This document shows positions 1 to 64,000 of a stretch of 64,000 nt of DNA, piece by piece (position 1 is the stretch's first letter; the number at the start of each line of letters is the position of its first letter). The position numbers and the translations under genes were made by a program. Origin of the DNA: Phycisphaera sp. (GTDB taxonomy: Bacteria; Planctomycetota; Phycisphaerae; Phycisphaerales; Zrk34); assembly GCA_016125285.1 (NCBI GenBank), contig WGMA01000042.1, positions 62,001-126,000 of the forward strand, read 5' to 3'. Below the pieces are notes generated by a model that was given only the letters and a program-made list of their open reading frames with translations, did not search any database and was not told where the DNA came from.

Positions 1-7
1 GCCCGGT

Positions 8-13
8 TATATT
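8..13 (+). promoter_or_regulatory. Candidate -10 element for the kinase gene
   Basis: A TATATT hexamer lies about 23 bases before the ATG at 37, which would leave a leader of roughly 15-20 bases. No convincing -35 can be judged because the window begins only seven bases upstream. This is motif reading only. Confidence 0.3.
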
Positions 14-36
14 GATGTGTCAGCGACGGGCGCATC

Positions 37-3000
37 ATGGAACCGGACTCACAGCACCTCATCAATGAACTCCAGCGCGTTGGGATCCTCGCGCCGGACG
101 ACGCCGAGGCGACGATCAGCTCGCTGGGCGGCGACCTGTCGTCCGTGGCCCCGGCGGAGCTCACGCGGACGCTGGCGCGGCGGGGCGTGCTGACCGAGCA
201 CCAGGCGACGGTCACGCAGAATGGACAGGTCGACACGCTGACGATCGGCGAGTACGTCGTGCTCGACAAGATCGGCGCCGGGGGAATGGGCACGGTCTAC
301 CGGGCGCGGCACAAGCTGATGCGGCGTGAGGTCGCGGTGAAGGTGCTGCCGAAGCACGTCGCGCAGGACGAGGCGCTGGTGCAGCGGTTCGTCCGCGAGG
401 TGCAGGCGGCGGGGCGTCTGGTGCACCCCAACATCGTCACGGCGTTCGACGCGGGTAAGAAGGACGACCTCATCTACCTCGTGATGGAGTGCGTCAACGG
501 CAAGGACCTCGGCGCGATCCTCACGCAGCGCGGCTCACCGCTGCCGGTAGAGCAAGCCATCGACTACGTGATCCAGGCGGCGCGCGGTCTGGCGTATGCC
601 CACGCGCAGGGCGTGATCCACCGCGACATCAAGCCGGGCAATCTGCTGTTGAGCGATCAGGGCGTGGTGAAGGTCCTCGACATGGGGCTGGCGCGTGTCG
701 AGTCGGAGGTGGGGGGCGCGGGTGACTATCAAACGCTGACGCACAGCGAGATGACGATGGGGACCGCGGCGTACATGGCGCCCGAGCAGGCGCGCGACGC
801 CCGCACCGCGGACCACCGCGCCGACATCTACAGCCTCGGCTGCACGCTCTACCGCCTGCTGACCAACACCTATCCGTACTCGGGCGACTCGATGGTCGGC
901 ACGCTGCTGGCGCATCAGCAAAGCCCGATCCCGCGGCTGCCCGCCGGCTTCTCGCCGCACCTCCAGCACGTGCTGGATCGCATGCTCGCCAAGGACCCGA
1001 GCGAACGCTTCGACTCGTGCGACGCGCTGATCGCATCGCTCGAATCAGTGTTGCGTGAGCTGCGGGGCAAATCGGCTGACACGGCCCCGCACATCCCCGT
1101 CGCGAAGCTCGCTCGGCACGAGCGCGACGCGTCGACCGGCGGAGCCGCGGATGAGTCGGTCTTTGCGCTCGACGATGGCGGCGACAGCGCACTGATGGAT
1201 CTCGCCGAGCAGTCGATGTCGCCGCGCTCATCGCATACGCCCGCGCCAACCCGCGCGGGATCCTACGTCTCGCCGAAGCGCGGCGGCGGCGTGGGCCTGT
1301 GGATCGGGCTTGGCGCGGGGCTCCTGGTCATTGTCGTGCCGATCGTCATGATCCTCTCCAACCGTGGCGTCGACAGACCGGCTGCATCGACCGGCCCGAC
1401 AACGAGCCAGAATGCAGCGCGCCCCGCTGGGGACAGCGATGTCACGCCGAGCGCGGCCTCTACGCCAGACGTGTTCACACGCGTGCCGGTCGTGCGCGCG
1501 GCGGACTCTCCCGACGCGTCGGCCTTGATGAACGGTGTCGAGCTTTCCGATTCGGAGTTCCCATCGCTCCCGATCGCCGAGGTCAAGGCGACGGGGCCCA
1601 ACGGACGGGTCATCGTCACAGCCGATCGTGACCGCAGGCAGGGCATGATCGCTGTGGGGCGCGGCGGTCGAGGCAAAGTCATCGCGGTGGGCACGCACCT
1701 GCTGGTCCTCCACCGGCCGGACCTCGTCGAGGCGATCCTCCGGTGGCACAATCCGCGCCCCGGCGGGCGGCTGTTCCTTGGCTCGACACGCTTTCAGGAC
1801 CTCCTCCGCGACCTGCCGACGCTGCCCGAGCGCTACACGATCGAAGCGTGGAGCCCGGGCCAGGCTGTGTCGCCGGGCGACGTGCTTATCTTTGATATCC
1901 TCGAGCGAACGCCGCAGCCGAACAAGCAGCAACTTGTACAATTGCAGCGGGAGATCGCGCAGGGCGCGTGCTTGGTCGTTGACGTTCCGCTGTGGTCGCG
2001 CGGGAGCAAGATCGATCTTAAGGAAGTCTGGTTCAATCGCCTCCTCGAGCCGTTCGACGTGATGGTGACGACGCAGGCGTTCAAATGGGAATCGAAGAAC
2101 GGCGCGTATGTGTGGGACGAGCCCGGCACTCTCGTGCGCTCGCCCGATTCCTCCGCGTCGCCCGCGCCCAACGTCGTCGCTCAGCCCGTCCCGCAACCCA
2201 GTCCGCAGCGCGTCACGCTGCCCGACTACGCGGTGATCGAGCCGATGGATGCGACGACGGTGAAGGCGAAGCAGCAGAGTTTCGCCGAGGCAACGCGAGT
2301 GCCCGTCGAGTTCCGCAACACGCTGGACATGGTGTTCCGTGCGATCCCGCCGGGTCAGTTCAGCACCGGCGATCCGGGTGAAACGATCTGGCCGCCGCGA
2401 ACCGTCGTCGTCACGCACGGCTTCTACATGAGCGCGACGGAGGTTACTTTCGCCCAGTTCCGCACGTTCGCCGAGGCGACGGGCTACAAGACCACCGCCG
2501 AGCAGACCGGCTTCACGTGGGAGTCGGGCGGCAAGAAGGAGAAGGGACGGTACTGGGGCCAGCCGCGCTGGTCGATCCAGGACAACCTGCCGGTCGGCAA
2601 CGTCAGCCTGCACGACGCCAAGGCGTTCTGCGCGTGGCTCAGCGAGAAGGAGGGGCACAGGTATCGCGTCCCGTCGGAAGCCGAGTGGGAGCAGGCCTGC
2701 CGTGCGGGCATGCCCGGCGTCTTCTGGTTCGGTAATGATCCCAACAAGCTGCCGGACTATGCATGGGTTCGTGACAACAGCGGCAACACGCCGCACCCGG
2801 TCGCGCAAAAGCCCGCCAATCCCTACGGCCTCTACGACACGCTGGGGAATCTTTCGGAATGGACGGTTGACGCTCTGCTCGATCGCCCGGGCGGCTATGT
2901 CGTTGACCCGGTGAAGACGGAAGGGTCCACCGCGAACATCGTGTCAGGCTGTAACTTCATGGCGCGAACCGGGCCCAAATCGGGCGTGATCACCTACGTC

Positions 3001-3072
3001 GGTTTCTGGCCGCACTGGGACGCGGAGTTCATGGGCTTCCGCGTGTTGCTGGAGATCGATGGTGTGAAGTGA
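37..3072 (+). CDS. Membrane-anchored Ser/Thr protein kinase with C-terminal FGE-sulfatase domain
   Basis: This 1011-residue protein should phosphorylate Ser/Thr targets in the cytoplasm and display a C-terminal domain outside the membrane. The first ~65 residues match the short N-terminal module common in planctomycete kinases. The Hanks-type kinase domain follows (about 70-340), with glycine loop GAGGMG near residue 80, the VAVK lysine, HRDIKPGN near 195, DMG in place of DFG, and YMAPEQ. A transmembrane helix lies near 420-440. After an unassigned middle region (about 510-660), residues about 750-1008 form an FGE-sulfatase/C-type-lectin fold with the hallmarks NVSLHDAKAFCAWL, RVPSEAEWEQACRAG, GNLSEW and GFRV. 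The cysteine pair of true formylglycine-generating enzymes is not evident, since VSGCN supplies one Cys in the area, so this end is more likely a binding or sensing module. The gene stands alone, convergent with the next one. Confidence 0.9.
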   Translation: MEPDSQHLINELQRVGILAPDDAEATISSLGGDLSSVAPAELTRTLARRGVLTEHQATVTQNGQVDTLTIGEYVVLDKIGAGGMGTVYRARHKLMRREVAVKVLPKHVAQDEALVQRFVREVQAAGRLVHPNIVTAFDAGKKDDLIYLVMECVNGKDLGAILTQRGSPLPVEQAIDYVIQAARGLAYAHAQGVIHRDIKPGNLLLSDQGVVKVLDMGLARVESEVGGAGDYQTLTHSEMTMGTAAYMAPEQARDARTADHRADIYSLGCTLYRLLTNTYPYSGDSMVGTLLAHQQSPIPRLPAGFSPHLQHVLDRMLAKDPSERFDSCDALIASLESVLRELRGKSADTAPHIPVAKLARHERDASTGGAADESVFALDDGGDSALMDLAEQSMSPRSSHTPAPTRAGSYVSPKRGGGVGLWIGLGAGLLVIVVPIVMILSNRGVDRPAASTGPTTSQNAARPAGDSDVTPSAASTPDVFTRVPVVRAADSPDASALMNGVELSDSEFPSLPIAEVKATGPNGRVIVTADRDRRQGMIAVGRGGRGKVIAVGTHLLVLHRPDLVEAILRWHNPRPGGRLFLGSTRFQDLLRDLPTLPERYTIEAWSPGQAVSPGDVLIFDILERTPQPNKQQLVQLQREIAQGACLVVDVPLWSRGSKIDLKEVWFNRLLEPFDVMVTTQAFKWESKNGAYVWDEPGTLVRSPDSSASPAPNVVAQPVPQPSPQRVTLPDYAVIEPMDATTVKAKQQSFAEATRVPVEFRNTLDMVFRAIPPGQFSTGDPGETIWPPRTVVVTHGFYMSATEVTFAQFRTFAEATGYKTTAEQTGFTWESGGKKEKGRYWGQPRWSIQDNLPVGNVSLHDAKAFCAWLSEKEGHRYRVPSEAEWEQACRAGMPGVFWFGNDPNKLPDYAWVRDNSGNTPHPVAQKPANPYGLYDTLGNLSEWTVDALLDRPGGYVVDPVKTEGSTANIVSGCNFMARTGPKSGVITYVGFWPHWDAEFMGFRVLLEIDGVK

Positions 3073-3089
3073 CACCGGCCGGGCCCGCG

Positions 3090-4079
3090 TCACACCATCT
3101 TTCGCCACTTCAGCACCAGGTAGGACACGAAGAACGTCGCGGCCATCAGCAGCGTGACGATCGCGAACCCGTGCTCCGGGTCGACCGGCAGCGTGACGTT
3201 CATGCCGAAGATGCCCGAGATCAGCGTGATCGGCAGAAACAGCGTCGTAACCACCGAGAGGAACATCATGTTGCGGTTGGTCGCCTCGGTGAGGCGCGAC
3301 GCGATCTCTTCCTGCACGAGTCGGGCGCGGTACTGCACGAGTTCGAGGTCCTGCGCCACGGCGTCGAGCCGGTTGATGCCGCGCTTCAGGCTCGCGACGT
3401 CGTCCTCGTTGCACCAGTCCTCCAGCAGTCGATCGACGTCGAGCGTTCGTGGCGTGAACAGGTGACGCCGCAGCCGCGCCAGGAAGGGCCTCGCCTTCGC
3501 CAGCATGCGGCCCTCCTCGATCATCGCGCCCGTCAGCAAACGCTCCTCCGTTTCGTCGACGTCTTCGCCGAGTTCCGCGATCACACCGGCGAAGATGTCC
3601 GCCAGGTGATGCATGAGGTGCGCGACGAGTTCGACGGGCGACTCGATGATCTTTCCCTTCATCACGGCTCGACGCAGCAGGTCGATGCCGCGCAGCGGGT
3701 GGTGTCGCACCGAGATCATCACGCTGGCGTCCGCGTACAGGCGCAGCAGGCTCATCCGCTCGGGCGACGCGTCCAGTTCGTGGCTCAGGTCGCCGAGCGT
3801 CGCGATCAGGCCGTCCTCGAGGCTGTCGATCCCGACGTGTCGGTCGTTGCTGAGCAGGAACTCGCGCGCCGATTCGGGCAGCGCCTCGCACGACTCGATC
3901 CACTTGGTCGCCCGCATGTCACCGCCGTTGAAGTGCAGCCAGATCCGATCGCTCCCGAGGCACGGGTTTGCGCCGAGATCGCTCAGCCGGATCGCCGTCG
4001 CCGGGGCGTCCTTGTGGAGACGGAACCCGCAGATCAGGCCGCCATCGTCGTCGATGCTGCGTGAGGGTGGGGCGGGCAT
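3090..4079 (-). CDS. CorA/ZntB-family divalent metal transporter
   Basis: This 329-residue inner-membrane channel belongs to the CorA family, which moves Mg2+, Co2+ or Zn2+. The cytoplasmic N-terminal ~260 residues form the mixed alpha/beta domain and long stalk helix (AVAQDLELVQYRARLVQEE). Two C-terminal helices follow, the first ending in the signature GMN of ISGIFGMNVTLP. The last residues, LKWRKMV, form the usual positive tail. The short, divergent N-terminal domain looks closer to ZntB than to classical CorA, so the ion is uncertain. It ends 17 bases from the convergent kinase stop. The upstream pyruvate kinase lies in the same direction 27 bases away, so the two may be co-transcribed. 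Confidence 0.85.
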   Translation of the reverse strand: MPAPPSRSIDDDGGLICGFRLHKDAPATAIRLSDLGANPCLGSDRIWLHFNGGDMRATKWIESCEALPESAREFLLSNDRHVGIDSLEDGLIATLGDLSHELDASPERMSLLRLYADASVMISVRHHPLRGIDLLRRAVMKGKIIESPVELVAHLMHHLADIFAGVIAELGEDVDETEERLLTGAMIEEGRMLAKARPFLARLRRHLFTPRTLDVDRLLEDWCNEDDVASLKRGINRLDAVAQDLELVQYRARLVQEEIASRLTEATNRNMMFLSVVTTLFLPITLISGIFGMNVTLPVDPEHGFAIVTLLMAATFFVSYLVLKWRKMV

Positions 4080-4106
4080 GAACGAGTGTCCTCGATCCGG
4101 GGCGTG

Positions 4107-5554
4107 TCAATCCAGCTTGTGGATCATGATCGCGTTGGCGTCGGCGGGGCGGCCGAGCGTGGTCGAGCCGATGATCAGCAGCTTGTCGCCGCTGCCCGCC
4201 CAGCCGTGTCGCCGCGCCAGTTCCTCGACACGCGGCGCCAGGTCGATCAGCGTCTGCGGCGCGTCCATCTGCATCGGCACCACGCCGTAGTACAGGTTCA
4301 TCTGTCGCACGACCGCCTCGTTCGTCGACAGCGCGACCACCGGCACGTGCAGCCGCAGCTTCGACAGCACGCGCGCCTTGCCGCCCGACTCCGACCAAAC
4401 CACCACCCGCTTGGGCTTCACGTCGTGAGACAGCACCCACGCGGCGCGGCCCAGCGACTCGCGCTGCTGCTTGACCATCACCGGGGGCACCGGCTTGCTC
4501 AGCGACGTGTCGTGGTCACGCAGGTAACGCTCCGTCGTCCGCGCGATGCCGCGCATCGTCGAGACCGCCAGCGCGGGGTTCGCGCCCACCGCCGTCTCGC
4601 CGCTGAGCATCACGACGTCCGCGCCGTCGAACACCGCGTTGGCCACGTCGCTGACCTCCGCGCGTGTCGGCGCCGCGTTCTCGATCATCGTCTGCAGCAT
4701 CTGCGTCGCCACGATCACCGGCCGGGCGTCCTGGCGGCAACGCGCGATGATGTCCTTCTGGATGATCGGCACCTGCTCGAGGTCGACCTCCACGCCGAGG
4801 TCGCCGCGCGCCACCATGATCACGTCCGCGGCGTCGATGATGTTCTCGATGTCCGCCAGCGCCTCGGGCCGCTCGATCTTCGCGATGATGTGGATACGGT
4901 CCGCCGCGTCGCCCATCAGGTTGCGCAGCAGGTGCACGTCATCCGCCGTCCGCACGAAGCTCAGCCCCACGTAGTCCAGGCCGTGCTGGATCGCCCACGC
5001 GATGCACTCGCGGTCGCGCTCGGTGATCGACCCGACGCTCAGCTTCGTGTCCGGCAGGTTGACGCCCTTGCGGGAGTGCACGACGCCCGGCGTCAGGCAC
5101 TGGCAGTGCACCTCGTCGTCCTGCTTGTTCGTCGCCACAAGGCGGATGGCGCCGTCGTCGATCAGCACACGATGACCGACCGCAACCTCGTCGACGAAAC
5201 GCTCGTAGTTGGTCGACGCACGCCCGTCGCGGCCCTCGATCGCGTCGCGCTGGATGATCAGCGTGTCGCCGCCTCGAGCGGCATCCCTTCGTCGTTCGCC
5301 ATCGCACCGAGCCGCATCTTCGGTCCGCACAGATCACCGAGCACCGCGATCGGCATCTCGGTGTCCGCCGCGACTTTTCGCACCGTCGCCAGCACCTTCG
5401 CGTGGTCCGCCAGATCGCCGTGCGAGAAGTTCAGGCGAAAGACGTCGATGGATTCTTCGATGAGTCGACGGATCACCGCCTCGTCGCTCGACGCCGGGCC
5501 GAGCGTCGCGATCATCTTGGTGCGCATCATGGCGGGGTCGTTATGATCGGTCAT
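4107..5554 (-). pseudogene. pyk: Pyruvate kinase, reading frame interrupted by an apparent one-base deletion
   Basis: The two halves of a pyruvate kinase (phosphoenolpyruvate + ADP to pyruvate + ATP, last step of glycolysis) lie in different frames. The N-terminal piece (5554 down to 5258) carries TLGPASS, DVFRLNFSHGD and LGDLCGPKMRLG, then stops after EGMPLEAATR. The C-terminal piece (from about 5290 to 4107) continues with GDTLIIQRDAIEG, RVLIDDGAIRL, SRKGVNLP, IIAKIERPEAL, MVARGDLGVE, ATQMLQTM and MLSGETAVGANP, ending normally at HKLD. Adding one G/C at about 5268-5273, in the run GCCGCC, restores EAGDTLI and a full-length enzyme of about 482 residues. All active-site motifs survive, so a sequencing or assembly error is as likely as real inactivation. 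Start chosen at 5554 (MTDHND); 5602 and 5530 are possible. Confidence 0.85.
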
Positions 5555-5647
5555 GGCGTTGTTATCGCCTGCACAGGCGGTTACGGCAAGGGGTAATTTC
5601 ACGCGGATGCGCTGCGCGTTTTTTTAGCGGCCCGCGACACGACGTGT

Positions 5648-5653
5648 TATTCT
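5648..5653 (+). promoter_or_regulatory. Candidate -10 element giving a leaderless symporter transcript
   Basis: TATTCT lies 6 bases before the ATG at 5660, so a normal start point 6-8 bases downstream would fall on the start codon. A weak -35-like TTAGCG sits at 5624-5629 with 18-base spacing. No Shine-Dalgarno sequence precedes the ATG. The assignment is by inspection only. Confidence 0.35.
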
Positions 5654-5659
5654 GACCTC

Positions 5660-7096
5660 ATGAGTGACGTGAAGGATGACATCGAATCGACCGGTGGCGG
5701 TGACGCAGGCGACGGCGGACACGGTGGAACGTGGCTGCTGACGTGGCTCATCCTCGCGGGGTTGTTGATCGGCTGTGGGGTCGGTGAAGCCCTGTTCCGT
5801 GCGTACGACGGGCAGGTGCCCGCGGGCATCACCGGCGGCTTCGAGTTCGTCGGCAACACGTTCTTCATGTCGCTGCTCAAGATGGTGCTCGTGCCGCTCG
5901 TCGCCTCCAGTGTCATCGTCGGCGTGTCCTCCATCGGCGATCCGTCGCAACTCGGCAAGGTCGGCGGGTGCACGCTCGCGTACTACTTTACGACGATGGC
6001 GATGGCGGTGATCCTCGGCGTTGCGCTGGTCAGCATGATTCAGCCCGGCGACCCGCATCGCGACGGCGCCGGCATCGGCAAAGAGATCATCAACAAGGGC
6101 GAAGAGGCGTACGCCTCGGAGTCGCAGGACACACGCAAACACATCGAGAAGACCGGCGAGGGCGGTCTCGTCGGCGCGTTCAAGAACATCGCCCAGCAGC
6201 TCATCCCGTCCAATCCGATCGGCTCCGCCGCGGAAGGGCAACTGCTGCCCGTCATTTCGTTCAGTCTGCTGCTCGGCGTCGTGCTCACCGCGATCGGCGA
6301 CGCGGGCAAACCGCTGCTCCGCGTGTTCGAGTCGCTGTTCACGGCGATCATGAAGCTTGTCGACTGGATCCTCTGGCTCGCGCCGATCGGCGTGCTGGCG
6401 CTGGTCGCGTGGACCGTCGCACGCATCGGCATCAACTCGCTGTTCGGGCCGATGCTGCTGTACGTGATCACCGTGCTCGCGGGGCTCGCGATCCACGCGT
6501 TCATCGTGCTGCCGCTGATCCTCTGGCTGTTCGTCCGCTCGAACCCTTACGTGTTCATGCACCAGATGCGGGCGGCCCTCATGACCGCGCTCGGCACGGA
6601 CTCCAGCTCCGCGACACTGCCGGTGACGATCGAGTCCGCCGAGACCGAGGGCGGCTGCTCCAAACGCGCCGCCAACTTTGTCCTGCCGCTCGGCGCGACG
6701 ATCAACATGGACGGCACCGCACTCTACGAGGCCGTCGCGGTCGTGTTCCTCTTCCAGTGCTACGGCATCGAGCTGACCGGCGTGCAGCTCGCGATCATCG
6801 TGATCACCGCGACGCTCGCCGCGATCGGCGCCGCGGGCATTCCCTCGGCGGGACTCGTAACGATGGTGATCGTCGTGCAGGCGGTCAACGGCTCGCTCGG
6901 CGCCGACGCGCCGCACCTGCCACTCGCCGCCGTCGGCATCATCCTCGGCATTGACCGCATCCTCGACATGTGCCGCACGACCGTCAACGTCTGGGGCGAC
7001 GCGGTCGGCGCCAAGATCATCACCCGCATCGCGCCGGACGAGATCACCGATCAGGCCGCCGGCGGACCGCTATCCGCGATGACCTCGCCGGAGTAA
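5660..7096 (+). CDS. Dicarboxylate/amino acid:cation symporter (DAACS/SLC1 family)
   Basis: This 478-residue inner-membrane carrier couples Na+ or H+ entry to uptake of C4-dicarboxylates or glutamate/aspartate. It shows the family core in order: the serine-rich re-entrant loop LGTDSSSATLPVTIESAE, the GATINMDGTALYEAVAV helix (NMDGT coordinates cation and substrate), and the second hairpin AAIGAAGIPSAGLVTMVIV. The closing helix GIDRILDMCRTTVNVWGD also matches. An expanded hydrophilic loop with charged sequence (about residues 130-180) separates early helices. It is close to GltP/DctA, and the substrate cannot be settled by eye. The 3' end overlaps the convergent membrane-protein gene by 46 bases. 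It is divergent from pyruvate kinase. Confidence 0.9.
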   Translation: MSDVKDDIESTGGGDAGDGGHGGTWLLTWLILAGLLIGCGVGEALFRAYDGQVPAGITGGFEFVGNTFFMSLLKMVLVPLVASSVIVGVSSIGDPSQLGKVGGCTLAYYFTTMAMAVILGVALVSMIQPGDPHRDGAGIGKEIINKGEEAYASESQDTRKHIEKTGEGGLVGAFKNIAQQLIPSNPIGSAAEGQLLPVISFSLLLGVVLTAIGDAGKPLLRVFESLFTAIMKLVDWILWLAPIGVLALVAWTVARIGINSLFGPMLLYVITVLAGLAIHAFIVLPLILWLFVRSNPYVFMHQMRAALMTALGTDSSSATLPVTIESAETEGGCSKRAANFVLPLGATINMDGTALYEAVAVVFLFQCYGIELTGVQLAIIVITATLAAIGAAGIPSAGLVTMVIVVQAVNGSLGADAPHLPLAAVGIILGIDRILDMCRTTVNVWGDAVGAKIITRIAPDEITDQAAGGPLSAMTSPE

Positions 7097-7938
7097 TCGG
7101 CCGGGGTGTCCGATGTGTCGACGCGTGAACGCAGGTCCAGCAGGCCGACGATCGCCAGCAACGCCAGGTTCGGAAACAGCAGCGGTGCAAACACCGGTGC
7201 GCCGAACACGACGTCTTGCCAGATCGTCGTTGGCTTGTCGTTCAGGTCGGCCAGGACGTGCAGCGCGAAACCGATGATCCCGACGCCCGATTCGATCAGC
7301 ATCACCATCACGCAGATCGCCAGGAACCGTCGGTGGGGCGTCGATGCGCACGCAACGGTGAGAAACCCGACCGCGAACGCCGCGGTGATGACGGGGACCC
7401 ACTCCGTGCCGTGAAAGAAACCGTTCTGCGCGTGGTCCGCCAGACTCAGCCCGAAGTTGCCCACGAACCCGGCGCACGCGAGGAACACCACCCAGCGGCC
7501 CCACTCGACGTCGTCGCCGGACACCATGCGGTTCATGATCAGCAGCATGCCCAGCCCCGCGTACGCCAGCGGCGCCACGAACGGCGCGCTGTACACCAGC
7601 GCCGTCAGTGTCCGCTCCACGAAGAACCGGCTGTCGAGGTGCAGCAGCATGCCCGCCACACCGACGCCGACGCACACGTAGCCGACGACGTACCCCAGCC
7701 CGTCGGCGGTCCGCGTCCGACCGGCGCCGCGCAGGCCCACCGCGGTCAGCATCAGCGCCGACCCGATCACCGACACCCCCAGCGGCGCCCACTCCGCCGG
7801 CTCGGCGAACGCGTTGATCGAGTGGGCGATGTAGATGTCGACCGTCAGGAACGCCAGGTTCGCCAGCACGAACGTGTCGATCACCTGCACGCGCCACCGC
7901 GGCCAGGCTGCGCCGAGCTTATCGAACCGACGCCGCAT
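7051..7938 (-). CDS. Polytopic membrane protein of unknown function, coupled to the octaheme cytochrome
   Basis: This is a 295-residue protein with about seven or eight hydrophobic segments (for example FVLANLAFLTVDIYIAHSI, LGVSVIGSALMLTAVGL, FVAPLAYAGLGMLLIMN, VFFGAPVF-like end segments) and no heme-binding CxxCH. Several histidines lie near helix ends (IAHS, LLHLD, DHAQN, FFHG, FALHVL). I do not recognise a named family. Its start codon overlaps the end of the upstream octaheme cytochrome gene by 20 bases, which implies translational coupling and a shared role. A quinone-interacting or anchoring partner for the cytochrome is a reasonable guess but not shown by any motif. The 3' end overlaps the convergent symporter gene. 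Confidence 0.75.
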   Translation of the reverse strand: MRRRFDKLGAAWPRWRVQVIDTFVLANLAFLTVDIYIAHSINAFAEPAEWAPLGVSVIGSALMLTAVGLRGAGRTRTADGLGYVVGYVCVGVGVAGMLLHLDSRFFVERTLTALVYSAPFVAPLAYAGLGMLLIMNRMVSGDDVEWGRWVVFLACAGFVGNFGLSLADHAQNGFFHGTEWVPVITAAFAVGFLTVACASTPHRRFLAICVMVMLIESGVGIIGFALHVLADLNDKPTTIWQDVVFGAPVFAPLLFPNLALLAIVGLLDLRSRVDTSDTPADYSGEVIADSGPPAA

Positions 7939-9166
7939 GCGACTTCTCCGCGCGGAGCTCTTCCGCCATCTTCTTCATCTCCGTGTATTTCAGCAGCAGC
8001 TCATAGTTGCCGTGCCACTGCACGAAGTCCGCCCCGCCCATGAACGCGCCGTGCTTGGCCGTCCGTCCGTAGTAGTGCCAAAGGTCGAAGTTCACGAACT
8101 CGATCGGTTCGTCGAACGGCTCCGGCGTGAGCAGCCCCTCCTGTCGCAGCTGATCCATCAACGCGGTCGCCTCGCTGATCTTCGCGTTCGTTGACTCGAC
8201 GACCTCCTCGGCTTCCTTGTAGAAGCGGTCCACGCCGCTCTTCGCGTGACACTTGAGGCACAGCTCTTTCATCTCCGCCTGCCCGCCGTTGTAGGTCGGC
8301 CGCTTCTTGCTGACCGCGGCGAACAGCCAGTAGCTCAGGCGCTCCGTCGTGTCGTGTGTGACCTTCATCCCCTCGAGGCCGCTCATGTGGCACGTCGCGC
8401 AGGTCGGCACGGGCATGTCGCGCGTGCTCAGGTCCTTCGGTCGGGCGTCGAGCCGCAGCGACGCCCGCTGCGCGTGGAACAGCACGCCGTGCTTCGACTC
8501 GTTGTAGATCTCCAGCTGCGAGTGGTCCGGGCCCATGTGGCACTGCCCGCACGTGTCGGGGCTGCGGGCCAGGGCGATCGACGTGTTGTGCCGCGAGTGG
8601 CACTGCGTGCAGGTGCCGATCGAGCCGTCGGGGTTGGGCTTACCGATGCTGTGACACTGGGCGCAGCCCTTGGTGATCGCGCTGGGGCCTTCGAGAAGAG
8701 CGAGGCCGTTGGCGGGGCGTTTGACCGCGCCGGGGTGGTGCTGCTCGGCGAAGGCGACCTGCTCGGCGGTGAAGTCGTCGGGACCGCGGACCGCCGCCCA
8801 GGCCGGCGCGGCGTGCCGGCTCCGTGTGTACTGCTCGTACTCCGTGGGGTGGCACTGCTTGCAGTTCAACGCCGTGACCTTCATCGCCAGCGTGAACTCG
8901 TGATGCTCCTGCTTCGCCTGCCCCTCGACCGGTCGGTGACACTCGAGGCACGTCAGGCCGAGCTGCGCGTGGCGCGATCGCCCGAACTGGTGCACGATCG
9001 CCGACGTTTCACGCAGGTGGCACTCGGCGCATTTGCCGGTCGCCCGCACGAACTCCGCCGAGGGCTGGTCGAGTTGCGTCGGCGGCCGCGACCCGTGCAA
9101 CAGGAACGCCGCGACGATCAGCGCCGTGGCGATCATCGTCGCGATGAATACTGACTTGAATGCCAT
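7919..9166 (-). CDS. Octaheme cytochrome c of the hydroxylamine oxidoreductase (HAO) family
   Basis: This 415-residue periplasmic cytochrome has an N-terminal uncleaved-looking anchor (about residues 5-22) and exactly eight CxxCH heme sites at about 46, 73, 102, 168, 186, 206, 256 and 303. The order and context match HAO-type octaheme cytochromes: CGQCHMGPDHSQLEIYNESK, TCATCHMSG and the helical tail GGADFVQWHGNYELLLKY. Members either oxidise hydroxylamine/hydrazine or, in the epsilon-HAO branch, reduce nitrite or hydroxylamine. The distinction rests on a cross-linking tyrosine whose presence needs an alignment. At 415 residues it is shorter than the usual 500-570. No ammonia monooxygenase, NapC/NrfH or cytochrome c554 gene lies nearby, so classic nitrification is unlikely. 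The downstream membrane protein is translationally coupled. Confidence 0.85.
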   Translation of the reverse strand: MAFKSVFIATMIATALIVAAFLLHGSRPPTQLDQPSAEFVRATGKCAECHLRETSAIVHQFGRSRHAQLGLTCLECHRPVEGQAKQEHHEFTLAMKVTALNCKQCHPTEYEQYTRSRHAAPAWAAVRGPDDFTAEQVAFAEQHHPGAVKRPANGLALLEGPSAITKGCAQCHSIGKPNPDGSIGTCTQCHSRHNTSIALARSPDTCGQCHMGPDHSQLEIYNESKHGVLFHAQRASLRLDARPKDLSTRDMPVPTCATCHMSGLEGMKVTHDTTERLSYWLFAAVSKKRPTYNGGQAEMKELCLKCHAKSGVDRFYKEAEEVVESTNAKISEATALMDQLRQEGLLTPEPFDEPIEFVNFDLWHYYGRTAKHGAFMGGADFVQWHGNYELLLKYTEMKKMAEELRAEKSHAASVR

Positions 9167-9278
9167 GCGTACACCCCGCTTTCAAACGACCCCACGTGCG
9201 ATCGACGGGCCCGATTCCCGCCACTAAGCCTAGCGACTACCGACGCGTCCAATGTACCGGAGATTGTCCGATTCCTCT

Positions 9279-9284
9279 ATCATC
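9279..9284 (+). promoter_or_regulatory. Candidate -10 element giving a leaderless DUF4202 transcript
   Basis: TATCAT ends 6 bases before the ATG at 9291, so the expected transcription start coincides with the start codon. No Shine-Dalgarno sequence is present. The same CTATCATCC context recurs immediately before ubiE at 42622-42630. Confidence 0.35.
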
Positions 9285-9290
9285 CCAAGC

Positions 9291-9887
9291 ATGACGGACC
9301 TCGCAGAACGCTTCCACCACGCCATCGAGCGCATCGACGCCGCGAACGCCGAGGACCCGCACGCGGTCGTCATCAACGGCGAGTCGCGCCCCGCGTGCCT
9401 CGTCTACGGCCGGCGGATGAGCGCCACGCTCGTCTGCTACGCGCCGAACGCCTCGGAGGCGCTGCGCCTCGCCGCCCGCGCGCAGCACATCCGCCGCTGG
9501 CAGATCCCGCGTGACACGTACCCGCGCGACCGCAAGGGCTACCACCTTTGGCGCACCGAACTGTACGCCTTCCACGCCGACCAGGCCGAGGCGATCCTCC
9601 GCGACGTCGGCTACGACGACGACACGATCGCGCGCGTGCGCGACCTGCTGATGAAGAAGCGCATCAAGGCCGACGCCGACATGCAGACGCTTGAGGACGT
9701 GATCTGCCTCGTGTTCCTCGAGCACTACTTCGACGACTTCGCCGCGGACCACGACGACGACAAGGTCGTCACGATCCTGCGGCGCACGTGGAACAAGATG
9801 TCCGACACCGGGCACGACGCGGCGATGAAGCTCCGCCTGTCCGAGCGTGCAATACGCCTCGTCCAGCGGGCGTTGTCCGAGCAGTAA
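9291..9887 (+). CDS. DUF4202 family protein
   Basis: This 198-residue soluble protein matches the DUF4202 family by its overall pattern: AIDAAN-like opening (RIDAANAEDP), LVYGRRM, ASEALRLAARAQHIRRW, PRDTYPRDRKGYHLWR, and the late ICLVFLEHYFDDF. The conserved His, Arg, Asp and Tyr residues suggest an enzyme or metal-binding helical bundle, but the biochemical role is not established. I start at 9291 rather than the upstream ATG at 9252 because conserved sequence begins there and a -10-like hexamer occupies the space between. It is divergent from the octaheme cytochrome and followed by an exported esterase gene in the same direction. Confidence 0.8.
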   Translation: MTDLAERFHHAIERIDAANAEDPHAVVINGESRPACLVYGRRMSATLVCYAPNASEALRLAARAQHIRRWQIPRDTYPRDRKGYHLWRTELYAFHADQAEAILRDVGYDDDTIARVRDLLMKKRIKADADMQTLEDVICLVFLEHYFDDFAADHDDDKVVTILRRTWNKMSDTGHDAAMKLRLSERAIRLVQRALSEQ

Positions 9888-9914
9888 CCCGCACTCCACT
9901 CCGCGAGGATCCGC

Positions 9915-10838
9915 ATGACAAGTCGCGTTGCACTGGCCGTCGTTGTGTTGCTGGCGTATGGCGTGTCGACGTACGCTCAGGATGCGCCGAAGAAGCCCAA
10001 GCCCGCGCCCCAGCCTTTCAAGTGGGTCAACGATCCGCCGAAGTCCGGCCTGCCCAGCGGGGTGACGCACGCGACGTTCCACAGCGACGCGAACCACTGC
10101 GACGTGGGCTACTGCATCTACCTGCCGCCGCAGTACGAGCAGCAGCCCGACACGCGGTTCCCCGTCGTGTACTGGCTGCACGGCGGTCGCCCGGGCAGCG
10201 AGATGAAGACCGTGGCGATGGCGCCGTACTTCGACAAGTACATCCGCTCGGGCGAAGTCCCGCCGATGATCTATGTCATGCCCAACGGTGGGAAGCTCAG
10301 CCACTACGACCACGAAGACTCGCTCGGCGAGACGGCGTTCCTCGAAATCGTCAAGCACGTCGACAAGACGTACCGCACCATCGCCGATCGCTGCGGCCGC
10401 GCCATTGAGGGCTACTCGCAGGGTGGGCGCGGCACGGCCCGCTACATGTTCAAGCACCCCGAGCTGTTCTGCTCCGCGGCGCCGATGGACGGCGGGCACG
10501 GGCACGAGAAGGACATCGCTGACCACAACGGCGCCGAGAGCGACACGCTGACGATCAATCCCCCGACGAACAACACGTGGGACCTGGCGAAGGAATACGC
10601 CGCGAAGCCGCACCCGCCGATGCCGATCCTCGTCGTCACCGGCGACCAGAGCTTCAACTACGAGGCCAACCTCGCGTGGTCGCAGCACCTCAAGTCGCTC
10701 GGCATCGACCACGAGCTGATCGTCGTGCCGGGCATCGGCCACAGCAGCAAGCTGACGTACGACAAGCTCGGCCCGCGCGTGATGCAGTTCCACGCCGCGA
10801 ACTTCGCGAAGGCCGCCGAAGCCGCGGCGGCGAAGTGA
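9915..10838 (+). CDS. Exported alpha/beta-hydrolase, esterase D/feruloyl-esterase type
   Basis: This 307-residue hydrolase begins with a signal peptide (residues 1-21, MTSRVALAVVVLLAYGVSTY then AQDAPKK). The alpha/beta fold shows VVYWLHGGRPG (oxyanion region), the nucleophile elbow EGYSQGG, an acidic residue after LVVTGDQ, and the late histidine in VPGIGHSS. Relatives (putative esterase/S-formylglutathione hydrolase fold) cleave ester bonds, often on plant or sugar esters; the substrate here is unknown. The gene is 27 bases downstream of the DUF4202 stop with a purine-rich GCGAGGATCCGC before the ATG, so it may be co-transcribed. The SGNH hydrolase follows. Confidence 0.85.
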   Translation: MTSRVALAVVVLLAYGVSTYAQDAPKKPKPAPQPFKWVNDPPKSGLPSGVTHATFHSDANHCDVGYCIYLPPQYEQQPDTRFPVVYWLHGGRPGSEMKTVAMAPYFDKYIRSGEVPPMIYVMPNGGKLSHYDHEDSLGETAFLEIVKHVDKTYRTIADRCGRAIEGYSQGGRGTARYMFKHPELFCSAAPMDGGHGHEKDIADHNGAESDTLTINPPTNNTWDLAKEYAAKPHPPMPILVVTGDQSFNYEANLAWSQHLKSLGIDHELIVVPGIGHSSKLTYDKLGPRVMQFHAANFAKAAEAAAAK

Positions 10839-10883
10839 TGCAGCGTGTGGCGGTCGGTGCGCGCTGCTATTACCATCCGCGAC

Positions 10884-11525
10884 ATGAAGACCATCCTCTG
10901 TTTCGGCGATTCGAACACGTGGGGTTACATCCCCGGCACCGACGCGTGGCGGTTTGTGCACGACGTGCGGTGGACCGGTGTATTGGCGGCGAAGCTCGGC
11001 GGCGGGTTTCGCGTTGTCGAGGAGGGGCTCAATGGACGCACGACCTGCTGGGACGATCCGATCAAGGCGGGACGGCGCGGGCTCGATCACCTGCCGACGC
11101 TGCTGGAGTCGCACGCGCCGATCGACCTGATCGTGATCATGCTCGGCACCAACGACCTCAAGCACTACCTGGGGCTCAGCGCGAATGACATCGCGCTCGG
11201 GGCGGGGAAGCTTGTCGAAACCGTGCAGCTGTCGGACGCCGGGCCGGTGGTCGACGGCCGCAAGACGCGACCGGCGGTGCTGCTGGTGTCGCCGGCGCAC
11301 GCGGTCGAGGCGAAGGAACCGTTCGGCACGAAGTTCGACGAAGCCGTCGCCAAGTCGCAGGACCTCGGCGCCGCGTACCGCCTGATCGCGCACGAGTACG
11401 GCGTGTCGCATTTCGACGCCGCGTCGGTCGCGCACGCATCGGATGTTGACGGTGTGCACCTCGACGCTGCCGCGCACGCGTCGCTCGGCGCGGCGTTGGC
11501 GGGTGTGATCGCTGATCTGCTTTAA
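10884..11525 (+). CDS. SGNH/GDSL-type esterase
   Basis: This 213-residue cytoplasmic hydrolase carries all four SGNH blocks: CFGDSNTWG with the catalytic Ser at the N-terminus, GLNGRTT (Gly), LGTNDLK (Asn) and DGVHLD (Asp and His) near the C-terminus. The closest recognisable type is the arylesterase-like SGNH group (FGDSNTWG followed by a Trp-rich TDAWRF). I use the ATG at 10884 because family homology begins at once. A TACCAT hexamer 7 bases upstream may make this message leaderless. It probably cleaves short acyl or aryl esters; the natural substrate is unknown. Confidence 0.85.
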   Translation: MKTILCFGDSNTWGYIPGTDAWRFVHDVRWTGVLAAKLGGGFRVVEEGLNGRTTCWDDPIKAGRRGLDHLPTLLESHAPIDLIVIMLGTNDLKHYLGLSANDIALGAGKLVETVQLSDAGPVVDGRKTRPAVLLVSPAHAVEAKEPFGTKFDEAVAKSQDLGAAYRLIAHEYGVSHFDAASVAHASDVDGVHLDAAAHASLGAALAGVIADLL

Positions 11526-11534
11526 GGGTGTGGC

Positions 11535-12659
11535 CTACTCGCGCATCGTCGCGGGGTCGATGCCGTTGTCCTTGCACCACGCGACGTACGCCAGCGGACT
11601 GATCTCCGACGGCTTGATCTCGCTGCGGCCGCCCCAGAACACCGCCGTGTAGCTTACGGGAATGCCGATCTCTTCGAGGTGGGCGTCGATCGCCGCTTTG
11701 TGGTTGAGCACGAGTTGCTTATCGAGCCCGTGCGACACGCCCATGACGTTGACGTTGTTGAAGTCCGGCCCCGCCTCACGCCAGTAGGCGTGCGTCATGC
11801 ACATGTGGCGGCCGACCTCCATGCCCGCCTCCATCTCCTTGCCCTTCGGCACGGCCCAGTGGAACAGCGCGTTGTACCGCGTGACCACCTCGCCACCCTT
11901 GAGCTTCTTGACGTGCTCGAGGAACGTGCTGAACCGCCCGACGACCTGGCGGGCGTTGAGGTCCGCGGCGACGCGGCAGAACTCCTCGAATTCCACACCC
12001 GCCTCCTCGGCGCGCGCCTTCCACAGGTCCGGGGTCAGTTCGTGCGGCTCGAACTCGCGCTTGAGCGATTCGATGACCTGCCACTCGTGGTCCGTCAGCG
12101 GGATCACGTCCGTGTCGAGCACGCGTGCCGGTTCCTCGGTGCGATCGCCGGGCGAGATCTCGCGCCGCCGCACGTGTCCGACGCCCAGCGCGAACAGCTT
12201 CTTGGCGGGCAGCAGCTCGTACTTCAGCGCGCCGGTCTTCTCCATCAGCACCTTGCAGTGCTTGTCCATCGAGTAGCCGACCGGCACCTTGAGCGTGGTC
12301 CACAGGCGGTACTGCGAGCCGGGCGTTTCCTTGTCGGTGGAGCGGATCACGACGTGCCCGCTGAACGGGTCGTCGCGGAACATGTACTCGAACGCGTCGT
12401 TGAGCTTGTCTTCGGGGACGTTCCACGCGACCAGCGCCCCGGGCGCGAGCGACGTGGCGATCAGCGTCTGCCGCACGCGGCGGATCGTCCCGGCCTCGAG
12501 CATGGCGCGGATGCGTTCGATCACCGTGTCGAGGTCGACGCCCGACTCGGCGGCGATGAACTCCAGCGGCTGTCTCACGAAGCCCTGCACCTTGTCTTCC
12601 GACACGGAGAGGATGCGCTTGTTGATCGGGTCTTCGACGGTGACGGGAATGGTTTGCAT
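11535..12659 (-). CDS. Fused siroheme decarboxylase-like protein (AhbA-AhbB/NirDL type)
   Basis: This 374-residue protein contains two Lrp/AsnC-related halves in tandem. The first is about 1-160 (winged helix IERIRAMLEAGTIRRVRQTL, then LVAWNVPED, HVVIRSTD, LWTTLKVPVG). The second is about 190-360 (VIESLKREFE, DLNARQVVGRFSTFLEH, FHWAVPKG, HMCMTHAYWR, NVNVMGVSHG). This is the architecture of siroheme decarboxylase, which converts siroheme to 12,18-didecarboxysiroheme in heme d1 synthesis or the alternative heme route. AhbA and AhbB are usually separate chains of about 150-180 residues, so the length fits a fusion. No ahbC, ahbD or nir genes are in the window. It lies 20 bases downstream of the Rieske gene, likely in the same transcript as the aldo/keto reductase. 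Confidence 0.75.
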   Translation of the reverse strand: MQTIPVTVEDPINKRILSVSEDKVQGFVRQPLEFIAAESGVDLDTVIERIRAMLEAGTIRRVRQTLIATSLAPGALVAWNVPEDKLNDAFEYMFRDDPFSGHVVIRSTDKETPGSQYRLWTTLKVPVGYSMDKHCKVLMEKTGALKYELLPAKKLFALGVGHVRRREISPGDRTEEPARVLDTDVIPLTDHEWQVIESLKREFEPHELTPDLWKARAEEAGVEFEEFCRVAADLNARQVVGRFSTFLEHVKKLKGGEVVTRYNALFHWAVPKGKEMEAGMEVGRHMCMTHAYWREAGPDFNNVNVMGVSHGLDKQLVLNHKAAIDAHLEEIGIPVSYTAVFWGGRSEIKPSEISPLAYVAWCKDNGIDPATMRE

Positions 12660-12679
12660 CAGTATCCAGTGGTCAGGAG

Positions 12680-13015
12680 TCAGCGGTCGGTCGAGCTGTC
12701 GTCATCGCGTGGTTCGACGACGATCTGGTCGCCGTCGATGCGGGCATTGTAGCAGCGCACGGGGTCGACGGCGGGGCCGCACGTGGCGCGGCCGGTGGCG
12801 AGGTCGAACATCGCGCCGTGCCACGGGCAGACGATCTGCCGTCCGGCGAGCGCGCCCTGCGACAGCGGGATGCGTGCGTGCGTGCACGAATCCGACACCG
12901 CGTAGACCGCGCCGTCGACGTTGGCGACACAGACCTCTTTGCCGTTGACGGTGACCTGCTTGATCTCACCGGGCGGCAAATCAGTGAGCGGAAGTGTGAT
13001 GGAAGTATCGGGCAT
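12680..13015 (-). CDS. Rieske [2Fe-2S] domain protein, NirD/ferredoxin type
   Basis: This 111-residue soluble protein is a single Rieske domain. The cluster ligands are CTH (residues 44-46) and CPWH (63-66), with the normal spacing and the final IDGDQIVVE strand. It should carry electrons, as in small nitrite-reductase subunits or dioxygenase ferredoxins. I start at MPDTSI (13015) because upstream in-frame sequence is repeat DNA. It lies between the siroheme-decarboxylase-like gene (20 bases downstream) and the aldo/keto reductase. The intervening heptad-repeat hairpin begins within its start codon complement, so the ribosome-binding region is made of repeat sequence. Confidence 0.85.
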   Translation of the reverse strand: MPDTSITLPLTDLPPGEIKQVTVNGKEVCVANVDGAVYAVSDSCTHARIPLSQGALAGRQIVCPWHGAMFDLATGRATCGPAVDPVRCYNARIDGDQIVVEPRDDDSSTDR

Positions 13016-13109
13016 GATTTTTGATTTTTGAATTCTGATCTGTGATTGTGCACGCCGCGTAGCAGACGTGCCTCGCACATCGAAAATCAAAAATCCAGAT
13101 TCAAGATCG
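13015..13109. repeat. Heptad-repeat inverted element A
   Basis: The left arm (13015-13049) is five 7-base units: TGATTTT, TGATTTT, TGAATTC, TGATCTG, TGATTGT. The right arm (13081-13109), read on the minus strand, is also period-7: CGATCTT, GAATCTG, GATTTTT, GATTTTC. The shared GATTTTTGATTTT of the two arms can pair, giving an imperfect hairpin with a ~31-base loop. The element fills the whole gap between the aldo/keto reductase stop codon and the Rieske start codon. The AT-rich arms contrast sharply with the surrounding GC-rich genes. Confidence 0.75.
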
Positions 13110-13113
13110 TCAC

Positions 13114-14112
13114 TTACATCGTCGCGCCGGCTTCGACGCCGAAGTTCGCCGCGTACAACTCCTGCACCTTGTTGAACTCTTCCTCGGTCAGGTCGGGCGT
13201 CTCGCTGGTCGTGGCGAACTCGCGGAGGTTGGCTTCGTCGTAGACGTTGGGCAGGGTGGACATCATCAGTGGGTCGTGCAGCGTGTACTTCAGCGCGGCC
13301 TGACCGATGGTGCGCGTGCCGCCGGCGGTGAGGAAGTCGAGCGTCTCGACCTTCTTCAATCCCTCGGGCAGCCACGCGGCGGGGCGGTGCGAGCGGTGGT
13401 CCCAACGCTCGAACTTGGTGTCGAGCGTCAGGTTGCCTTCCAGCAGACCCGAGCTGTGCGGCACGCGGCACATCATGCCGACGTTGTGCTCGTGGCACGC
13501 CCCGGCGATGCCCGCGTAGCACTCCTGCTCGAGGGCGTTGAAGATCATCTGCACGGAGTGGTAGCCGCGACGCGCCGCGGCGACGCCCTCGTCGCACTGC
13601 CGGCTCGGCTCGATCTTCGGCCCGAGCGTCACGCCCCAGTAGCGGATCTTGCCCTCGGCCTTGAGGTCTTCGAGCACGGCGATCACGTCATCGTTATCGA
13701 TCTGACCGATGCGCGGGTTGTGCGCTTCGTAGAGGTCGATCACGTCCGTGCCGAGCCGGTCGAGCGACGCCTCGCACTGGGCGCGGATGCCGTCGGGCGT
13801 GTAGTCCTGCTCGCGCTCGCGGTGACCGGGGCGGCCCGCGGTATCGGAGATGTCGTAGCCGTATTTGGTGACGATGAGGATCTTGTCGCGGGCGTCGCCG
13901 AGGACGTCCTTGATGATCGTCTCGCCGTAGCCGTCGCCGTAGGTCGGGGCGGTGTTGATGTGGTTGATGCCGTACTCGAACACGGCGTCGCGGAGGAGCT
14001 TGTGGCGGAGGGCGGTGTCGGTGACTCCCCACCACTCGGTGCTGATGGTCCAGACGCCGAGGCCGACTTCGCTGATGGACAGGTCGGTGCCGGGAAACGT
14101 GCGATACTTCAT
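13114..14112 (-). CDS. Aldo/keto reductase
   Basis: This 332-residue cytosolic NADPH-dependent oxidoreductase has the (beta/alpha)8 AKR layout: GTDLSISEVGLGVWTI, YGDGYGET, ILIVTKYG (catalytic Lys), IDLYEAHNPRIGQ (His) and a late cofactor-binding region around RTIGQAALKYTL. The usual Asp of the catalytic tetrad (FDTA.xYG) is replaced by Asn here (INTAPTYG), while Tyr, Lys and His appear to be in place. If alignment confirms this, activity would be altered. The substrate is unknown. A TATATT hexamer about 50 bases upstream and GCGAGG before the ATG are compatible with a promoter and RBS. The Rieske and siroheme-decarboxylase-like genes follow. Confidence 0.85.
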   Translation of the reverse strand: MKYRTFPGTDLSISEVGLGVWTISTEWWGVTDTALRHKLLRDAVFEYGINHINTAPTYGDGYGETIIKDVLGDARDKILIVTKYGYDISDTAGRPGHREREQDYTPDGIRAQCEASLDRLGTDVIDLYEAHNPRIGQIDNDDVIAVLEDLKAEGKIRYWGVTLGPKIEPSRQCDEGVAAARRGYHSVQMIFNALEQECYAGIAGACHEHNVGMMCRVPHSSGLLEGNLTLDTKFERWDHRSHRPAAWLPEGLKKVETLDFLTAGGTRTIGQAALKYTLHDPLMMSTLPNVYDEANLREFATTSETPDLTEEEFNKVQELYAANFGVEAGATM

Positions 14113-14185
14113 CTCAAACCTCGCTCGGTATTGCGGATGTTGTTGGGCTTCGAGTTCTTCAATATAGGGTGCGTCGCGGACGCAG

Positions 14186-15610
14186 TCACGCGGTTTCGGC
14201 GGCGTCGGGGTGGGGCGCGGGCCCCGAATTCTTGTTCGGGGATGCCCCGGTGCCGGCCGATTCCTCGGGGATTCCGGCGTGTGAAAGCAGGCGTGCGCCC
14301 AGCAGGGTCAGGGCGGTTACGGTGCCGAGCAGCAGTGCGCCGTTGACCTGGTGCATGGTGGTGACCACGACGTCGGCAAGGATCGCGCCGGTGTCGTCGG
14401 GACGCGCATCGGCGCTGATGCCGGTGACGATCATCGCGCCGAAGCCGAGGCCGACCTGGACCAGCACGACGAGCAGCAGGGCGACGCCGAGTCGCTTGAG
14501 CGGTCGGTGCGTCTTGCCGTGGACGCCGATGACGCGCATCGCCGCGACGGACGCGAGCACGAACACGACGGTGGCTACGAGGATGTGCACCAGCAGCGTG
14601 TGGTCGCGGACGACGCCGGTGAAGTGACGCACGGTTGCTCCGAGCAGCAGTTGGACGAACACGAGCGCCATCAGCGTGCCGCCGATCTTGCGTTCGGTCG
14701 AAGCGGCGGGGTGCGGCGGGGCGTCGGGGTTCTCGGCGGCGTCCATCCCGGCGTCGCGCCACGCGCGTGTGCACGACACGGCGATCGCGACGAGCGTGGC
14801 GAAGATCACCTGCGCGAACACGCCGTGCGCCATCGCCATCGCGGTGTTCTTTTCGGTGACCCGCAGCCCGCCGAGCACGCCCTGACAGCACACCGCGACG
14901 AACACCGCGACGACGAGCCCGCGCAGCCAGCCGCGGCTGTCCGTCCGCCAGATCTGCACCATCAGCACGATAGTGGTCAGCCCGACGAGCATGCCCCACA
15001 GGCGGTGCGCGTGCTCGGCGTAGACGTGCCCGTCACGCTGCATCAGCGTCAGCGGGTAGAAGATCATCGGGTGGTCGAACGTGTTGGGCCAGTCCGGCAC
15101 GGCGAGGCCCGCCTGTAGCCCCGTCACGACGCCGCCGGCGGTGATGAGGCAGAGCGTGGTGCACATCGCGACAACGGGGAACGCGGCGTGCCAGTCGTTG
15201 GGGGTTCGGGATTGGGGGTTCGGGGTTGGCGTCATGGCCCGGCCGATGAGCGTGCCGAGCGTCGCGAGCGCGATCGCGGCCACCGCGAAACCGGCGATCC
15301 ACTTCAGCGAGCCGGTGACGACCTCATGGGGTTTGTCGCCGCCGAGCAGGCTGGTCGTGATGATCAGGTTGAGCATCCAGACGATGGAGCCTAGGCCGAG
15401 CCCGCCGCGCCAGGTGCGACCGGCGTAGCGCCCGAGCACGAACCCGCCGCCGAGGAGGATCACCGCCATCAGGCCGATCACGACGTTGCCCGCCACGCCG
15501 ACGTACGGCATCAGGCAGAAATAGAGCGTCGCCCACATCGCCACCGTCGTGCCGAATCCCACCGCCAGCAGGTCGCGTCCGCGTCGGTTTGTCGTGTCCA
15601 ACTGATTCAT
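14186..15610 (-). CDS. ctaA: Heme A synthase, CtaA/COX15 family
   Basis: This 474-residue polytopic membrane enzyme oxidises heme O to heme A for the cytochrome oxidase encoded at 32-37 kb. About 130 N-terminal residues add three or four extra helices. The core has paired heme-ligand histidines in EHAHRLWGML, AMAHGVFAQ, LLVHILVA and TMHQVNGALL. The start at 15610 (MNQLDTT) is preceded at 9 bases by a TACAAT hexamer. A 35-base heptad repeat (15196-15230) is read through in frame as part of the hydrophilic linker TPTPNPQSRTPN between helices. The gene is divergent from ctaB, and the pair is clearly dedicated to heme A supply. Confidence 0.85.
   Translation of the reverse strand: MNQLDTTNRRGRDLLAVGFGTTVAMWATLYFCLMPYVGVAGNVVIGLMAVILLGGGFVLGRYAGRTWRGGLGLGSIVWMLNLIITTSLLGGDKPHEVVTGSLKWIAGFAVAAIALATLGTLIGRAMTPTPNPQSRTPNDWHAAFPVVAMCTTLCLITAGGVVTGLQAGLAVPDWPNTFDHPMIFYPLTLMQRDGHVYAEHAHRLWGMLVGLTTIVLMVQIWRTDSRGWLRGLVVAVFVAVCCQGVLGGLRVTEKNTAMAMAHGVFAQVIFATLVAIAVSCTRAWRDAGMDAAENPDAPPHPAASTERKIGGTLMALVFVQLLLGATVRHFTGVVRDHTLLVHILVATVVFVLASVAAMRVIGVHGKTHRPLKRLGVALLLVVLVQVGLGFGAMIVTGISADARPDDTGAILADVVVTTMHQVNGALLLGTVTALTLLGARLLSHAGIPEESAGTGASPNKNSGPAPHPDAAETA
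15196..15230. repeat. Heptad repeat B inside ctaA
   Basis: Five consecutive 7-base units read CGTTGGG, GGTTCGG, GATTGGG, GGTTCGG, GGTTGGC. They lie entirely within ctaA and encode a Pro/Asn/Thr-rich inter-helix linker on the minus strand. No inverted partner arm is visible. The unit layout matches the other heptad elements in the window, though the motif itself differs. Confidence 0.65.
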
Positions 15611-15801
15611 GGGCGAGACATTGTAGGAGTTTGACTCGCGGAGGAAACCGGGGATCAACCCCCATTGTTGTTCCCCGACGACTCAGCGCTGTCGTGAAAT
15701 GCGCCACGGAGGTGTATTTCGTGTTTCTTCGTAGGATGCTTGCCGTTATCCTGCAGGGTTCGTACCATGCGTGCCCTTTTTGCGGCGAGGCAGTGTTCGC
15801 G

Positions 15802-16893
15802 ATGAGTCAGCAGGCAACACCCGTAACGATGGCCGAGCCGGTCCGACCGGTCGGTCTGGCGTTGCGCCACTGGTGGCGTGTGTACTGCGACCTGTCGAAG
15901 GCCCGGCTGAGCATGCTGGTCGTGATCACCACGGCGGTGGGCTTCGTGCTGGCCAGCGGGTCGACGATCGACTGGCTGATGCTGCTGTGGACGGTGCTCG
16001 GCACCACGATGGCTGCGGCGTCGGCGAACACGATGAACCAGGTGATGGAGATCGAGCGCGACCGGCGGATGCGCCGCACGCAGTCGCGTCCGCTGCCGTC
16101 GGGCCGCGTGGGCGTGGTGCACGCCGCGACGTTCGGCGTGCTGATCGGCGGGCTGGGCGTGACGCTGCTGGCGGTCGCCGTCAACACGCTGACCGCGGCG
16201 CTGGCGCTGCTGACGATCCTGCTCTACCTCGTTGTCTACACACCGATGAAGCCGCGCACGACGCTCAACACGCTGGTCGGTGCGGTCGTCGGGGCGATCC
16301 CGCCGATGATGGGCTGGACGGGCGCGACGGGCGGCGTCGAGCTCGGCGCGTGGCTGCTGTTTGCGACGCTGTTCGCCTGGCAGATCCCGCACTTCCTCGC
16401 GCTGGCGTGGATGTACCGTGAAGACTACGAACGTGGCGGCTACCGCATGCTGCCGATCATCGACCCCTCGGGCCGCATCACCTGCCGCGCGGTGGTGATG
16501 TGGTGCCTGGCGCTGCTGCCGATCACGCTGGCGTTGTCGGCGGTGGGGGTGACCGGCGTGTTCTTCGCCGTGGGCGCGGTGGCGCTCGGCGCATGGCTGC
16601 TGAAACTCGGTGTCGAACTCAACCGCCGCTGCAACGAGCAGCACGCTCGCAAGGTCTTCCTGGCTTCCGTGCTGTACCTGCCGCTGCTGATGGGCCTGAT
16701 GCTGCTCGACCGCGGGCCGAACGCGCATCGGCCTTCGCTGACGACCACGCCGACCGCGACCGTCACGGCGCCCGTCTCCGTTGCGGTGCCCGTCTCGACG
16801 TTCCTGCCCGGCGAGGCGGACACGACGCCGAGCGTCGCCCCGGTCGATTATCCGACGGCCGCCCAGGCGTCGACCGATCACCCCGGATCGTGA
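15802..16893 (+). CDS. ctaB: Protoheme IX farnesyltransferase (heme O synthase)
   Basis: This 363-residue UbiA-family prenyltransferase adds farnesyl to heme b to make heme O, the substrate of CtaA. The first Asp-rich/Asn motif region is NTMNQVMEIERDRRMRRTQS, followed by RPLPSG, the heme O synthase signature. The second is around LAWMYREDYERGGYRML. About nine hydrophobic helices are visible. After the last helix there is an unusual Thr/Pro/Val-rich tail of ~50 residues. I use the ATG at 15802 (MSQQATP); in-frame sequence upstream lacks family similarity. The DUF3179 gene begins 6 bases after the stop with a GTG, so they are probably co-transcribed. Confidence 0.9.
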   Translation: MSQQATPVTMAEPVRPVGLALRHWWRVYCDLSKARLSMLVVITTAVGFVLASGSTIDWLMLLWTVLGTTMAAASANTMNQVMEIERDRRMRRTQSRPLPSGRVGVVHAATFGVLIGGLGVTLLAVAVNTLTAALALLTILLYLVVYTPMKPRTTLNTLVGAVVGAIPPMMGWTGATGGVELGAWLLFATLFAWQIPHFLALAWMYREDYERGGYRMLPIIDPSGRITCRAVVMWCLALLPITLALSAVGVTGVFFAVGAVALGAWLLKLGVELNRRCNEQHARKVFLASVLYLPLLMGLMLLDRGPNAHRPSLTTTPTATVTAPVSVAVPVSTFLPGEADTTPSVAPVDYPTAAQASTDHPGS

Positions 16894-16899
16894 CGTGCC

Positions 16900-17976
16900 G
16901 TGAGCGAATCCGTACCCCAACCCGAAGCCGAATCAGACGACGGTCGCACGCTGCGCCGTCCGCCGGTCAATCGCACGGGCAAGCGTGTATTCACGCTGCT
17001 GATGGTGGTGCTGTTCGGGCTGTCGGTCGCGGCGGTCGTGCTGAACCTGTACTGGATGTACGCCGAGAAGGCGTCGTACGTTGGTAACGGACGCGACCTC
17101 GACACGTACGGGTTCGACCTGTCCAACCTCACCGTGCCGCGCGACACGCTCGTGGCGCTGCCGATCAAGCACAAGGACGCCAAGCCCGCGATCCTTGAGG
17201 CCGAGCACATCACCGTCGCGGAGGTCGACAATCGCAACGCGCGTTTCGGCTCGTACATCCGCTACATGGTCAGCCACGACCCGGTCGTCGGCGTCACGAT
17301 CAACGGTGAGTCACGCGCGTACCCCGTGCGGTTCATCCGCTTCCACGAGGTCGTCAACGATACGCTCGGCGGCGTGCCGATCGCCGTGACGTACAGCCCG
17401 CTGACCGACTCGGCCGTCGTGTTCGACCGCCGCGTCAACGGCGAGACGCTGACGTTCGGCTACAGCGGCCTGTTGTCGAACAGCAACCTCGTGATGTACG
17501 ACCGACGCCCCAATGCGGTCGAGCAGGCAGCCGGGGGCGACAACCCGCGACTCGCGCACGCGCGGGCGGACAGCGCGGGCGAGTCGCTGTGGGTGCAACT
17601 GCGGTTCGAGGCGGTCAGCGGCCCGATGGCCGGCGCAAAGCTCACCGTGCTGCCGTTGTGGTACGGCACGTGGCACGAGTGGCTGATCGCCCGGCCGGAC
17701 ACGACGGTGCTCGAGCGCGTCAACCAATACGCGCAGTGGTACAAGGAAGACCCCTACAAGAAATACTTCGCCGACGGCGAGCCCGCGTTTCCGACCGGGC
17801 CGCTGCCGCCGCGCGACGGCGGACTGGCGCTGATGGACCGCGTGCTCGTGCAGCGCGGCGACGACGGCGCGACGCACGCCGTGTCGGAGACGGAACTGGC
17901 CAATCACCCCGACGCGACGCCCGGCGAAACGATCGCCCGCTCATGCTGGTTTGCCTGGTACGCCGTAACGCGCTGA
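16900..17976 (+). CDS. DUF3179 domain protein, membrane-anchored
   Basis: This 358-residue protein has one N-terminal helix (VFTLLMVVLFGLSVAAVVLN, about 28-47) and an exported domain. It matches DUF3179 through GVTINGESRAYPVRFIRFHE, VNDTLGGVPIAVTYSPLTDS, LTFGYSGLLSNSNLVMYDR and the late WHEWLIARPDT. The usual Cys pair of the family core (CPLC type) reads SPLTDS here, so any redox or metal role tied to those cysteines is lost. The function of DUF3179 is not established. The GTG start lies 6 bases after ctaB, which places it in the heme/oxidase supply transcript. Confidence 0.75.
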   Translation: MSESVPQPEAESDDGRTLRRPPVNRTGKRVFTLLMVVLFGLSVAAVVLNLYWMYAEKASYVGNGRDLDTYGFDLSNLTVPRDTLVALPIKHKDAKPAILEAEHITVAEVDNRNARFGSYIRYMVSHDPVVGVTINGESRAYPVRFIRFHEVVNDTLGGVPIAVTYSPLTDSAVVFDRRVNGETLTFGYSGLLSNSNLVMYDRRPNAVEQAAGGDNPRLAHARADSAGESLWVQLRFEAVSGPMAGAKLTVLPLWYGTWHEWLIARPDTTVLERVNQYAQWYKEDPYKKYFADGEPAFPTGPLPPRDGGLALMDRVLVQRGDDGATHAVSETELANHPDATPGETIARSCWFAWYAVTR

Positions 17977-17996
17977 GCGGCGATTCGAGTTCATCG

Positions 17997-19202
17997 ATGA
18001 CCGCCAACCCCTACGCACAGCACTGGTCACTCGATCCCGACGTGGTGTTTCTCAACCACGGCTCGTTCGGCGCGTGTCCGCGCGCCGTGCTCGAGGCGCA
18101 GCAGCGCTACCGTGCGCAGATGGAGGCCGAGCCGGTGCGGTTCTTCACACGCGAGATGCAGCCGCTGCTCGACGCGTCGCGTGCGAAGCTCGCGTCGTTG
18201 CTCGGCGCGGACGCCGACGACGTGGTGTTCATCCGCAACGCGACCGAAGGCGTCAACGCCGTGCTGCGGTCGCTGACGTTGAACGCGGGCGACGAGGTGC
18301 TGACGACGGATCACGCATACAACGCGTGCCGCAACGTGCTCGATTTCGTCGCGGCGCGCGCCGGCGCGACGGTGCGCGTGGCCGCGATCCCGTTTCCGAT
18401 CGCCTCGCCCGACGAAGCGGTCGAGCCGATCCTCGCCGCGGTGACCGACCGGACGCGCATCGCGTTGATCGACCACATCACGAGCCCCACGGGGCTGGTG
18501 CTGCCGATCGAGCGGATCGTCGCGGAACTGGCGGAGAGGGGCGTCGACACGCTGGTCGACGGCGCTCACGCCCCGGGCATGCTGCCGCTGGACCTCACGC
18601 GACTCGGGGCCGCGTACTACACAGGCAACTGTCACAAGTGGCTTTGTGCGCCGAAGGGCGCGGCGTTCCTGCACGTGCGGGCCGAACGTCAGGCCGACGT
18701 GATGCCCGCGGTGATCAGCCACGGCGCCAACTCGCCGCGTGCGGGGCGGTCGCGTTACAGTGATCTGTTCGACTGGCCCGGCACGTTCGACCCGACGGCG
18801 TGGCTGTGCGTCGGGCACGCGGTCGACTTCGTCGGCACGCTGATGCCCGGTGGGCTCGACGCGTTGATGCGCCACAATCACGAACAGGTGCTCGCGGCGC
18901 GTGCGATGCTGGCCGAGTCGATGGGCGTCGACACGCCGTGCCCCGATGCGATGGTGGGTTCGATCGCGTCACTGCCGCTGCCACCGCGTTTCGACGGCGC
19001 GGCCAAGGCGATGGACACGTCGACCACGCCGACGCCGTCGACCGCGTTGCACACGTGGTTGCTGCGCGAGCACGGCATCGAGACGCCGGTGTTCGTCTGG
19101 CCCGCGCCGCCGTCGATGATGTTGCGCGTGTCGGCGCAGGCGTACAACGACGCGGCGCAGTACGAGCGCTTGCACGACGCGCTGCAAGCCTGGCGGGGTT
19201 GA
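17997..19202 (+). CDS. Class V aminotransferase (isopenicillin-N-epimerase/cysteine-desulfurase-like)
   Basis: This 401-residue PLP enzyme shows FLNHGSFGACPRAVLEAQ at the N-terminus, NATEGVNAVLRSL, DHITSPTGLVLPIERI, LVDGAHAPGMLPLDL (Asp and His contact PLP) and the Schiff-base lysine in YYTGNCHKWLCAPKGAAFLH. This set is typical of the isopenicillin N epimerase-like branch of fold-type I enzymes, whose members range from epimerases to cysteine-lyase or kynureninase-type activities. The exact substrate cannot be read. I choose the ATG at 17997, 20 bases after the DUF3179 stop. It is probably the last gene of the ctaB transcript. Confidence 0.85.
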   Translation: MTANPYAQHWSLDPDVVFLNHGSFGACPRAVLEAQQRYRAQMEAEPVRFFTREMQPLLDASRAKLASLLGADADDVVFIRNATEGVNAVLRSLTLNAGDEVLTTDHAYNACRNVLDFVAARAGATVRVAAIPFPIASPDEAVEPILAAVTDRTRIALIDHITSPTGLVLPIERIVAELAERGVDTLVDGAHAPGMLPLDLTRLGAAYYTGNCHKWLCAPKGAAFLHVRAERQADVMPAVISHGANSPRAGRSRYSDLFDWPGTFDPTAWLCVGHAVDFVGTLMPGGLDALMRHNHEQVLAARAMLAESMGVDTPCPDAMVGSIASLPLPPRFDGAAKAMDTSTTPTPSTALHTWLLREHGIETPVFVWPAPPSMMLRVSAQAYNDAAQYERLHDALQAWRG

Positions 19203-19211
19203 AAAGCGGTG

Positions 19212-19445
19212 CTACGCGACCGCCGCGGTGCGCCGACGGGAGCTGGCGATGCCGCGTGAGGTGCTGCGGCGCTTTCGCGTGGTCGGCGGCGTCGGCTCGG
19301 CCAGCGCCAATGACGGATCACGCAGCGCTTCCCAGCAGCGTGCCTCGGCCATGAGCCAATGTTCCTGCGACCGGCCTTCCGGGCAGCCCTCGTAGAGATA
19401 GATCTGGTAAGCGAGTTCGGCGATCTGGTCGTGCGTCGGTTCCAT
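19212..19445 (-). CDS. Small DUF2934 protein
   Basis: This 77-residue protein's core, HDQIAELAYQIYLYEGCPEG followed by EHWLMAEARCWEAL, matches DUF2934, a short helical domain of unknown function frequent in planctomycetes and proteobacteria. The C-terminus is basic and Thr/Ser/Arg-rich (TTRKRRSTSRG). I start at MEPTHDQ (19445), which is preceded by a purine-rich GGGGAATGGGAC; an in-frame ATG at 19496 is less likely. It is convergent with the aminotransferase gene, 9 bases away. Confidence 0.7.
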   Translation of the reverse strand: MEPTHDQIAELAYQIYLYEGCPEGRSQEHWLMAEARCWEALRDPSLALAEPTPPTTRKRRSTSRGIASSRRRTAAVA

Positions 19446-19626
19446 GTCCCATTCCCCTGCGTGGTGTAGTGGCGTCGAGTGACGCGCTGAGTTCATTACA
19501 TCTGGCCGGCGACGCGATGACCATCGGAGCGGGTCCGGAATACCGGTGGGTCGATCCCGTATGGTGCATCGGTGGCGGTTGTCGCAAGGGAGATGTTACG
19601 CGGGGATGTTGAAGGATTTGCGAGCG

Positions 19627-20208
19627 TCAGTCGGGTACCGCGATAAGACGCTCGATGTCGGTGACGATGCGGTCGAGTTCCGCGGCGACGGCGGGCGGGC
19701 CGAGCTTCAACAGCAGGTCGGCGATCGTGCGGTAGTACCACATCGTGCCGTCCTTGCCGCCGGCGAAGATGGCGAACACCTCGTCGCCCCGGGCATGCAC
19801 ATCGCGGAGGATCGCGCGGGCGTTGTGGATCTTGTCGCAGCCGGTGACCAGGCGTGTGGCTTCGTCGGCGTCGGCGAGCTGCGCGATGAACGCCTCCTTG
19901 CGCGGACGCCACTTCGGCTTGGGTGCGGTGATCGCGTCGGTGCACCCGACAACGATCTCGGCGACGCGCGGGCCGAAGCGTTCGCGGATGCGGTCGAGCG
20001 TGGGCTGTCCGCCGCGGTCTTCCACGGCGTCGTGCAGCAGGGCGGCGATGGTCGCGTCCTCGTCGCCGCCGTGCTCCATGACCAGCGACGCGACGCCGAA
20101 CAGGTGCGCGATGTAGGGCACGCCGCGGTCGCCTTTGCGCGCGTGGTCGTCGTGCAGTTCGAGCGCGAACTGCACCGCGTCACGGAATCGGTCGGAGATA
20201 GGCAGCAT
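19627..20208 (-). CDS. HD-domain phosphohydrolase, RelA/SpoT hydrolase-like
   Basis: This 193-residue soluble protein resembles the hydrolase half of RelA/SpoT enzymes and small alarmone hydrolases. It has YIAHLFGVASLVMEHGGDED (first metal His), ALLHDAVED with the HD doublet, and a following helix region TLDRIRERFGPRVAEIVVGC. It could hydrolyse (p)ppGpp or another nucleotide. No synthetase or TGS domain is present. It lies 27 bases downstream of the MFS gene on the same strand. Confidence 0.75.
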   Translation of the reverse strand: MLPISDRFRDAVQFALELHDDHARKGDRGVPYIAHLFGVASLVMEHGGDEDATIAALLHDAVEDRGGQPTLDRIRERFGPRVAEIVVGCTDAITAPKPKWRPRKEAFIAQLADADEATRLVTGCDKIHNARAILRDVHARGDEVFAIFAGGKDGTMWYYRTIADLLLKLGPPAVAAELDRIVTDIERLIAVPD

Positions 20209-20235
20209 GGTCGCGTGTGGGTGATCGAGGACGTG

Positions 20236-21615
20236 CTACGCCGTCGTGGCGTCGGTCGGCGTGTCGGTGTCGTCGGTGTTGTTGTCGGCGGCGTTGCCCT
20301 GGTCGACGGGACGCGGGATGCGTCGCGCGGGGACGATGAGCAGGGCGGCGAGCACGGCGATGCCCGCCGCGACGCCGTACGCCCACATCGGACTGATCGC
20401 GAACAACGCACCGGCGACGAGGTAGCCCGCGGCGCGGCCGAGGCTTGTGGCTGACTGATTGAGCCCGTGGATCGGGCCTTGGTCGTGCGAACCGACGGTC
20501 AGCGACATCATCGCCATCACGGCGGGCACGAGGTATCCGGTGCCGACGGCCATGAAGCACAAGGCCGCCCAGAACTGCTTGACGTGCGGGGCGACGAGCT
20601 CCGGCGAGGCCGGCGGCGGCAGGATCGCGATCCAGCCTAGGCCGATGGCGAGCAGCACGAGGCCGATCACCGCGGTCCTGGTTTCACCGAGGCGCTTGAC
20701 AGTGGGGCGGATCATGCCGCCCTGCACGAACGCGCCGATGAGGCCGAAGATCGACAGCGCCATGCCGACGTGTCCCTTGTCCCAGTGGTACCACGCGTCG
20801 GCGAGCGTCTGGAACGTCGGGAACATCACGGAATAGGCGACGGTCGCCAGGAAGCAGACCACCATCATGCACGCCACGGCGGGCGCGGACGCCAGGTGGA
20901 GCAGACGCGACGGCTTGATGTAGATCGCGGCCTCTTCGGCCTCGCGGTCGTCGCGCTCGGCGACGTGCTCGGGGTGCGTCTCCTTGAGCAGCGAGACGAT
21001 CACGAGCACCGATGTCAGCTGGAACGCGCCCATCAGCCAGCCGATCGCCTGCTCGCCGCGGAGCTGTTCGGCGGCGAACTGCGCGGCGAGCGCGGCGTTG
21101 TTGGCGAGCTGCTCGGCGGTGGGGCGGACGGTGACAAACGCGTCGGCGAACTCACCGCCGAGCCAGGGGCCGATGGTGAACGCGATGCCGAACGCCGCGC
21201 CGATCACGCCCATGGCGCCGGCGCGCTTTTCGGGGGTGGTCACGTCGGAAGCGACGGCGAGCCCGAGCACGGATTGTGCGGCGAAGATGCCGTAGAACCC
21301 GCGGCTGATCATCAGCCAGGCGATCGCGCCGAAGGCGATCTTCCCCAGCGGTACGCACAGCGCCCAGCCGACCGAAGCGGTCATCGTGCCGAGACATACG
21401 GTGGCCAGCGGCCAGCGACGTCCGCGGTGCTCGGAAAACTTGCCCCACAGCGGCGCGAAGATCACGCGTGGAGCGGTCGCCAGGGCGAACGCCAGCCCGG
21501 CCCACTTCGAGTCGCCGCCGAGGTTATGCACGAATTCCGGGAGCACGGGAAGGATAACGCCGAAGGCCAGGCCTTCGAGCAGAACGACGATCGCGGCCAC
21601 GAACAGAGGAGGCAT
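20236..21615 (-). CDS. Major facilitator superfamily transporter
   Basis: This 459-residue carrier has about 12 helices, split by a cytoplasmic loop at about residues 215-245 (KETHPEHVAERDDREAEEAA). The motif A-like GKFSEHRGRRWPL after helix 2 and a Gly/Pro-rich helix 5 (GAAFGIAFTIGPWLGG) suit a drug/proton antiporter of the TetA/DHA1 type. The substrate is unknown. The C-terminal 30 residues are Asp/Asn/Thr-rich and hydrophilic. The gene is divergent from the large respiratory operon across a 219-base promoter region. Confidence 0.85.
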   Translation of the reverse strand: MPPLFVAAIVVLLEGLAFGVILPVLPEFVHNLGGDSKWAGLAFALATAPRVIFAPLWGKFSEHRGRRWPLATVCLGTMTASVGWALCVPLGKIAFGAIAWLMISRGFYGIFAAQSVLGLAVASDVTTPEKRAGAMGVIGAAFGIAFTIGPWLGGEFADAFVTVRPTAEQLANNAALAAQFAAEQLRGEQAIGWLMGAFQLTSVLVIVSLLKETHPEHVAERDDREAEEAAIYIKPSRLLHLASAPAVACMMVVCFLATVAYSVMFPTFQTLADAWYHWDKGHVGMALSIFGLIGAFVQGGMIRPTVKRLGETRTAVIGLVLLAIGLGWIAILPPPASPELVAPHVKQFWAALCFMAVGTGYLVPAVMAMMSLTVGSHDQGPIHGLNQSATSLGRAAGYLVAGALFAISPMWAYGVAAGIAVLAALLIVPARRIPRPVDQGNAADNNTDDTDTPTDATTA

Positions 21616-21791
21616 AGGCGATCACCATAGCGGCGTGACGTTCACGGGCAAGTGTGCGCGGTGGAAAACCAGAAAGTTGAGAAAAGTGCAAACAGGACGC
21701 CGAACCCCTATTGCACCGCAGTCCTGAAGCTGTAAGATACCCGACCCTGCAACTGGGATTGTGAGGACTTTCACGGATGGGTCCGAGCCGT

Positions 21792-21797
21792 TATAAT
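21792..21797 (+). promoter_or_regulatory. Candidate -10 element of the act-cox operon
   Basis: A perfect TATAAT lies 37 bases before the actA start at 21835. A weak upstream TTTCAC is spaced at 17 bases. A good GGCAGGAGCG Shine-Dalgarno follows at about 21815-21824. This is the only strong -10 in the 219-base divergent gap, so it is the best candidate for driving the 14-gene operon. Confidence 0.5.
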
Positions 21798-21834
21798 CCC
21801 TCTTCCCTTGTTTGGGCAGGAGCGTTGTAATCCG

Positions 21835-22593
21835 ATGTCCGACGCCGATCAGCCAAAACTTTTCGTCTTCCCCCGGTGGTCCAACCTCGTCATACCGGCG
21901 CTGGTATTGGGTGCCGTCGCGGGGATGCCTTACATCGTGTTGCTAGTGGGAATGATCGGCGCGCCATCGACATTGGCCGTCGGTTATCAGCCCCAGCAGC
22001 CGATCCCGTACAGCCACGAGCTGCACGTGAATCAGCTGGGGCTGGACTGCCGCTACTGCCACAACACGGTCGAGACGGGCGCGTTCGCCGCGATCCCGCC
22101 AACGGCCACCTGCATGAACTGCCACCACGCGGTTCGCACCGACAGCGCCGTCCTCAAGCCGCTGTACGAGAGCTTCCGCACGGGCAAGCCGATCCACTGG
22201 ACGCAGGTCCACGACCTGCCCGACTACGCGTACTTCAATCACTCGGCCCACATCAACAAGGGTGTGAGCTGCGTGTCTTGCCACGGGCGGATCGACCGCA
22301 TGGGCGGCGACGGCGTCTATCAGCACGAAGAGCTCAGCATGGGCTGGTGCCTGAACTGCCACCGCAACCCCGCGCCGAACCTGCGGCCCAAGAACCAGGT
22401 CACCAACCTGATGTGGGGCTTCGACCTGACCGAGGACGAGGCTCAGCAGCTGCGTGACCTGGGGTTGAAAGACGTGAAGGCTGGTGTTGACCTGACGGAC
22501 GAGCAGCGTCTGGAGGTCGGCGAGCTGATGTTCAAGAAGCACAACGTGATGGACCGGCACCAGATGTCGGATTGCTCCAGATGTCATCGATGA
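21835..22593 (+). CDS. actA: Alternative complex III subunit ActA, pentaheme cytochrome c
   Basis: This 252-residue membrane-anchored periplasmic cytochrome is the electron exit/relay subunit of alternative complex III, which oxidises menaquinol. One helix near residues 18-40 (LVIPALVLGAVAGMPYIVLL) anchors it. Five CxxCH sites follow: CRYCH, CMNCH, CVSCH, CLNCH and the terminal CSRCH. The two ELHVNQLGLDC/FNHSAHINKGVSC repeats are typical of cytochrome c class III/ActA. The start is set by a clear Shine-Dalgarno sequence. The stop overlaps the actB start as ATGA. Confidence 0.92.
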   Translation: MSDADQPKLFVFPRWSNLVIPALVLGAVAGMPYIVLLVGMIGAPSTLAVGYQPQQPIPYSHELHVNQLGLDCRYCHNTVETGAFAAIPPTATCMNCHHAVRTDSAVLKPLYESFRTGKPIHWTQVHDLPDYAYFNHSAHINKGVSCVSCHGRIDRMGGDGVYQHEELSMGWCLNCHRNPAPNLRPKNQVTNLMWGFDLTEDEAQQLRDLGLKDVKAGVDLTDEQRLEVGELMFKKHNVMDRHQMSDCSRCHR

Positions 22594-25500
22594 ACACGCA
22601 AAAAACCGGCAAGGCGTATTGGCGCAGCCTCGATGAGCTGGCGGACACACCCGAGTTCCGCCAGCGCCTCGAGCAGGAGTTCGCCGATTACACGCCCGAA
22701 GAAGTGATCGCCTCGCCGACCCGCCGCAGCTTCATGAAGCTGATGGGCGCGTCGATGGCGCTGGCTGGGGTCGGTGGCCTCAGCGGTTGCCGGCGTTGGC
22801 CTTCCAAGCAGATCGCCCCGTACACCGTCCGCCCCGAGGGACGCATCCCGGGCATTCCCGAGCAGTTCGCGACCGTGATGGAACTCGGCGGCGTGGCCAT
22901 GCCGCTGCTGATCTCCAGCTACGACGGCCGGCCGATCAAGGCCGAGGGAAACCCCTCGCATCCGCAGTCACGCACGCGTGAGGGCAAGTTCGCCTTGGGC
23001 GCGTGCAACGTGTTCGCCCAGGCGAGCGTGCTGGAGATGTACGACCCGCACCGCAGCCGGGACGTGCTCAACAACGGCGCCAAGTCGTCGTGGGCCGCGT
23101 TCGCGAAGATCGCCAAGGGCCTGGCCGACACCGGCAAGCTGGCTGTGCTCAGCGAGCAGACCAGTTCCCCGACCGTCGCGGCGATGCGGCAGAAGCTCGT
23201 CGACGCCGGGGCGACCTGGTACACGTGGGAGCCGATCAACCGCGACAACGAACTGGCCGGCTCCGAGATGGCGTTCGGCGAGACGGTCACGCGGACGCAC
23301 CTGCATCTGGATCAGGCGAAGGTCATCGCGTGCTTCGACGCGGACATCCTCGGCTTCGGGCCGATGGCGCAGGCGTACGCCCGTGACTGGGCCAGCGTCC
23401 GCCGCACGCTCGACAGCAAGACGATGAGCCGCATGTACTGCGTCGAGAGCCGCATGACGGTCACCGGGTCGAACGCCGACGAGCGTCGCTCGCTGGCGTC
23501 GTCGAAGGTGCTCGACGCGATCCGGCTGCTCGGCGAGAAGGTCGGCGCCGGCACCAAGCCCGCGCACGAGGTCGACGCGAAGACGGCCGCCTTCATCGAG
23601 CGGCTCGCCGCGGACCTCAAGGCCAACGCCGGCAAGGGCGTGATCGCCGTCGGCGAGTCGCAGCCCCCGGCCGTTCACGCCGCGGCGCTGCTGATCAACG
23701 ACAAACTCGGCAATCTCGGCAAGACCGTCACGCTGACGCAGGAAGCCGACGTCAACATCGCCCAGACGTCGCAGCTCGCGACGCTCGTGGCGGACCTCAA
23801 CGCCGAGGAGATCAAGACGCTGGTGATCCTCGGCGGCAATCCCGTCTACGACGCCCCGGCGGACCTCGCGTTCGCCGATGCGATGAAGAAGGCCGCGACG
23901 ACCGTGCACGTCAGCACCTACGTTGACGAGACCTCGAAGCGCTGCACGTGGCACCTGCCGCGTTCGCACTACCTCGAGTCGTGGGGCGACGCCCGCGCGT
24001 ACGACGGCACGCTCAGCGTGCAGCAGCCGCTCATCCATCCGCTCGCGGCCGACAGCCGCAGCGTGATCGAAGTGCTCGCCGCGATGACCGGCGACGAACT
24101 GACGGCGGGCTACGACATCGTGCGTCGCACGTTTGCCGCGCACCTGCCGGAGAACAAGTTCGAGCGGGCCTGGCGACAGGTGCTGCACGACGGTCTCGCG
24201 GAAGGCACGGCACACAAGCCCGTGTCGCCGACGGTCAGCCTCGGCCTGGCCGGCAAGGTCAACGGCGCGGAGGCCAGCCACGGCGACCTCGAGCTGGTCA
24301 TCACGCCCGATTACAGCCTCTACGACGGCCGCTTCGCCAACAGCGGCTGGCTGCAGGAATTCCCTGACCCGATCACGAAGGTCACCTGGGACAACGCGCT
24401 GATCGTCGGTCCGTCGACCGCGAGCAAGCTCGGCCTCAAAGACGGCGGCCGCGCGACCGTCAAGGTCGGCGACACGTCGGTCACGCTCGGCGTGTACATC
24501 CAGCCCGGTCAGGCCGAGGGATCGGTCTCCGTGGCCAGCGGGTACGGCAGGGCGTCGGCGGGCTACGTCGGCGACGGCGTCGGCTTCGATATCAATCAGC
24601 TCCGCACGAGCCAGTCGCCGGTGGTCACGACCGCGGTCACGGTCACCTCGGCCGGCGGCTCGTACGACCTGATGTCCACGCAGGACCACTGGGTGATCGG
24701 TCACGCCGCCAGCCTCGAGCGTGAGTATCGCGCCGAGCATCACCTGGTGCAGACCAAGACGCTGTCCGAGTTTGAGCACGCCGGTGAGCACGAGCATCAC
24801 TTCGGCACGCACGCCCCGTCGGTCGAGCGTAAAGGCCTTGACGGCACGCACCTGCCGCTGCAGATCTTCGACGAGCCTGTCGACTTCGAGAAGCAGCGTT
24901 ACCGCTGGGGCATGTCGATCGACCTGAACACGTGCATCGGCTGCGGCGCGTGCATCGTGGCGTGTCAGGCGGAGAACAACATCCCGGTGGTCGGCAAGGC
25001 GCAGGTCGGCCGCGGCCGCGAGATGCACTGGATCCGCGTCGACCGCTACTTCGTGGGCGACCCCGAAGAGCCGAAGGTCGTGCATCAGCCGCTGACGTGT
25101 CAGCAGTGCGAGAACGCGCCGTGCGAGCAGGTGTGCCCGGTGGCCGCGACGGTGCACGACACCGAAGGCATCAACGTCATGGTGTACAACCGCTGCATCG
25201 GCACGCGGTACTGCTCGAACAACTGCCCGTACAAGGTGCGTCGATTCAACTGGTTCGACTGGAACGCCAAGCCGGTCAAGAGCGGCGACCACGGCGCGAC
25301 CTGGATCAACATCCCCGACCAGCAGCAGGTCAAGATGATCGACCCGGTCCGCAAGATGGGCTTCAACCCCGAGGTCACCGTCCGCATGCGCGGCATCATG
25401 GAGAAGTGCACCTTCTGCATCCAACGCATCAAGGCGGTGACGATCCCCGCGAAGAACGCCGAGCGTTCACTCATCGACGGCGAGATCACCCCGGCCTGCG

Positions 25501-25718
25501 CCCAGACCTGCCCGACGCAGTCGATCACGTTCGGCGACCTGAACGACAAGGACAGCCAGGTCCGCAAGGACTTCGGCGACGAGCGGGCCTACGAGATCCT
25601 CAAGGAAATGAACGTGCGGGCGCGCAACCGCTACCTCACCCGCGTTACGAACCCCGGCGAGAGTCACGACGCCGGTCACGACAGTCACGAAACGAAGTCA
25701 CACAGCAACCACGGGTAA
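22590..25718 (+). CDS. actB: Alternative complex III subunit ActB, molybdopterin-like and iron-sulfur protein
   Basis: This 1042-residue subunit fuses a molybdopterin-oxidoreductase-like domain to an FeS domain. The N-terminus has the ActB motif KAYWRSLDELADTPEFRQ, then a Tat signal with twin arginines (TRRSFMKLMGASMALAG), so the mature protein is periplasmic. The central region (about 100-700) is the Mo-bis-PGD fold that in this family has no Mo cofactor. From about residue 780, four ferredoxin-type cysteine groups occur: CIGCGACIVAC, CQQCENAPCEQVC, CIGTRYCSNNC and CTFC plus CAQTCPTQ. These carry electrons from quinol toward the hemes of ActA/ActE. The ATGA overlap with actA fixes the start. 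A His-rich tail (about 20 residues) follows. Confidence 0.93.
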   Translation: MNTQKTGKAYWRSLDELADTPEFRQRLEQEFADYTPEEVIASPTRRSFMKLMGASMALAGVGGLSGCRRWPSKQIAPYTVRPEGRIPGIPEQFATVMELGGVAMPLLISSYDGRPIKAEGNPSHPQSRTREGKFALGACNVFAQASVLEMYDPHRSRDVLNNGAKSSWAAFAKIAKGLADTGKLAVLSEQTSSPTVAAMRQKLVDAGATWYTWEPINRDNELAGSEMAFGETVTRTHLHLDQAKVIACFDADILGFGPMAQAYARDWASVRRTLDSKTMSRMYCVESRMTVTGSNADERRSLASSKVLDAIRLLGEKVGAGTKPAHEVDAKTAAFIERLAADLKANAGKGVIAVGESQPPAVHAAALLINDKLGNLGKTVTLTQEADVNIAQTSQLATLVADLNAEEIKTLVILGGNPVYDAPADLAFADAMKKAATTVHVSTYVDETSKRCTWHLPRSHYLESWGDARAYDGTLSVQQPLIHPLAADSRSVIEVLAAMTGDELTAGYDIVRRTFAAHLPENKFERAWRQVLHDGLAEGTAHKPVSPTVSLGLAGKVNGAEASHGDLELVITPDYSLYDGRFANSGWLQEFPDPITKVTWDNALIVGPSTASKLGLKDGGRATVKVGDTSVTLGVYIQPGQAEGSVSVASGYGRASAGYVGDGVGFDINQLRTSQSPVVTTAVTVTSAGGSYDLMSTQDHWVIGHAASLEREYRAEHHLVQTKTLSEFEHAGEHEHHFGTHAPSVERKGLDGTHLPLQIFDEPVDFEKQRYRWGMSIDLNTCIGCGACIVACQAENNIPVVGKAQVGRGREMHWIRVDRYFVGDPEEPKVVHQPLTCQQCENAPCEQVCPVAATVHDTEGINVMVYNRCIGTRYCSNNCPYKVRRFNWFDWNAKPVKSGDHGATWINIPDQQQVKMIDPVRKMGFNPEVTVRMRGIMEKCTFCIQRIKAVTIPAKNAERSLIDGEITPACAQTCPTQSITFGDLNDKDSQVRKDFGDERAYEILKEMNVRARNRYLTRVTNPGESHDAGHDSHETKSHSNHG

Positions 25719-25727
25719 ACGTCAACC

Positions 25728-27208
<1,481 letters not shown>

Positions 27209-27212
<4 letters not shown>

Positions 27213-27859
27213 CCACCGCCACCGAAACCCAACCCGTTGAGTCCGCCGCCGTCGCCAGCGACGAAGCGGTCGACATCCACGCCCCGCAGTTCCACGGGCT
27301 GCTGGCCGAGTACGCCGAGGTCGACGACCTGATGGCCGCGGCACGCAAGATCCGCGACGCCGGCTTCACCCGCTGGGAATGCTTCACGCCGTGCCCGATC
27401 CACGGGCTCGACAAGGCCATGGGCGTTCAGCACACCAAGCTGCCGTTCGTGTCGCTCGCCGGCGGCATCACCGGTTGTGCGCTCGGTCTGCTGCTGGTGT
27501 TCTGGACCAACGCGATCAGCCCCGAGACCCTGCCGATCATCGGCGACACGCCGTACGCCGTCCGCGGCTACGACTTCTTCATCTCCGGCAAGCCGTTCTT
27601 CTCGCTGCCCGCGAACATCCCGCCGATCTTCGAGCTGACGATCCTGTTCAGCGCGTTCGGCGCGTTCTTCGGCATGATCGCGATGAACATGCTGCCGCGT
27701 TTCCACAACCCCGTGTTCAACAGCCGACGCTTCGCCAAGGCGTCGGACGATCGGTTCTTCATCGCGGTGGAGGCCGAGGACCCTGTGTTTGATCGTGAGA
27801 AGACCGCCGCATTGCTTTCCGAGACGGGCGCCGCGTCCGTCGAGGAACTGGAGGACTGA
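27209..27859 (+). CDS. actD: Alternative complex III subunit ActD (DUF3341)
   Basis: This 216-residue membrane subunit is the ActD/DUF3341 protein: a cytoplasmic domain of ~90 residues with [20 protein letters not shown] and [17 protein letters not shown], then two helices (about 92-112, and around [19 protein letters not shown]). The tail [20 protein letters not shown] is diagnostic for the family. Its role is structural. It overlaps actC by four bases and is followed 6 bases later by actE. Confidence 0.92.
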
Positions 27860-27865
27860 CGCGAG

Positions 27866-29032
27866 ATGCCGCTGACACCCAAACAAAAGCTGCAACGGAT
27901 GCTCCCGCCGTACCTCGGCGTGATCGTCTGTGCGCTGATCTTCATGACGGTGCTGTCATGGATCCCGCTGGTGCTGATCGCCAAGCGTCGCGCCAGCCAC
28001 TCGCCGATGCCGCGCGTCCACATCTTCCAGGACATGGACGCCCAGCCGAAGTTCGGCGCGCAGGACGCCAACACGCTGTTCGCCGACGGACGCGCCATGC
28101 GGCCGGTCGTCGAGGGCGCCGTCGCCCGCGGTCACCTCAACACCGACGACCACTACTACCGCGGCTACAAGACCGACGGCAACCTCAAGCCGATCCTCGA
28201 TTCCAACAACCAGCTGACCTGGTACGACGGGTTCCCCAAGCAGATCACCGTCGACATGGCGCTGCTGAAGCGCGGGCAGGAGCGGTTCAACATCTACTGC
28301 GCCGTGTGTCACGGCCGCGCCGGCTACGGTGACGGATCGGTCTCCGAGCACATCAAGCAGATCAACGATCAGGCGACGTTCGCGGGCAAGCCGCTGCCGG
28401 CCGCCGGCTGGGTGCCGCCGCGTAACCTCATCGGCACCGAGTACGTCCGCACCGACCCGCTCGGCAAGCTGTTCAACACGATCACCAACGGCTTCAACAA
28501 GATGCCGTCGTACGCGGCGCAGATCCCGGTCGAGGACCGCTGGGCGATCGTCGCGTACGTCCACGCCCTGATCAACTCGCAGCGCATCGACAAGGCCAAG
28601 GTCGCGGACCTCTACAAGGACGAGGACTTCGCCGACCCGCTCGTCGTGCCGACGGTCCCGAAGGTGAAGGTCGTCGAGGTCGCCGCCGACGCCAGCGAGG
28701 ACGAGAAGCTGATCGCCCAGGGCGCGACGCTGTTCCAGACGAAGATCTGCTTCACGTGTCACACGATCGACGCAAGCAAGCCCGCCGCCACCGAGGCGGC
28801 GCTGCACGCGCCCCGATTCATCGGCAAGTTCTGGGGCGAAGACGTGAAGGTGCACGACGGGATCAACGGCCCGCTTATCACGGTCAAGTTCGACGAGGCG
28901 TACTTCATGGAGTCCGTCGAGCAGCCGATGGCGAAGATCGTCGACGGCGCGCTGCCCGGCATGGCGCCGCTGCCGACGACCCCCGAGGAACGCAAGGCGC
29001 TGATGTACTACGTCAGGAGCCTGTCGAAGTAG
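27866..29032 (+). CDS. actE: Alternative complex III cytochrome c subunit ActE, with a second cytochrome domain
   Basis: This 388-residue cytochrome is anchored by one helix (about 13-33). Domain one has CAVCHGRAGYGDG (heme c) and the distal-Met region NKMPSYAAQIPVEDRWAIVA, the normal ActE domain. Domain two (about 275-388) has CFTCHTID and GALPGMAPLPTTPEERKALM. ActE usually carries one heme, so this is an extended diheme form. Domain two is nearly the same sequence as the separate cytochrome encoded immediately downstream, which shows a recent local duplication. Confidence 0.9.
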   Translation: MPLTPKQKLQRMLPPYLGVIVCALIFMTVLSWIPLVLIAKRRASHSPMPRVHIFQDMDAQPKFGAQDANTLFADGRAMRPVVEGAVARGHLNTDDHYYRGYKTDGNLKPILDSNNQLTWYDGFPKQITVDMALLKRGQERFNIYCAVCHGRAGYGDGSVSEHIKQINDQATFAGKPLPAAGWVPPRNLIGTEYVRTDPLGKLFNTITNGFNKMPSYAAQIPVEDRWAIVAYVHALINSQRIDKAKVADLYKDEDFADPLVVPTVPKVKVVEVAADASEDEKLIAQGATLFQTKICFTCHTIDASKPAATEAALHAPRFIGKFWGEDVKVHDGINGPLITVKFDEAYFMESVEQPMAKIVDGALPGMAPLPTTPEERKALMYYVRSLSK

Positions 29033-29089
29033 GTGCGCGACCTCGGCGGTCGTGGCACGCGTAGGATGGGAGAACAGGAGGTGTTCGAT

Positions 29090-29569
29090 ATGAACATGCA
29101 CACGAACAAGACAATCCGTACCGCACTGTTGATCACCGCCGCGGCGGTGATCATTCCGACCCTTTTTGTCCTGACCTCCAAGGCCGAGGACAAGAAGGAC
29201 GACGCCGACTTCACGCCGGACCCGAAGCTCGTCGAGCAGGGCAAGACCCTGTTCCAGACGAAGATCTGCTTCACGTGTCACCAGACGGACCCGAACACGC
29301 CTGCCCCGGCGGGCGAGGCCCTGCACGCGCCGAAGTTCATCGGCAAGTTCTGGGGCGAGGACGTGAAGGTGCACAACGGGATCAACGGCCCGATCATCAC
29401 GGTGAAGTTCAACAAAGAGTACTTCATGGAGTCCGTCGAGCAGCCGATGGCGAAGATCGTCGAGGGAGCGATTCCCGGCATGGCCCCGCTGCCGACGACG
29501 CCCGAAGAGCGCACGGCCCTGATGCACTACGTCCGGAGCCTGTCGAAGAAGGTCGAAGAGAAGAAGTAA
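29090..29569 (+). CDS. Small membrane-anchored monoheme cytochrome c, duplicate of the ActE C-terminal domain
   Basis: This 159-residue cytochrome has an N-terminal anchor or signal (TALLITAAAVIIPTLFVL), the heme site CFTCHQTD, and the distal-Met region EGAIPGMAPLPTTPEER. From LFQTKICFTCH to YVRSLSK it matches the second domain of ActE at about four residues in five, with long identical DNA stretches. It probably shuttles electrons between alternative complex III and the oxidase, or is an extra subunit. The start at 29090 is set by a strong AGGAGGTG upstream. Its position between actE and actF is inside the complex III operon. Confidence 0.9.
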   Translation: MNMHTNKTIRTALLITAAAVIIPTLFVLTSKAEDKKDDADFTPDPKLVEQGKTLFQTKICFTCHQTDPNTPAPAGEALHAPKFIGKFWGEDVKVHNGINGPIITVKFNKEYFMESVEQPMAKIVEGAIPGMAPLPTTPEERTALMHYVRSLSKKVEEKK

Positions 29570-29611
29570 CCGCACCCGCCCGGCGACGGGCGGGGCGAGG
29601 AGAGGCCGCAC

Positions 29612-30886
29612 GTGAGCGAGTCAACGAACAACACCGCATCGACCGGCGAGGTCCGGGCGCTGGGCGATCTGACCGGCAAGGCGCGCATGCTCATGCTCGC
29701 CAAGGCGGGCGCGGGTTTCGCGCTGCTGGCGCTGGTGAGCATGTTCTTCCCCGGTGAAACGCACGACAAGATGCGCGTGCTGGGCCTGGGCTACCTGACC
29801 GGCTTCGTCTTCGTGCTTAGCATCTCGCTGGGGGCGCTGTTCTTCGTGATCATCCATCACCTGACCCGCGCCGGCTGGTCGGTGGTGGTCCGACGCCTGG
29901 CCGAAAACATGGCCGGCTGCCTCAAGTACATCCTGATCATGGGCCTGCCCATCATCCTGCTGACCGCGGTCGGCGTGCTGTACGGCCACTGGATGCAGCC
30001 GACCGGCGAGCACGCCGAACTCGTCGAGCTCAAGTCCGGCTGGCTGAACTTCCCGTTCTTCAGCCTCCGCATGCTCGTCTACTTCCTCGTCTGGATCGGC
30101 ATCGCTCACTGGTACCGCACCAAGAGCATCGAGCAGGATACCTCCGGCGACGTGCAGCTGACCAAGGACATGCAGGCCTACAGCGGCCTGGCGCTGGTGC
30201 TGTTCTCGCTGTCGATCAACTTCGGTTCGATGGACCTGATCATGAGCCTCTCGCCCACGTGGTACAGCACGATCTTCGGCGTGTACTACTTCGGTGGTTC
30301 GATGATCGCGTTCTTCGCGGTGATGATCCTGCTGCTCAAGCGTCTGCAGAGCTGCGGCGTGCTGACCAGGTCGGTCAACGTCGAGCACTTCCACGACCTG
30401 GGCAAGTTCATGTTCGGCTTCACCATCTTCTGGGCCTACATCGCCTACAGCCAGTACATGCTGCAGTGGTACGGCGCGATCCCCGAAGAGGTGTCCTGGT
30501 TCGCCACGCGTGGCGCCGAGACCAGCGCCGACTCGACCGCCGGCGACGGCTGGCACTGGGCGGCGCTGCTGCTGCTGGTGTGCCACTTCCTGATCCCGTT
30601 CCCCGGCCTGCTGAGCCGCTGGGCGAAGCGCTGGACCGGCGTGCTGATGTTCTGGGCCTGCTGGATGCTGTTCTGGCACCTGTTCGACATGGCGTGGGTC
30701 GTCATGCCGGAGTACGGCGCCGTCGGCAGCGGCGGGGCGTTCTTCCTGGTCGTCGCGGCGATCGGCGGGTGCCTGGGCCTCGGCGGCCTGTGGGGCCTGG
30801 GCCTGATCAAGCTCTGCAACGAGGCCAGCCTCGTGCCGGAGCAGGACCCGCGGCTCGGTGAGTCGCTGGCGTTTGAGAACTTCTGA
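29612..30886 (+). CDS. actF: Alternative complex III subunit ActF
   Basis: This 424-residue integral membrane subunit has about ten helices and is homologous to the C-terminal part of NrfD-like ActC. Recognisable parts are ITHHLTRAGWSVVVRR-like (HHLTRAGWSVVVRRLAE), LVYFLVWIGIAHWYRTKSIE, SLSPTWYSTIFGVYYFGGSM and HDLGKFMFGFTIFWAYIAYS. It completes the membrane sector of the quinol oxidase. Translation begins with GTG, preceded by a GGAGAGG Shine-Dalgarno. It is 42 bases downstream of the extra cytochrome gene. Confidence 0.92.
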   Translation: MSESTNNTASTGEVRALGDLTGKARMLMLAKAGAGFALLALVSMFFPGETHDKMRVLGLGYLTGFVFVLSISLGALFFVIIHHLTRAGWSVVVRRLAENMAGCLKYILIMGLPIILLTAVGVLYGHWMQPTGEHAELVELKSGWLNFPFFSLRMLVYFLVWIGIAHWYRTKSIEQDTSGDVQLTKDMQAYSGLALVLFSLSINFGSMDLIMSLSPTWYSTIFGVYYFGGSMIAFFAVMILLLKRLQSCGVLTRSVNVEHFHDLGKFMFGFTIFWAYIAYSQYMLQWYGAIPEEVSWFATRGAETSADSTAGDGWHWAALLLLVCHFLIPFPGLLSRWAKRWTGVLMFWACWMLFWHLFDMAWVVMPEYGAVGSGGAFFLVVAAIGGCLGLGGLWGLGLIKLCNEASLVPEQDPRLGESLAFENF

Positions 30887-30918
30887 TCCCCAAGAGACAC
30901 ACGCGTAAAGGCGTTAGC

Positions 30919-31272
30919 ATGAGCGGACACGATCACGGACATTCGAACACGGACATTCGCGGCGAAGCCGGCCACGACGTCTCGGGCATGCGCATCGGCA
31001 TGATCGTGTACGCCGGCATACTCGGCGTCGTGATCGTCTACGTGCTGATTGTTGCCATCCAGGTATGGTTTTACAATCAGAAGAACGCGGAAACCGACGA
31101 GATCAACAAGCAGCCCAACCAGGCGATCCGCGCCTACAACGAGCGGGAGAACCAACGCCTCCGCACCGTCCGATGGGTCGAGAAGGACGACGGTGTCGTG
31201 GCGATCCCGATCGACAAGGCCATGGAACTCTACGTCGCCGAGCACGGCGGCAAGGGGAGCGGCAAGAACTGA
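30919..31272 (+). CDS. Small single-helix membrane protein of the oxidase operon
   Basis: This 117-residue protein has a His-rich N-terminus (SGHDHGHSNTD), one helix (about 28-50, MIVYAGILGVVIVYVLIVAI) and a C-terminal periplasmic segment. The pattern RTVRWVEKDDGVVAIPIDKA followed by MELYV resembles small proteins seen beside SCO and cox genes in other act-cox operons. The role is unknown; metal handling or oxidase assembly fits the position. Its stop overlaps the SCO start by one base (TGATG). Confidence 0.7.
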   Translation: MSGHDHGHSNTDIRGEAGHDVSGMRIGMIVYAGILGVVIVYVLIVAIQVWFYNQKNAETDEINKQPNQAIRAYNERENQRLRTVRWVEKDDGVVAIPIDKAMELYVAEHGGKGSGKN

Positions 31273-32207
31273 TGTTGCAGCGCACCCACGCATCCCGACG
31301 CCTCGCCCACGCCCGTCGCCTGACGACGGCGGCGGTCGCGGTCGTCGCGCTGATGCTGGGCGCCGCGTCGCAACGGGCACGCGCGGACCACGCCACCGTG
31401 CCCGCGCCCGCCGGACAGACAGCCTCGGCGCAGAACCCCGGCACGCAGCCCATGCAGGGCGTGGGCATCATCGAGAACCTCGGCGACAACGCCCCGATGG
31501 ACGTGACGTTCAAGGACGACCACGACCAGACCGTCAAGCTCGGCGACTACTTCGTCAAGGGCCGCCCGGTCGTGCTCAGCCTCATGTACTACCAGTGCCC
31601 CGGCATGTGCAAGGCCGAGCTGTCGGCGATGATAGACGTGTTCGCCAAGATGAAGATGACGCCCGGCAAGGAGTTCGAGGTCATTTGCGTGAGCATCGAT
31701 CCACGCGAGACCCCCGACCTCGCCGCGGCGAAGAAGCGCACGACGATCGACGTGCTGGGCAAGCCCGAGGCGGCCGAGGGCTGGGCGTTCCTCACCGGCG
31801 ACCCGGTCAACGTCGAGAAGCTCACCAAGGCCGCGGGATTCAGCTACCGATTCAACGAGCAGACGGGCCAGTACGCCCACGACTCGGCGATGATCGTGAT
31901 GACCCCGGACGGCCGGTTCTCGCGGTACCTCCGCGGGTTCCACTTCGAGCCCGACACCGTGAAGCTGGCGCTGGTCGAGGCGACCGGCGGCAAGATCGGT
32001 TCGCTCAGCGAGCGGATCCAACTCCAGCTGTGTGGCTACGACCCGCGGTACGGCAAATACGTGCTGGCCGCTCAAAGCATCATGGCGATCGGCGGCGCCC
32101 TGACCATGATGTTTGTCGGCGGACTTGTCGGTTTTTTCTGGTGGCGCGAACACAAACGACGCAGGAAGGCGAACAGTGACAGCGAAGTTCAAGTTCATCC
32201 TGTATAG
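31272..32207 (+). CDS. SCO1/SenC-family copper chaperone for cytochrome oxidase
   Basis: This 311-residue exported, membrane-anchored thioredoxin-fold protein delivers copper to the CuA centre of subunit II. It has a signal peptide (about 15-38), the SCO copper motif CPGMC after LSLMYYQ, ICVSIDPRETP and the third ligand His in YAHDSAMIVM. A C-terminal helix (about 275-297) follows. It overlaps the upstream gene by one base and its 3' end overlaps the coxB start region by 32 bases, so translation is coupled. Confidence 0.88.
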   Translation: MLQRTHASRRLAHARRLTTAAVAVVALMLGAASQRARADHATVPAPAGQTASAQNPGTQPMQGVGIIENLGDNAPMDVTFKDDHDQTVKLGDYFVKGRPVVLSLMYYQCPGMCKAELSAMIDVFAKMKMTPGKEFEVICVSIDPRETPDLAAAKKRTTIDVLGKPEAAEGWAFLTGDPVNVEKLTKAAGFSYRFNEQTGQYAHDSAMIVMTPDGRFSRYLRGFHFEPDTVKLALVEATGGKIGSLSERIQLQLCGYDPRYGKYVLAAQSIMAIGGALTMMFVGGLVGFFWWREHKRRRKANSDSEVQVHPV

Positions 32208-33519
32208 CGGCCTGTTGTTGGTCGCCTCGGCCGGTCGGTCGGCACTCGCCGGAGTGTTCGACTTCATGTACCCGCGCGAAGAGTCCAACCACGCCAGCCA
32301 TACGGATTTCACGTTCGACCTGATCAACTGGATCACGGTCGTCTCGTTCATCGGCATCATCGTCGTGATGGTGTACTTCGCGGTGCGCTACCGCCGCAAG
32401 GACCCGCACCAGCGTGCCGAGAGCCAGGTCAGCCACTCCACCTCGCTGGAGCTCGTCTGGTCCGTCCCGCCGATCATCGCCGTCGCCGCGATCTTCTGGT
32501 ACGGGTTCTCCGGCTTCGTCGAGCTGCGGACGCCCCCGGCCAACTGCTACACGATCAACGTCGAGGCCTACCAGTTCGGCTGGCAGTTCACGCACCCCAA
32601 CGGCCTGGTCGAGACCAACGTGCTGCAGGTGCCCGCCGGCGAGCCGGTCAAGCTCGTCATGCAGTCGCGCGACACGATCCACAGCCTCTACATCCCCGCG
32701 TTCCGCGTAAAGCAGGACGTGCTGCGGGGCCGCTTCTCGATGCTCTGGTTCATGCCGCTGCACCCGACCGACGGCGCCGACTTCGACGTGCCCACCGGCG
32801 ACAAGCTCGACGAGTTCGCCAGGAAGGAACTGGCGCGCCAGGTCGAGAAGGAACTGGTCGGCAACAAGCAGAAGGTCGTCGAGTCGGTGGTCAACTCCGA
32901 GCGCGACAAGCGCTTCGACGACCTGACCAAGGAAGCATCGGAGACGGCGGCCAAGCAGTTCGAGGAACAGTCCAAGGCCAAGCCCAAGCCCGAGAAGCCG
33001 CTGACGAAGGACGAACTCCAGGCCGCGGCGCTGCTCAAGAAGAAGCAGGGCCTGGCGAAAGACTACCAGTACTTCCTCGCGCAGGAACGCGGCCTGATCC
33101 TGTTCTGCGCCGAGCTTTGCGGTGAGGGCCACTCGCTGATGATGGCCCGCGTCGTCGTGCACACGCCGGGCTGGCGTCCGCCGGCGGTCGAGATCCCCAC
33201 CGACCCGGTCGAGCGCGGCGCGTTCTACTTCAAGACCAAGGGCTGCATCGCGTGCCACGACAACGCGGCGATGGCGGCGGTGGGTTACCCGCAGATGATC
33301 ACCCAGGGCATCTGGGGCAAGGACGAGAAGCTCAAGGACGGTCGGACGATCAAGATCGAAGGCGACGAGGGCGTGGCCTACCTGCACAAGTCGATCATGG
33401 AGCCCGCGGCCGACGTCGTGGCGACGGCGCCGATCCCGATGCCGCAGCAGCAGGTGACCGAAGACGAGGCCAAGTACATCATCGAGTACTTCAAGACACT
33501 GAAGTTCAAAGGCAACTGA
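32176..33519 (+). CDS. coxB: Cytochrome c oxidase subunit II with charged insertion and C-terminal cytochrome c domain
   Basis: This 447-residue subunit carries the CuA centre. It has a signal peptide, two helices (WITVVSFIGIIVVMVYFAVR; VPPIIAVAAIFWYGFSGF), the quinol/cyt c-type fold AYQFGWQFTHPNG, the CuA ligand His in DTIHSLYIPAF and the loop CAELCGEGHSLM. Between FMPLHPTDGADFD and the CuA loop (about 198-300) sits a ~100-residue Lys/Glu-rich helical insertion absent from standard subunit II. A C-terminal cytochrome c domain has GCIACHDN (about 356) and PIPMPQQQ, making this a caa3-type enzyme. The GTG start at 32176 is preceded by GGAAGG; upstream in-frame sequence belongs to the SCO gene. 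Confidence 0.9.
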   Translation: MTAKFKFILYSGLLLVASAGRSALAGVFDFMYPREESNHASHTDFTFDLINWITVVSFIGIIVVMVYFAVRYRRKDPHQRAESQVSHSTSLELVWSVPPIIAVAAIFWYGFSGFVELRTPPANCYTINVEAYQFGWQFTHPNGLVETNVLQVPAGEPVKLVMQSRDTIHSLYIPAFRVKQDVLRGRFSMLWFMPLHPTDGADFDVPTGDKLDEFARKELARQVEKELVGNKQKVVESVVNSERDKRFDDLTKEASETAAKQFEEQSKAKPKPEKPLTKDELQAAALLKKKQGLAKDYQYFLAQERGLILFCAELCGEGHSLMMARVVVHTPGWRPPAVEIPTDPVERGAFYFKTKGCIACHDNAAMAAVGYPQMITQGIWGKDEKLKDGRTIKIEGDEGVAYLHKSIMEPAADVVATAPIPMPQQQVTEDEAKYIIEYFKTLKFKGN

Positions 33520-33560
33520 TCCGCCGCAACGGATGAGATTGCACTAAGGAGGAGGTCACC

Positions 33561-35327
<1,767 letters not shown>

Positions 35328-35396
35328 TCGCAGCAACACCCGGCCGGTGACCCGGCCGCATCGCGACAACGCGAATCTGTTCAGGACGTGTAGGAC

Positions 35397-36359
35397 ATGA
35401 CTCAGGCTCACGCAACAACTCACGACGCCCACGGGCACGACGACCACGGTCACGCGCACGATCCGAACCAGGCGCACCACTTCGAGTCGATGGAGCAGCA
35501 GGTCGCCTCCGGCAAGCTCGGCATGTGGGTGTTCCTGGCCACCGAGATCCTCATGTTCGGCGGGCTGTTCTGCGCCTACGCCGTGTGGCGCGCCCGTCAC
35601 TTCGAGGCGTTCGAGATCGGCCACAAGCAGCTCAACACGCTGATGGGCTTCATCAACACGCTGGTGCTCATCGCCTCCAGCTTCACGATGGCCTGGGCCG
35701 TGCGAACCGCCCAGCTCAACAAGAACAAGGCGACCGCCGTGCTGCTCGCGCTGACCTTCCTCGGCGGCTGCGGCTTCATGACGATCAAGTACTTCGAGTA
35801 CAAGGCCAAGTGGGATCACGGCATCTTCGTCGGCGAGCCGTGGGGCCACTGGAACACCTTCCGCGAGGAAGCCAAGACGGAACTCGAGGCCGAGAAGACC
35901 GCCACGCAGCTCGCGCCGCCGACCACCGGCACGCCCGGCCTGGTCAACGCGCTGCCGACGCCCGGCAAGACGCCCGAAGGGTTCATCGGCGCCGACGCCG
36001 CGGCTGCCGACGCCCACGGTCACGAGGCCGAGGCTCACGCGCCGCCCGCCGCTCACGGCGAAGGCCACGAGCCCGCCGCCGAGGGCGAAAGCGCGCACGC
36101 CGCCGCCGGCGAGCATCACATCGATCCCGACGACGCCCTCAAGGCCCGCACGTTCTTCAGCATCTACTTCTGCATGACCGGCCTGCACGGCCTGCACGTG
36201 CTGGTCGGCATGGGACTGATCGCCTGGATCTTCTTCCGCGCCCTCAAGGGCGAGTTCACCGAGACCTACAACGCCCCGGTCGACCTCGTCGGCCTCTACT
36301 GGCACCTCGTCGACCTGATCTGGATCTTCCTGTTCCCGCTGCTTTACCTGATCAGCTGA
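35397..36359 (+). CDS. coxC: Cytochrome c oxidase subunit III
   Basis: This 320-residue membrane subunit has a His-rich N-terminus ([14 protein letters not shown]). Helices then follow the family pattern: [60 protein letters not shown] and [21 protein letters not shown] non-conserved hydrophilic stretch of about 90 residues, rich in Ala, His and Glu, separates the two halves (about 150-245). It stabilises subunit I and its proton uptake path. It lies 69 bases after coxA with an AGGAC near the ATG. Confidence 0.92.
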
Positions 36360-36390
36360 CCCGACCCCGAACGAAACGGACCCGACTCCG

Positions 36391-36960
36391 ATGAGTGACT
36401 CACACGACAAGCAATCCGGGCACGACGCGCACGACCACCAGCATCACGTCGTGCCGTTCTGGCTCCTCGCCGCCGTCTTCGGCGCGCTGTTCATGCTCAC
36501 GGTCATCACCTGGGCGGTCGCCAAGGTGCCGCTCGGCGAGTTCAACCTCATCGTCGCGCTGCTCATCGCCGTGATCAAGGTCTCGATCGTCGCGCTGTTC
36601 TTCATGCACCTGTGGTGGGACAGCCTCTTCAACGCCATGGCCCTGATCAGCGCGTTCGCGTTCGTCTCGCTGTTCATCGGCCTGTCGATCCTCGACACCG
36701 GTGAGTACAAGCCGCTGATCGACACCTGGAAGCAGGCGAACCCCAACTCCGAGATCACGCCGCCCGCGGACAAGAAGACGCTCGGCGGTTCGGCGCCCGC
36801 GGCCGAAGCCAAGCCCGCGGCCGAATCCAAGCCCGCGACCGAATCCAAGCCCGCCGCGGAGCCCGCCAAGGCCAAAGACGAGCACGCGACGCGCCTGATC
36901 CTCACCGACCGATTCGCCTCCGCGTTCGCGCCCGACGCCGTGCTGGTCCCTATCGTGTAA
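36391..36960 (+). CDS. Cytochrome c oxidase subunit IV-type protein with Ala/Lys/Pro repeat tail
   Basis: This 189-residue protein has three helices in the first ~110 residues (FWLLAAVFGALFMLTVITWA; EFNLIVALLIAVIKVSIVAL; SLFNAMALISAFAFVSLFIG) and the VIKVSIVALFFMHLWWDS pattern of prokaryotic subunit IV (COX4_pro). The C-terminal ~60 residues contain imperfect repeats of AEAKPAAESKPAT, a flexible tail. It sits between coxC and a second subunit III-like gene and ends 4 bases before it. Confidence 0.85.
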   Translation: MSDSHDKQSGHDAHDHQHHVVPFWLLAAVFGALFMLTVITWAVAKVPLGEFNLIVALLIAVIKVSIVALFFMHLWWDSLFNAMALISAFAFVSLFIGLSILDTGEYKPLIDTWKQANPNSEITPPADKKTLGGSAPAAEAKPAAESKPATESKPAAEPAKAKDEHATRLILTDRFASAFAPDAVLVPIV

Positions 36961-36964
36961 CACG

Positions 36965-37582
36965 ATGAAACCACCGCTCCCCGGCGACGCCGCTCCCTTC
37001 GCATTCGGTGACGACCCCTCCGACCCGCAACGTCGTCCCGACGCGCCCTCGCTCTACATCCTCGGCACCGCGCTGTTCATCGCCTCGCTGATCATGCTGT
37101 TCGGCGCGACGATGGTCGGCTACCTCCAGTCGATCCCCGCCGACGCTCACCTCAAGCTGCCCCCCGCGCTGTGGCTGTCCACCGGCGTGCTGCTGGTGTC
37201 CGGCGTGACGATCCACCTCGCGGCCCGCGCCGCGCGCGCCGCCGACGCCCGCCGCACGTTCCGCATGCTCGCCGTGACCGCCGGCGTCGCGCTCGTGTTC
37301 ATCGCCGTGCAGACGCCGTGCATGATCGCGCTGCTGCACGCCCACGCCCAGGCCGCCGCCGCGTCGCACGTCGGTGTCTACGGACTGACCTTCACGCTGA
37401 TCATCCTCCACGCGCTGCACGTGCTGGGCGGCGTCGTGCCGATGGGCTGGCTGCTCTACGCCGCCAAACGCCGCGGACGCGACCTGACCGCCAGGCCCGG
37501 CGCGATCCGCGCCTGCGCCATGTACTGGCACTTCCTCGAGATCGTCTGGCTCGTCATGTTTGTCACGTTCCTGACGATCTGA
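36965..37582 (+). CDS. Second, short subunit III-like protein of heme-copper oxidase
   Basis: This 205-residue protein has five helices matching the subunit III fold: LYILGTALFIASLIMLFGAT, LWLSTGVLLVSGVTIHLAAR, a third hydrophobic helix (VTAGVALVFIAVQ), TFTLIILHALHVLGGVV and MYWHFLEIVWLVMFVTFLTI. Coexistence with full-length coxC suggests either an accessory subunit or a paralog. It is the last gene of the 14-gene operon; the heptad hairpin starts on the base after its stop codon. Confidence 0.85.
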   Translation: MKPPLPGDAAPFAFGDDPSDPQRRPDAPSLYILGTALFIASLIMLFGATMVGYLQSIPADAHLKLPPALWLSTGVLLVSGVTIHLAARAARAADARRTFRMLAVTAGVALVFIAVQTPCMIALLHAHAQAAAASHVGVYGLTFTLIILHALHVLGGVVPMGWLLYAAKRRGRDLTARPGAIRACAMYWHFLEIVWLVMFVTFLTI

Positions 37583-37675
37583 GTCTCACGTTTCAAGTCT
37601 CATGTCTCAAGTTTCAGGTGTCGTCGCGCCGCGCGTCGGGCCGCACCGTGAGACCTGAAACTTGAAACGTGAAAC
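37583..37675. repeat. Heptad-repeat inverted element C, possible bidirectional terminator
   Basis: The left arm (37583-37617) is five units: GTCTCAC, GTTTCAA, GTCTCAT, GTCTCAA, GTTTCAG. The right arm (37648-37675), read on the minus strand, is GTTTCAC, GTTTCAA, GTTTCAG, GTCTCAC. The arms pair almost completely over four units, with a 30-base loop containing GTCGTCGCGCC (37620-37630). The element exactly fills the space between two convergent stop codons (37582 and 37676), a position suited to a bidirectional terminator, though there is no T-run. Confidence 0.8.
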
Positions 37676-38227
37676 CTACGCGAACGCCGCGTCGACGCGC
37701 GCGGCGATCGCCGCGAACGCCGCGTCGCTCAGCGCCGGCGTCACGCGCGTGTCATCCACGCCGTGCTCGGTCGCCAGCGGCACCCAGCTCTTGCACCCGC
37801 CGTACTCCCACGTGTTGGGGATTACGCGCGGCTCGTTGAGCGTCGCACACCGCACCGCCATCAGGTACAGCGGCCGGTCCGGCTTGTAGTTGAACCGCAT
37901 GTCCAGGTGCTCGGCGGTCCAGCAGTGCAGATCGTCGAGCGTCTCGAACCGCTCGCGGCTGGGCACCTCCCAGATCCGCGCCGCCTCGCCGATCGCCGTC
38001 AGCGGGATCTCCGCCGGCTCGGACAGCACGACCACGCGGTCGCGGTGCTCGGCCTTGATCGCCGTCGGCTTCTGGTGCGCCCACGACGGAAACAGCGCGA
38101 ATCGCGGGTGCTCGAGCCGAAACACGCCCGCGCCCTCGTCCTCGTGGATGCCGCCCTTGCGCAGCAGCAGCGCGAGCCTGCCTTCGCTGAGCAGGTCGCA
38201 GACGATCGACCATTCCTTCAACGCCAT
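37676..38227 (-). CDS. DUF1802 family protein
   Basis: This 183-residue soluble protein matches DUF1802: MALKEWSIVCDLLSEGRLAL, LLRKGGIHEDE, HPRFALFPSWAHQ and the C-terminal segment with DLHCWTAEHLDMRFNYKPDR and YLMAVRCATL. The Lys/His/Glu/Arg-rich conserved positions suggest an enzyme or nucleic-acid role, but function is not established. I use the ATG at 38227; alternatives at 38236 and 38248 are in frame. Sequence further upstream is a dispersed inverted repeat, not coding. It is convergent with the oxidase operon. Confidence 0.75.
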   Translation of the reverse strand: MALKEWSIVCDLLSEGRLALLLRKGGIHEDEGAGVFRLEHPRFALFPSWAHQKPTAIKAEHRDRVVVLSEPAEIPLTAIGEAARIWEVPSRERFETLDDLHCWTAEHLDMRFNYKPDRPLYLMAVRCATLNEPRVIPNTWEYGGCKSWVPLATEHGVDDTRVTPALSDAAFAAIAARVDAAFA

Positions 38228-38263
38228 GTGGAGCATGTCGGTCACCATATCGTTGCGGCGCGG

Positions 38264-38342
38264 CGTGTGCCACTGGCGGCTTGCCCGCCAATCCGACTCT
38301 TCATTGAACCAACACTGGCGGGCAAGCCGCCAGTGGCACACG
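38264..38342. repeat. Perfect 27-bp inverted repeat
   Basis: Bases 38264-38290 are exactly complementary to 38316-38342, with a 25-base loop between. The arm begins CGTGTGCCACTGGCGGCTTG. The element separates the divergent DUF1802 and tRNA-binding-protein genes and reads as CHWRLARQ or RQWHT in translation, a peptide often seen in mis-annotated planctomycete ORFs, which suggests a dispersed repeat family. It would form a very stable hairpin in RNA or a cruciform in DNA. Confidence 0.85.
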
Positions 38343-38417
38343 TTCTGCGTCGTCACACGTCGCGGCGTTCGTGTTATCATGCCCGCCCGAAGTTTCACGC
38401 CGAAAGGACGACGCACG

Positions 38418-38840
38418 ATGACCGACGAACCGACCCCGACGCCCGACCAGCCCGCCGCGCCGCCCGCGCCGGCCGAGGCGCCCGCGCCGACGACGAAGCC
38501 CGAGATCGAGTACGACGACTTCGCGAAGCTGGACCTGCGTGTCGCGACGATCACGCAGGCCGAGCCGCACCCCAACGCCGATCGTCTGCTCAAGCTGCAG
38601 CTGGACCTCGGCGAGCTGGGCCCGCGTCAGATCTGCGCCGGCATCAAGGGTTACGAAGAGCCCGAGCGGCTGGTCGGTCGGCAGATCATCATCGTGGCGA
38701 ACCTCAAGCCGCGCAAGATCCGCGGCGAGGTCTCCAACGGCATGCTGATGGCCGCGAGCCACAAGGACGGCGACGACCTGACGGACGTGGTCGTGCTGAT
38801 GCCGACACGACCGGTCCCGGCCGGTTCGTCGGTCAGCTGA
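38418..38840 (+). CDS. tRNA-binding domain protein (MetRS C-terminal/CsaA/EMAP-II type)
   Basis: This 140-residue cytosolic protein begins with ~30 Pro/Ala/Thr-rich residues, then an OB-fold tRNA-binding domain: YDDFAKLDLRVATITQAEPH, PNADRLLKLQLDLGE, RQICAGIKGYEEPERLVGR, VANLKPRKIRGEVSNGMLMA. It may act as a separate dimerising/tRNA-binding part of methionyl-tRNA synthetase or as a CsaA-like chaperone; no synthetase domain is attached. GAAAGGACG supplies the RBS, and GTTATCATG at 38370-38378 is a possible -10. Confidence 0.85.
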   Translation: MTDEPTPTPDQPAAPPAPAEAPAPTTKPEIEYDDFAKLDLRVATITQAEPHPNADRLLKLQLDLGELGPRQICAGIKGYEEPERLVGRQIIIVANLKPRKIRGEVSNGMLMAASHKDGDDLTDVVVLMPTRPVPAGSSVS

Positions 38841-38928
38841 CCCCACGTGACAAGCGTGTTGCATCTTTCTCCCCGGATGTCGTGACGCGAGCGGGGCGTG
38901 CGCCGCGCCGCGTCTCCGCCGTGTGTGG

Positions 38929-41256
38929 TTACTTGTCTTTGGTCTGCGCGTTGGCCGTGCCCGCGTTGTCGCCGTCGGTCTTCTTCGGCTTGTCGGGCGT
39001 GGGGTTGGCGTCGACGTAGTGCAGCCGCTTGATCAGCGCGTCCTTCGACAGCGGGTTGTTGGCGATGTCCATTTCCTGCTTCGACTGCTCCCGCATCTCC
39101 TGCATCCGCATGTCGTTGCTCACCGCGAGCTTCTCGGTGGCGTACTGGCCGGAGTCGATCGGCATGTCGTCGACGATGTCGACCAGCACGATGCGCATCT
39201 GGCGGTCAAGCCTGATGGCGTCGACCGAGAGCTTGGGGTCGGCCTTGATGATGCCGCCGGCTTCGCGGAGCTTCGCCGCGAGCTTGAACACCGCGTCGAG
39301 GAAGTCCTCGGAACGACCGACGCCCTCGACGTTCGGCACGTCCGTGATCTCCACGTTCGCCGCGAGCTCGGGCATGCCGAGCATCATCGCCAGCTGGCGC
39401 CGCTGCAGCGCCTGCTGGATCGCCTTCTCGTCCCGCTTGGCGAACGGCTCGGGCCGGTACACGACCGTGTCGAACCCCTTGGCGACCTCCTGGAGCCCCT
39501 CGGTGCGGGCGCGGGACACCAGCGCCTCGGTGCGGCTCTCCAGCTGCTTGTACGCCTGGAGGCGACGCCAGTCGCCCTCGACCTGCAGCGCGACCTCGTC
39601 GATCTTCTTCGGCTCGTGCGCGGGGCTGATGTCGAAGACGCGGAAGATGTGGACGCTGTCCAGATCGTCGGTCACCGGGATCGAAGCGACGTTGAGCTGG
39701 AGGCGGACCTGACGCAGCGCCGCGTCCGGGTTCTCCTTGCCGTCGTGCAGTTCCTTGACGGCGAACGCGTAGCGGGCGACCGGGTAGCGCTGGCCGGCGA
39801 ACTGCAGCGAGGACTTGCCAAAGTGCGTCTCCGTCGCCACGTCGCGGACGTTCATCCAGCGGTTGTCGACGCGGGTGACCTTCGGCAGCACGCCGAACTC
39901 CGCCTGGATCTGCTCGGCGATCTTTTCGAAGGGCACCGGCGTGTGCTTGTTGAGCACGAGGTAGCCGGCGGGGTCGGTCGGCAGACCGCGGCGGCTCTCG
40001 TCGAGCAGCGCGCGGATGGTTTTGACGATGCGGTCCTGCTTCTTGGCCGCCTCGGCGTCACGCACGTCCTTGATGACCTTCTCGCGGACCTCGCGGTAGG
40101 GCTGTGGTCCGGGCGCCTTCTTCGGCGCGTCGGGCGCGTCGGGCGCGGTCGGGGCCGCCGTGGCCGCGTCGTCGGGTTTGGTCGCGGGGGCGGCGGTCGT
40201 GGCGGGCTTGGCGGTGTCGGTCGCCGCGGCCGGGGCGTCGTTCTGCGTGACCTCGGTGGCCGAGACGAGGCTCGGGATCACGTCGGACGCGTCAGATGAA
40301 CCGTCGGCGGGCTTGGCGTCACCGTCCTTCTTCGGCGCGTCGGCTCCGCCGGCGTCGGGCGCGGGCTTGGTGGCGTCGGGCGTGGCCGGCGTGTCACCGC
40401 TCGGCGCGGCGCCGTCGGCGGGCTTGTCGGCCGGCTTGTCGGCGGGCGTCGCGCCGTCCGCGGGCTTCTCGGCCGGCGGCGGGGGCATGTACATCTCGGG
40501 GTGATCGAGGTAGTAACGCTGGGCGTCGACCTCGTCGACGGTGATGGACGCCGCGACGTCGTCACGCGACACGGTGATGTACTCGATCTTGACGCGGTCC
40601 GGCAGGTAGTAGCCGAAGCCGTACGGCTTGCTCTCGCCGGGCTTGAACGACTTGTACTTGTTGAAGTGCTCGAGCAGCTGGGCGTCGGTCGGCTTGTCGA
40701 CCTGCTTGAGCATCTCCGTGGCGTCGACGGCGACGAGCTCGATGCCGAGTCGTGACCGCGTGGTCTGGGCGTAGTGACGCAGGCGCGGCTCGGAGGGGCG
40801 GTCGGAATCGACGACCATGTCGAGCAGACGCTGCCACATCAGCGCGTGCTGATACGTGCGGATCAGGCCGTCCTCGGAGATGCGGTAGCCGCTCAGGACG
40901 TTGGCCTTCTCCTTGGGGTCCATGTTGTCCACGAGCAGCCGCGCCTCTGATTTCGAGACGTACACGCCGTTGCGCTCGGCCTCGCGGAGCAGCAGCAGCC
41001 AGTGCAGCGGATCGGTCGGGAAGTGCGCCGGGTGCGACTCGGGCAGCGGCGGGAACTGCCGCGCGAGCATGTCGATCTCGGTCGCGGCCTGGTGCAGATC
41101 GCCCTGCGTGATCGTCTCACCGTCGACCGTGCCGACCGTCACCGATGACGGCGTCGGACGGAACATGTTCGATCCCGGCAGCAGGAACACCACCATCAGG
41201 AACGAACCGAGCACGACCAGCAGGATCTTGTTGTACTTGTAAAACCACTTGAGCAT
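38929..41256 (-). CDS. SurA/PpiD-like periplasmic folding-factor protein
   Basis: This 775-residue protein has one N-terminal helix (ILLVVLGSFLMVVFLL, about 10-26) and a large exported part. The N-terminal half has the SurA/PpiD_N pattern (VGTVDGETITQGDLHQAATE, then long helices with LLLLREAERNGVYVSKSEAR). A low-complexity Ala/Pro/Asp/Lys insertion (about 240-385) with repeats of KPADG/DKPADK splits the protein. A clear parvulin rotamase signature is not visible by eye, so catalytic prolyl isomerisation is unproven. It likely helps fold or export envelope proteins. A TATACT -10-like hexamer and GGAG precede the ATG at 41256. It is divergent from the metallophosphatase gene. Confidence 0.75.
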   Translation of the reverse strand: MLKWFYKYNKILLVVLGSFLMVVFLLPGSNMFRPTPSSVTVGTVDGETITQGDLHQAATEIDMLARQFPPLPESHPAHFPTDPLHWLLLLREAERNGVYVSKSEARLLVDNMDPKEKANVLSGYRISEDGLIRTYQHALMWQRLLDMVVDSDRPSEPRLRHYAQTTRSRLGIELVAVDATEMLKQVDKPTDAQLLEHFNKYKSFKPGESKPYGFGYYLPDRVKIEYITVSRDDVAASITVDEVDAQRYYLDHPEMYMPPPPAEKPADGATPADKPADKPADGAAPSGDTPATPDATKPAPDAGGADAPKKDGDAKPADGSSDASDVIPSLVSATEVTQNDAPAAATDTAKPATTAAPATKPDDAATAAPTAPDAPDAPKKAPGPQPYREVREKVIKDVRDAEAAKKQDRIVKTIRALLDESRRGLPTDPAGYLVLNKHTPVPFEKIAEQIQAEFGVLPKVTRVDNRWMNVRDVATETHFGKSSLQFAGQRYPVARYAFAVKELHDGKENPDAALRQVRLQLNVASIPVTDDLDSVHIFRVFDISPAHEPKKIDEVALQVEGDWRRLQAYKQLESRTEALVSRARTEGLQEVAKGFDTVVYRPEPFAKRDEKAIQQALQRRQLAMMLGMPELAANVEITDVPNVEGVGRSEDFLDAVFKLAAKLREAGGIIKADPKLSVDAIRLDRQMRIVLVDIVDDMPIDSGQYATEKLAVSNDMRMQEMREQSKQEMDIANNPLSKDALIKRLHYVDANPTPDKPKKTDGDNAGTANAQTKDK

Positions 41257-41358
41257 CGCTTACCGGCTCCATTTGCGGGCAAAAGACCGGACAGTATACG
41301 CTTTACCAGGCTCCGCGTACAAACGGCCCGTCCGGCCGCGTCGGCGCGGGCGTCGGCG

Positions 41359-42048
41359 GTGAGCGCCACGGAGGTATCGGCGTTGGGACGGGTTATCGCG
41401 ATCGGTGACATCCACGGCTGTTCGGCGGCGTTCGACGCCGTGCTGGACGCGGTCAACCTGCGCCCCGACGACCTGCTCGTGCCGCTGGGCGACTACGTCG
41501 ATCGCGGGCCCGACAGCCGCGGCGTCATCGAGCGGCTGATCCGTCTGGGCGACGTCGGGCCTTGCCCCGTCATGCCGATCATCGGTAATCACGAGCTGAT
41601 GATGCTCACCGCGTCGCACGGCGAGCGTGACCTGCAGATGTGGCTCGACGCCGGGGGCAGGGCGACGCTGGAGTCGTACGGGGCTCACAGCGTCGGGGAA
41701 CTGCCGGACGAGCATCTGGCGTTCATCCACCGCTGTCGGCCGTGGTTTGAGACGGACACGCACATCTTCGTGCACGCCAACTACGACCCCGGCACGCCGC
41801 TCGAGCGGCAGACGCCGTTCACGCTGCACTGGCTGAGCCTGCGGGACAAGGCGCCCGACAAGCGGCACGTGTCGGGAAAAACCGTCGTCGTGGGGCACAC
41901 GCCCCAACCGGAGGTATTGGACCTCGGGTACCTGATCGATCTGGACACCGGCTGCTGTAAGGGCGGCTGGCTCACAGGGATGGACGTGACGACGGGGCGG
42001 ATCTGGCAGGCCGACGCGGACGGAAATATGCGTAGCCCATCTGGATAA
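41359..42048 (+). CDS. Metallophosphoesterase, bacterial Ser/Thr protein phosphatase type
   Basis: This 229-residue phosphatase has the PPP-family metal motifs GDIHG, GDYVDRG and GNHE (as IGNHELMML), then VGHTPQPEV and a final metal His. It is close to bacterial PrpA/PrpE or diadenosine-tetraphosphatase-like PPP enzymes. It could counter the Ser/Thr kinase at the window start, though that link is only an inference. The GTG start at 41359 is uncertain; a TTG at 41383 immediately before GRVIAIGDIHG is possible. The candidate structured RNA follows. Confidence 0.82.
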   Translation: MSATEVSALGRVIAIGDIHGCSAAFDAVLDAVNLRPDDLLVPLGDYVDRGPDSRGVIERLIRLGDVGPCPVMPIIGNHELMMLTASHGERDLQMWLDAGGRATLESYGAHSVGELPDEHLAFIHRCRPWFETDTHIFVHANYDPGTPLERQTPFTLHWLSLRDKAPDKRHVSGKTVVVGHTPQPEVLDLGYLIDLDTGCCKGGWLTGMDVTTGRIWQADADGNMRSPSG

Positions 42049-42064
42049 TGTCGCCGCATGGGCG

Positions 42065-42252
42065 CGAGATTGTAAAAAAGAGTTGCGGCGGTGGTACTTT
42101 TTCTGGTACAAGGCTTCTCCTTCGGAGGGTTTGGTGCCTACTATCCGCTGGTAGGACCGAGACGGCGACAGCCGCCAATCAATTTGCCCTAAGCTCCCCC
42201 GGGGGTCGTGACTGGGATTCGTCCCACAACCACGGCCACCGGGTCTTTTTTT
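42065..42252 (+). ncRNA. Candidate structured RNA of unknown class ending in an intrinsic terminator
   Basis: This gene-free stretch shows several stable stems in order: CTCC/GGAG with a TTC loop (about 42118-42129), GGT-CCTAC/GTAGG-ACC (about 42130-42157), CGGC/GCCG closing GACA, and GGCGG at about 42087 that can pair with GCCGCC at about 42170 to enclose them. It then runs into a strong terminator hairpin. The length (~180) and compact folding suit a small RNA. I could not match it to 6S, SRP, tmRNA or RNase P hallmarks. Limits are approximate and the call is inference. Confidence 0.35.
42198..42252 (+). terminator. Strong intrinsic terminator
   Basis: CCCGG (42198-42202) pairs with CCGGG (42239-42243). 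After a G-A mismatch, GGTCGTG (42204-42210) pairs with CACGGCC (42231-42237), and an inner TGGG/CCCA closes a 6-base loop. The stem is followed directly by TCTTTTTTT (42244-42252). It is the clearest Rho-independent terminator in the window and would end either the phosphatase transcript or the candidate RNA. Confidence 0.75.
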
Positions 42253-42290
42253 GCGCCGAGGGTTTTTGTTTGCAAGGGGGGCGGGGTAGT

Positions 42291-42332
42291 CATTTTCCAT
42301 TTCTCATTTTCCATTTTCCACTTTTCATTTGA
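42291..42332. repeat. Heptad repeat E (single arm)
   Basis: Six consecutive 7-base units read CATTTTC, CATTTCT, CATTTTC, CATTTTC, CACTTTT, CATTTGA. It lies 38 bases after the terminator within a 586-base gap without a gene (42049-42634). No inverted partner arm is visible. The rest of the gap (about 42333-42610) is GT-rich and shows no ORF or stem I would defend. Confidence 0.7.
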
Positions 42333-42622
42333 GCCGGGGGGAGGGGGGCCACCGTGGGTCTTCTGCAATGCCATATGCAAAGTGCTGGAAGGCGTGGTCG
42401 GCGCGCGGAATGTGTGTCGTGTGGGACATGTGTGTGCTCTCTATAAATGGGTGGGACGACGCGCAGGTGCGCACGGGGGTGTCGCGACGCGGCGGGGCGA
42501 CGTTGTAAGTCATGCGCGTGATGGGCGATGACTTTCTTGTGACCAATTCGCGCTGAAGGGGTTTCGTTGTCGGTCGGTGCGCACGAGGTGACGGCGCGAT
42601 TTGCCACGTGCGCGGCAGTCTC

Positions 42623-42628
42623 TATCAT
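42623..42628 (+). promoter_or_regulatory. Candidate -10 element giving a leaderless ubiE transcript
   Basis: TATCAT ends 6 bases before the ATG at 42635, in the same CTATCATCC context as at 9278-9286. No Shine-Dalgarno sequence lies before the ATG. This suggests a start point on or next to the start codon. Confidence 0.35.
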
Positions 42629-42634
42629 CCGGCC

Positions 42635-43426
42635 ATGGCTTCGAGCGAACATCCCTCCGCGTCGACGTCCGCCGGTGAGGCGGCCTGGCGTGACGACAAC
42701 CTCGACAACCCGCACGCGGTGGCTGACAAGGCGCAGCGCGTGCAGGCGATGTTCAGCGCGATCGCCAAGAGCTACGACCTGAACAACCGGCTGCACTCGA
42801 TGTGGCGCGACCAGGCGTGGCGTCGCAAGGCGGTGAAGCTGTGCGCGGTGAAGGGCGACGATGTGGTCGTCGACGTGGCGTGCGGCACGGGCGACCTGTC
42901 GCTGGCGTTCGCCGACGCCGGGCCGAAGCGGGTGCTGGGGATCGACTTCACGCACAACATGACGGTGATCGCGGGTCACAAGCGGGCCGCGCGCGGCGCG
43001 TCGCTCGCCACGCCGGTGCACTTCGCCGACGGCGACGCGATGCAACTGCCGTTGCCCGACGCGACGGCGGACGTCGTGTCGATCGCGTTCGGCATCCGCA
43101 ACGTCGCCGAGCCGGCCAAGGCGATCGGCGAGTTCTACCGGATCCTGCGTCCGGGCGGGCGGGTGTGCATCCTCGAGTTCTCGCTGCCGACGAACCCGCT
43201 GATGCTGGCGATGTACAACTTCTACTTCCGCCACATCATGCCGCGCACCGCGACGCTGATCAGCGGCGACCGCAGCGGGGCGTACAAGTACCTGCCGCAG
43301 TCGGTCAACACGTTCCTCGGCCGGCAGCAGATGGTCGACATGCTCGAGGGCGCGGGGTTCACCGACGTGTCGCAGACGGCGATGACGTTCGGCATCTGCA
43401 TCGCGTACATCGGGCACAAACGCTAG
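42635..43426 (+). CDS. ubiE: Demethylmenaquinone/ubiquinone methyltransferase
   Basis: This 263-residue SAM-dependent enzyme performs the C-methylation of demethylmenaquinone (or the ubiquinone precursor). It has the UbiE signatures YDLNNRLHSMWRDQAWRRKA (signature 1) and RILRPGGRVCILEFSLPTNP (signature 2), plus the SAM motif VVDVACGTGDLSLAF and post-motif LGIDFT. Planctomycetes generally use menaquinone, so the product would supply the quinol oxidised by alternative complex III. The gene name menG is equally apt. It is not clustered with other menaquinone genes. The ATG at 42635 is chosen by homology. Confidence 0.9.
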   Translation: MASSEHPSASTSAGEAAWRDDNLDNPHAVADKAQRVQAMFSAIAKSYDLNNRLHSMWRDQAWRRKAVKLCAVKGDDVVVDVACGTGDLSLAFADAGPKRVLGIDFTHNMTVIAGHKRAARGASLATPVHFADGDAMQLPLPDATADVVSIAFGIRNVAEPAKAIGEFYRILRPGGRVCILEFSLPTNPLMLAMYNFYFRHIMPRTATLISGDRSGAYKYLPQSVNTFLGRQQMVDMLEGAGFTDVSQTAMTFGICIAYIGHKR

Positions 43427-43531
43427 GCGACCCTGCGGCGTTTGCGCAGGCGCGTGACGGGATCGCGCCTACACGCGAACTTCGAATCTGAATACTCTTT
43501 TGCGACTCTCATCAGCAAAGGAAACCGGGCA

Positions 43532-45139
43532 ATGGCCAAATCGAATCGTGTCGCGCTGGGCCTCGACTTCGGCACCGAATCCGTCCGAGCGATCCTCGTC
43601 GGGCTCGACGGCGTCGAGCGTGCGTCGGCGGTGGTGAAGTATCGGCACGGGCAGATCACGCAGACGCTGCCGACGACGGGGCAGACGTTGCCGCACGACT
43701 TCGCGTTTCAGCACCCGGCGGACTGGATCGACGGCGCGGGCAAGGCGGTGCGCAAAGCGATGCGCACCGCGAAGCTCAGCGCGGACGACGTGGTCGGCAT
43801 CGGCGTGGACTTCACGAGCTGCACGATGCTGCCCGCGCTGCGTGACGGCACGCCGCTGTGCCAGGTGCACCCGTTTGACGAGCAGATGTTCGCGTGGCCC
43901 AAGCTGTGGAAGCACCACGGGGCGCAGAAGCAGACCGACCGCATCAACGACGTGGCACGCGAGCGCAAGGAAAAATGGCTCGACACGTACGGCGGGACGA
44001 TCGGCCTGGAGTGGTTCTTCCCCAAGATCCTCGAGACGCTCGAACGCGCGCCGAAGGTGTACGACGCGGCGGAGGTGTGGGTCGAGGCGGGCGACTGGTT
44101 CGTGTGGCGACTGGTCGGCTGCAAGGCGGAGGACCTGCCGCGGTCGACGTGCCAGGCGGGTTACAAGGCGATGTGGTCGGCGAAGACCGGCTACCCGTCG
44201 CGCGAGTTCTTTGCGGCGCTGCACCCGAAGATGGCGAACGTCGTGAGCGACAAGATGCCCGGGCGGATGCTGGCGCCGGGCGAGGTCGCGGGTGGGCTGT
44301 GTGCGGAGATGGCGAAGCGGTTGGGATTGCGTGAGACGACGCCGGTGAGTGCAGCGACGATCGACGCGCACGCGGGCGTGCCGGGCGCGGGCGCGGCGGG
44401 CGCGGGCACGCTGGTGATGGTGATGGGCACAAGCTCGTGTCACATGCTCAACGCGACGGAAGGCACGGTCGTGCCGGGCGTCGCGGGCGTGGTCGACGGC
44501 GGCATCCTGCCGGGCTATTTCGGCTACGAGACGGGACAGGCGGCGGTCGGCGACGCGTTCGCGTGGCTGCGGCAGACGGTGGGGCAGCGCGACTTCAACC
44601 AGCTCGCGGCGGGCGCGGCGGAGTTGCCGCCCGGCGCGGACGGCGTGCTGTGCATGGACTGGTTCAACGGCTGCCGGACGCCGCTGATGGACGGCTCGCT
44701 CCGTGGCGCGTTCACGGGGCTGTCGCTGAACCACGGACCGCATCACCTGTACCGCGCGCTGCTCGAGGCGTCGGCGTTCGGCGTGCGCTGGATCGTCGAC
44801 CTGCTCGCCGAGCACGGCGTGCCCGTGCGCGACTACGTCGCCACCGGCGGCCTGCCGCACCACAATCCCTTGCTCGTGCAGGTCTACGCCGACGTGCTCG
44901 GCAAGCCGATCAGCGTGCACCCCGCGCTGCACGGCCCGGCGATCGGCGCGGCGATCCTCGGCGCGCTGGTCGCGGGCAAGGCCGTCACCGGCTTCAAATC
45001 ACCCGCCGACGCGATCCGCACGATGGCCGACCCGAAGAAGCACGGCGGGTCGAAGATCGTCAAACCACGCCGCGCGGCGACCAGAGCGTATGACGACGTG
45101 TACGGGCGGTATCGGACGCTCGCTGATCAGCTCGCTTGA
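43532..45139 (+). CDS. araB: Ribulokinase (FGGY carbohydrate kinase)
   Basis: This 535-residue enzyme phosphorylates L-ribulose (or D-ribulose) with ATP. The N-terminal ATPase motif is ALGLDFGTESVRAILV; GIGVDFTSCTMLP and PLCQVHPFDEQMFAWPKLWK are typical of AraB. The C-terminal domain shows MVMGTSSCHML, a FGGY-like LLEASAFGVRWIVDLL and ATGGLPHHNPLLVQVYADV with the nucleotide-binding loop. No araA or araD gene lies next to it. AAAGGAAACC is the RBS before the ATG at 43532. Confidence 0.88.
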   Translation: MAKSNRVALGLDFGTESVRAILVGLDGVERASAVVKYRHGQITQTLPTTGQTLPHDFAFQHPADWIDGAGKAVRKAMRTAKLSADDVVGIGVDFTSCTMLPALRDGTPLCQVHPFDEQMFAWPKLWKHHGAQKQTDRINDVARERKEKWLDTYGGTIGLEWFFPKILETLERAPKVYDAAEVWVEAGDWFVWRLVGCKAEDLPRSTCQAGYKAMWSAKTGYPSREFFAALHPKMANVVSDKMPGRMLAPGEVAGGLCAEMAKRLGLRETTPVSAATIDAHAGVPGAGAAGAGTLVMVMGTSSCHMLNATEGTVVPGVAGVVDGGILPGYFGYETGQAAVGDAFAWLRQTVGQRDFNQLAAGAAELPPGADGVLCMDWFNGCRTPLMDGSLRGAFTGLSLNHGPHHLYRALLEASAFGVRWIVDLLAEHGVPVRDYVATGGLPHHNPLLVQVYADVLGKPISVHPALHGPAIGAAILGALVAGKAVTGFKSPADAIRTMADPKKHGGSKIVKPRRAATRAYDDVYGRYRTLADQLA

Positions 45140-45150
45140 TTGGGCGTGGC

Positions 45151-45256
45151 TATTTGGTGATTTGGGAAGTGGTGATTTGGTGATGTGGCATGCCCACAGG
45201 TCGTCGCGCCAAAGGATCACATCACCAAATCACCAAATCACCACTTCACCAAATCG
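45151..45256. repeat. Octad/heptad-repeat inverted element D
   Basis: The left arm (45151-45188) reads TATTTGG, TGATTTGG, GAAGTGG, TGATTTGG, TGATGTGG. The right arm (45218-45256), read on the minus strand, is CGATTTGG, TGAAGTGG, TGATTTGG, TGATTTGG, TGATGTG. The arms form a hairpin of about 38 bases with a 29-base loop that contains GTCGTCGCGCC (45200-45210), the same 11-mer as in the loop of the element at 37583-37675. It lies between the araB stop and the cyclase promoter. Confidence 0.75.
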
Positions 45257-45274
45257 CAACCTGCCCCGCCTCAA

Positions 45275-45290
45275 AACAGTACAATCTGTT
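45275..45290 (+). promoter_or_regulatory. Candidate -10/operator palindrome before the cyclase gene
   Basis: AACAG (45275-45279), TACAAT (45280-45285) and CTGTT (45286-45290) form an inverted repeat centred on a -10-like hexamer. Its position, 34 bases upstream of the ATG with GAGGTCAC as RBS between, suits a promoter controlled by a palindrome-binding regulator. A similar ACAGTACAAT string occurs at 55123-55132. Confidence 0.35.
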
Positions 45291-45319
45291 GGGTGATTCG
45301 TTCGCGTTGGTGAGGTCAC

Positions 45320-46744
45320 ATGTCCGAGCAGAAGCCCAAGCAGAAGCGACGCCTGGCGGCGATCATGTTTTCCGACATCGTCGGCTTCTCCAGCGAGATG
45401 GGGGCCGACGAGCAGCGGGCGGTGCGCATCCTCGCGACGCACAACAAGATCTTCGACATGGCGATCCGGCAGCACGACGGGACGGTCATCAAGCAGATGG
45501 GCGACGGCGTGCTGGTGGAGTTCGGCAGCGCGGTGGACTCGGTGGCGTGCGCGATGGACATCCAGGACCGCGTGCGGAAGCACAACGGCAAGTGCGATCC
45601 GGGGCTGCGGTTCGAGGTGCGGATCGGCGTGCACCTCGGCGACGTGCTGGTGGTGGGCAACGACATCATCGGCGACGGCGTGAACGTCGCGTCGCGGATC
45701 GAGCCGATGGCGACGCCGGGCGGGATCTGCATCAGCCAGGACGTGTACAACCAGGTGCACAACAAGATGGAGATCACGACGGTGGCGCTCGGCCCGCAGC
45801 AGTTCAAGAACATCGAGCGGCAGATCGAGATCTACAAGGTGCTGGCGCAGGCGGCGGAGGCGCAGACGGGCGCGGCGGTGGCCGCGGTGGTGCCGACGGC
45901 GGGCCCGGCGGGCAGCGCGGCGGTGTCGCCGGCGGACATCCCGGTCGCGCGCCCGGCGTCGAAGGCACGCGCGTCGGACGCGGCGCCGCATTCGTCGCGG
46001 CGCACGCTCTGGACGGGCATCGCGATCGGCGTCGGCGCGGTGTTCGCGCTGCTGATCGTCGGCGGCGTGATGAAGGACGGCCAGCGCCGCAAGGCCGAGC
46101 AGCAGGCCGTCGCGAGCGCGATCGACGAGGCGAAGCGGCTCGCCGACGAGGGCAAGCTCGACGACGCCCGCGCGAAGCTCGAAGGCGTGATCGCCGAGGT
46201 GCGGCCGAAGACGCCGGGCATCGACGAGGCGCAGAAGGCGATCGAGCTGATCGAACAGCGTCAGTCGATCGACCAATCGATCGAGAAGGCGCGGTCGCTG
46301 GCCGACGAGGCGAAGTTCGACGAGGCCCGGACGCTGGTTCAGGGGACGCTGCGTACGATCGACGCGGACACCGACGGCGTCGAAGACCTGCGCGCCGCGC
46401 TGACACGGATCGACTACGCCGAGACGATCACCAACCGTTACCGCGACTACGTCAGGCACCTGTACAACCGCGATTGGGACGAGTGCCTGAAGGTGATCGA
46501 TCCCGACAGCCGCGCGACGATCGGCGGGCCGGGCATGCGCTTCCGCCTCGGCGCGCTCCGACTCGCGGCCGAGGTGCTAAAGGTCGATCTCGAGAAGGTG
46601 CGCGTGAAGAACTTCCGCTTCGCCGACGACATGCGCACCGCCACGACGCGTGCCGAGATCTACGCCAACGGCGTGTGGAACGACACCAACAACGACGACC
46701 ACTGGCGCTTCAAGGGCGGGCAGTGGTATCTAGTGATCAAGTGA
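45320..46744 (+). CDS. Membrane-anchored class III adenylate/guanylate cyclase
   Basis: This 474-residue protein has an N-terminal class III cyclase domain (about 1-175): MFSDIVGFS (metal Asp), IKQMGDGVLVEFGS (second Asp), VRIGVHLGDVLVVGNDIIGD and VNVASRIEPMATPGG (Asn/Arg transition-state pair). An Ala-rich linker leads to one helix (about 232-252, GIAIGVGAVFALLIVGGVM). The outer C-terminal part has two repeats of SAIDEAKRLADEGKLDDARA-type helical hairpins (TPR-like), then an NTF2/SnoaL-like end (WNDTNNDDHWRFKGGQWYLV). It probably makes cAMP in response to a periplasmic signal. Confidence 0.85.
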   Translation: MSEQKPKQKRRLAAIMFSDIVGFSSEMGADEQRAVRILATHNKIFDMAIRQHDGTVIKQMGDGVLVEFGSAVDSVACAMDIQDRVRKHNGKCDPGLRFEVRIGVHLGDVLVVGNDIIGDGVNVASRIEPMATPGGICISQDVYNQVHNKMEITTVALGPQQFKNIERQIEIYKVLAQAAEAQTGAAVAAVVPTAGPAGSAAVSPADIPVARPASKARASDAAPHSSRRTLWTGIAIGVGAVFALLIVGGVMKDGQRRKAEQQAVASAIDEAKRLADEGKLDDARAKLEGVIAEVRPKTPGIDEAQKAIELIEQRQSIDQSIEKARSLADEAKFDEARTLVQGTLRTIDADTDGVEDLRAALTRIDYAETITNRYRDYVRHLYNRDWDECLKVIDPDSRATIGGPGMRFRLGALRLAAEVLKVDLEKVRVKNFRFADDMRTATTRAEIYANGVWNDTNNDDHWRFKGGQWYLVIK

Positions 46745-46789
46745 CTGGCGTAACTGAAAGGAATGTTCGGTAGATCCGGGAGGTGTGGT

Positions 46790-47302
46790 ATGCATCCGTT
46801 CGAGGAACTTGAGCGCGTCGGCGATTTTGGTTGGAAAGGGGCATTTCGATCGGATGTTTACGATGATTGCTGCATACAACTGGAGTGGGATGGGGGCAGT
46901 CGGATCGAGGCTTCGACGGGTAAGGTTCCGCCTCCCAATGGAGACCTCGATCTGTTCGTGCACGATCGTACTGGTACGGGGCCGACGGCGGCACAGTGTA
47001 GGTGCTTTGACTGGTACGTCGAAAACGCGCGACGCTTGCGGGGATCGATCCTTCGCTTGTTGTATGAACGCTTGCGATCCTTTCCCGAGTTGGCATCAGA
47101 CGTCATCGCTGAACTATCTGTCGATGATGTGCCGCGCTTGATCCACTGCATTGGGTTGAACATCTTCGAACAATCCGAGGGTGGCGATTCAAGCTACTCC
47201 CTTGCGTTCAACTGCGGATGGGACCCTGAACACGGCGTGGAAGTGTTGTTGCACGGCGATTCGATTATCAAGTTTGCGGGTGTCGGTGCCGTGATGCGAT
47301 GA
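46790..47302 (+). CDS. Low-GC orphan gene, protein of unknown function (weak DUF6985 resemblance)
   Basis: This 170-residue protein is preceded by a good GGGAGGTG RBS. It has a beta-rich first half (GWKGAFRSDVYDDCCIQLEW, NGDLDLFVHDRTG) and a helical segment (FDWYVENARRLRGSILRLLY), then an Asp/Ser-rich end. The layout weakly resembles DUF6985 proteins, often reported as orphan or immunity-like; that is not certain. Its base composition stands out: hand counts of three 60-base lines give 31, 36 and 31 G+C, versus roughly 70% in its neighbours. This suggests recent transfer. It lies between the cyclase and the convergent rsmJ gene. Confidence 0.6.
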   Translation: MHPFEELERVGDFGWKGAFRSDVYDDCCIQLEWDGGSRIEASTGKVPPPNGDLDLFVHDRTGTGPTAAQCRCFDWYVENARRLRGSILRLLYERLRSFPELASDVIAELSVDDVPRLIHCIGLNIFEQSEGGDSSYSLAFNCGWDPEHGVEVLLHGDSIIKFAGVGAVMR

Positions 47303-47328
47303 ACTGACATTGCCATTTTGCTGCGTGA

Positions 47329-48126
47329 CTACCCGGTAATCGCGTACACGTCGTACCGCACGGCCTTGCCGCGATGCGTGACGGTCGGCGTCGGGCCCGC
47401 GAGCGACGGCGCGTGCGCGGCGCTTTTAACGGTGACGCGCCGACGCGCGACGGTGAGGGCGACACGCAGCAAATCGTCGGCGTCGGGATCGTCGCCGGTG
47501 ACGACGCGGCAGACACGCATCTCTTTCTTCACCAGCGCCGACTTGCTGCGGTGCGGGAACATCGGGTCCAGGTAGATCACATCGGGGCGCGACGCGTCGT
47601 CGAGCGACGCGAGATAGTCGCGGGCGTCGTGCTGCACGATGACGAGGCGGTCGCGGAGGGCGGCGCGCGTGTCATCGTCGTGGTCGCACGCGCGGCGGAG
47701 GCCGTCGGCGAGCAGGGCGGCGATGACGGGGTGGCGTTCGACGGCGGTGACGGTGCACCCGGCGAGGGCGAGCATGACGGCGTCGCGACCGAGGCCGGCG
47801 GTCGCGTCGATCACACGCAAGGGTTCGCCGCGATACCCGACGGCCTTGATCAGCAGCTCGCCGCGCAGGTGGCCGCGGCGTCGGTAACCGAACGGCCCGG
47901 AGACGAAGTCGCACGACACGGGGCCGACGTCGAGCGACGGCGCACGCAGCTCGACACGCTCGTCGGTCACCGTGAGCAAAGCGTCGACCGTGTCGTCGTC
48001 GGCGTGGGTGAGCGGCAGGGCGAGTTGATCGGCGAGCTGACGCGCGCGTTCGGCCGCCTCGCACGACACGCCGTCGCAGCACACGGCGACACGAGACGCG
48101 TCCGGGCGCGCGTCACTTGCCGGCAT
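47329..48126 (-). CDS. rsmJ: 16S rRNA (guanine-N2) methyltransferase RsmJ-like
   Basis: This 265-residue SAM-dependent methyltransferase should act on G1516 of 16S rRNA. The family motifs are VDAL.-type N-terminus, GPVSCDFVSGPFGYRRRGHL, the SAM motif VIDATAGLGRDAVMLAL, TAVERHPVIAALLADGL, and the diagnostic VIYLDPMFPHRSKSALVKKE followed by MR. Conservation is strikingly close to gammaproteobacterial RsmJ, which is unusual for a planctomycete. The start overlaps the stop of the upstream TPR-protein gene by 14 bases, so translation is coupled. Confidence 0.85.
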   Translation of the reverse strand: MPASDARPDASRVAVCCDGVSCEAAERARQLADQLALPLTHADDDTVDALLTVTDERVELRAPSLDVGPVSCDFVSGPFGYRRRGHLRGELLIKAVGYRGEPLRVIDATAGLGRDAVMLALAGCTVTAVERHPVIAALLADGLRRACDHDDDTRAALRDRLVIVQHDARDYLASLDDASRPDVIYLDPMFPHRSKSALVKKEMRVCRVVTGDDPDADDLLRVALTVARRRVTVKSAAHAPSLAGPTPTVTHRGKAVRYDVYAITG

Positions 48127-49048
48127 CGTCGGCCTTCTTGTCGGGAGACGCTTCCGGCGTCGCGGCCTTGTCGCGCTGCTGCATCAGCTTCCAGTGCACC
48201 TGCGCGACGCGGCCCATGTAGTGGTCGACCTTGTAGTCCACTGCGGCGAGCTTCATGTGGCGCTTCGCCTCGTCGGCTCGGCCGTTCGCCTCGTGCCACA
48301 GGCCGAGGTAGAGGTGGGCGTACATGCGGTGGTTGAGCAGGGCGCGGGGCGACGTGTCGCCCTCCGCGGCGTCGAGCACGGCCTGCTCGGTTCCCTTGCC
48401 GGCGAACAGGTCGAACACCTGCTTCATCGGCACGCGCGTGTCGCGGTCGGTGTCGATGGGGATCAGGTCTTTCGCTGCGGCGGCGGGCGACTCGGCGCGG
48501 GCCTTGCAGAGGTAGTGCCACGCGGCGTTCTCCACGTCGTCGGGGTTGACCTTGCGGTGCGACTCGAACTGCGCGGCGCCGTCGGCGTAACGCCCGGCGT
48601 AGTAGAGGCTGATGCCGCGCTGCCAGTGATACGGCGCCGAGTCGGGGTCGAGGGCGATGGCCCTGTCGAAGTCTTCGATCGAGCCGTTGATGTCGGCCAG
48701 GAAGAACCGCAGCTCGCCGCGGTGGTTGCGCAGCTTCGCGGACTCGGGCACGAGCCTGATCAGCGCATCGAGGTCGTGCAGGGCGAGGTTCAGGTTGCCC
48801 ATCGCCTCGTGGATCGACGCGCGGATGGCGCGTGCCTCGGCGTGGTTGGGCTCGGCGGTCACGGCCTGCGTGGCGAGCTTGAGGGCGGTGTCGAGTTGGC
48901 CGGCCTGCGCGGCGGCGCGGGCGCGGGGGACGAGCTCGTCGACCGGCGTGTCGTCGGCCGCGCGGGCGCCCGGGGCGAACAGCAGCAGCGTCGCGACGCA
49001 CAGCGCGGCAGCGACGAGGGGCGTATGGATCGGTGCGGGGTGTTGCAT
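48113..49048 (-). CDS. Exported tetratricopeptide-repeat protein
   Basis: This 311-residue protein has a signal peptide (about 1-30, ending FAPGARAADD) and five or more TPR units from about 36 to 190 (for example ALKLATQAVTAEPNHAEARA and ALHDLDALIRLVPESAKLRN, IEDFDRAIALDPDSAPYHWQ). The second half is helical with LGLWHEANGRADEAKRHM. This resembles NlpI-type lipoproteins and other protein-protein scaffolds, although no lipobox is visible. The start at 49048 (MQHPAP) is separated from the divergent gene at 49101 by a shared AT-rich promoter. It is coupled to rsmJ. Confidence 0.8.
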   Translation of the reverse strand: MQHPAPIHTPLVAAALCVATLLLFAPGARAADDTPVDELVPRARAAAQAGQLDTALKLATQAVTAEPNHAEARAIRASIHEAMGNLNLALHDLDALIRLVPESAKLRNHRGELRFFLADINGSIEDFDRAIALDPDSAPYHWQRGISLYYAGRYADGAAQFESHRKVNPDDVENAAWHYLCKARAESPAAAAKDLIPIDTDRDTRVPMKQVFDLFAGKGTEQAVLDAAEGDTSPRALLNHRMYAHLYLGLWHEANGRADEAKRHMKLAAVDYKVDHYMGRVAQVHWKLMQQRDKAATPEASPDKKADDAGK

Positions 49049-49070
49049 GTCGGAGCCTCGCGGGATTGGT

Positions 49071-49080
49071 GATATAGTAG
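49071..49080. promoter_or_regulatory. Shared divergent promoter element
   Basis: GATATAGTAG offers a -10-like TATAGT on the plus strand (for the gene at 49101, which has a GAAGGAGG RBS) and TATATC on the minus strand (for the TPR gene at 49048). The start codons are only 52 bases apart, so the two promoters must overlap. Confidence 0.35.
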
Positions 49081-49100
49081 CACGCGAAGGAGGCCCGACC

Positions 49101-49490
49101 ATGGCGGACGAGACGCAGCAGAGCGGCGGCAAGCTGCCCGCCACGTTCAAGGCGTTCGTGCGGAAGTTCCCGGAGCTCGGCGAGGCGCACCAGAAGGTGG
49201 GCCGGTTCGTCGAGCAGATGGGCCCGCTGGACGGCAAGGCGTGCGAGCTGATCAAGGTGGGGATCTGCGTGGGCGCGGGCCTGGAGTCGGCGCTGCGGAG
49301 CCACGTGCGGCGGGCGCTGGAGCACGGGGCGACCGAGGCGGAGCTTGACCAGGCGATCATGCTCGGCATGAATACGGTGGGCTTTCCGCGGACGGTCGCG
49401 GCGTGGGCGTGGATGCAGGTTCAGCTCGAGCGCAACCGCGCCGAGGGTGACTGTGGTGGTGGCGACGAAGGGGCGGCGTCGCCTGGGTAA
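49101..49490 (+). CDS. Carboxymuconolactone decarboxylase-like (AhpD-fold) protein
   Basis: This 129-residue helical protein matches the CMD/AhpD fold: LPATFKAFVRKFPELGEAHQ, LDGKACELIKVGICVGAGLE, SHVRRALEHGATEAELDQAI and MNTVGFPRTVAAWAWMQ. The redox CxxC and nearby proton-relay residues of AhpD (CxxCxxxH) are missing; a single Cys and a later His remain in ICVGAGLESALRSH. It is thus the non-thiol branch, of unknown reaction. It precedes mobA by 18 bases and may be co-transcribed with it. Confidence 0.8.
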   Translation: MADETQQSGGKLPATFKAFVRKFPELGEAHQKVGRFVEQMGPLDGKACELIKVGICVGAGLESALRSHVRRALEHGATEAELDQAIMLGMNTVGFPRTVAAWAWMQVQLERNRAEGDCGGGDEGAASPG

Positions 49491-49508
49491 GCGCGCGGAG
49501 GACGACGC

Positions 49509-50093
49509 GTGACTCGGGTACCGGTGTACATCCTGGCGGGCGGCAAGAGCAGCCGGTTCGGCTCGGACAAGGCGCGCGCGCCGTTCAAGGGGCGTCCGCT
49601 GATCGCGCAGGTCGCCGCGTCGCTGCGCCCGGTCGCCGAGTCGGTGACGGTCGTCGCCGATGTGCCGCACAAGTTCTCCGACCTCGGCATGCGGACGATC
49701 CCCGACATGCGCGCCCGGCAGGGGCCGCTCGGCGGGCTGCGGACCGCGATCGCCGACCTCAGCGCCGACGTCGAGGAGGACGAAGAGCTCGACGGCTGGA
49801 TGCTGCTGACCAGCTGCGACGTCGTCGAGCCGAACGCCGAGTGGGTGCAGACGCTGCTGGACGCGCGGCGGGACGGCGCCGAGGCGGTCGCGTTCCGGCA
49901 CAAGTGGTGGGAGCCGACGCTGGCGCTGTATCACATCGGCGTCCTGCGGCGCGTGACGCGCCAGCTCGCCGAGTCGGACTTCAAGCTCCAGCACCTGCTC
50001 GACGACATCGAGACCGTCGCGGTGGACATGCCCGACGGCATGGAAGAACTGCCGCAGATCAACACGCCCGAAGACCTCGAGCGATTCTCGTAA
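49509..50093 (+). CDS. mobA: Molybdenum cofactor guanylyltransferase MobA
   Basis: This 194-residue enzyme joins GMP to molybdopterin to form the bis-MGD cofactor needed by the downstream FdhF-like oxidoreductase. It has the nucleotidyltransferase loop ILAGGKSSRFGSDKARAPFK, then VVADVPH, DMRARQGPLGGLRTAIAD and TSCDVVEPNAEWV with the metal Asp. Translation begins with GTG. Its stop codon lies directly against the convergent fdhD stop, with no bases between them. Confidence 0.87.
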   Translation: MTRVPVYILAGGKSSRFGSDKARAPFKGRPLIAQVAASLRPVAESVTVVADVPHKFSDLGMRTIPDMRARQGPLGGLRTAIADLSADVEEDEELDGWMLLTSCDVVEPNAEWVQTLLDARRDGAEAVAFRHKWWEPTLALYHIGVLRRVTRQLAESDFKLQHLLDDIETVAVDMPDGMEELPQINTPEDLERFS

Positions 50094-50915
50094 TCACATC
50101 GTCACGCGCTGCGGGTGCGTGTACACGTTCATGCGACCGGGCCGGAGGAAACCGACGAGCGTCTGGCCGCTGTCGCGCGCCATCTCTACGGCGAGGCTCG
50201 ACGGCGCCGACACCGCCGCGAGGATCGGCACGCGCCCGGCCAGCGCCTTCTGCATGATCTCGAACGACGCCCGCCCGCTGACCATCAGCACGTGGCGGTC
50301 CAGCGGCAGGCGGTCGCGCAGCAACGCATCGCCGAGCACCTTGTCCACGGCGTTGTGTCGGCCGACGTCCTCCCGCAGCGCGATTATTGTGCCGTCGACA
50401 TCGAACAATCCCGCGGCGTGCAGCCCGCCGGTGCGGTCGAACGTGTCCTGCCCGGCGCGCAGCACATCGGGCAGACGCTGCAGCGCCTCCGCGGCGATGC
50501 GCACGTTGTCGTCGGTGGGGATCGGCGTGAAGTGGCACTGCACCTGCTCGATCGACGCCTTGCCGCACAGCCCGCAGCTCGACGACGCGAAGACGTGGCG
50601 TGTGAGCCTGTCGAAGTCGACCTCGACGTGCGGCGCGAGGAACACGTTGATCACGTTGCCCTCGGGGTGCCGCGCCGACGGTTCGACACGCACCACGTCC
50701 CGCGACGCGGCGATCAGGCCCTCGCTCAGCAGGAACCCGATGGCCAACTCGTCGTCGTGCCCCGGCGTGCGCATCGTCACGCTGATCGACCTGCCGCGCA
50801 CGCGGATCTCCAGCGGCTCCTCGCGCGCCACCGCGTCGTCCACCTCACGCGGCGGCTCACCCTCGCGCCACTGCACGATGCGCGCCGGCTCGTGACTGTC
50901 CTGCGTGTCGGCCAT
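50094..50915 (-). CDS. fdhD: Formate dehydrogenase accessory sulfurtransferase FdhD
   Basis: This 273-residue protein transfers sulfur to the molybdenum of formate dehydrogenases, which is needed for activity. It shows [20 protein letters not shown], the essential Cys loop [45 protein letters not shown] and [20 protein letters not shown]. The gene lies 29 bases downstream of the FdhF-like oxidoreductase gene on the same strand. This pairing assigns the oxidoreductase to the formate dehydrogenase superfamily. A TAAAAC hexamer 6 bases before its ATG might give an independent leaderless transcript. Confidence 0.9.
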
Positions 50916-50944
50916 ACGGATGTTTTACCACGGAACGCGTCGCG

Positions 50945-53173
50945 TCACGCCTTCTCGATCGTGACGAACGCGTTGTAGTCCGGCACGCCGCCGCCCGCGT
51001 CGACGATGCCGGTCTTGAGGATCACGTTGCCCTCGGGCCAGTGGACCTGCAGGTTGCCGGGCGCCAGCGGGGCGAGGTGCACGCGCGCCGCGTACTTGCC
51101 GGTGTCGCTGACGAGCGTCACGCGGTCGCCCTGCTTGAGGTGCAGCGACGCGGCGTCGTCGGCGTTCATCAGCACCGCGTCGCGCGGCGCGCCCGTCAGC
51201 GGGTCGGTCTCCGCGTAGATCAGCGTGTTGAACTGCTTGCCGCGCCGCGTCGACACGTGGAAGCAGCCCGGCCCGCGGTTCGGCTCGGGGATCTCCACCG
51301 CACGCAGGTGGCCCTTGCCGTCGGCCGTGCCGAACCTGCCGTTGGGGCACAGGTGAGGACCGGCGTACTGGAACGCGTCGCCCGACTTGTGCAGGTTCTG
51401 GATGCCGTCGTACACCGGGATCACCTTCGCGATCTCCTCGCGGATCGCCTCGCCGGTATCGCAGCCGAGCAGCTTGGCGCGCTCGGGGTCCACGGCCTTC
51501 GCCAGGTCCCGCAGGATGCGCCACTCCGTGCGCGCCTCGCCGACCTGTCGCGGCAGCTGCGGGCTGAACATCACGCGGCGTTCGGTCGACGTCTGCGTCC
51601 CGCCGCCTTCCTGCTCGTAGCGTGTCGCGGCCGGGAGCAGGATCACCTCGCCGTCGTCGATGGCCGGATCGATGAACAGCTGATCGGTCAGCACGATGTC
51701 CTGGTGCACGCGCATCGGCACGCGCGCCATCGCCTCGGACACGTAGTCGGGCTCCGGCAGGGCGCGCAGGAAGTTGCCGCCGACGCAGTACAGCACGTCG
51801 AGCTCGCCGCGGTGCGCCGCCTCGACCATCGCCGTGGCGTTGAGGCCCGGCGCGGTCGGCACGTCGAAGCCGTACAGGTTGCGCATCTCCGCGGCGGTGT
51901 CGTCGTTGATCGCGCGGCCGCCGGGGTAGACCGTCGCGTACGCGCCCATCTCCGCGCCGCCCTGCACGCCGCTGTGTCCGCGGATCGGCATCAGTCCGCA
52001 CTTGTCGCGTCCGACCCAGCCCTTGAGCAGGCCGAGGTTGCAGATCATCGCCACGCCGTCGGCGCCGAAGCGGTGCTGCGTGATGCCCATCGACCAGACC
52101 AGCACGCCGGTCTTCGCGTCGCGGACGAGCTCGGCGAACTCCCGCATCGTGTCGCGGTCCAGGCCGGACTTGGATTCGAGGTCTTCCCAGCTCAGCGACT
52201 CGGTGAACGCCTTGAGGTCGTCGAAGCCGGTGGTGTGCGCGTTGACGAAGGCCTCGTCGTACCACTTGTTTTCGAGCATCAGCTTGATCACGCCGTAGAG
52301 GAACGCGATGTCGCCGCCCTGCGTGACGGGGAACCACGTGTCGGCGATCTTCGTGCCGAACACCGCGCTGGTCGGCGTCGACGGCACCCAGTAGCGTTTC
52401 ATGCCGGGCTCGAGGTGCGGGTTGACCATCGAGACGTGCGTGCCGGTCTTCTTGACGCCGTGCAGGTACTTCGTAGTGACCGGTTGATCGTTGGCGGGAT
52501 TCGCGCCGAAGAAAACGAGCAGGTCGGTGCCGTACCAGTCGGTGTAGCTGCAGGTGGTGGCGGCGGCGCCGATCGCGGCCTTCATCGCGGCGGTCGACGG
52601 CGAATGGCACAGCCGCGCGGCGTTGTCGACGTTGTTCGTGCCGAGCAGCCGGGCGACCTTCTGCGCGACGTAGTAGGTCTCGTTCGTGATGCCGCGCGAC
52701 GTGAGGTACAGCGCGGTGCGGTCCGGCGTGGTCGCCTTGATGCGTGCGGCGATCGCGCCCAGCGCCTCGTCCCACGTGATCCGCGTGAAGCCCGGTTCGC
52801 CCTTGCGGCGTCGCATCGGGTACGCGAGCCGCCCGAGCTGACGCAGTTCGCTGTTCGACATCGTGCGCAGCTTTGACACGTCTTTGAGGATGTCGTGATC
52901 GAACGCGGGCATCGTGTTCAGGCGCAACAGGTTCAGGCGGGTGGTGCACAGGTGCATGCCGTCGATGGTCCAGTCGTGCAGCCCGGCGACGCCGAGCGCG
53001 CAGCCGTCGCACGCGCCCTTGCTCAGCACGTCCCACGCGTAGCCGAGGTTGTCGCGGTTGGCCCACGCTGCCTTGAACGTGTCGAGGAAGTGGTGCGGCT
53101 TCTGGTGGCCGAGGCCGAACGGCGACAGCACGGCGAGGCGCTGCGTGAAGGTGGACTCGATGCGGTGCGACAT
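50945..53173 (-). CDS. FdhF/YdeP-type (CbbBc family) molybdopterin oxidoreductase
   Basis: This 742-residue enzyme belongs to the formate dehydrogenase alpha-subunit superfamily. An N-terminal FeS cysteine group reads GACDGCALGV with a later Cys in MHLCTTRLN. The catalytic loop NAARLCHSPSTAAMK has Cys at the place of formate dehydrogenase selenocysteine. Cofactor-binding regions FFGANPANDQP and VWSMGITQHRFG are present, and a C-terminal dinucleotide-binding domain (DAVLMNADDAASLHLKQGDR) completes it. In this branch formate is probable but not proven; YdeP relatives act in acid stress. No NAD-binding subunit is nearby. I start at MSHRIE (53173). It precedes fdhD. Confidence 0.85.
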   Translation of the reverse strand: MSHRIESTFTQRLAVLSPFGLGHQKPHHFLDTFKAAWANRDNLGYAWDVLSKGACDGCALGVAGLHDWTIDGMHLCTTRLNLLRLNTMPAFDHDILKDVSKLRTMSNSELRQLGRLAYPMRRRKGEPGFTRITWDEALGAIAARIKATTPDRTALYLTSRGITNETYYVAQKVARLLGTNNVDNAARLCHSPSTAAMKAAIGAAATTCSYTDWYGTDLLVFFGANPANDQPVTTKYLHGVKKTGTHVSMVNPHLEPGMKRYWVPSTPTSAVFGTKIADTWFPVTQGGDIAFLYGVIKLMLENKWYDEAFVNAHTTGFDDLKAFTESLSWEDLESKSGLDRDTMREFAELVRDAKTGVLVWSMGITQHRFGADGVAMICNLGLLKGWVGRDKCGLMPIRGHSGVQGGAEMGAYATVYPGGRAINDDTAAEMRNLYGFDVPTAPGLNATAMVEAAHRGELDVLYCVGGNFLRALPEPDYVSEAMARVPMRVHQDIVLTDQLFIDPAIDDGEVILLPAATRYEQEGGGTQTSTERRVMFSPQLPRQVGEARTEWRILRDLAKAVDPERAKLLGCDTGEAIREEIAKVIPVYDGIQNLHKSGDAFQYAGPHLCPNGRFGTADGKGHLRAVEIPEPNRGPGCFHVSTRRGKQFNTLIYAETDPLTGAPRDAVLMNADDAASLHLKQGDRVTLVSDTGKYAARVHLAPLAPGNLQVHWPEGNVILKTGIVDAGGGVPDYNAFVTIEKA

Positions 53174-53243
53174 ATGCGGGGTCTCGATCGTGATCGGGCT
53201 GATGTTGTGTGGCGGCGGTGATGCGCGGCTGGGGCGGGCGTGG

Positions 53244-55046
53244 CTACGCTTCGGCCGTCGCGGCGACTTCGTCGACATCCTCGTCCGAACCGTCGACGTT
53301 GTCGACCAGGTCGCCCGGCGCGTCGAGCGGACGATCGTCGGCGGGGGCGTCGTCCTCGTCGAGGTGATGATCGGGGTGCACGGGCTTGATCATGAAGTTG
53401 GCGATGAGGGCCAGGCCGAGCAGCACGGCCATGAGGATCATCGTCGAGTTGTAGAGGTTGCCCGAGGGGTTGGCGGTGCCGGGCGGCGCGATCTCCATGA
53501 GGTTGCCGATGGTGACGGTCTTCTGCGCCACGAGTTCGGCGAGGTGGTCGACGCCGGCGCCGAACTTCGCCTGGAACGCGGCGGGGTCGACCTTCGCGGC
53601 GAGGTCGGTGATGGCGTTGAGTCGGGAGTGCTCGCGCAGCGAGGTGATGGCGAGCGGGCCGAGCACGCCGGCGGTCGACCACGCGGTGAGCAGTCGGCCG
53701 TGGATGCCGCCGACGTAACGTGTGCCGAAGACGTCGGCGAGGTACGCGGGGATCGTGGCGAAGCCGCCGCCGTACATCGTGAAGATGATCATCGTCGCGC
53801 CGTAGAAGTACACGAGCCAGACGACGCCGGGCGAGGCGTTGACCCGCTGCGCGCAGAACGGGATCGACAGGTACAGCATGATGCCGAGGATGAAGAAGAC
53901 GTGGAACGTGACCTTGCGCGTGATGTAGTCGGAGATGGTCGCCCAGAAGAAACGGCCGAGCATGTTGAACACGCTGATCATCAGCACGTAGAACGTGGTG
54001 AACTCGGTGTCGACGACATCGGGCAGGGCGGCGCCGAAGATCTCCTTCATCATCGTCTTGGCGACGCCGATCACGCCGATGCCCGCGGTGACGTTGAAGC
54101 AGAGCACGATCCACATCAGGTAGAACTGCGGCGTCTTGAGGGCCTGGTCGACGTGGACGTGGTTGGCGGTGATCATCTTCCGCTTCGAGGTGGTGGCCCG
54201 GTCGGGGTTCCACCCGGCGGGCTTCCAATTGGGCGCGGGGATGCGGTAGGCGAACGCGGCGATCATCATGACGACGAAGTAGATCACGCCGAGTGTAAAG
54301 AATGTCTCGGCCGCACCGCTTGAGCCGGTGCCCGCGATGTAAACGCCGTCGTGGAGGCCGCCCGGCAGTTTGGCCGCCTCACCGGCGCCGATGACCAGCA
54401 CCTCGTGCATCTGACCGCCGACTTCAGCGATACGGCGTCCCGCCTCGGTAACCACCTGAACCTGATCAGCCGTGCCGAGGTACTCCGGCGCGCGGAAGAA
54501 CACGCCGAGCAGCCACTCTTTCATCGGGGCAGCGATCATCGCGCCGCCGCCGAAGCCCATGATCGCCATGCCGGTCGCCATGCCGCGTCGGTCGGGGAAC
54601 CACTTGATCAGCGTGCTGACGGGCGAGACGTAGCCGAGGCCGAGGCCGACGCCGCCGATCACGCCGTAGCCGAGGTACAGCAGCCAGAGCTGATGCGTCA
54701 GGATGCCGACGCCGCCGACGATGAACCCGCCGCCCCAGCAGCACGCCGCGACGACGCCGACCTTGCGCGGCCCGACGTTCTCGAGCCACTTGCCCGCCAC
54801 CGCCGCCGCGAGACCGAGGCACAGGATCGCCACGGTGAAGACCCACACGACCTCGCTGAGCGTCCAGTCCTCCGGCGCGCTGGCCACGACGCCGTGCACC
54901 TTCGTCAGCGGGGGATTGAAGATGCTCCACGCGTACACCGACCCGATGCACAGGTGGATCGCGATCGAAGCGGGTGGGACCAGCCAGCGGTTGAATCCCG
55001 GCGGCGCAACGATGCGCTCGCGGGACAACAATGAGGGCTCGGACAT
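53244..55046 (-). CDS. OFA-family MFS carrier (oxalate/formate antiporter type)
   Basis: This 600-residue carrier has about 12 helices. Family markers are the helix 1 sequence ASIAIHLCIGSVYAWSIFNP, GVGLGLGYVSPVSTLIKWFP, the motif DRRGMATGMAIMGFGGGA and GGFATIPAYLADVFGTRYVG. OFA members exchange oxalate for formate or carry related carboxylates. The C-terminal ~50 residues are Asp-rich (DEDDAPADDRPLDAPGDLVD). An expanded loop of about 60 residues near 190-240 is unusual. Being 70 bases upstream of the FdhF-like oxidoreductase gene, it likely imports formate or exports its product. The start at 55046 is preceded by family-unrelated sequence only. Confidence 0.85.
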   Translation of the reverse strand: MSEPSLLSRERIVAPPGFNRWLVPPASIAIHLCIGSVYAWSIFNPPLTKVHGVVASAPEDWTLSEVVWVFTVAILCLGLAAAVAGKWLENVGPRKVGVVAACCWGGGFIVGGVGILTHQLWLLYLGYGVIGGVGLGLGYVSPVSTLIKWFPDRRGMATGMAIMGFGGGAMIAAPMKEWLLGVFFRAPEYLGTADQVQVVTEAGRRIAEVGGQMHEVLVIGAGEAAKLPGGLHDGVYIAGTGSSGAAETFFTLGVIYFVVMMIAAFAYRIPAPNWKPAGWNPDRATTSKRKMITANHVHVDQALKTPQFYLMWIVLCFNVTAGIGVIGVAKTMMKEIFGAALPDVVDTEFTTFYVLMISVFNMLGRFFWATISDYITRKVTFHVFFILGIMLYLSIPFCAQRVNASPGVVWLVYFYGATMIIFTMYGGGFATIPAYLADVFGTRYVGGIHGRLLTAWSTAGVLGPLAITSLREHSRLNAITDLAAKVDPAAFQAKFGAGVDHLAELVAQKTVTIGNLMEIAPPGTANPSGNLYNSTMILMAVLLGLALIANFMIKPVHPDHHLDEDDAPADDRPLDAPGDLVDNVDGSDEDVDEVAATAEA

Positions 55047-55156
55047 ACAGCGGCTCCCTGTGGCGCCCGGCAGAATGTAACGGTTTGGAACCCGCCCGCC
55101 GCCCCATTGATGCGACGGGCATACAGTACAATAGCACTTGCGGCGTTTTTTATTAC

Positions 55157-55214
55157 CCGAATCACCTTTTTCTGATTCGGAAGCCCTGTCGACGCAACGC
55201 CCCAACAATGGGGC
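55157..55214. promoter_or_regulatory. Two inverted repeats between divergent genes
   Basis: CCGAATCA (55157-55164) and TGATTCGG (55173-55180) form a perfect 8-bp inverted repeat with an 8-base T-rich centre. GCCCCA (55199-55204) and TGGGGC (55209-55214) form a second 6-bp stem with a 4-base loop. A TACAAT hexamer (55127-55132) precedes them. The site lies in the 218-base gap between the OFA carrier and the large exported protein. Either operator or leader hairpin is possible. Confidence 0.4.
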
Positions 55215-55264
55215 CACGTTAGAGTTACGAGATCGATAGGCGTATCAGCGAGGCTTAGGGACGC

Positions 55265-58200
55265 ATGCAGATTCGACGATCGGGCACGTGGTGGACAGCG
55301 GCGACGATGGCGATCGTCGTCGCATCGGTGACTTGCGCTGCGCCACCGGCGCGCGCGGCGGATGCGACGGACAGCGGGCTGCTGCATCGCTGGACGTTTA
55401 CCGCGGATCACCGCGAAGGCGCGACGCTCCGCGCCGACACGGGCGGACTGGCCGCGACGGTGGTCGGGCCGGTCGCGTTCGATACCGACGCGCCGGGGGC
55501 GTTGCGCCTGACGGGCGACGAAAAATCGAAGGACCGCGTGACCGTGCTCGCGGACCACCGCGGCGCGGGGCTGCCGAAGCGCACGCTGAGCGTCGAGGCG
55601 TGGGTGCGCATCGACAGGCCCACGCGTTGGGGCGGCATCGTCGGTGCGCTGCAGGACAACGGCGCGTACGAGCGCGGCTGGCTGCTCGGCTACGACGATG
55701 CGCGGTTCTACTTCGCGCTGTCCAGCGTCAAGCGCGAGAAGCTGACGTATATGAACAGCGCCACGATGTACCAGCCGGGCTACTGGTACCACGTGGTCGG
55801 CACGTACGACGGCGTCGAGCAGCGGATCTACGTCGATGGGAGGCTGGCCGGCGTGTCGCGCGAGCAGCAGGGTGACATCGCGTACGCGCCGAAGGGACCG
55901 CTGACGATCGGCGCGTACGAGGACGACAACGAGCTGTACCCGATGGCGGGCGGCATCGAGCAGGTCAGCGTGTGGGGACGCGTGCTGAGCGAGGCGGAGG
56001 TCGCGCGGCGGTTCGAGTTGCGCAAGGCGCGGTTCCCGGGGATCGTCGCGACGCCGCCCGACGTGGCGGACTGGCCGACGTATCGACGTGACAACCAGCG
56101 GACCGGGCACACGTCGCAGGCGGTGCGCCCGCCGCTGGCGCTGGCGTGGGTGCACGAGCCGCGGCACGCGCCGTCGCCCGCCTGGCCCGCGCCGGCCAAG
56201 CAGGATTTCTGGAACCACAAGACCAACCTCAAGGCGCGCGTGACCTACGACCGCGCGTTCCACGTCGTCGGTGTCGGTGACAACGTGTGGTACGCCTCGT
56301 CGTCGGACGACAGCGTGACGTGCCTCGACGCGACGACGGGCGAGGAACGCTGGCGTGTGTTCGCCGAGGCGCCGGTGAGGCTCGCGCCGACGGTGGCGGG
56401 CGACCGCGTGCTGTTCGGCAGCGACGATGGGTACGTGTACTGTGTCAGCGCGAAGGACGGCACGCTGCTGTGGAAGCGGCTGGGCGCGACCGAGGCCGAG
56501 CGACGCGTGCCCGGGAACGGGCGTGTGATCGGCGCGTGGCCGGTGCGGTCGAGCGTACTCGTGGAGGGCGACACGGCGTACTACTGCGCGGGGCTGTTCC
56601 CCGGGCAGGGCGTCACACAGGGCGCGTTGCGTGTGTCGGATGGGTCGGTGGTTGCGACCGGGCCGCTGGAGGTCTCGCCGCAGGGCTACATCGAGCGTCG
56701 GGCCGGGCGTTTGTACCTGGCGACGGGGCGCGACCCGGCGGGGGCGTTCGCGTCGGAGTTGGCGCGGCGTGGCAAGGACGTGGGGCCGGAGGTCGCGAGC
56801 ATTCCTGACGAATACCCGTACGGCTTCATCGGGGCCGGTGACGTGCGGTACGCGGGCGGCGATGGCAAGGTCGCGGCGTTCGCGTCGGACAACGGCCGCA
56901 AGCTGTGGGAGACGCCGGTCGATGGCGCGGCGATGTCGCTGGCGGTGGTGCGCGGGAGGGTGCTGGTGTCGACCGACGCCGGCAAGATCTACTGCTTCAC
57001 ACCGGCGGCCGACGCCGAGGCGTCGGCGCGCGTCGCCGCTCGGCACGTGACCGCGCCCGCGGCGGTGGCGTATCCGTACGCGGCCGACGCCGAGCGCGAT
57101 CGCTATGCGGTGGCGGCGCAGCGGGTGATCAACGCGTCGCACTACGAAGGCCCCGGCTACTGCCTCGTGCTCGGCAGCGGTGACGGGCAGATGGTCTACG
57201 AGCTGGCGCAGCGGACAAAGCTGCGCGTGATCGGCGTCGAGGCGGACGCGGCGGCGGTGGATCGCGCGCGGCGTCGGCTCGAGGCGGTGGGCCTGTACGG
57301 CACGCGCGCGGTGATCCACCAGGCCGACCCACACGGCAAGCTCAGCTACACGGACTACCTTTTCAACGTGATCGTCGATGGCGCGGCGGTCGTGACGGGC
57401 GAGCCGACGCGCGTCGACCGCGCCGAGGTCATGCGCGTGCTGCGCCCGTTCGGTGGCGTGGCGGTGCTGGGCATCGGTGACACGACCGACGCCGTCGTCA
57501 CGCGCGGCCCGCTGCGCGATGTCGGCGAGTGGTCGCACCTCTACGCCAACGCGGCGAACACGTCGTGCAGCGACGACGCGACTGTCGGCGGCGACATGCG
57601 GATGCAGTGGTGGGGCGAGCCGGGCCCGCGCAACCTGATCGATCGGCATCACCGCACGGTCCCGCCGCTGTTCAAGAACGGCCGGCTGTTCGTGCCGGGT
57701 GACAACCGCGTGTACGGCGTCGACGCTTACAACGGCACGGTGCTGTGGGACACCGAGACGCCCGGGTCGCGCCGCGTCGGCATCATGAGCGACTGCGGGT
57801 CGATGGTCGCGGCGGACGACCGCCTGTACGTCGCGGCGGCGGGGCGCTGCCTGGCGATCGACGCACAGACGGGGCGGGTGGTGACGACGTACGACGCGCC
57901 GCGTGTCGACAACGCCGAACGGGAGTGGGGGTACGTCGCGCGCGTCGGCGATATGCTCGTCGGCAGCACGACGCGCCCGGGGGCACAGCGACGCGACCTG
58001 AGCCTCGAGCAGATCAAGGAGGGCACGTACTTCGACTTCCGCCCGGTCATCACCAGCGACGCGCTGTACGCGATCCCGGTCGCGGGCAAGGACGCGTCGG
58101 CGAACCCGAAGTGGACCTACAGGGGCGGGGCGGTGATCAACCCGACGATCACGATCGCCGACGGCCGGGTGTATTTCGTGGAGTCGACCGCGCCGGCGGC

Positions 58201-58870
58201 GACGGGTGCGGCCAACGGTCGTGTGAAGCTGCCGGACGCGCTGCGGTCGGGCGTGCGACTTGTGGCTCTGGATCTGAACACAGGCAATGAAGTGTGGTCG
58301 CGCAGCGTTGACCTGCATGTGATCCAGCACCACCTGTTCGTCGCGTGCTCGAACGGCGTGCTAACGGTGGCCGGGTCGCGGAACAGTGGGTCGGATCGGC
58401 GGTCGGCGCACGTCGTCTACGACCTGAGCGCCTACGATGCGGCGACTGGCGAGCCGCGGTGGAGCCGCTCGCAGGACAACGAAACGAAGATCGGCGGCGA
58501 TCACGGCGAGCAGGACCACCACCCCGTAATCGTCGGTGACACGCTCTGCGTCGAACCGTACGCCTATGATTTGCGGACCGGTACGCCGGCGTCGGACTGG
58601 AAGTGGGGCATCGGGCACCGCCGCGGCTGCGGCACGATCGCCGCGTCGAAAAACGCTCTGTTCTTCCGCAACCAGAACCCGATGATGTTCGACCTGACGA
58701 CGCAGAAGCACGAACCGGTGACACGGGTGACCCGACCCGGTTGCTGGATTAACATGATACCGGCGGGCGGCCTGCTGCTCGTGCCCGAGGCCAGCAGCGG
58801 CTGCACCTGCGACTTCGCCGTGCAGACCTCGATGGCGTTCCTGCCCGCGGGGCCCGCCACGAGCCCGTAA
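55265..58870 (+). CDS. Very large exported LamG / PQQ-propeller protein with inserted methyltransferase-like domain
   Basis: This 1201-residue protein has a signal peptide (about 1-31). A LamG/concanavalin-like domain (about 40-255: LSVEAWVRIDRPTRWGGIVG, WYHVVGTYDGVEQRIYVDGR) is followed by a PQQ/BamB-type propeller (about 270-595: DNVWYASSSDDSVTCLDATT, YVYCVSAKDGTLLWKR). Residues about 605-745 form a SAM-methyltransferase-like Rossmann unit (YCLVLGSGDGQMVYELA, VIGVEADAAAV), and a second propeller half follows (about 770-1195). The end contains RPGCWINMIPAGGLLLVPEA and SSGCTCDF, a Cys motif recurring in planctomycete relatives. Its role is unknown; binding or sensing in the periplasm is likely. 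A methyltransferase outside the cytoplasm would lack SAM, so that domain probably binds something else. Confidence 0.75.
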   Translation: MQIRRSGTWWTAATMAIVVASVTCAAPPARAADATDSGLLHRWTFTADHREGATLRADTGGLAATVVGPVAFDTDAPGALRLTGDEKSKDRVTVLADHRGAGLPKRTLSVEAWVRIDRPTRWGGIVGALQDNGAYERGWLLGYDDARFYFALSSVKREKLTYMNSATMYQPGYWYHVVGTYDGVEQRIYVDGRLAGVSREQQGDIAYAPKGPLTIGAYEDDNELYPMAGGIEQVSVWGRVLSEAEVARRFELRKARFPGIVATPPDVADWPTYRRDNQRTGHTSQAVRPPLALAWVHEPRHAPSPAWPAPAKQDFWNHKTNLKARVTYDRAFHVVGVGDNVWYASSSDDSVTCLDATTGEERWRVFAEAPVRLAPTVAGDRVLFGSDDGYVYCVSAKDGTLLWKRLGATEAERRVPGNGRVIGAWPVRSSVLVEGDTAYYCAGLFPGQGVTQGALRVSDGSVVATGPLEVSPQGYIERRAGRLYLATGRDPAGAFASELARRGKDVGPEVASIPDEYPYGFIGAGDVRYAGGDGKVAAFASDNGRKLWETPVDGAAMSLAVVRGRVLVSTDAGKIYCFTPAADAEASARVAARHVTAPAAVAYPYAADAERDRYAVAAQRVINASHYEGPGYCLVLGSGDGQMVYELAQRTKLRVIGVEADAAAVDRARRRLEAVGLYGTRAVIHQADPHGKLSYTDYLFNVIVDGAAVVTGEPTRVDRAEVMRVLRPFGGVAVLGIGDTTDAVVTRGPLRDVGEWSHLYANAANTSCSDDATVGGDMRMQWWGEPGPRNLIDRHHRTVPPLFKNGRLFVPGDNRVYGVDAYNGTVLWDTETPGSRRVGIMSDCGSMVAADDRLYVAAAGRCLAIDAQTGRVVTTYDAPRVDNAEREWGYVARVGDMLVGSTTRPGAQRRDLSLEQIKEGTYFDFRPVITSDALYAIPVAGKDASANPKWTYRGGAVINPTITIADGRVYFVESTAPAATGAANGRVKLPDALRSGVRLVALDLNTGNEVWSRSVDLHVIQHHLFVACSNGVLTVAGSRNSGSDRRSAHVVYDLSAYDAATGEPRWSRSQDNETKIGGDHGEQDHHPVIVGDTLCVEPYAYDLRTGTPASDWKWGIGHRRGCGTIAASKNALFFRNQNPMMFDLTTQKHEPVTRVTRPGCWINMIPAGGLLLVPEASSGCTCDFAVQTSMAFLPAGPATSP

Positions 58871-58896
58871 CGACGCACCCGACAACCCGGACGCCC

Positions 58897-60165
58897 ATGA
58901 CGACCAGGAAGCCCATGACGAACCACACGCCACGTCGCATCCTCCTCGCCACACTCCTCCTCGCGGTGGTCGGCCTCACGACAGCCGCCGACGCCTGCCA
59001 GATCCCCGTGTTCCGCTACGCGCTGGAGCGATGGCAGCCCGACGCGTTCGACACGTACATCGTGCACCGCGGCCCGCTCAGCGAGCAGCACCGCGCGATG
59101 GTCAAGCGTCTGACCGATGCCGCGACCAGCGAAGACAAGCCGCTCAACATCGTCATGCACGACGTCGATCTCGACAACAACCAGGACAAGCTCGCCGCCG
59201 AGCTGCTCAAGGTGTTCGGCGAGCCGACCGGCGAACTGCCGCAGCTCTGGATGGAGTATCCGCGGCACGTCGACACCGATCGCATGGCGTACCGCGGCCC
59301 GCTGACCGACGAGGTGGTCGAGGGGCTGCTCGACTCGCCCGCGCGGCGCGAGGTCATCCGACGCATCATCGGCGGCGACTCGGCGGTCTGGCTGCTGCTG
59401 GAGAGCGGCGACAAGGCGAAAGACGACGCGGCCGAAGACACGCTCAAGAAGAACATCGAGGTGATGAAGACGCAGATCGAACTGCCGACCATCGCCGACC
59501 TGAAGAAGGACGAGTTCTACCGCTCTGAGACGAAGGTCGATCTCAAGCTCGAGTTCACGATCCTGCGTATCAAGAACGATGACCCGGCGGAGCAGATGTT
59601 CATCCAGACGCTGATCAACGCCGAGCCGGGCCTGTTCAAGTACTACAAGAACGAGGCGATGGCGATCCCGGTGTTCGGGCGCGGCCGGTCGTACTACGCG
59701 CTGGTCGGGCGGGGGATCCAGACGCAGACGATCGCCGAGAGCTGCGCGTTCGTCGCGGGCGCGTGTTCGTGCCAGGTCAAGGAGCAGAACCCCGGCGCCG
59801 ACCTGCTGCTGGCGGCGAACTGGGACAAGCTGGTTGTGGGCAGCGCGAAGCCCGAGGCGCCGCTGCCGGAGCTGCCGACGTCGTCGAACGCGGCGCCGGC
59901 CGACGCGGGGGCTGCCACGGCTGCATTGTCAAGCAACGATCAGAGCGGTCACAAACCCGACGAAGTGGCCGTGGCGTCGGTCGATGTGCCGACGCCCGCC
60001 GTTCCCGAGGCGAGCGTGACGCTGCCGGACATGCACGTCACAGCGGCGCCTCCGAAGGAAGGCCTGCCGACGATGTGGCTGGTCATCGGCGGCGCGGTGC
60101 TCGTCGTGGTGCTGGTCGCCGCGATCGGCACGGTTGCGAAGGGCATGGGCAAGCAGGAGGCGTGA
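58897..60165 (+). CDS. Exported C-terminally anchored protein of unknown function
   Basis: This 422-residue protein has a signal peptide (about 12-34, ILLATLLLAVVGLTTAADAC), a mature start CQIPVFRYALERWQPDAF, and a C-terminal helix (about 392-412, MWLVIGGAVLVVVLVAAIG). Between them lie helical sequence with a thioredoxin-like feel (VWLLLESGDKAKDDAAEDTL) and an internal Cys cluster GACSCQVKEQNPGADLLLAA. I do not recognise a family. It is 26 bases downstream of the large propeller protein and upstream of the tandem binding-protein gene, so it may be part of the same envelope or transport unit. Confidence 0.7.
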   Translation: MTTRKPMTNHTPRRILLATLLLAVVGLTTAADACQIPVFRYALERWQPDAFDTYIVHRGPLSEQHRAMVKRLTDAATSEDKPLNIVMHDVDLDNNQDKLAAELLKVFGEPTGELPQLWMEYPRHVDTDRMAYRGPLTDEVVEGLLDSPARREVIRRIIGGDSAVWLLLESGDKAKDDAAEDTLKKNIEVMKTQIELPTIADLKKDEFYRSETKVDLKLEFTILRIKNDDPAEQMFIQTLINAEPGLFKYYKNEAMAIPVFGRGRSYYALVGRGIQTQTIAESCAFVAGACSCQVKEQNPGADLLLAANWDKLVVGSAKPEAPLPELPTSSNAAPADAGAATAALSSNDQSGHKPDEVAVASVDVPTPAVPEASVTLPDMHVTAAPPKEGLPTMWLVIGGAVLVVVLVAAIGTVAKGMGKQEA

Positions 60166-60235
60166 CGCACTTGATGAATCCCCGGCCGCCGGCTTGATCG
60201 TCGCGCCGCCGGTTTCCGCCGCGATCCTAGACAAG

Positions 60236-60277
60236 GAACAGACGTGCTCGGCGCCGGTCGATCCACCGTGTCTGTTC
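60236..60277 (+). promoter_or_regulatory. Inverted repeat upstream of the ABC transporter
   Basis: GAACAGAC (60236-60243) and GTCTGTTC (60270-60277) are perfectly complementary, with a 26-base GC-rich centre. The element ends 31 bases before the binding-protein start codon. It could be a leader hairpin or an operator. It does not resemble a Moco or tungsten cofactor riboswitch that I can recognise. Confidence 0.4.
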
Positions 60278-60308
60278 GCGTAGCATGTACCCGATCAGGA
60301 AGCACAAC

Positions 60309-62033
60309 ATGAATTCAACAACGGTTTTTTCTCGCACACGTTACGCCGGCGGCGCGAACACGATGTACGTGCTGGTGATCGGCTCGCTCGTCGTGGTCGG
60401 CGTCCTCGGACTGCTGATGGTCCGCATGAGTCGTCCCAGCACGTCGTCCGGCGACGGCGCCGCCACCGGCACCAGGGGCAGCGGCGGGACCGACACGCTG
60501 TTTGTCTACTGCGCCGCGGGCATGCGCTACCCGATGGAGAAGATCGCCGCGTCGTACAAGGAAGAGTACGGCGTCGAGGTGCAGCTGCAATACGGCGGGT
60601 CGAACACGCTGCTCAACCAGCTCGAAGTGTCGATGACCGGTGATCTCTACCTGGCCGCCGACGGCAGCTATATCAATCTCGCCCGCGAGAAGAAACTGCT
60701 CGCCGAGTCGGTGCCGCTGGCGAAGATGAAGCCGGTGATCGCCGTGCAGAAGGGCAACCCGCGCGGCATCAAGTCCGTCGCCGACCTCGCCAATCCCGAC
60801 ACGCGTGTGGCGCTGGGCAACCCCGACGCCGCGGCGATCGGCAAGAAGGTCAAGAAGCTGCTGTCGAAGTCCGGCGACTGGGACAAGGTCAACGAAAACG
60901 TGACGAAGCACGGCGTGTTCAAGCCGACGGTCAACGAGGTCGCCAACGACGTGAAGCTCGGCAGCGTCGACGCGGGCGTGATCTGGTCGTCGACGGTCGC
61001 GCAGTACCCGGAACTCGAAGCGGTCGCCGTGCCGGAGCTCGACGCCGGCGAGGCGCTGGTCGAGATCGGCGTGCTCAGGAGCTCGACGAAGGCGACGGCG
61101 GCGCTGAAGTTCGCGCGTTACGTCGGGGCGTCCGACAAGGGGCTGAAGGTGTTCGGCGAGATGGGGTGGAACCCGATCGACGGCGATACATGGGCGGAGC
61201 ACCCGGAGCTGACCTTCTATGCCGGGTCGGTCAACCGCCGCGCCCTCGAACCGATCATCAAGCGGTTCGAGGAACGCGAGGGCGTGACGGTCAACACGGT
61301 GTACAACGGCTGCGGCATCCTCACCGCGCAGATGAAAACGATCCGCGACCAGGGCGGCAGCGATTTCCCCGACATGTACATGGCCTGCGACGTCTACTAT
61401 CTCAACACCGTGCAGCAGTGGTTCGAGAAGGGCGTCAACGTCTCCGACACCGAGATCGTCATCGCCGTGGCGAAGGGCAACCCGAAGGGCATCAAGGTGC
61501 TCGATGATCTCAAGAAGCCCGGCATCCGCGTGGCGATCGGTCGGCCCGGGCAGTGCACCATCGGCGTGCTCACGAAGCAGCTGCTCGAGTCGGAGGGCTG
61601 GGACTACGCCGCGTATGTCGACCCGGCGCGCAACCCCAACAAGAACGTCGTGACCGAGACCGCCACGTCCGCGCTGCTCGTGCCCGCGGTGACCACCGGC
61701 GCCGCCGACGCGGTGCTCGCCTACCGCACCGACACGATGGCCGAGGCGGACAAGATCGAAGTCATCACGATCGACTCGCCGCACGCCAAGGCGGTCCAGC
61801 CGTTCAGCGTCGCCGAGTCCAGCACGTTCAAGCACCTGAGCCATCGCCTGTTCGACACGATCCGCGCGAACCGCAACGCGTTCGAGTGCGTGGGCTTCAA
61901 CTGGCGTCTGCAGGACCCCGACGAGATCAAGGCCGCCCAGCAGCGGCGTCGCGGCGAGGCGCCCTCACCGTCCGACGCGGCGACGCCGTCCGCGTCCGGT
62001 GAGCCGGCTACCACTGGAGCCGGCGGATCATGA
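60309..62033 (+). CDS. Tandem-domain ModA/TupA-like substrate-binding protein
   Basis: This 574-residue protein is anchored by an N-terminal helix (about 19-38). It contains two consecutive periplasmic binding domains of the molybdate/tungstate family. Domain 1 (about 60-305) opens with LFVYCAAGMRYPMEKIAASY, then YGGSNTLLNQLEVSMTGDLY, AVQKGNPRGIKSVADLANPD and VDAGVIWSSTV. Domain 2 (about 310-535) has LTFYAGSVNRRALEPIIKRF, YNGCGILTAQMKTIRDQGGS, AVAKGNPKGIKVLDDLKKPG and ADAVLAYRTDTMAEA. Normal ModA has one domain of ~230 residues. AGGAAG gives the RBS for 60309. The C-terminus is Ser/Thr/Ala-rich. ATGA overlap links it to the permease gene. Confidence 0.8.
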   Translation: MNSTTVFSRTRYAGGANTMYVLVIGSLVVVGVLGLLMVRMSRPSTSSGDGAATGTRGSGGTDTLFVYCAAGMRYPMEKIAASYKEEYGVEVQLQYGGSNTLLNQLEVSMTGDLYLAADGSYINLAREKKLLAESVPLAKMKPVIAVQKGNPRGIKSVADLANPDTRVALGNPDAAAIGKKVKKLLSKSGDWDKVNENVTKHGVFKPTVNEVANDVKLGSVDAGVIWSSTVAQYPELEAVAVPELDAGEALVEIGVLRSSTKATAALKFARYVGASDKGLKVFGEMGWNPIDGDTWAEHPELTFYAGSVNRRALEPIIKRFEEREGVTVNTVYNGCGILTAQMKTIRDQGGSDFPDMYMACDVYYLNTVQQWFEKGVNVSDTEIVIAVAKGNPKGIKVLDDLKKPGIRVAIGRPGQCTIGVLTKQLLESEGWDYAAYVDPARNPNKNVVTETATSALLVPAVTTGAADAVLAYRTDTMAEADKIEVITIDSPHAKAVQPFSVAESSTFKHLSHRLFDTIRANRNAFECVGFNWRLQDPDEIKAAQQRRRGEAPSPSDAATPSASGEPATTGAGGS

Positions 62034-63001
62034 GCAGTTTGGAGTCCGACGCGTCCGCTCCGGCCGGCGAGCACCGCGTCGCTGCCGACTGGCCGTTCTA
62101 CCTCATCTTCGCCGTCATCGGCGGATGCTACGTCGTGCTGATCCTGGCGTTGCTGATCGGCGACATCGCCTACATGGTCCGCGGCGACGTCACCGGGCCC
62201 GCGTGGGCGGGTGACATGCCCGCCTGGCTGCGGTGGTTCGTCGACAACCCCATCTTCGCCGCGCTGTCCAAGCCCGAGATCCAATACTCCATCACGCTCA
62301 GCCTCGTGTCGTGCACCGTCACCGCGATCATGTCGATCTGGGTCGCCGTGCCCGTCGGGTACCTCATGGCGCGGTGGGACGACGCGATGGTCGCGCAGCA
62401 GCTCGACCGCATCGCCCAACCCGTCGAACACCACAGTAAACGCCTCGCCGCGATCATCCGCTGGTGCAGCCCCAAGGCGCTGATCGACGCGATCCTCGAC
62501 ATCCCGATCGTGCTGCCGCCGCTGGTCATCGGCCTGAGCCTGCTGATCCTGTTCCAGTTCTTCCCGCGCGGCGTGCGCGAAGAGGTGGTGTACGAGGTGC
62601 CCGCCGTCGTGCTGGCGCAGTTCGTCGTCGCGTGCGCGTTCGCCGTGCGCGTCATGCGGGCGACCTACGAGCAGATCGACGCCCGCCGCGAGCAGGTCGC
62701 GCTGACGCTCGGGTGCAGCCGCGCCCAGGCGTTCTTCCGCGTCGTCATGCCCGAGTCGATGCGCGGCATCCTCACCGCCGGCACCCTCGCCTGGGCGCGC
62801 GCGCTCGGTGAGTTCGGCCCGCTGCTCATCTTCGCCGGCGCCACACGCAACAAGACCGAGGTGCTGTCGACCACCGTCTTCCTCGAACTGAGCATCGGCG
62901 ACCTCGAGGCCGCCGTCGCCGTGTCCCTGATCATGGTGCTCGCCGCCGTGGTCGTCCTCGTGATCGCCCGCGTGTGGGGATCGAACAACCTGACCATCTG
63001 A
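62030..63001 (+). CDS. ABC transporter permease, ModB/WtpB type
   Basis: This 323-residue permease has about six helices, starting with FYLIFAVIGGCYVVLILALL. The cytoplasmic coupling loop QVALTLGCSRAQAFFRVVMP followed by ESMRGILTAGTLAWARALGEFGPLLIF is typical of molybdate/sulfate/tungstate permeases. An inserted hydrophilic stretch (about 118-150, VAQQLDRIAQPVEHHSKRLA) separates the second and third helices of the core. It forms the channel for the tandem binding protein. ATGA overlap with the binding-protein gene; the ATPase follows 25 bases later. Confidence 0.88.
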   Translation: MSSLESDASAPAGEHRVAADWPFYLIFAVIGGCYVVLILALLIGDIAYMVRGDVTGPAWAGDMPAWLRWFVDNPIFAALSKPEIQYSITLSLVSCTVTAIMSIWVAVPVGYLMARWDDAMVAQQLDRIAQPVEHHSKRLAAIIRWCSPKALIDAILDIPIVLPPLVIGLSLLILFQFFPRGVREEVVYEVPAVVLAQFVVACAFAVRVMRATYEQIDARREQVALTLGCSRAQAFFRVVMPESMRGILTAGTLAWARALGEFGPLLIFAGATRNKTEVLSTTVFLELSIGDLEAAVAVSLIMVLAAVVVLVIARVWGSNNLTI

Positions 63002-63026
63002 CCGCCGCCCCGCAGGAAACGTTGCC

Positions 63027-63707
63027 ATGATCCGCGTCGAGAACCTGACCATCCGAGCCGGCGAGTTTCGCCTCCGCGACGTCTCCTTCGAGGCGCCGAC
63101 GGGGTCGTACGCCGTGCTGATGGGCAAGACCGGCAGCGGCAAGACGACGCTGCTCGAGGGCATCTGCGGGCTCAAGCGGATCGAGTCGGGCAGCGTGTTC
63201 CTCGGCGACCGCGACGTGACCTACGCCAAGCCCGCCGAGCGCGGCATCGGGTTCGTCCCGCAGGACGGCGCGCTGTTCCGCACGATGACCGTCTACGACA
63301 ACATCGCCTTCGCGCTGACCGTGCGTGGCTGGTCGGACGGTGAGATCCGCGAACGTGTTGACGAGTTGGCCGAGCTGCTCGGCGTCACGCACCTGCTCGA
63401 TCGTCACATCACCGGCCTCAGCGGCGGCGAGCAGCAGCGCATCTCGCTTGGCCGGGCGCTCGCGGCGCGGCCGAGCATCCTCTGTCTCGACGAGCCGCTC
63501 AGCGCCCTCGACGACGACACGCGCGAGGAGATGTACACGCTGCTCCGCTCCGTGCGCGAGCACAGCCACGTCACCACGCTGCACATCACGCACAACATCG
63601 CCGAGACGCAGAACCTTGCCGACCGGCTGTTCATCATCGCCAACGGCGGCCTCACCGAACGCCCGATCAAGCGGCCCGACTCGACGCCGAGCATCGAAAC
63701 GGTTTGA
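63027..63707 (+). CDS. ABC transporter ATP-binding protein, ModC/WtpC type
   Basis: This 226-residue ATPase drives the transporter. It has Walker A GKTGSGKTT, Q-loop FVPQDGALFRTMTVYDNIAF, the signature LSGGEQQRISLGRAL, Walker B ILCLDEPLSALD and the switch His in LHITHN. The C-terminal molybdate-binding (MOP) domain common in ModC is absent; the protein ends at 226 residues. The complete transporter is thus a binding protein with two domains, one permease gene and this ATPase. The start is ATG, with GCAGGAAACG before it. Confidence 0.9.
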   Translation: MIRVENLTIRAGEFRLRDVSFEAPTGSYAVLMGKTGSGKTTLLEGICGLKRIESGSVFLGDRDVTYAKPAERGIGFVPQDGALFRTMTVYDNIAFALTVRGWSDGEIRERVDELAELLGVTHLLDRHITGLSGGEQQRISLGRALAARPSILCLDEPLSALDDDTREEMYTLLRSVREHSHVTTLHITHNIAETQNLADRLFIIANGGLTERPIKRPDSTPSIETV

Positions 63708-63715
63708 ATGACGCC

Positions 63716-64000
63716 ATGAATCCCCTGCGCTCCGTCACACCACAGCCGCTGAACGACGAAGAACGCGCCACGTACGAGTGGCAGATCTGGGTCGACGACC
63801 ACCGCGAGGAAGGGCAGGAACGCCTCAAGGGCGCGTCCGTGCTGATCTCGCGTGTCGGCGGGCTCGGCAGCCCGGTCGCTTACGAGCTGGCCGCGGCGGG
63901 CGTCGGGCGGCTCGTGCTGGCGCACGGCGGCAACGTTAAGCACAGCGACCTGAACCGGCAGCTGCTGATGACCCACGACTGGCTGGGCAAGCCGCGTGTC
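63716..64000 (+). CDS. ThiF/MoeB-type E1-like adenylyltransferase, truncated by the window end
   Basis: The first 95 residues of an E1-like enzyme are visible. These enzymes adenylate the C-terminus of MoaD or ThiS before thiolation. It shows WQIWVDDHREEGQERLKGAS, the nucleotide loop VLISRVGGLGSPVAYELAAA, and HSDLNRQLL, the place of the family SNLNRQ. The usual acidic pair before this motif (DFD or DGD) reads HGGN, a notable change. It starts 8 bases after the ATPase gene, so it belongs to the same transcript and fits a molybdopterin role (MoeB). Cut off at base 64000. Confidence 0.75.
   Translation, partial: MNPLRSVTPQPLNDEERATYEWQIWVDDHREEGQERLKGASVLISRVGGLGSPVAYELAAAGVGRLVLAHGGNVKHSDLNRQLLMTHDWLGKPRV

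Follow-up and report, generated by a model that had tools for sequence, protein, structure and literature searches.

In the present study, we found that an octaheme c-type cytochrome gene and a membrane protein gene, encoded side by side in a Phycisphaera sp. genome within the stretch of 64,000 nucleotides analyzed (hereafter the window), form a widespread two-gene module of a single clade, which is not peculiar to this genome. We consider the chances about even that both genes encode one membrane-bound quinol:N-oxide oxidoreductase resembling the reverse HURM, in which a new membrane protein family takes the place of NapC/cM552. Within this reading, we infer the direction of the electrons, the quinol donor, the heme b, the substrate, and the physical complex. 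The following features were assigned to the octaheme:

7919 to 9166, minus strand: octaheme c-type cytochrome of the HAO family, lacking the cross-link, 415 aa, eight CxxCH motifs
8651 to 8665, minus strand: fourth CxxCH (CAQCH), residues 168-172, at the position of catalytic heme 4 in the HAO alignment
8522 to 8527, minus strand: Asp214-His215, aligned with the active-site Asp267-His268 of N. europaea HAO
8003 to 8047, minus strand: residues 374-388 (AFMGGADFVQWHGNY), region of the P460 cross-linking Tyr in oxidative HAOs
7919 to 7938, minus strand: overlap of the octaheme and membrane protein genes, 20 bases, recurring in other loci

The ORF translation placed the eight CxxCH motifs at residues 46, 73, 102, 168, 186, 206, 256, and 303 (first residue of each). 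An uncleaved-looking membrane anchor occupied approximately residues 5-23 at the N-terminus, and the residues F3, F7, R27, and P28 were kept in all 77 octahemes linked to the membrane protein (77/77). The octaheme scored 91 bits against the Pfam profile PF13447 (Multi-haem_cyto; cut-off 21.9) and matched the Ignicoccus octaheme (PDB 4qo5) at 2.9e-33 and HAO (4fas) at 2.3e-23; because of this score and these matches, its membership in the HAO family is beyond chance. The eight motifs also lined up with those of HAO, HOX, and HDH, in the order found in HAO. An earlier note, made from the letters of the window, had described eight CxxCH sites of the HAO family, a 20-base gene overlap, and a polytopic partner without CxxCH, and all three descriptions were confirmed. 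The octaheme missed the NCBIfam hydrazine dehydrogenase profile NF052343 (76.5 bits; cut-off 900). The AlphaFold model of the octaheme was too poor for use (pLDDT 54).

In HAO, HOX, and HDH, the P460 cofactor involves a Tyr (Tyr467 in N. europaea) forming a cross-link with heme 4 of the neighboring subunit. The alignment to HAO that had been proposed for locating this residue revealed no Tyr at the site. The Tyr467 column corresponded to Q383 in the window octaheme and was Q in 76 and H in one of the 77 linked octahemes, while the two alternative registers were occupied by F381 (F in 71/77) and H385 (H in 77/77). The cross-linking Tyr of the oxidative enzymes was present at no plausible register. 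The Asp-His pair was present in 77/77, so that the octaheme combined HAO-family membership, no cross-linking Tyr, and Asp-His near heme 4, which are the sequence features of the cross-link-lacking reductive HAO (HAOr/epsilon-Hao). Since the P460 Tyr was absent, reduction is likelier than oxidation. Judged from the sequence, the octaheme is unlikely to oxidize hydroxylamine or hydrazine, and the better guess would be that it reduces nitrite, NO, or hydroxylamine. If the complex nevertheless ran in the reverse direction, it would oxidize hydroxylamine, NO, or hydrazine and pass the electrons to quinone via the membrane protein, as in the forward HURM. This reading, which we consider rather improbable, is consistent with the HAO family, the retained Asp-His pair, and the aerobic chain of the host. 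It is opposed by the missing tyrosine and by HAOr without the cross-link, which reportedly did not oxidize hydroxylamine. The preferred direction is the reductive one. Passages in PMC12758564 and PMC12485887, referring to Ferousi 2021, describe the conversion of nitrite into NO by cross-link-lacking HAOr.

The two genes were tightly linked wherever they were retrieved. The identical 20-base overlap recurred in seven other loci, which suggests translational coupling. The octaheme was located directly upstream of the membrane protein gene, on the same strand, in 9/9 planctomycete genomes with a full membrane protein and in 80/80 retrieved loci, which were labeled with about ten phyla. A profile search of 294 planctomycete genomes found no distant relatives of the membrane protein without an octaheme above noise, and the one genuine extra match was a fragment at a contig start. 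In the tree, the linked octahemes formed one clade with a support of 99/99, and the octaheme profile scores dropped sharply from 688 to 342 bits. The distances of the octaheme and the membrane protein covaried (r = 0.71, 0/2000 permutations), with shared ancestry contributing to this value. No further gene was conserved beside the pair in the loci compared, and no match was found in the plasmids searched. Records other than MAGs that carried the pair included those of Singulisphaera sp. GP187 and Planctomycetales bacterium ZRK34.

The membrane protein was characterized by the following features:

7051 to 7938, minus strand: integral membrane protein, 295 aa, eight helices, duplicated 4+4, without CxxCH
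7822 to 7824, minus strand: His39, end of helix 1, invariant
7639 to 7641, minus strand: His100, periplasmic end of helix 3, invariant
7432 to 7434, minus strand: His169 in the DHAQNGFF motif, end of helix 5, invariant, repeating His39
7258 to 7260, minus strand: His227, periplasmic end of helix 7, invariant, repeating His100

The internal repeat was detected by hhalign with a probability of 98.7% and an E-value of 1.9e-15. No relatives of the membrane protein were found in Pfam (searched to E 0.1), NCBIfam, or the PDB. The NrfD/PsrC profile PF03916 did not match it at E 1; the same profile did pick up the ActC-like protein at 25728-27209 of the window. The model of the membrane protein revealed no convincing known fold by Foldseek (E ≥ 0.15) or VIA-align, in which the tandem-bundle metalloprotein 3d19 ranked first with a Z of 16.4, a value close to what helical bundles commonly reach. 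The earlier note had made its proposal depend on co-occurrence of the genes elsewhere and on the membrane protein not belonging to a characterized unrelated family; the linkage described above and these searches refuted it on neither count. The search for heme-b or quinone-site homology likewise found none, which counts against the quinol:N-oxide oxidoreductase. The four invariant His residues were all located at the ends of odd-numbered helices, on one face that was predicted to be periplasmic, and a positive-inside topology was predicted for 47/47 membrane proteins. Since these residues are invariant across phyla and have a duplicated layout on one membrane face, they resemble cofactor ligands. 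This layout argues against the idea that the membrane protein is an anchor, an assembly factor, or a channel and that the octaheme receives its electrons elsewhere, for instance from a soluble cytochrome; moreover, no other dedicated partner was conserved. The lack of a match to known redox families and the octaheme's own anchor would fit this idea, to which we give little credence. The membrane protein presumably carries electrons to the octaheme.

The genes beside the pair connected it with N-oxides in some lineages. An hcp gene was located about 25-55 bases upstream of the pair in three loci, and an NO reductase gene adjoined the pair in L027, L040, L050, and L055, the first three of which are near-copies. 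Hcp is a hydroxylamine reductase. The position of these Hcp and quinol NO reductase (qNOR) genes beside the pair ties it to N-oxide chemistry; that they came mostly from related Verrucomicrobia counts against the quinol:N-oxide oxidoreductase. As both recurrent neighbors are reductases, they also speak against the oxidative direction. Upstream of the pair, FNR-like boxes were observed in three near-copy Verrucomicrobia only. Most loci had unrelated neighbors, with N-oxide genes nearby in a minority only. In the Phycisphaera genome, no Hcp, NorB, Cu-NirK, NrfA, or NarG scored above the cut-off, which counts against the quinol:N-oxide oxidoreductase. A molybdopterin enzyme at 50945-53278 was considered as a nitrate reductase and rejected; it is of the FdhF/YdeP type, with FdhD alongside. 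These absences, near most loci and in the host, would suit an octaheme that serves as a relay or a reductase outside N-oxide chemistry, for instance toward a sulfur oxyanion or toward some extracellular acceptor, while the membrane protein would still be the quinol dehydrogenase. Nor is the physiological function of the nearest solved relative, Ignicoccus 4qo5, settled: PMC4429474 describes what the Ignicoccus cytochromes do in vivo as speculative. We consider this explanation unlikely, since the HAO Asp-His pair was kept in every linked octaheme, compared with Asp-Val in 4qo5, and the recurring functional neighbor, where there was any, was Hcp or qNOR. 

The earlier note had also stated that the usual HAO partners are absent. 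This held for NapC/NrfH throughout the whole genome, in which no PF03264 gene was found while the E. coli positive control matched, and no other heme-c gene was present beside the pair. The tetraheme NapC/NrfH-family partner of HURM was thus lacking, as the partner here carries no CxxCH and the genome no PF03264 gene. The genome does contain ACIII and oxidase genes and hence has a quinol pool, which favors the quinol:N-oxide oxidoreductase. The new electron path that the note had envisaged through a non-heme-c membrane partner was supported in part, namely in the strict coupling, the unrecognized family, and the N-oxide context, and the membrane protein is its putative electron carrier; hydroxylamine or hydrazine oxidation is unlikely, the Tyr being absent. 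In the proposed quinol:N-oxide oxidoreductase, the N-terminal helix would anchor the periplasmic octaheme reductase in the membrane, and the eight-helix subunit would oxidize quinol and supply the octaheme. Each four-helix repeat would probably bind a b-type heme near the periplasmic surface, with His39/His100 and His169/His227 as the ligand pairs, and the electrons would pass over these hemes into the octaheme wire. The N-oxide (nitrite, NO, or hydroxylamine) would be reduced at heme 4, near Asp214-His215 and without the tyrosine cross-link, and the purpose may be detoxification or a side respiratory pathway.

It is possible, at somewhat less than an even prospect, that the membrane protein is the first member of a new quinol dehydrogenase family, built from two four-helix repeats that probably carry one b-heme each, and that this family, widespread in poorly studied phyla, connects a periplasmic octaheme N-oxide reductase directly with the quinone pool. 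If so, this unnamed family would give quinol electrons a new entry into periplasmic N-oxide reduction, a third route beside the NapC/NrfH cytochromes and the NrfCD or Rieske-cytochrome b complexes. The HAO-like genes of planctomycetes and other little-cultured phyla are often annotated on the strength of an HMM match alone, either as hydroxylamine dehydrogenase or as putative octaheme nitrite reductase (e.g., PMC11266412). The fixed membrane partner provides a recognition mark for the linked octaheme clade, which is most likely reductive. No published description of the pair was found in the portions of the literature searched.

Among known systems, the reverse HURM consists of Hao, a NapC-type cytochrome, and Hcp (PMC2628731). 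The proposed complex would work in the same way with the NapC part swapped out. Like the system of Nautilia profundicola (Hao, cM552/NapC-type cytochrome, and Hcp; epsilon-Hao), it would combine a reductive HAO-like octaheme with a membrane quinol partner, a role that is assigned here by inference, and hcp adjoins the cassette in some Verrucomicrobia; however, the partner has eight helices and no heme c, in contrast to the NapC/NrfH/cM552 cytochrome. Kuenenia HAOr (kustc0458/0457) and its homologue kuste4574 are also HAO-family proteins without the tyrosine cross-link. HAOr is soluble and has its own redox partner, and kuste4574 is part of a Rieske/cytochrome b complex, whereas the window octaheme is shorter (415 aa), self-anchored, placed in a separate clade, and accompanied by its own membrane gene. 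The Ignicoccus hospitalis octaheme (4qo5) is the top-scoring solved relative by sequence and also lacks the cross-link Tyr at the site, but its chain has 521 residues, and heme motif 6 is followed by Asp-Val where the window octaheme has Asp-His. The quinol-oxidizing subunits NrfD/PsrC (NrfCD) resemble the membrane protein in the number of predicted helices (eight), in accompanying a c-type nitrite reductase chain, and in the comparable role proposed, whereas the membrane protein here has no PF03916 match and no FeS subunit and carries four invariant His residues that mark its family.

Both open reading frames of the proposed gene pair were confirmed. The octaheme gene came first and the membrane protein gene second on the same strand, with a 20-base overlap, and they were arranged with their neighbours as follows:

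5660-7096: flanking SDF symporter gene, convergent to the pair
7051-7938, minus strand: membrane protein gene, 295 aa, no CxxCH
7919-9166, minus strand: octaheme cytochrome gene, 415 aa, eight CxxCH
9252-9887: flanking DUF4202 gene, divergent from the pair

Because the flanking genes were convergent and divergent, respectively, the pair forms a two-gene unit. The octaheme matched Pfam Multi-haem_cyto at 91 bits (cut-off 21.9). Its matches of known structure included the Ignicoccus octaheme 4qo5 (E 2.9e-33), N. europaea HAO (E 2.3e-23), Kuenenia HOX and hydrazine dehydrogenase. These matches bore out its description as HAO-like.

According to the alignment, the fourth CxxCH of the octaheme (168-172) was the counterpart of the catalytic heme 4 of HAO, and Asp214-His215 matched Asp267-His268 of N. 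europaea HAO residue for residue. This dyad was invariant in the octahemes linked to a membrane protein gene (77/77), whereas 4qo5 has Asp-Val. Tyr467, the cross-linking tyrosine in the HAO structure, sits within GGWTYTEGW. The profile alignment placed Q383 of the octaheme in the Tyr467 column, and an alternative register from the HOX alignment paired two nearby tyrosines with H385 and F381. Across the 77 linked octahemes, position 383 was Q in 76, position 385 was H in all, and position 381 was F in 71 and Y in 6. The cross-linking tyrosine, which the earlier note had suggested locating, was thus absent, and since Q, H and F occupied the candidate positions, the P460 cross-link of oxidative HAO would not be expected in the linked family. 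Kuenenia HAOr, which lacks the cross-link, is an established reductase (Ferousi 2021, cited in PMC12758564 and PMC12485887).

A single-sequence search of 294 planctomycete genomes detected the membrane protein in nine, and in each of these an eight-heme ORF of 414-441 aa lay directly upstream on the same strand. In a broader search of one genome per species (84,980 species), 120 candidate stretches encoded relatives; among the best 80 of these, which were fetched, the octaheme was directly upstream in 80/80, with four loci cut by a contig end. The pair therefore co-occurs elsewhere, as the earlier note had asked. Titles of the fetched loci named Planctomycetota, Poribacteria, Neomarinimicrobiota, Zixiibacteriota, Verrucomicrobia, Acidobacteria, Hydrogenedentota, Gemmatimonadetes, Bacteroidetes and KSB1. 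Most were MAGs; Singulisphaera sp. GP187 (L020) and Planctomycetales bacterium ZRK34 (L013) carried no MAG label. No third conserved gene accompanied the pair across the fetched loci, and 86 neighbouring proteins belonged to unrelated families.

The linked octahemes formed a single clade. A profile built from the nine planctomycete members scored them at 688-793 bits and all other planctomycete octahemes at 342 bits or less, and a 50-octaheme tree separated the 22 linked proteins from all others at a branch supported at 99/99; L010 sits on a long branch. Over 77 loci, pairwise octaheme distances correlated with those of the membrane protein (r 0.71; none of 2000 permutations reached this value, best 0.14). 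Because shared species history adds to r, the correlation supports stable co-inheritance rather than contact. The N-terminal helix of the octaheme was conserved (F3, F7, R27 and P28 in 77/77), as expected if it were packed against the partner. At L132, of the same class and outside the linked clade, the octaheme adjoined a multiheme c-type protein resembling NapC/NrfH by eye. Other planctomycete octahemes (L129-L136) formed a large separate HAO-like group of 460-590 aa, many with a GPDYTxWHG motif, next to varied c-type proteins and without a link to the membrane protein.

The membrane protein had no family match in Pfam or NCBIfam, and 47 relatives scanned singly against Pfam gave scattered weak matches only. 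A profile of these relatives found nothing credible in the PDB; searches with the AlphaFold model gave no relative in Foldseek (best E 0.15) and, in VIA-align, nothing beyond helical bundles of similar appearance. Membership in a characterised unrelated family was thus not observed. The model (pLDDT 81, pTM 0.80) showed eight long helices arranged as two groups of four, and the two halves aligned as profiles with a probability of 98.7% (E 1.9e-15), revealing a duplication. In the repeat, His39 corresponds to His169, both inside an H-x2-N-x-F-x4-E-W motif that occurs twice, and His100 to His227; two AP-rich stretches also match each other. All four histidines, as well as Asp34 and Asp168, were invariant in both alignments (47 and 77 sequences), although the 80 broad-search loci were fetched by the pattern DH[AE][QR][ND][GH]FF, so that conservation of this motif (with Asp168 and His169) is partly by construction; that of His39, His100 and His227 is unaffected. 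The motif was also kept in the nine planctomycete loci, which were not pattern-selected. Charge distribution placed the N-terminus inside in 47/47, and each of the four histidines lay in an odd-numbered helix, near its far end. The histidines are therefore predicted on the periplasmic side, the expected location of the octaheme. Two histidines on alternate helices of each group of four suggest one b-heme per four-helix repeat.

In three loci (L054, L058 and L060), hcp preceded the cassette (NCBIfam hydroxylamine reductase >810 bits, cut-off 367), and in three others (L027, L040 and L050) a quinol NO reductase followed it (match to 6qq5, E 9e-260). The hosts were Verrucomicrobia and one unlabelled bacterium. 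Crp/Fnr-type genes lay near the latter three cassettes, and NapH-like genes near two. In these three loci, from closely related Verrucomicrobia, an FNR-like box (TTGA-N6-TCAA) also lay 102-108 bases upstream of the octaheme start. In the planctomycete locus L055, a divergent NorB (39% identical) stood beside the pair on the opposite strand.

Searches of the window's own genome found no NapC/NrfH, so the reported absence of usual HAO partners held for these proteins. Hcp, Cu-NirK and NorB were likewise not found, and NrfA and NarG gave nothing above cut-off. Among these searched enzymes, the octaheme may be the genome's only dedicated N-oxide reductase. An alternative complex III cluster (21808-30883, plus strand: pentaheme ActA-like, ActB FeS, NrfD-type ActC, ActD and ActE-like cytochromes) preceded genes for SCO1 and subunits of cytochrome c oxidase (31065-36957, plus strand); together they are probably an ACIII-oxidase locus. 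These genes provide the host with an aerobic chain and a pool of quinol. The window also encoded an FdhF/YdeP-family molybdopterin oxidoreductase (50945-53278, minus strand) with FdhD (50094-50915, minus strand) and a divergent MobA-like gene nearby. A further gene (11535-12659, minus strand) encoded a single protein with an AhbA-like and an AhbB-like siroheme decarboxylase half, scoring below both curated cut-offs; it may be a fused enzyme of heme biosynthesis or a regulator.

Collectively, the pair most likely consists of a membrane-bound HAO relative that acts as a reductase and a partner from a new family. The earlier note had proposed a new electron path through a partner without heme c; the pair proved real and better supported than that note could know, and its chemistry would be reversed. 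The data show the gene linkage, the single clade, the loss of the tyrosine and the duplicated membrane protein with its four histidines; from these we infer quinol as the donor, the b-hemes, the reductive direction and the substrate, probably an N-oxide. We found no description of the pair in the main texts of the open-access papers searched; the portion of PMC11266412 considered treats Phycisphaerae HAO-HMM matches as putative octaheme nitrite reductases and mentions no membrane partner there. According to PMC12485887, kustc0457 serves Kuenenia HAOr as a redox partner of its own, and kuste4574 is part of a Rieske/cytochrome b complex. In the reverse HURM (Hao and NapC/cM552 module) of Nautilia, quinol electrons pass through a NapC/cM552 cytochrome to a reversed Hao, and Hcp finishes the reduction (PMC2628731). 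The set of Hcp, octaheme and membrane protein fits this scheme, except that the membrane protein would stand in for the NapC/cM552 cytochrome.
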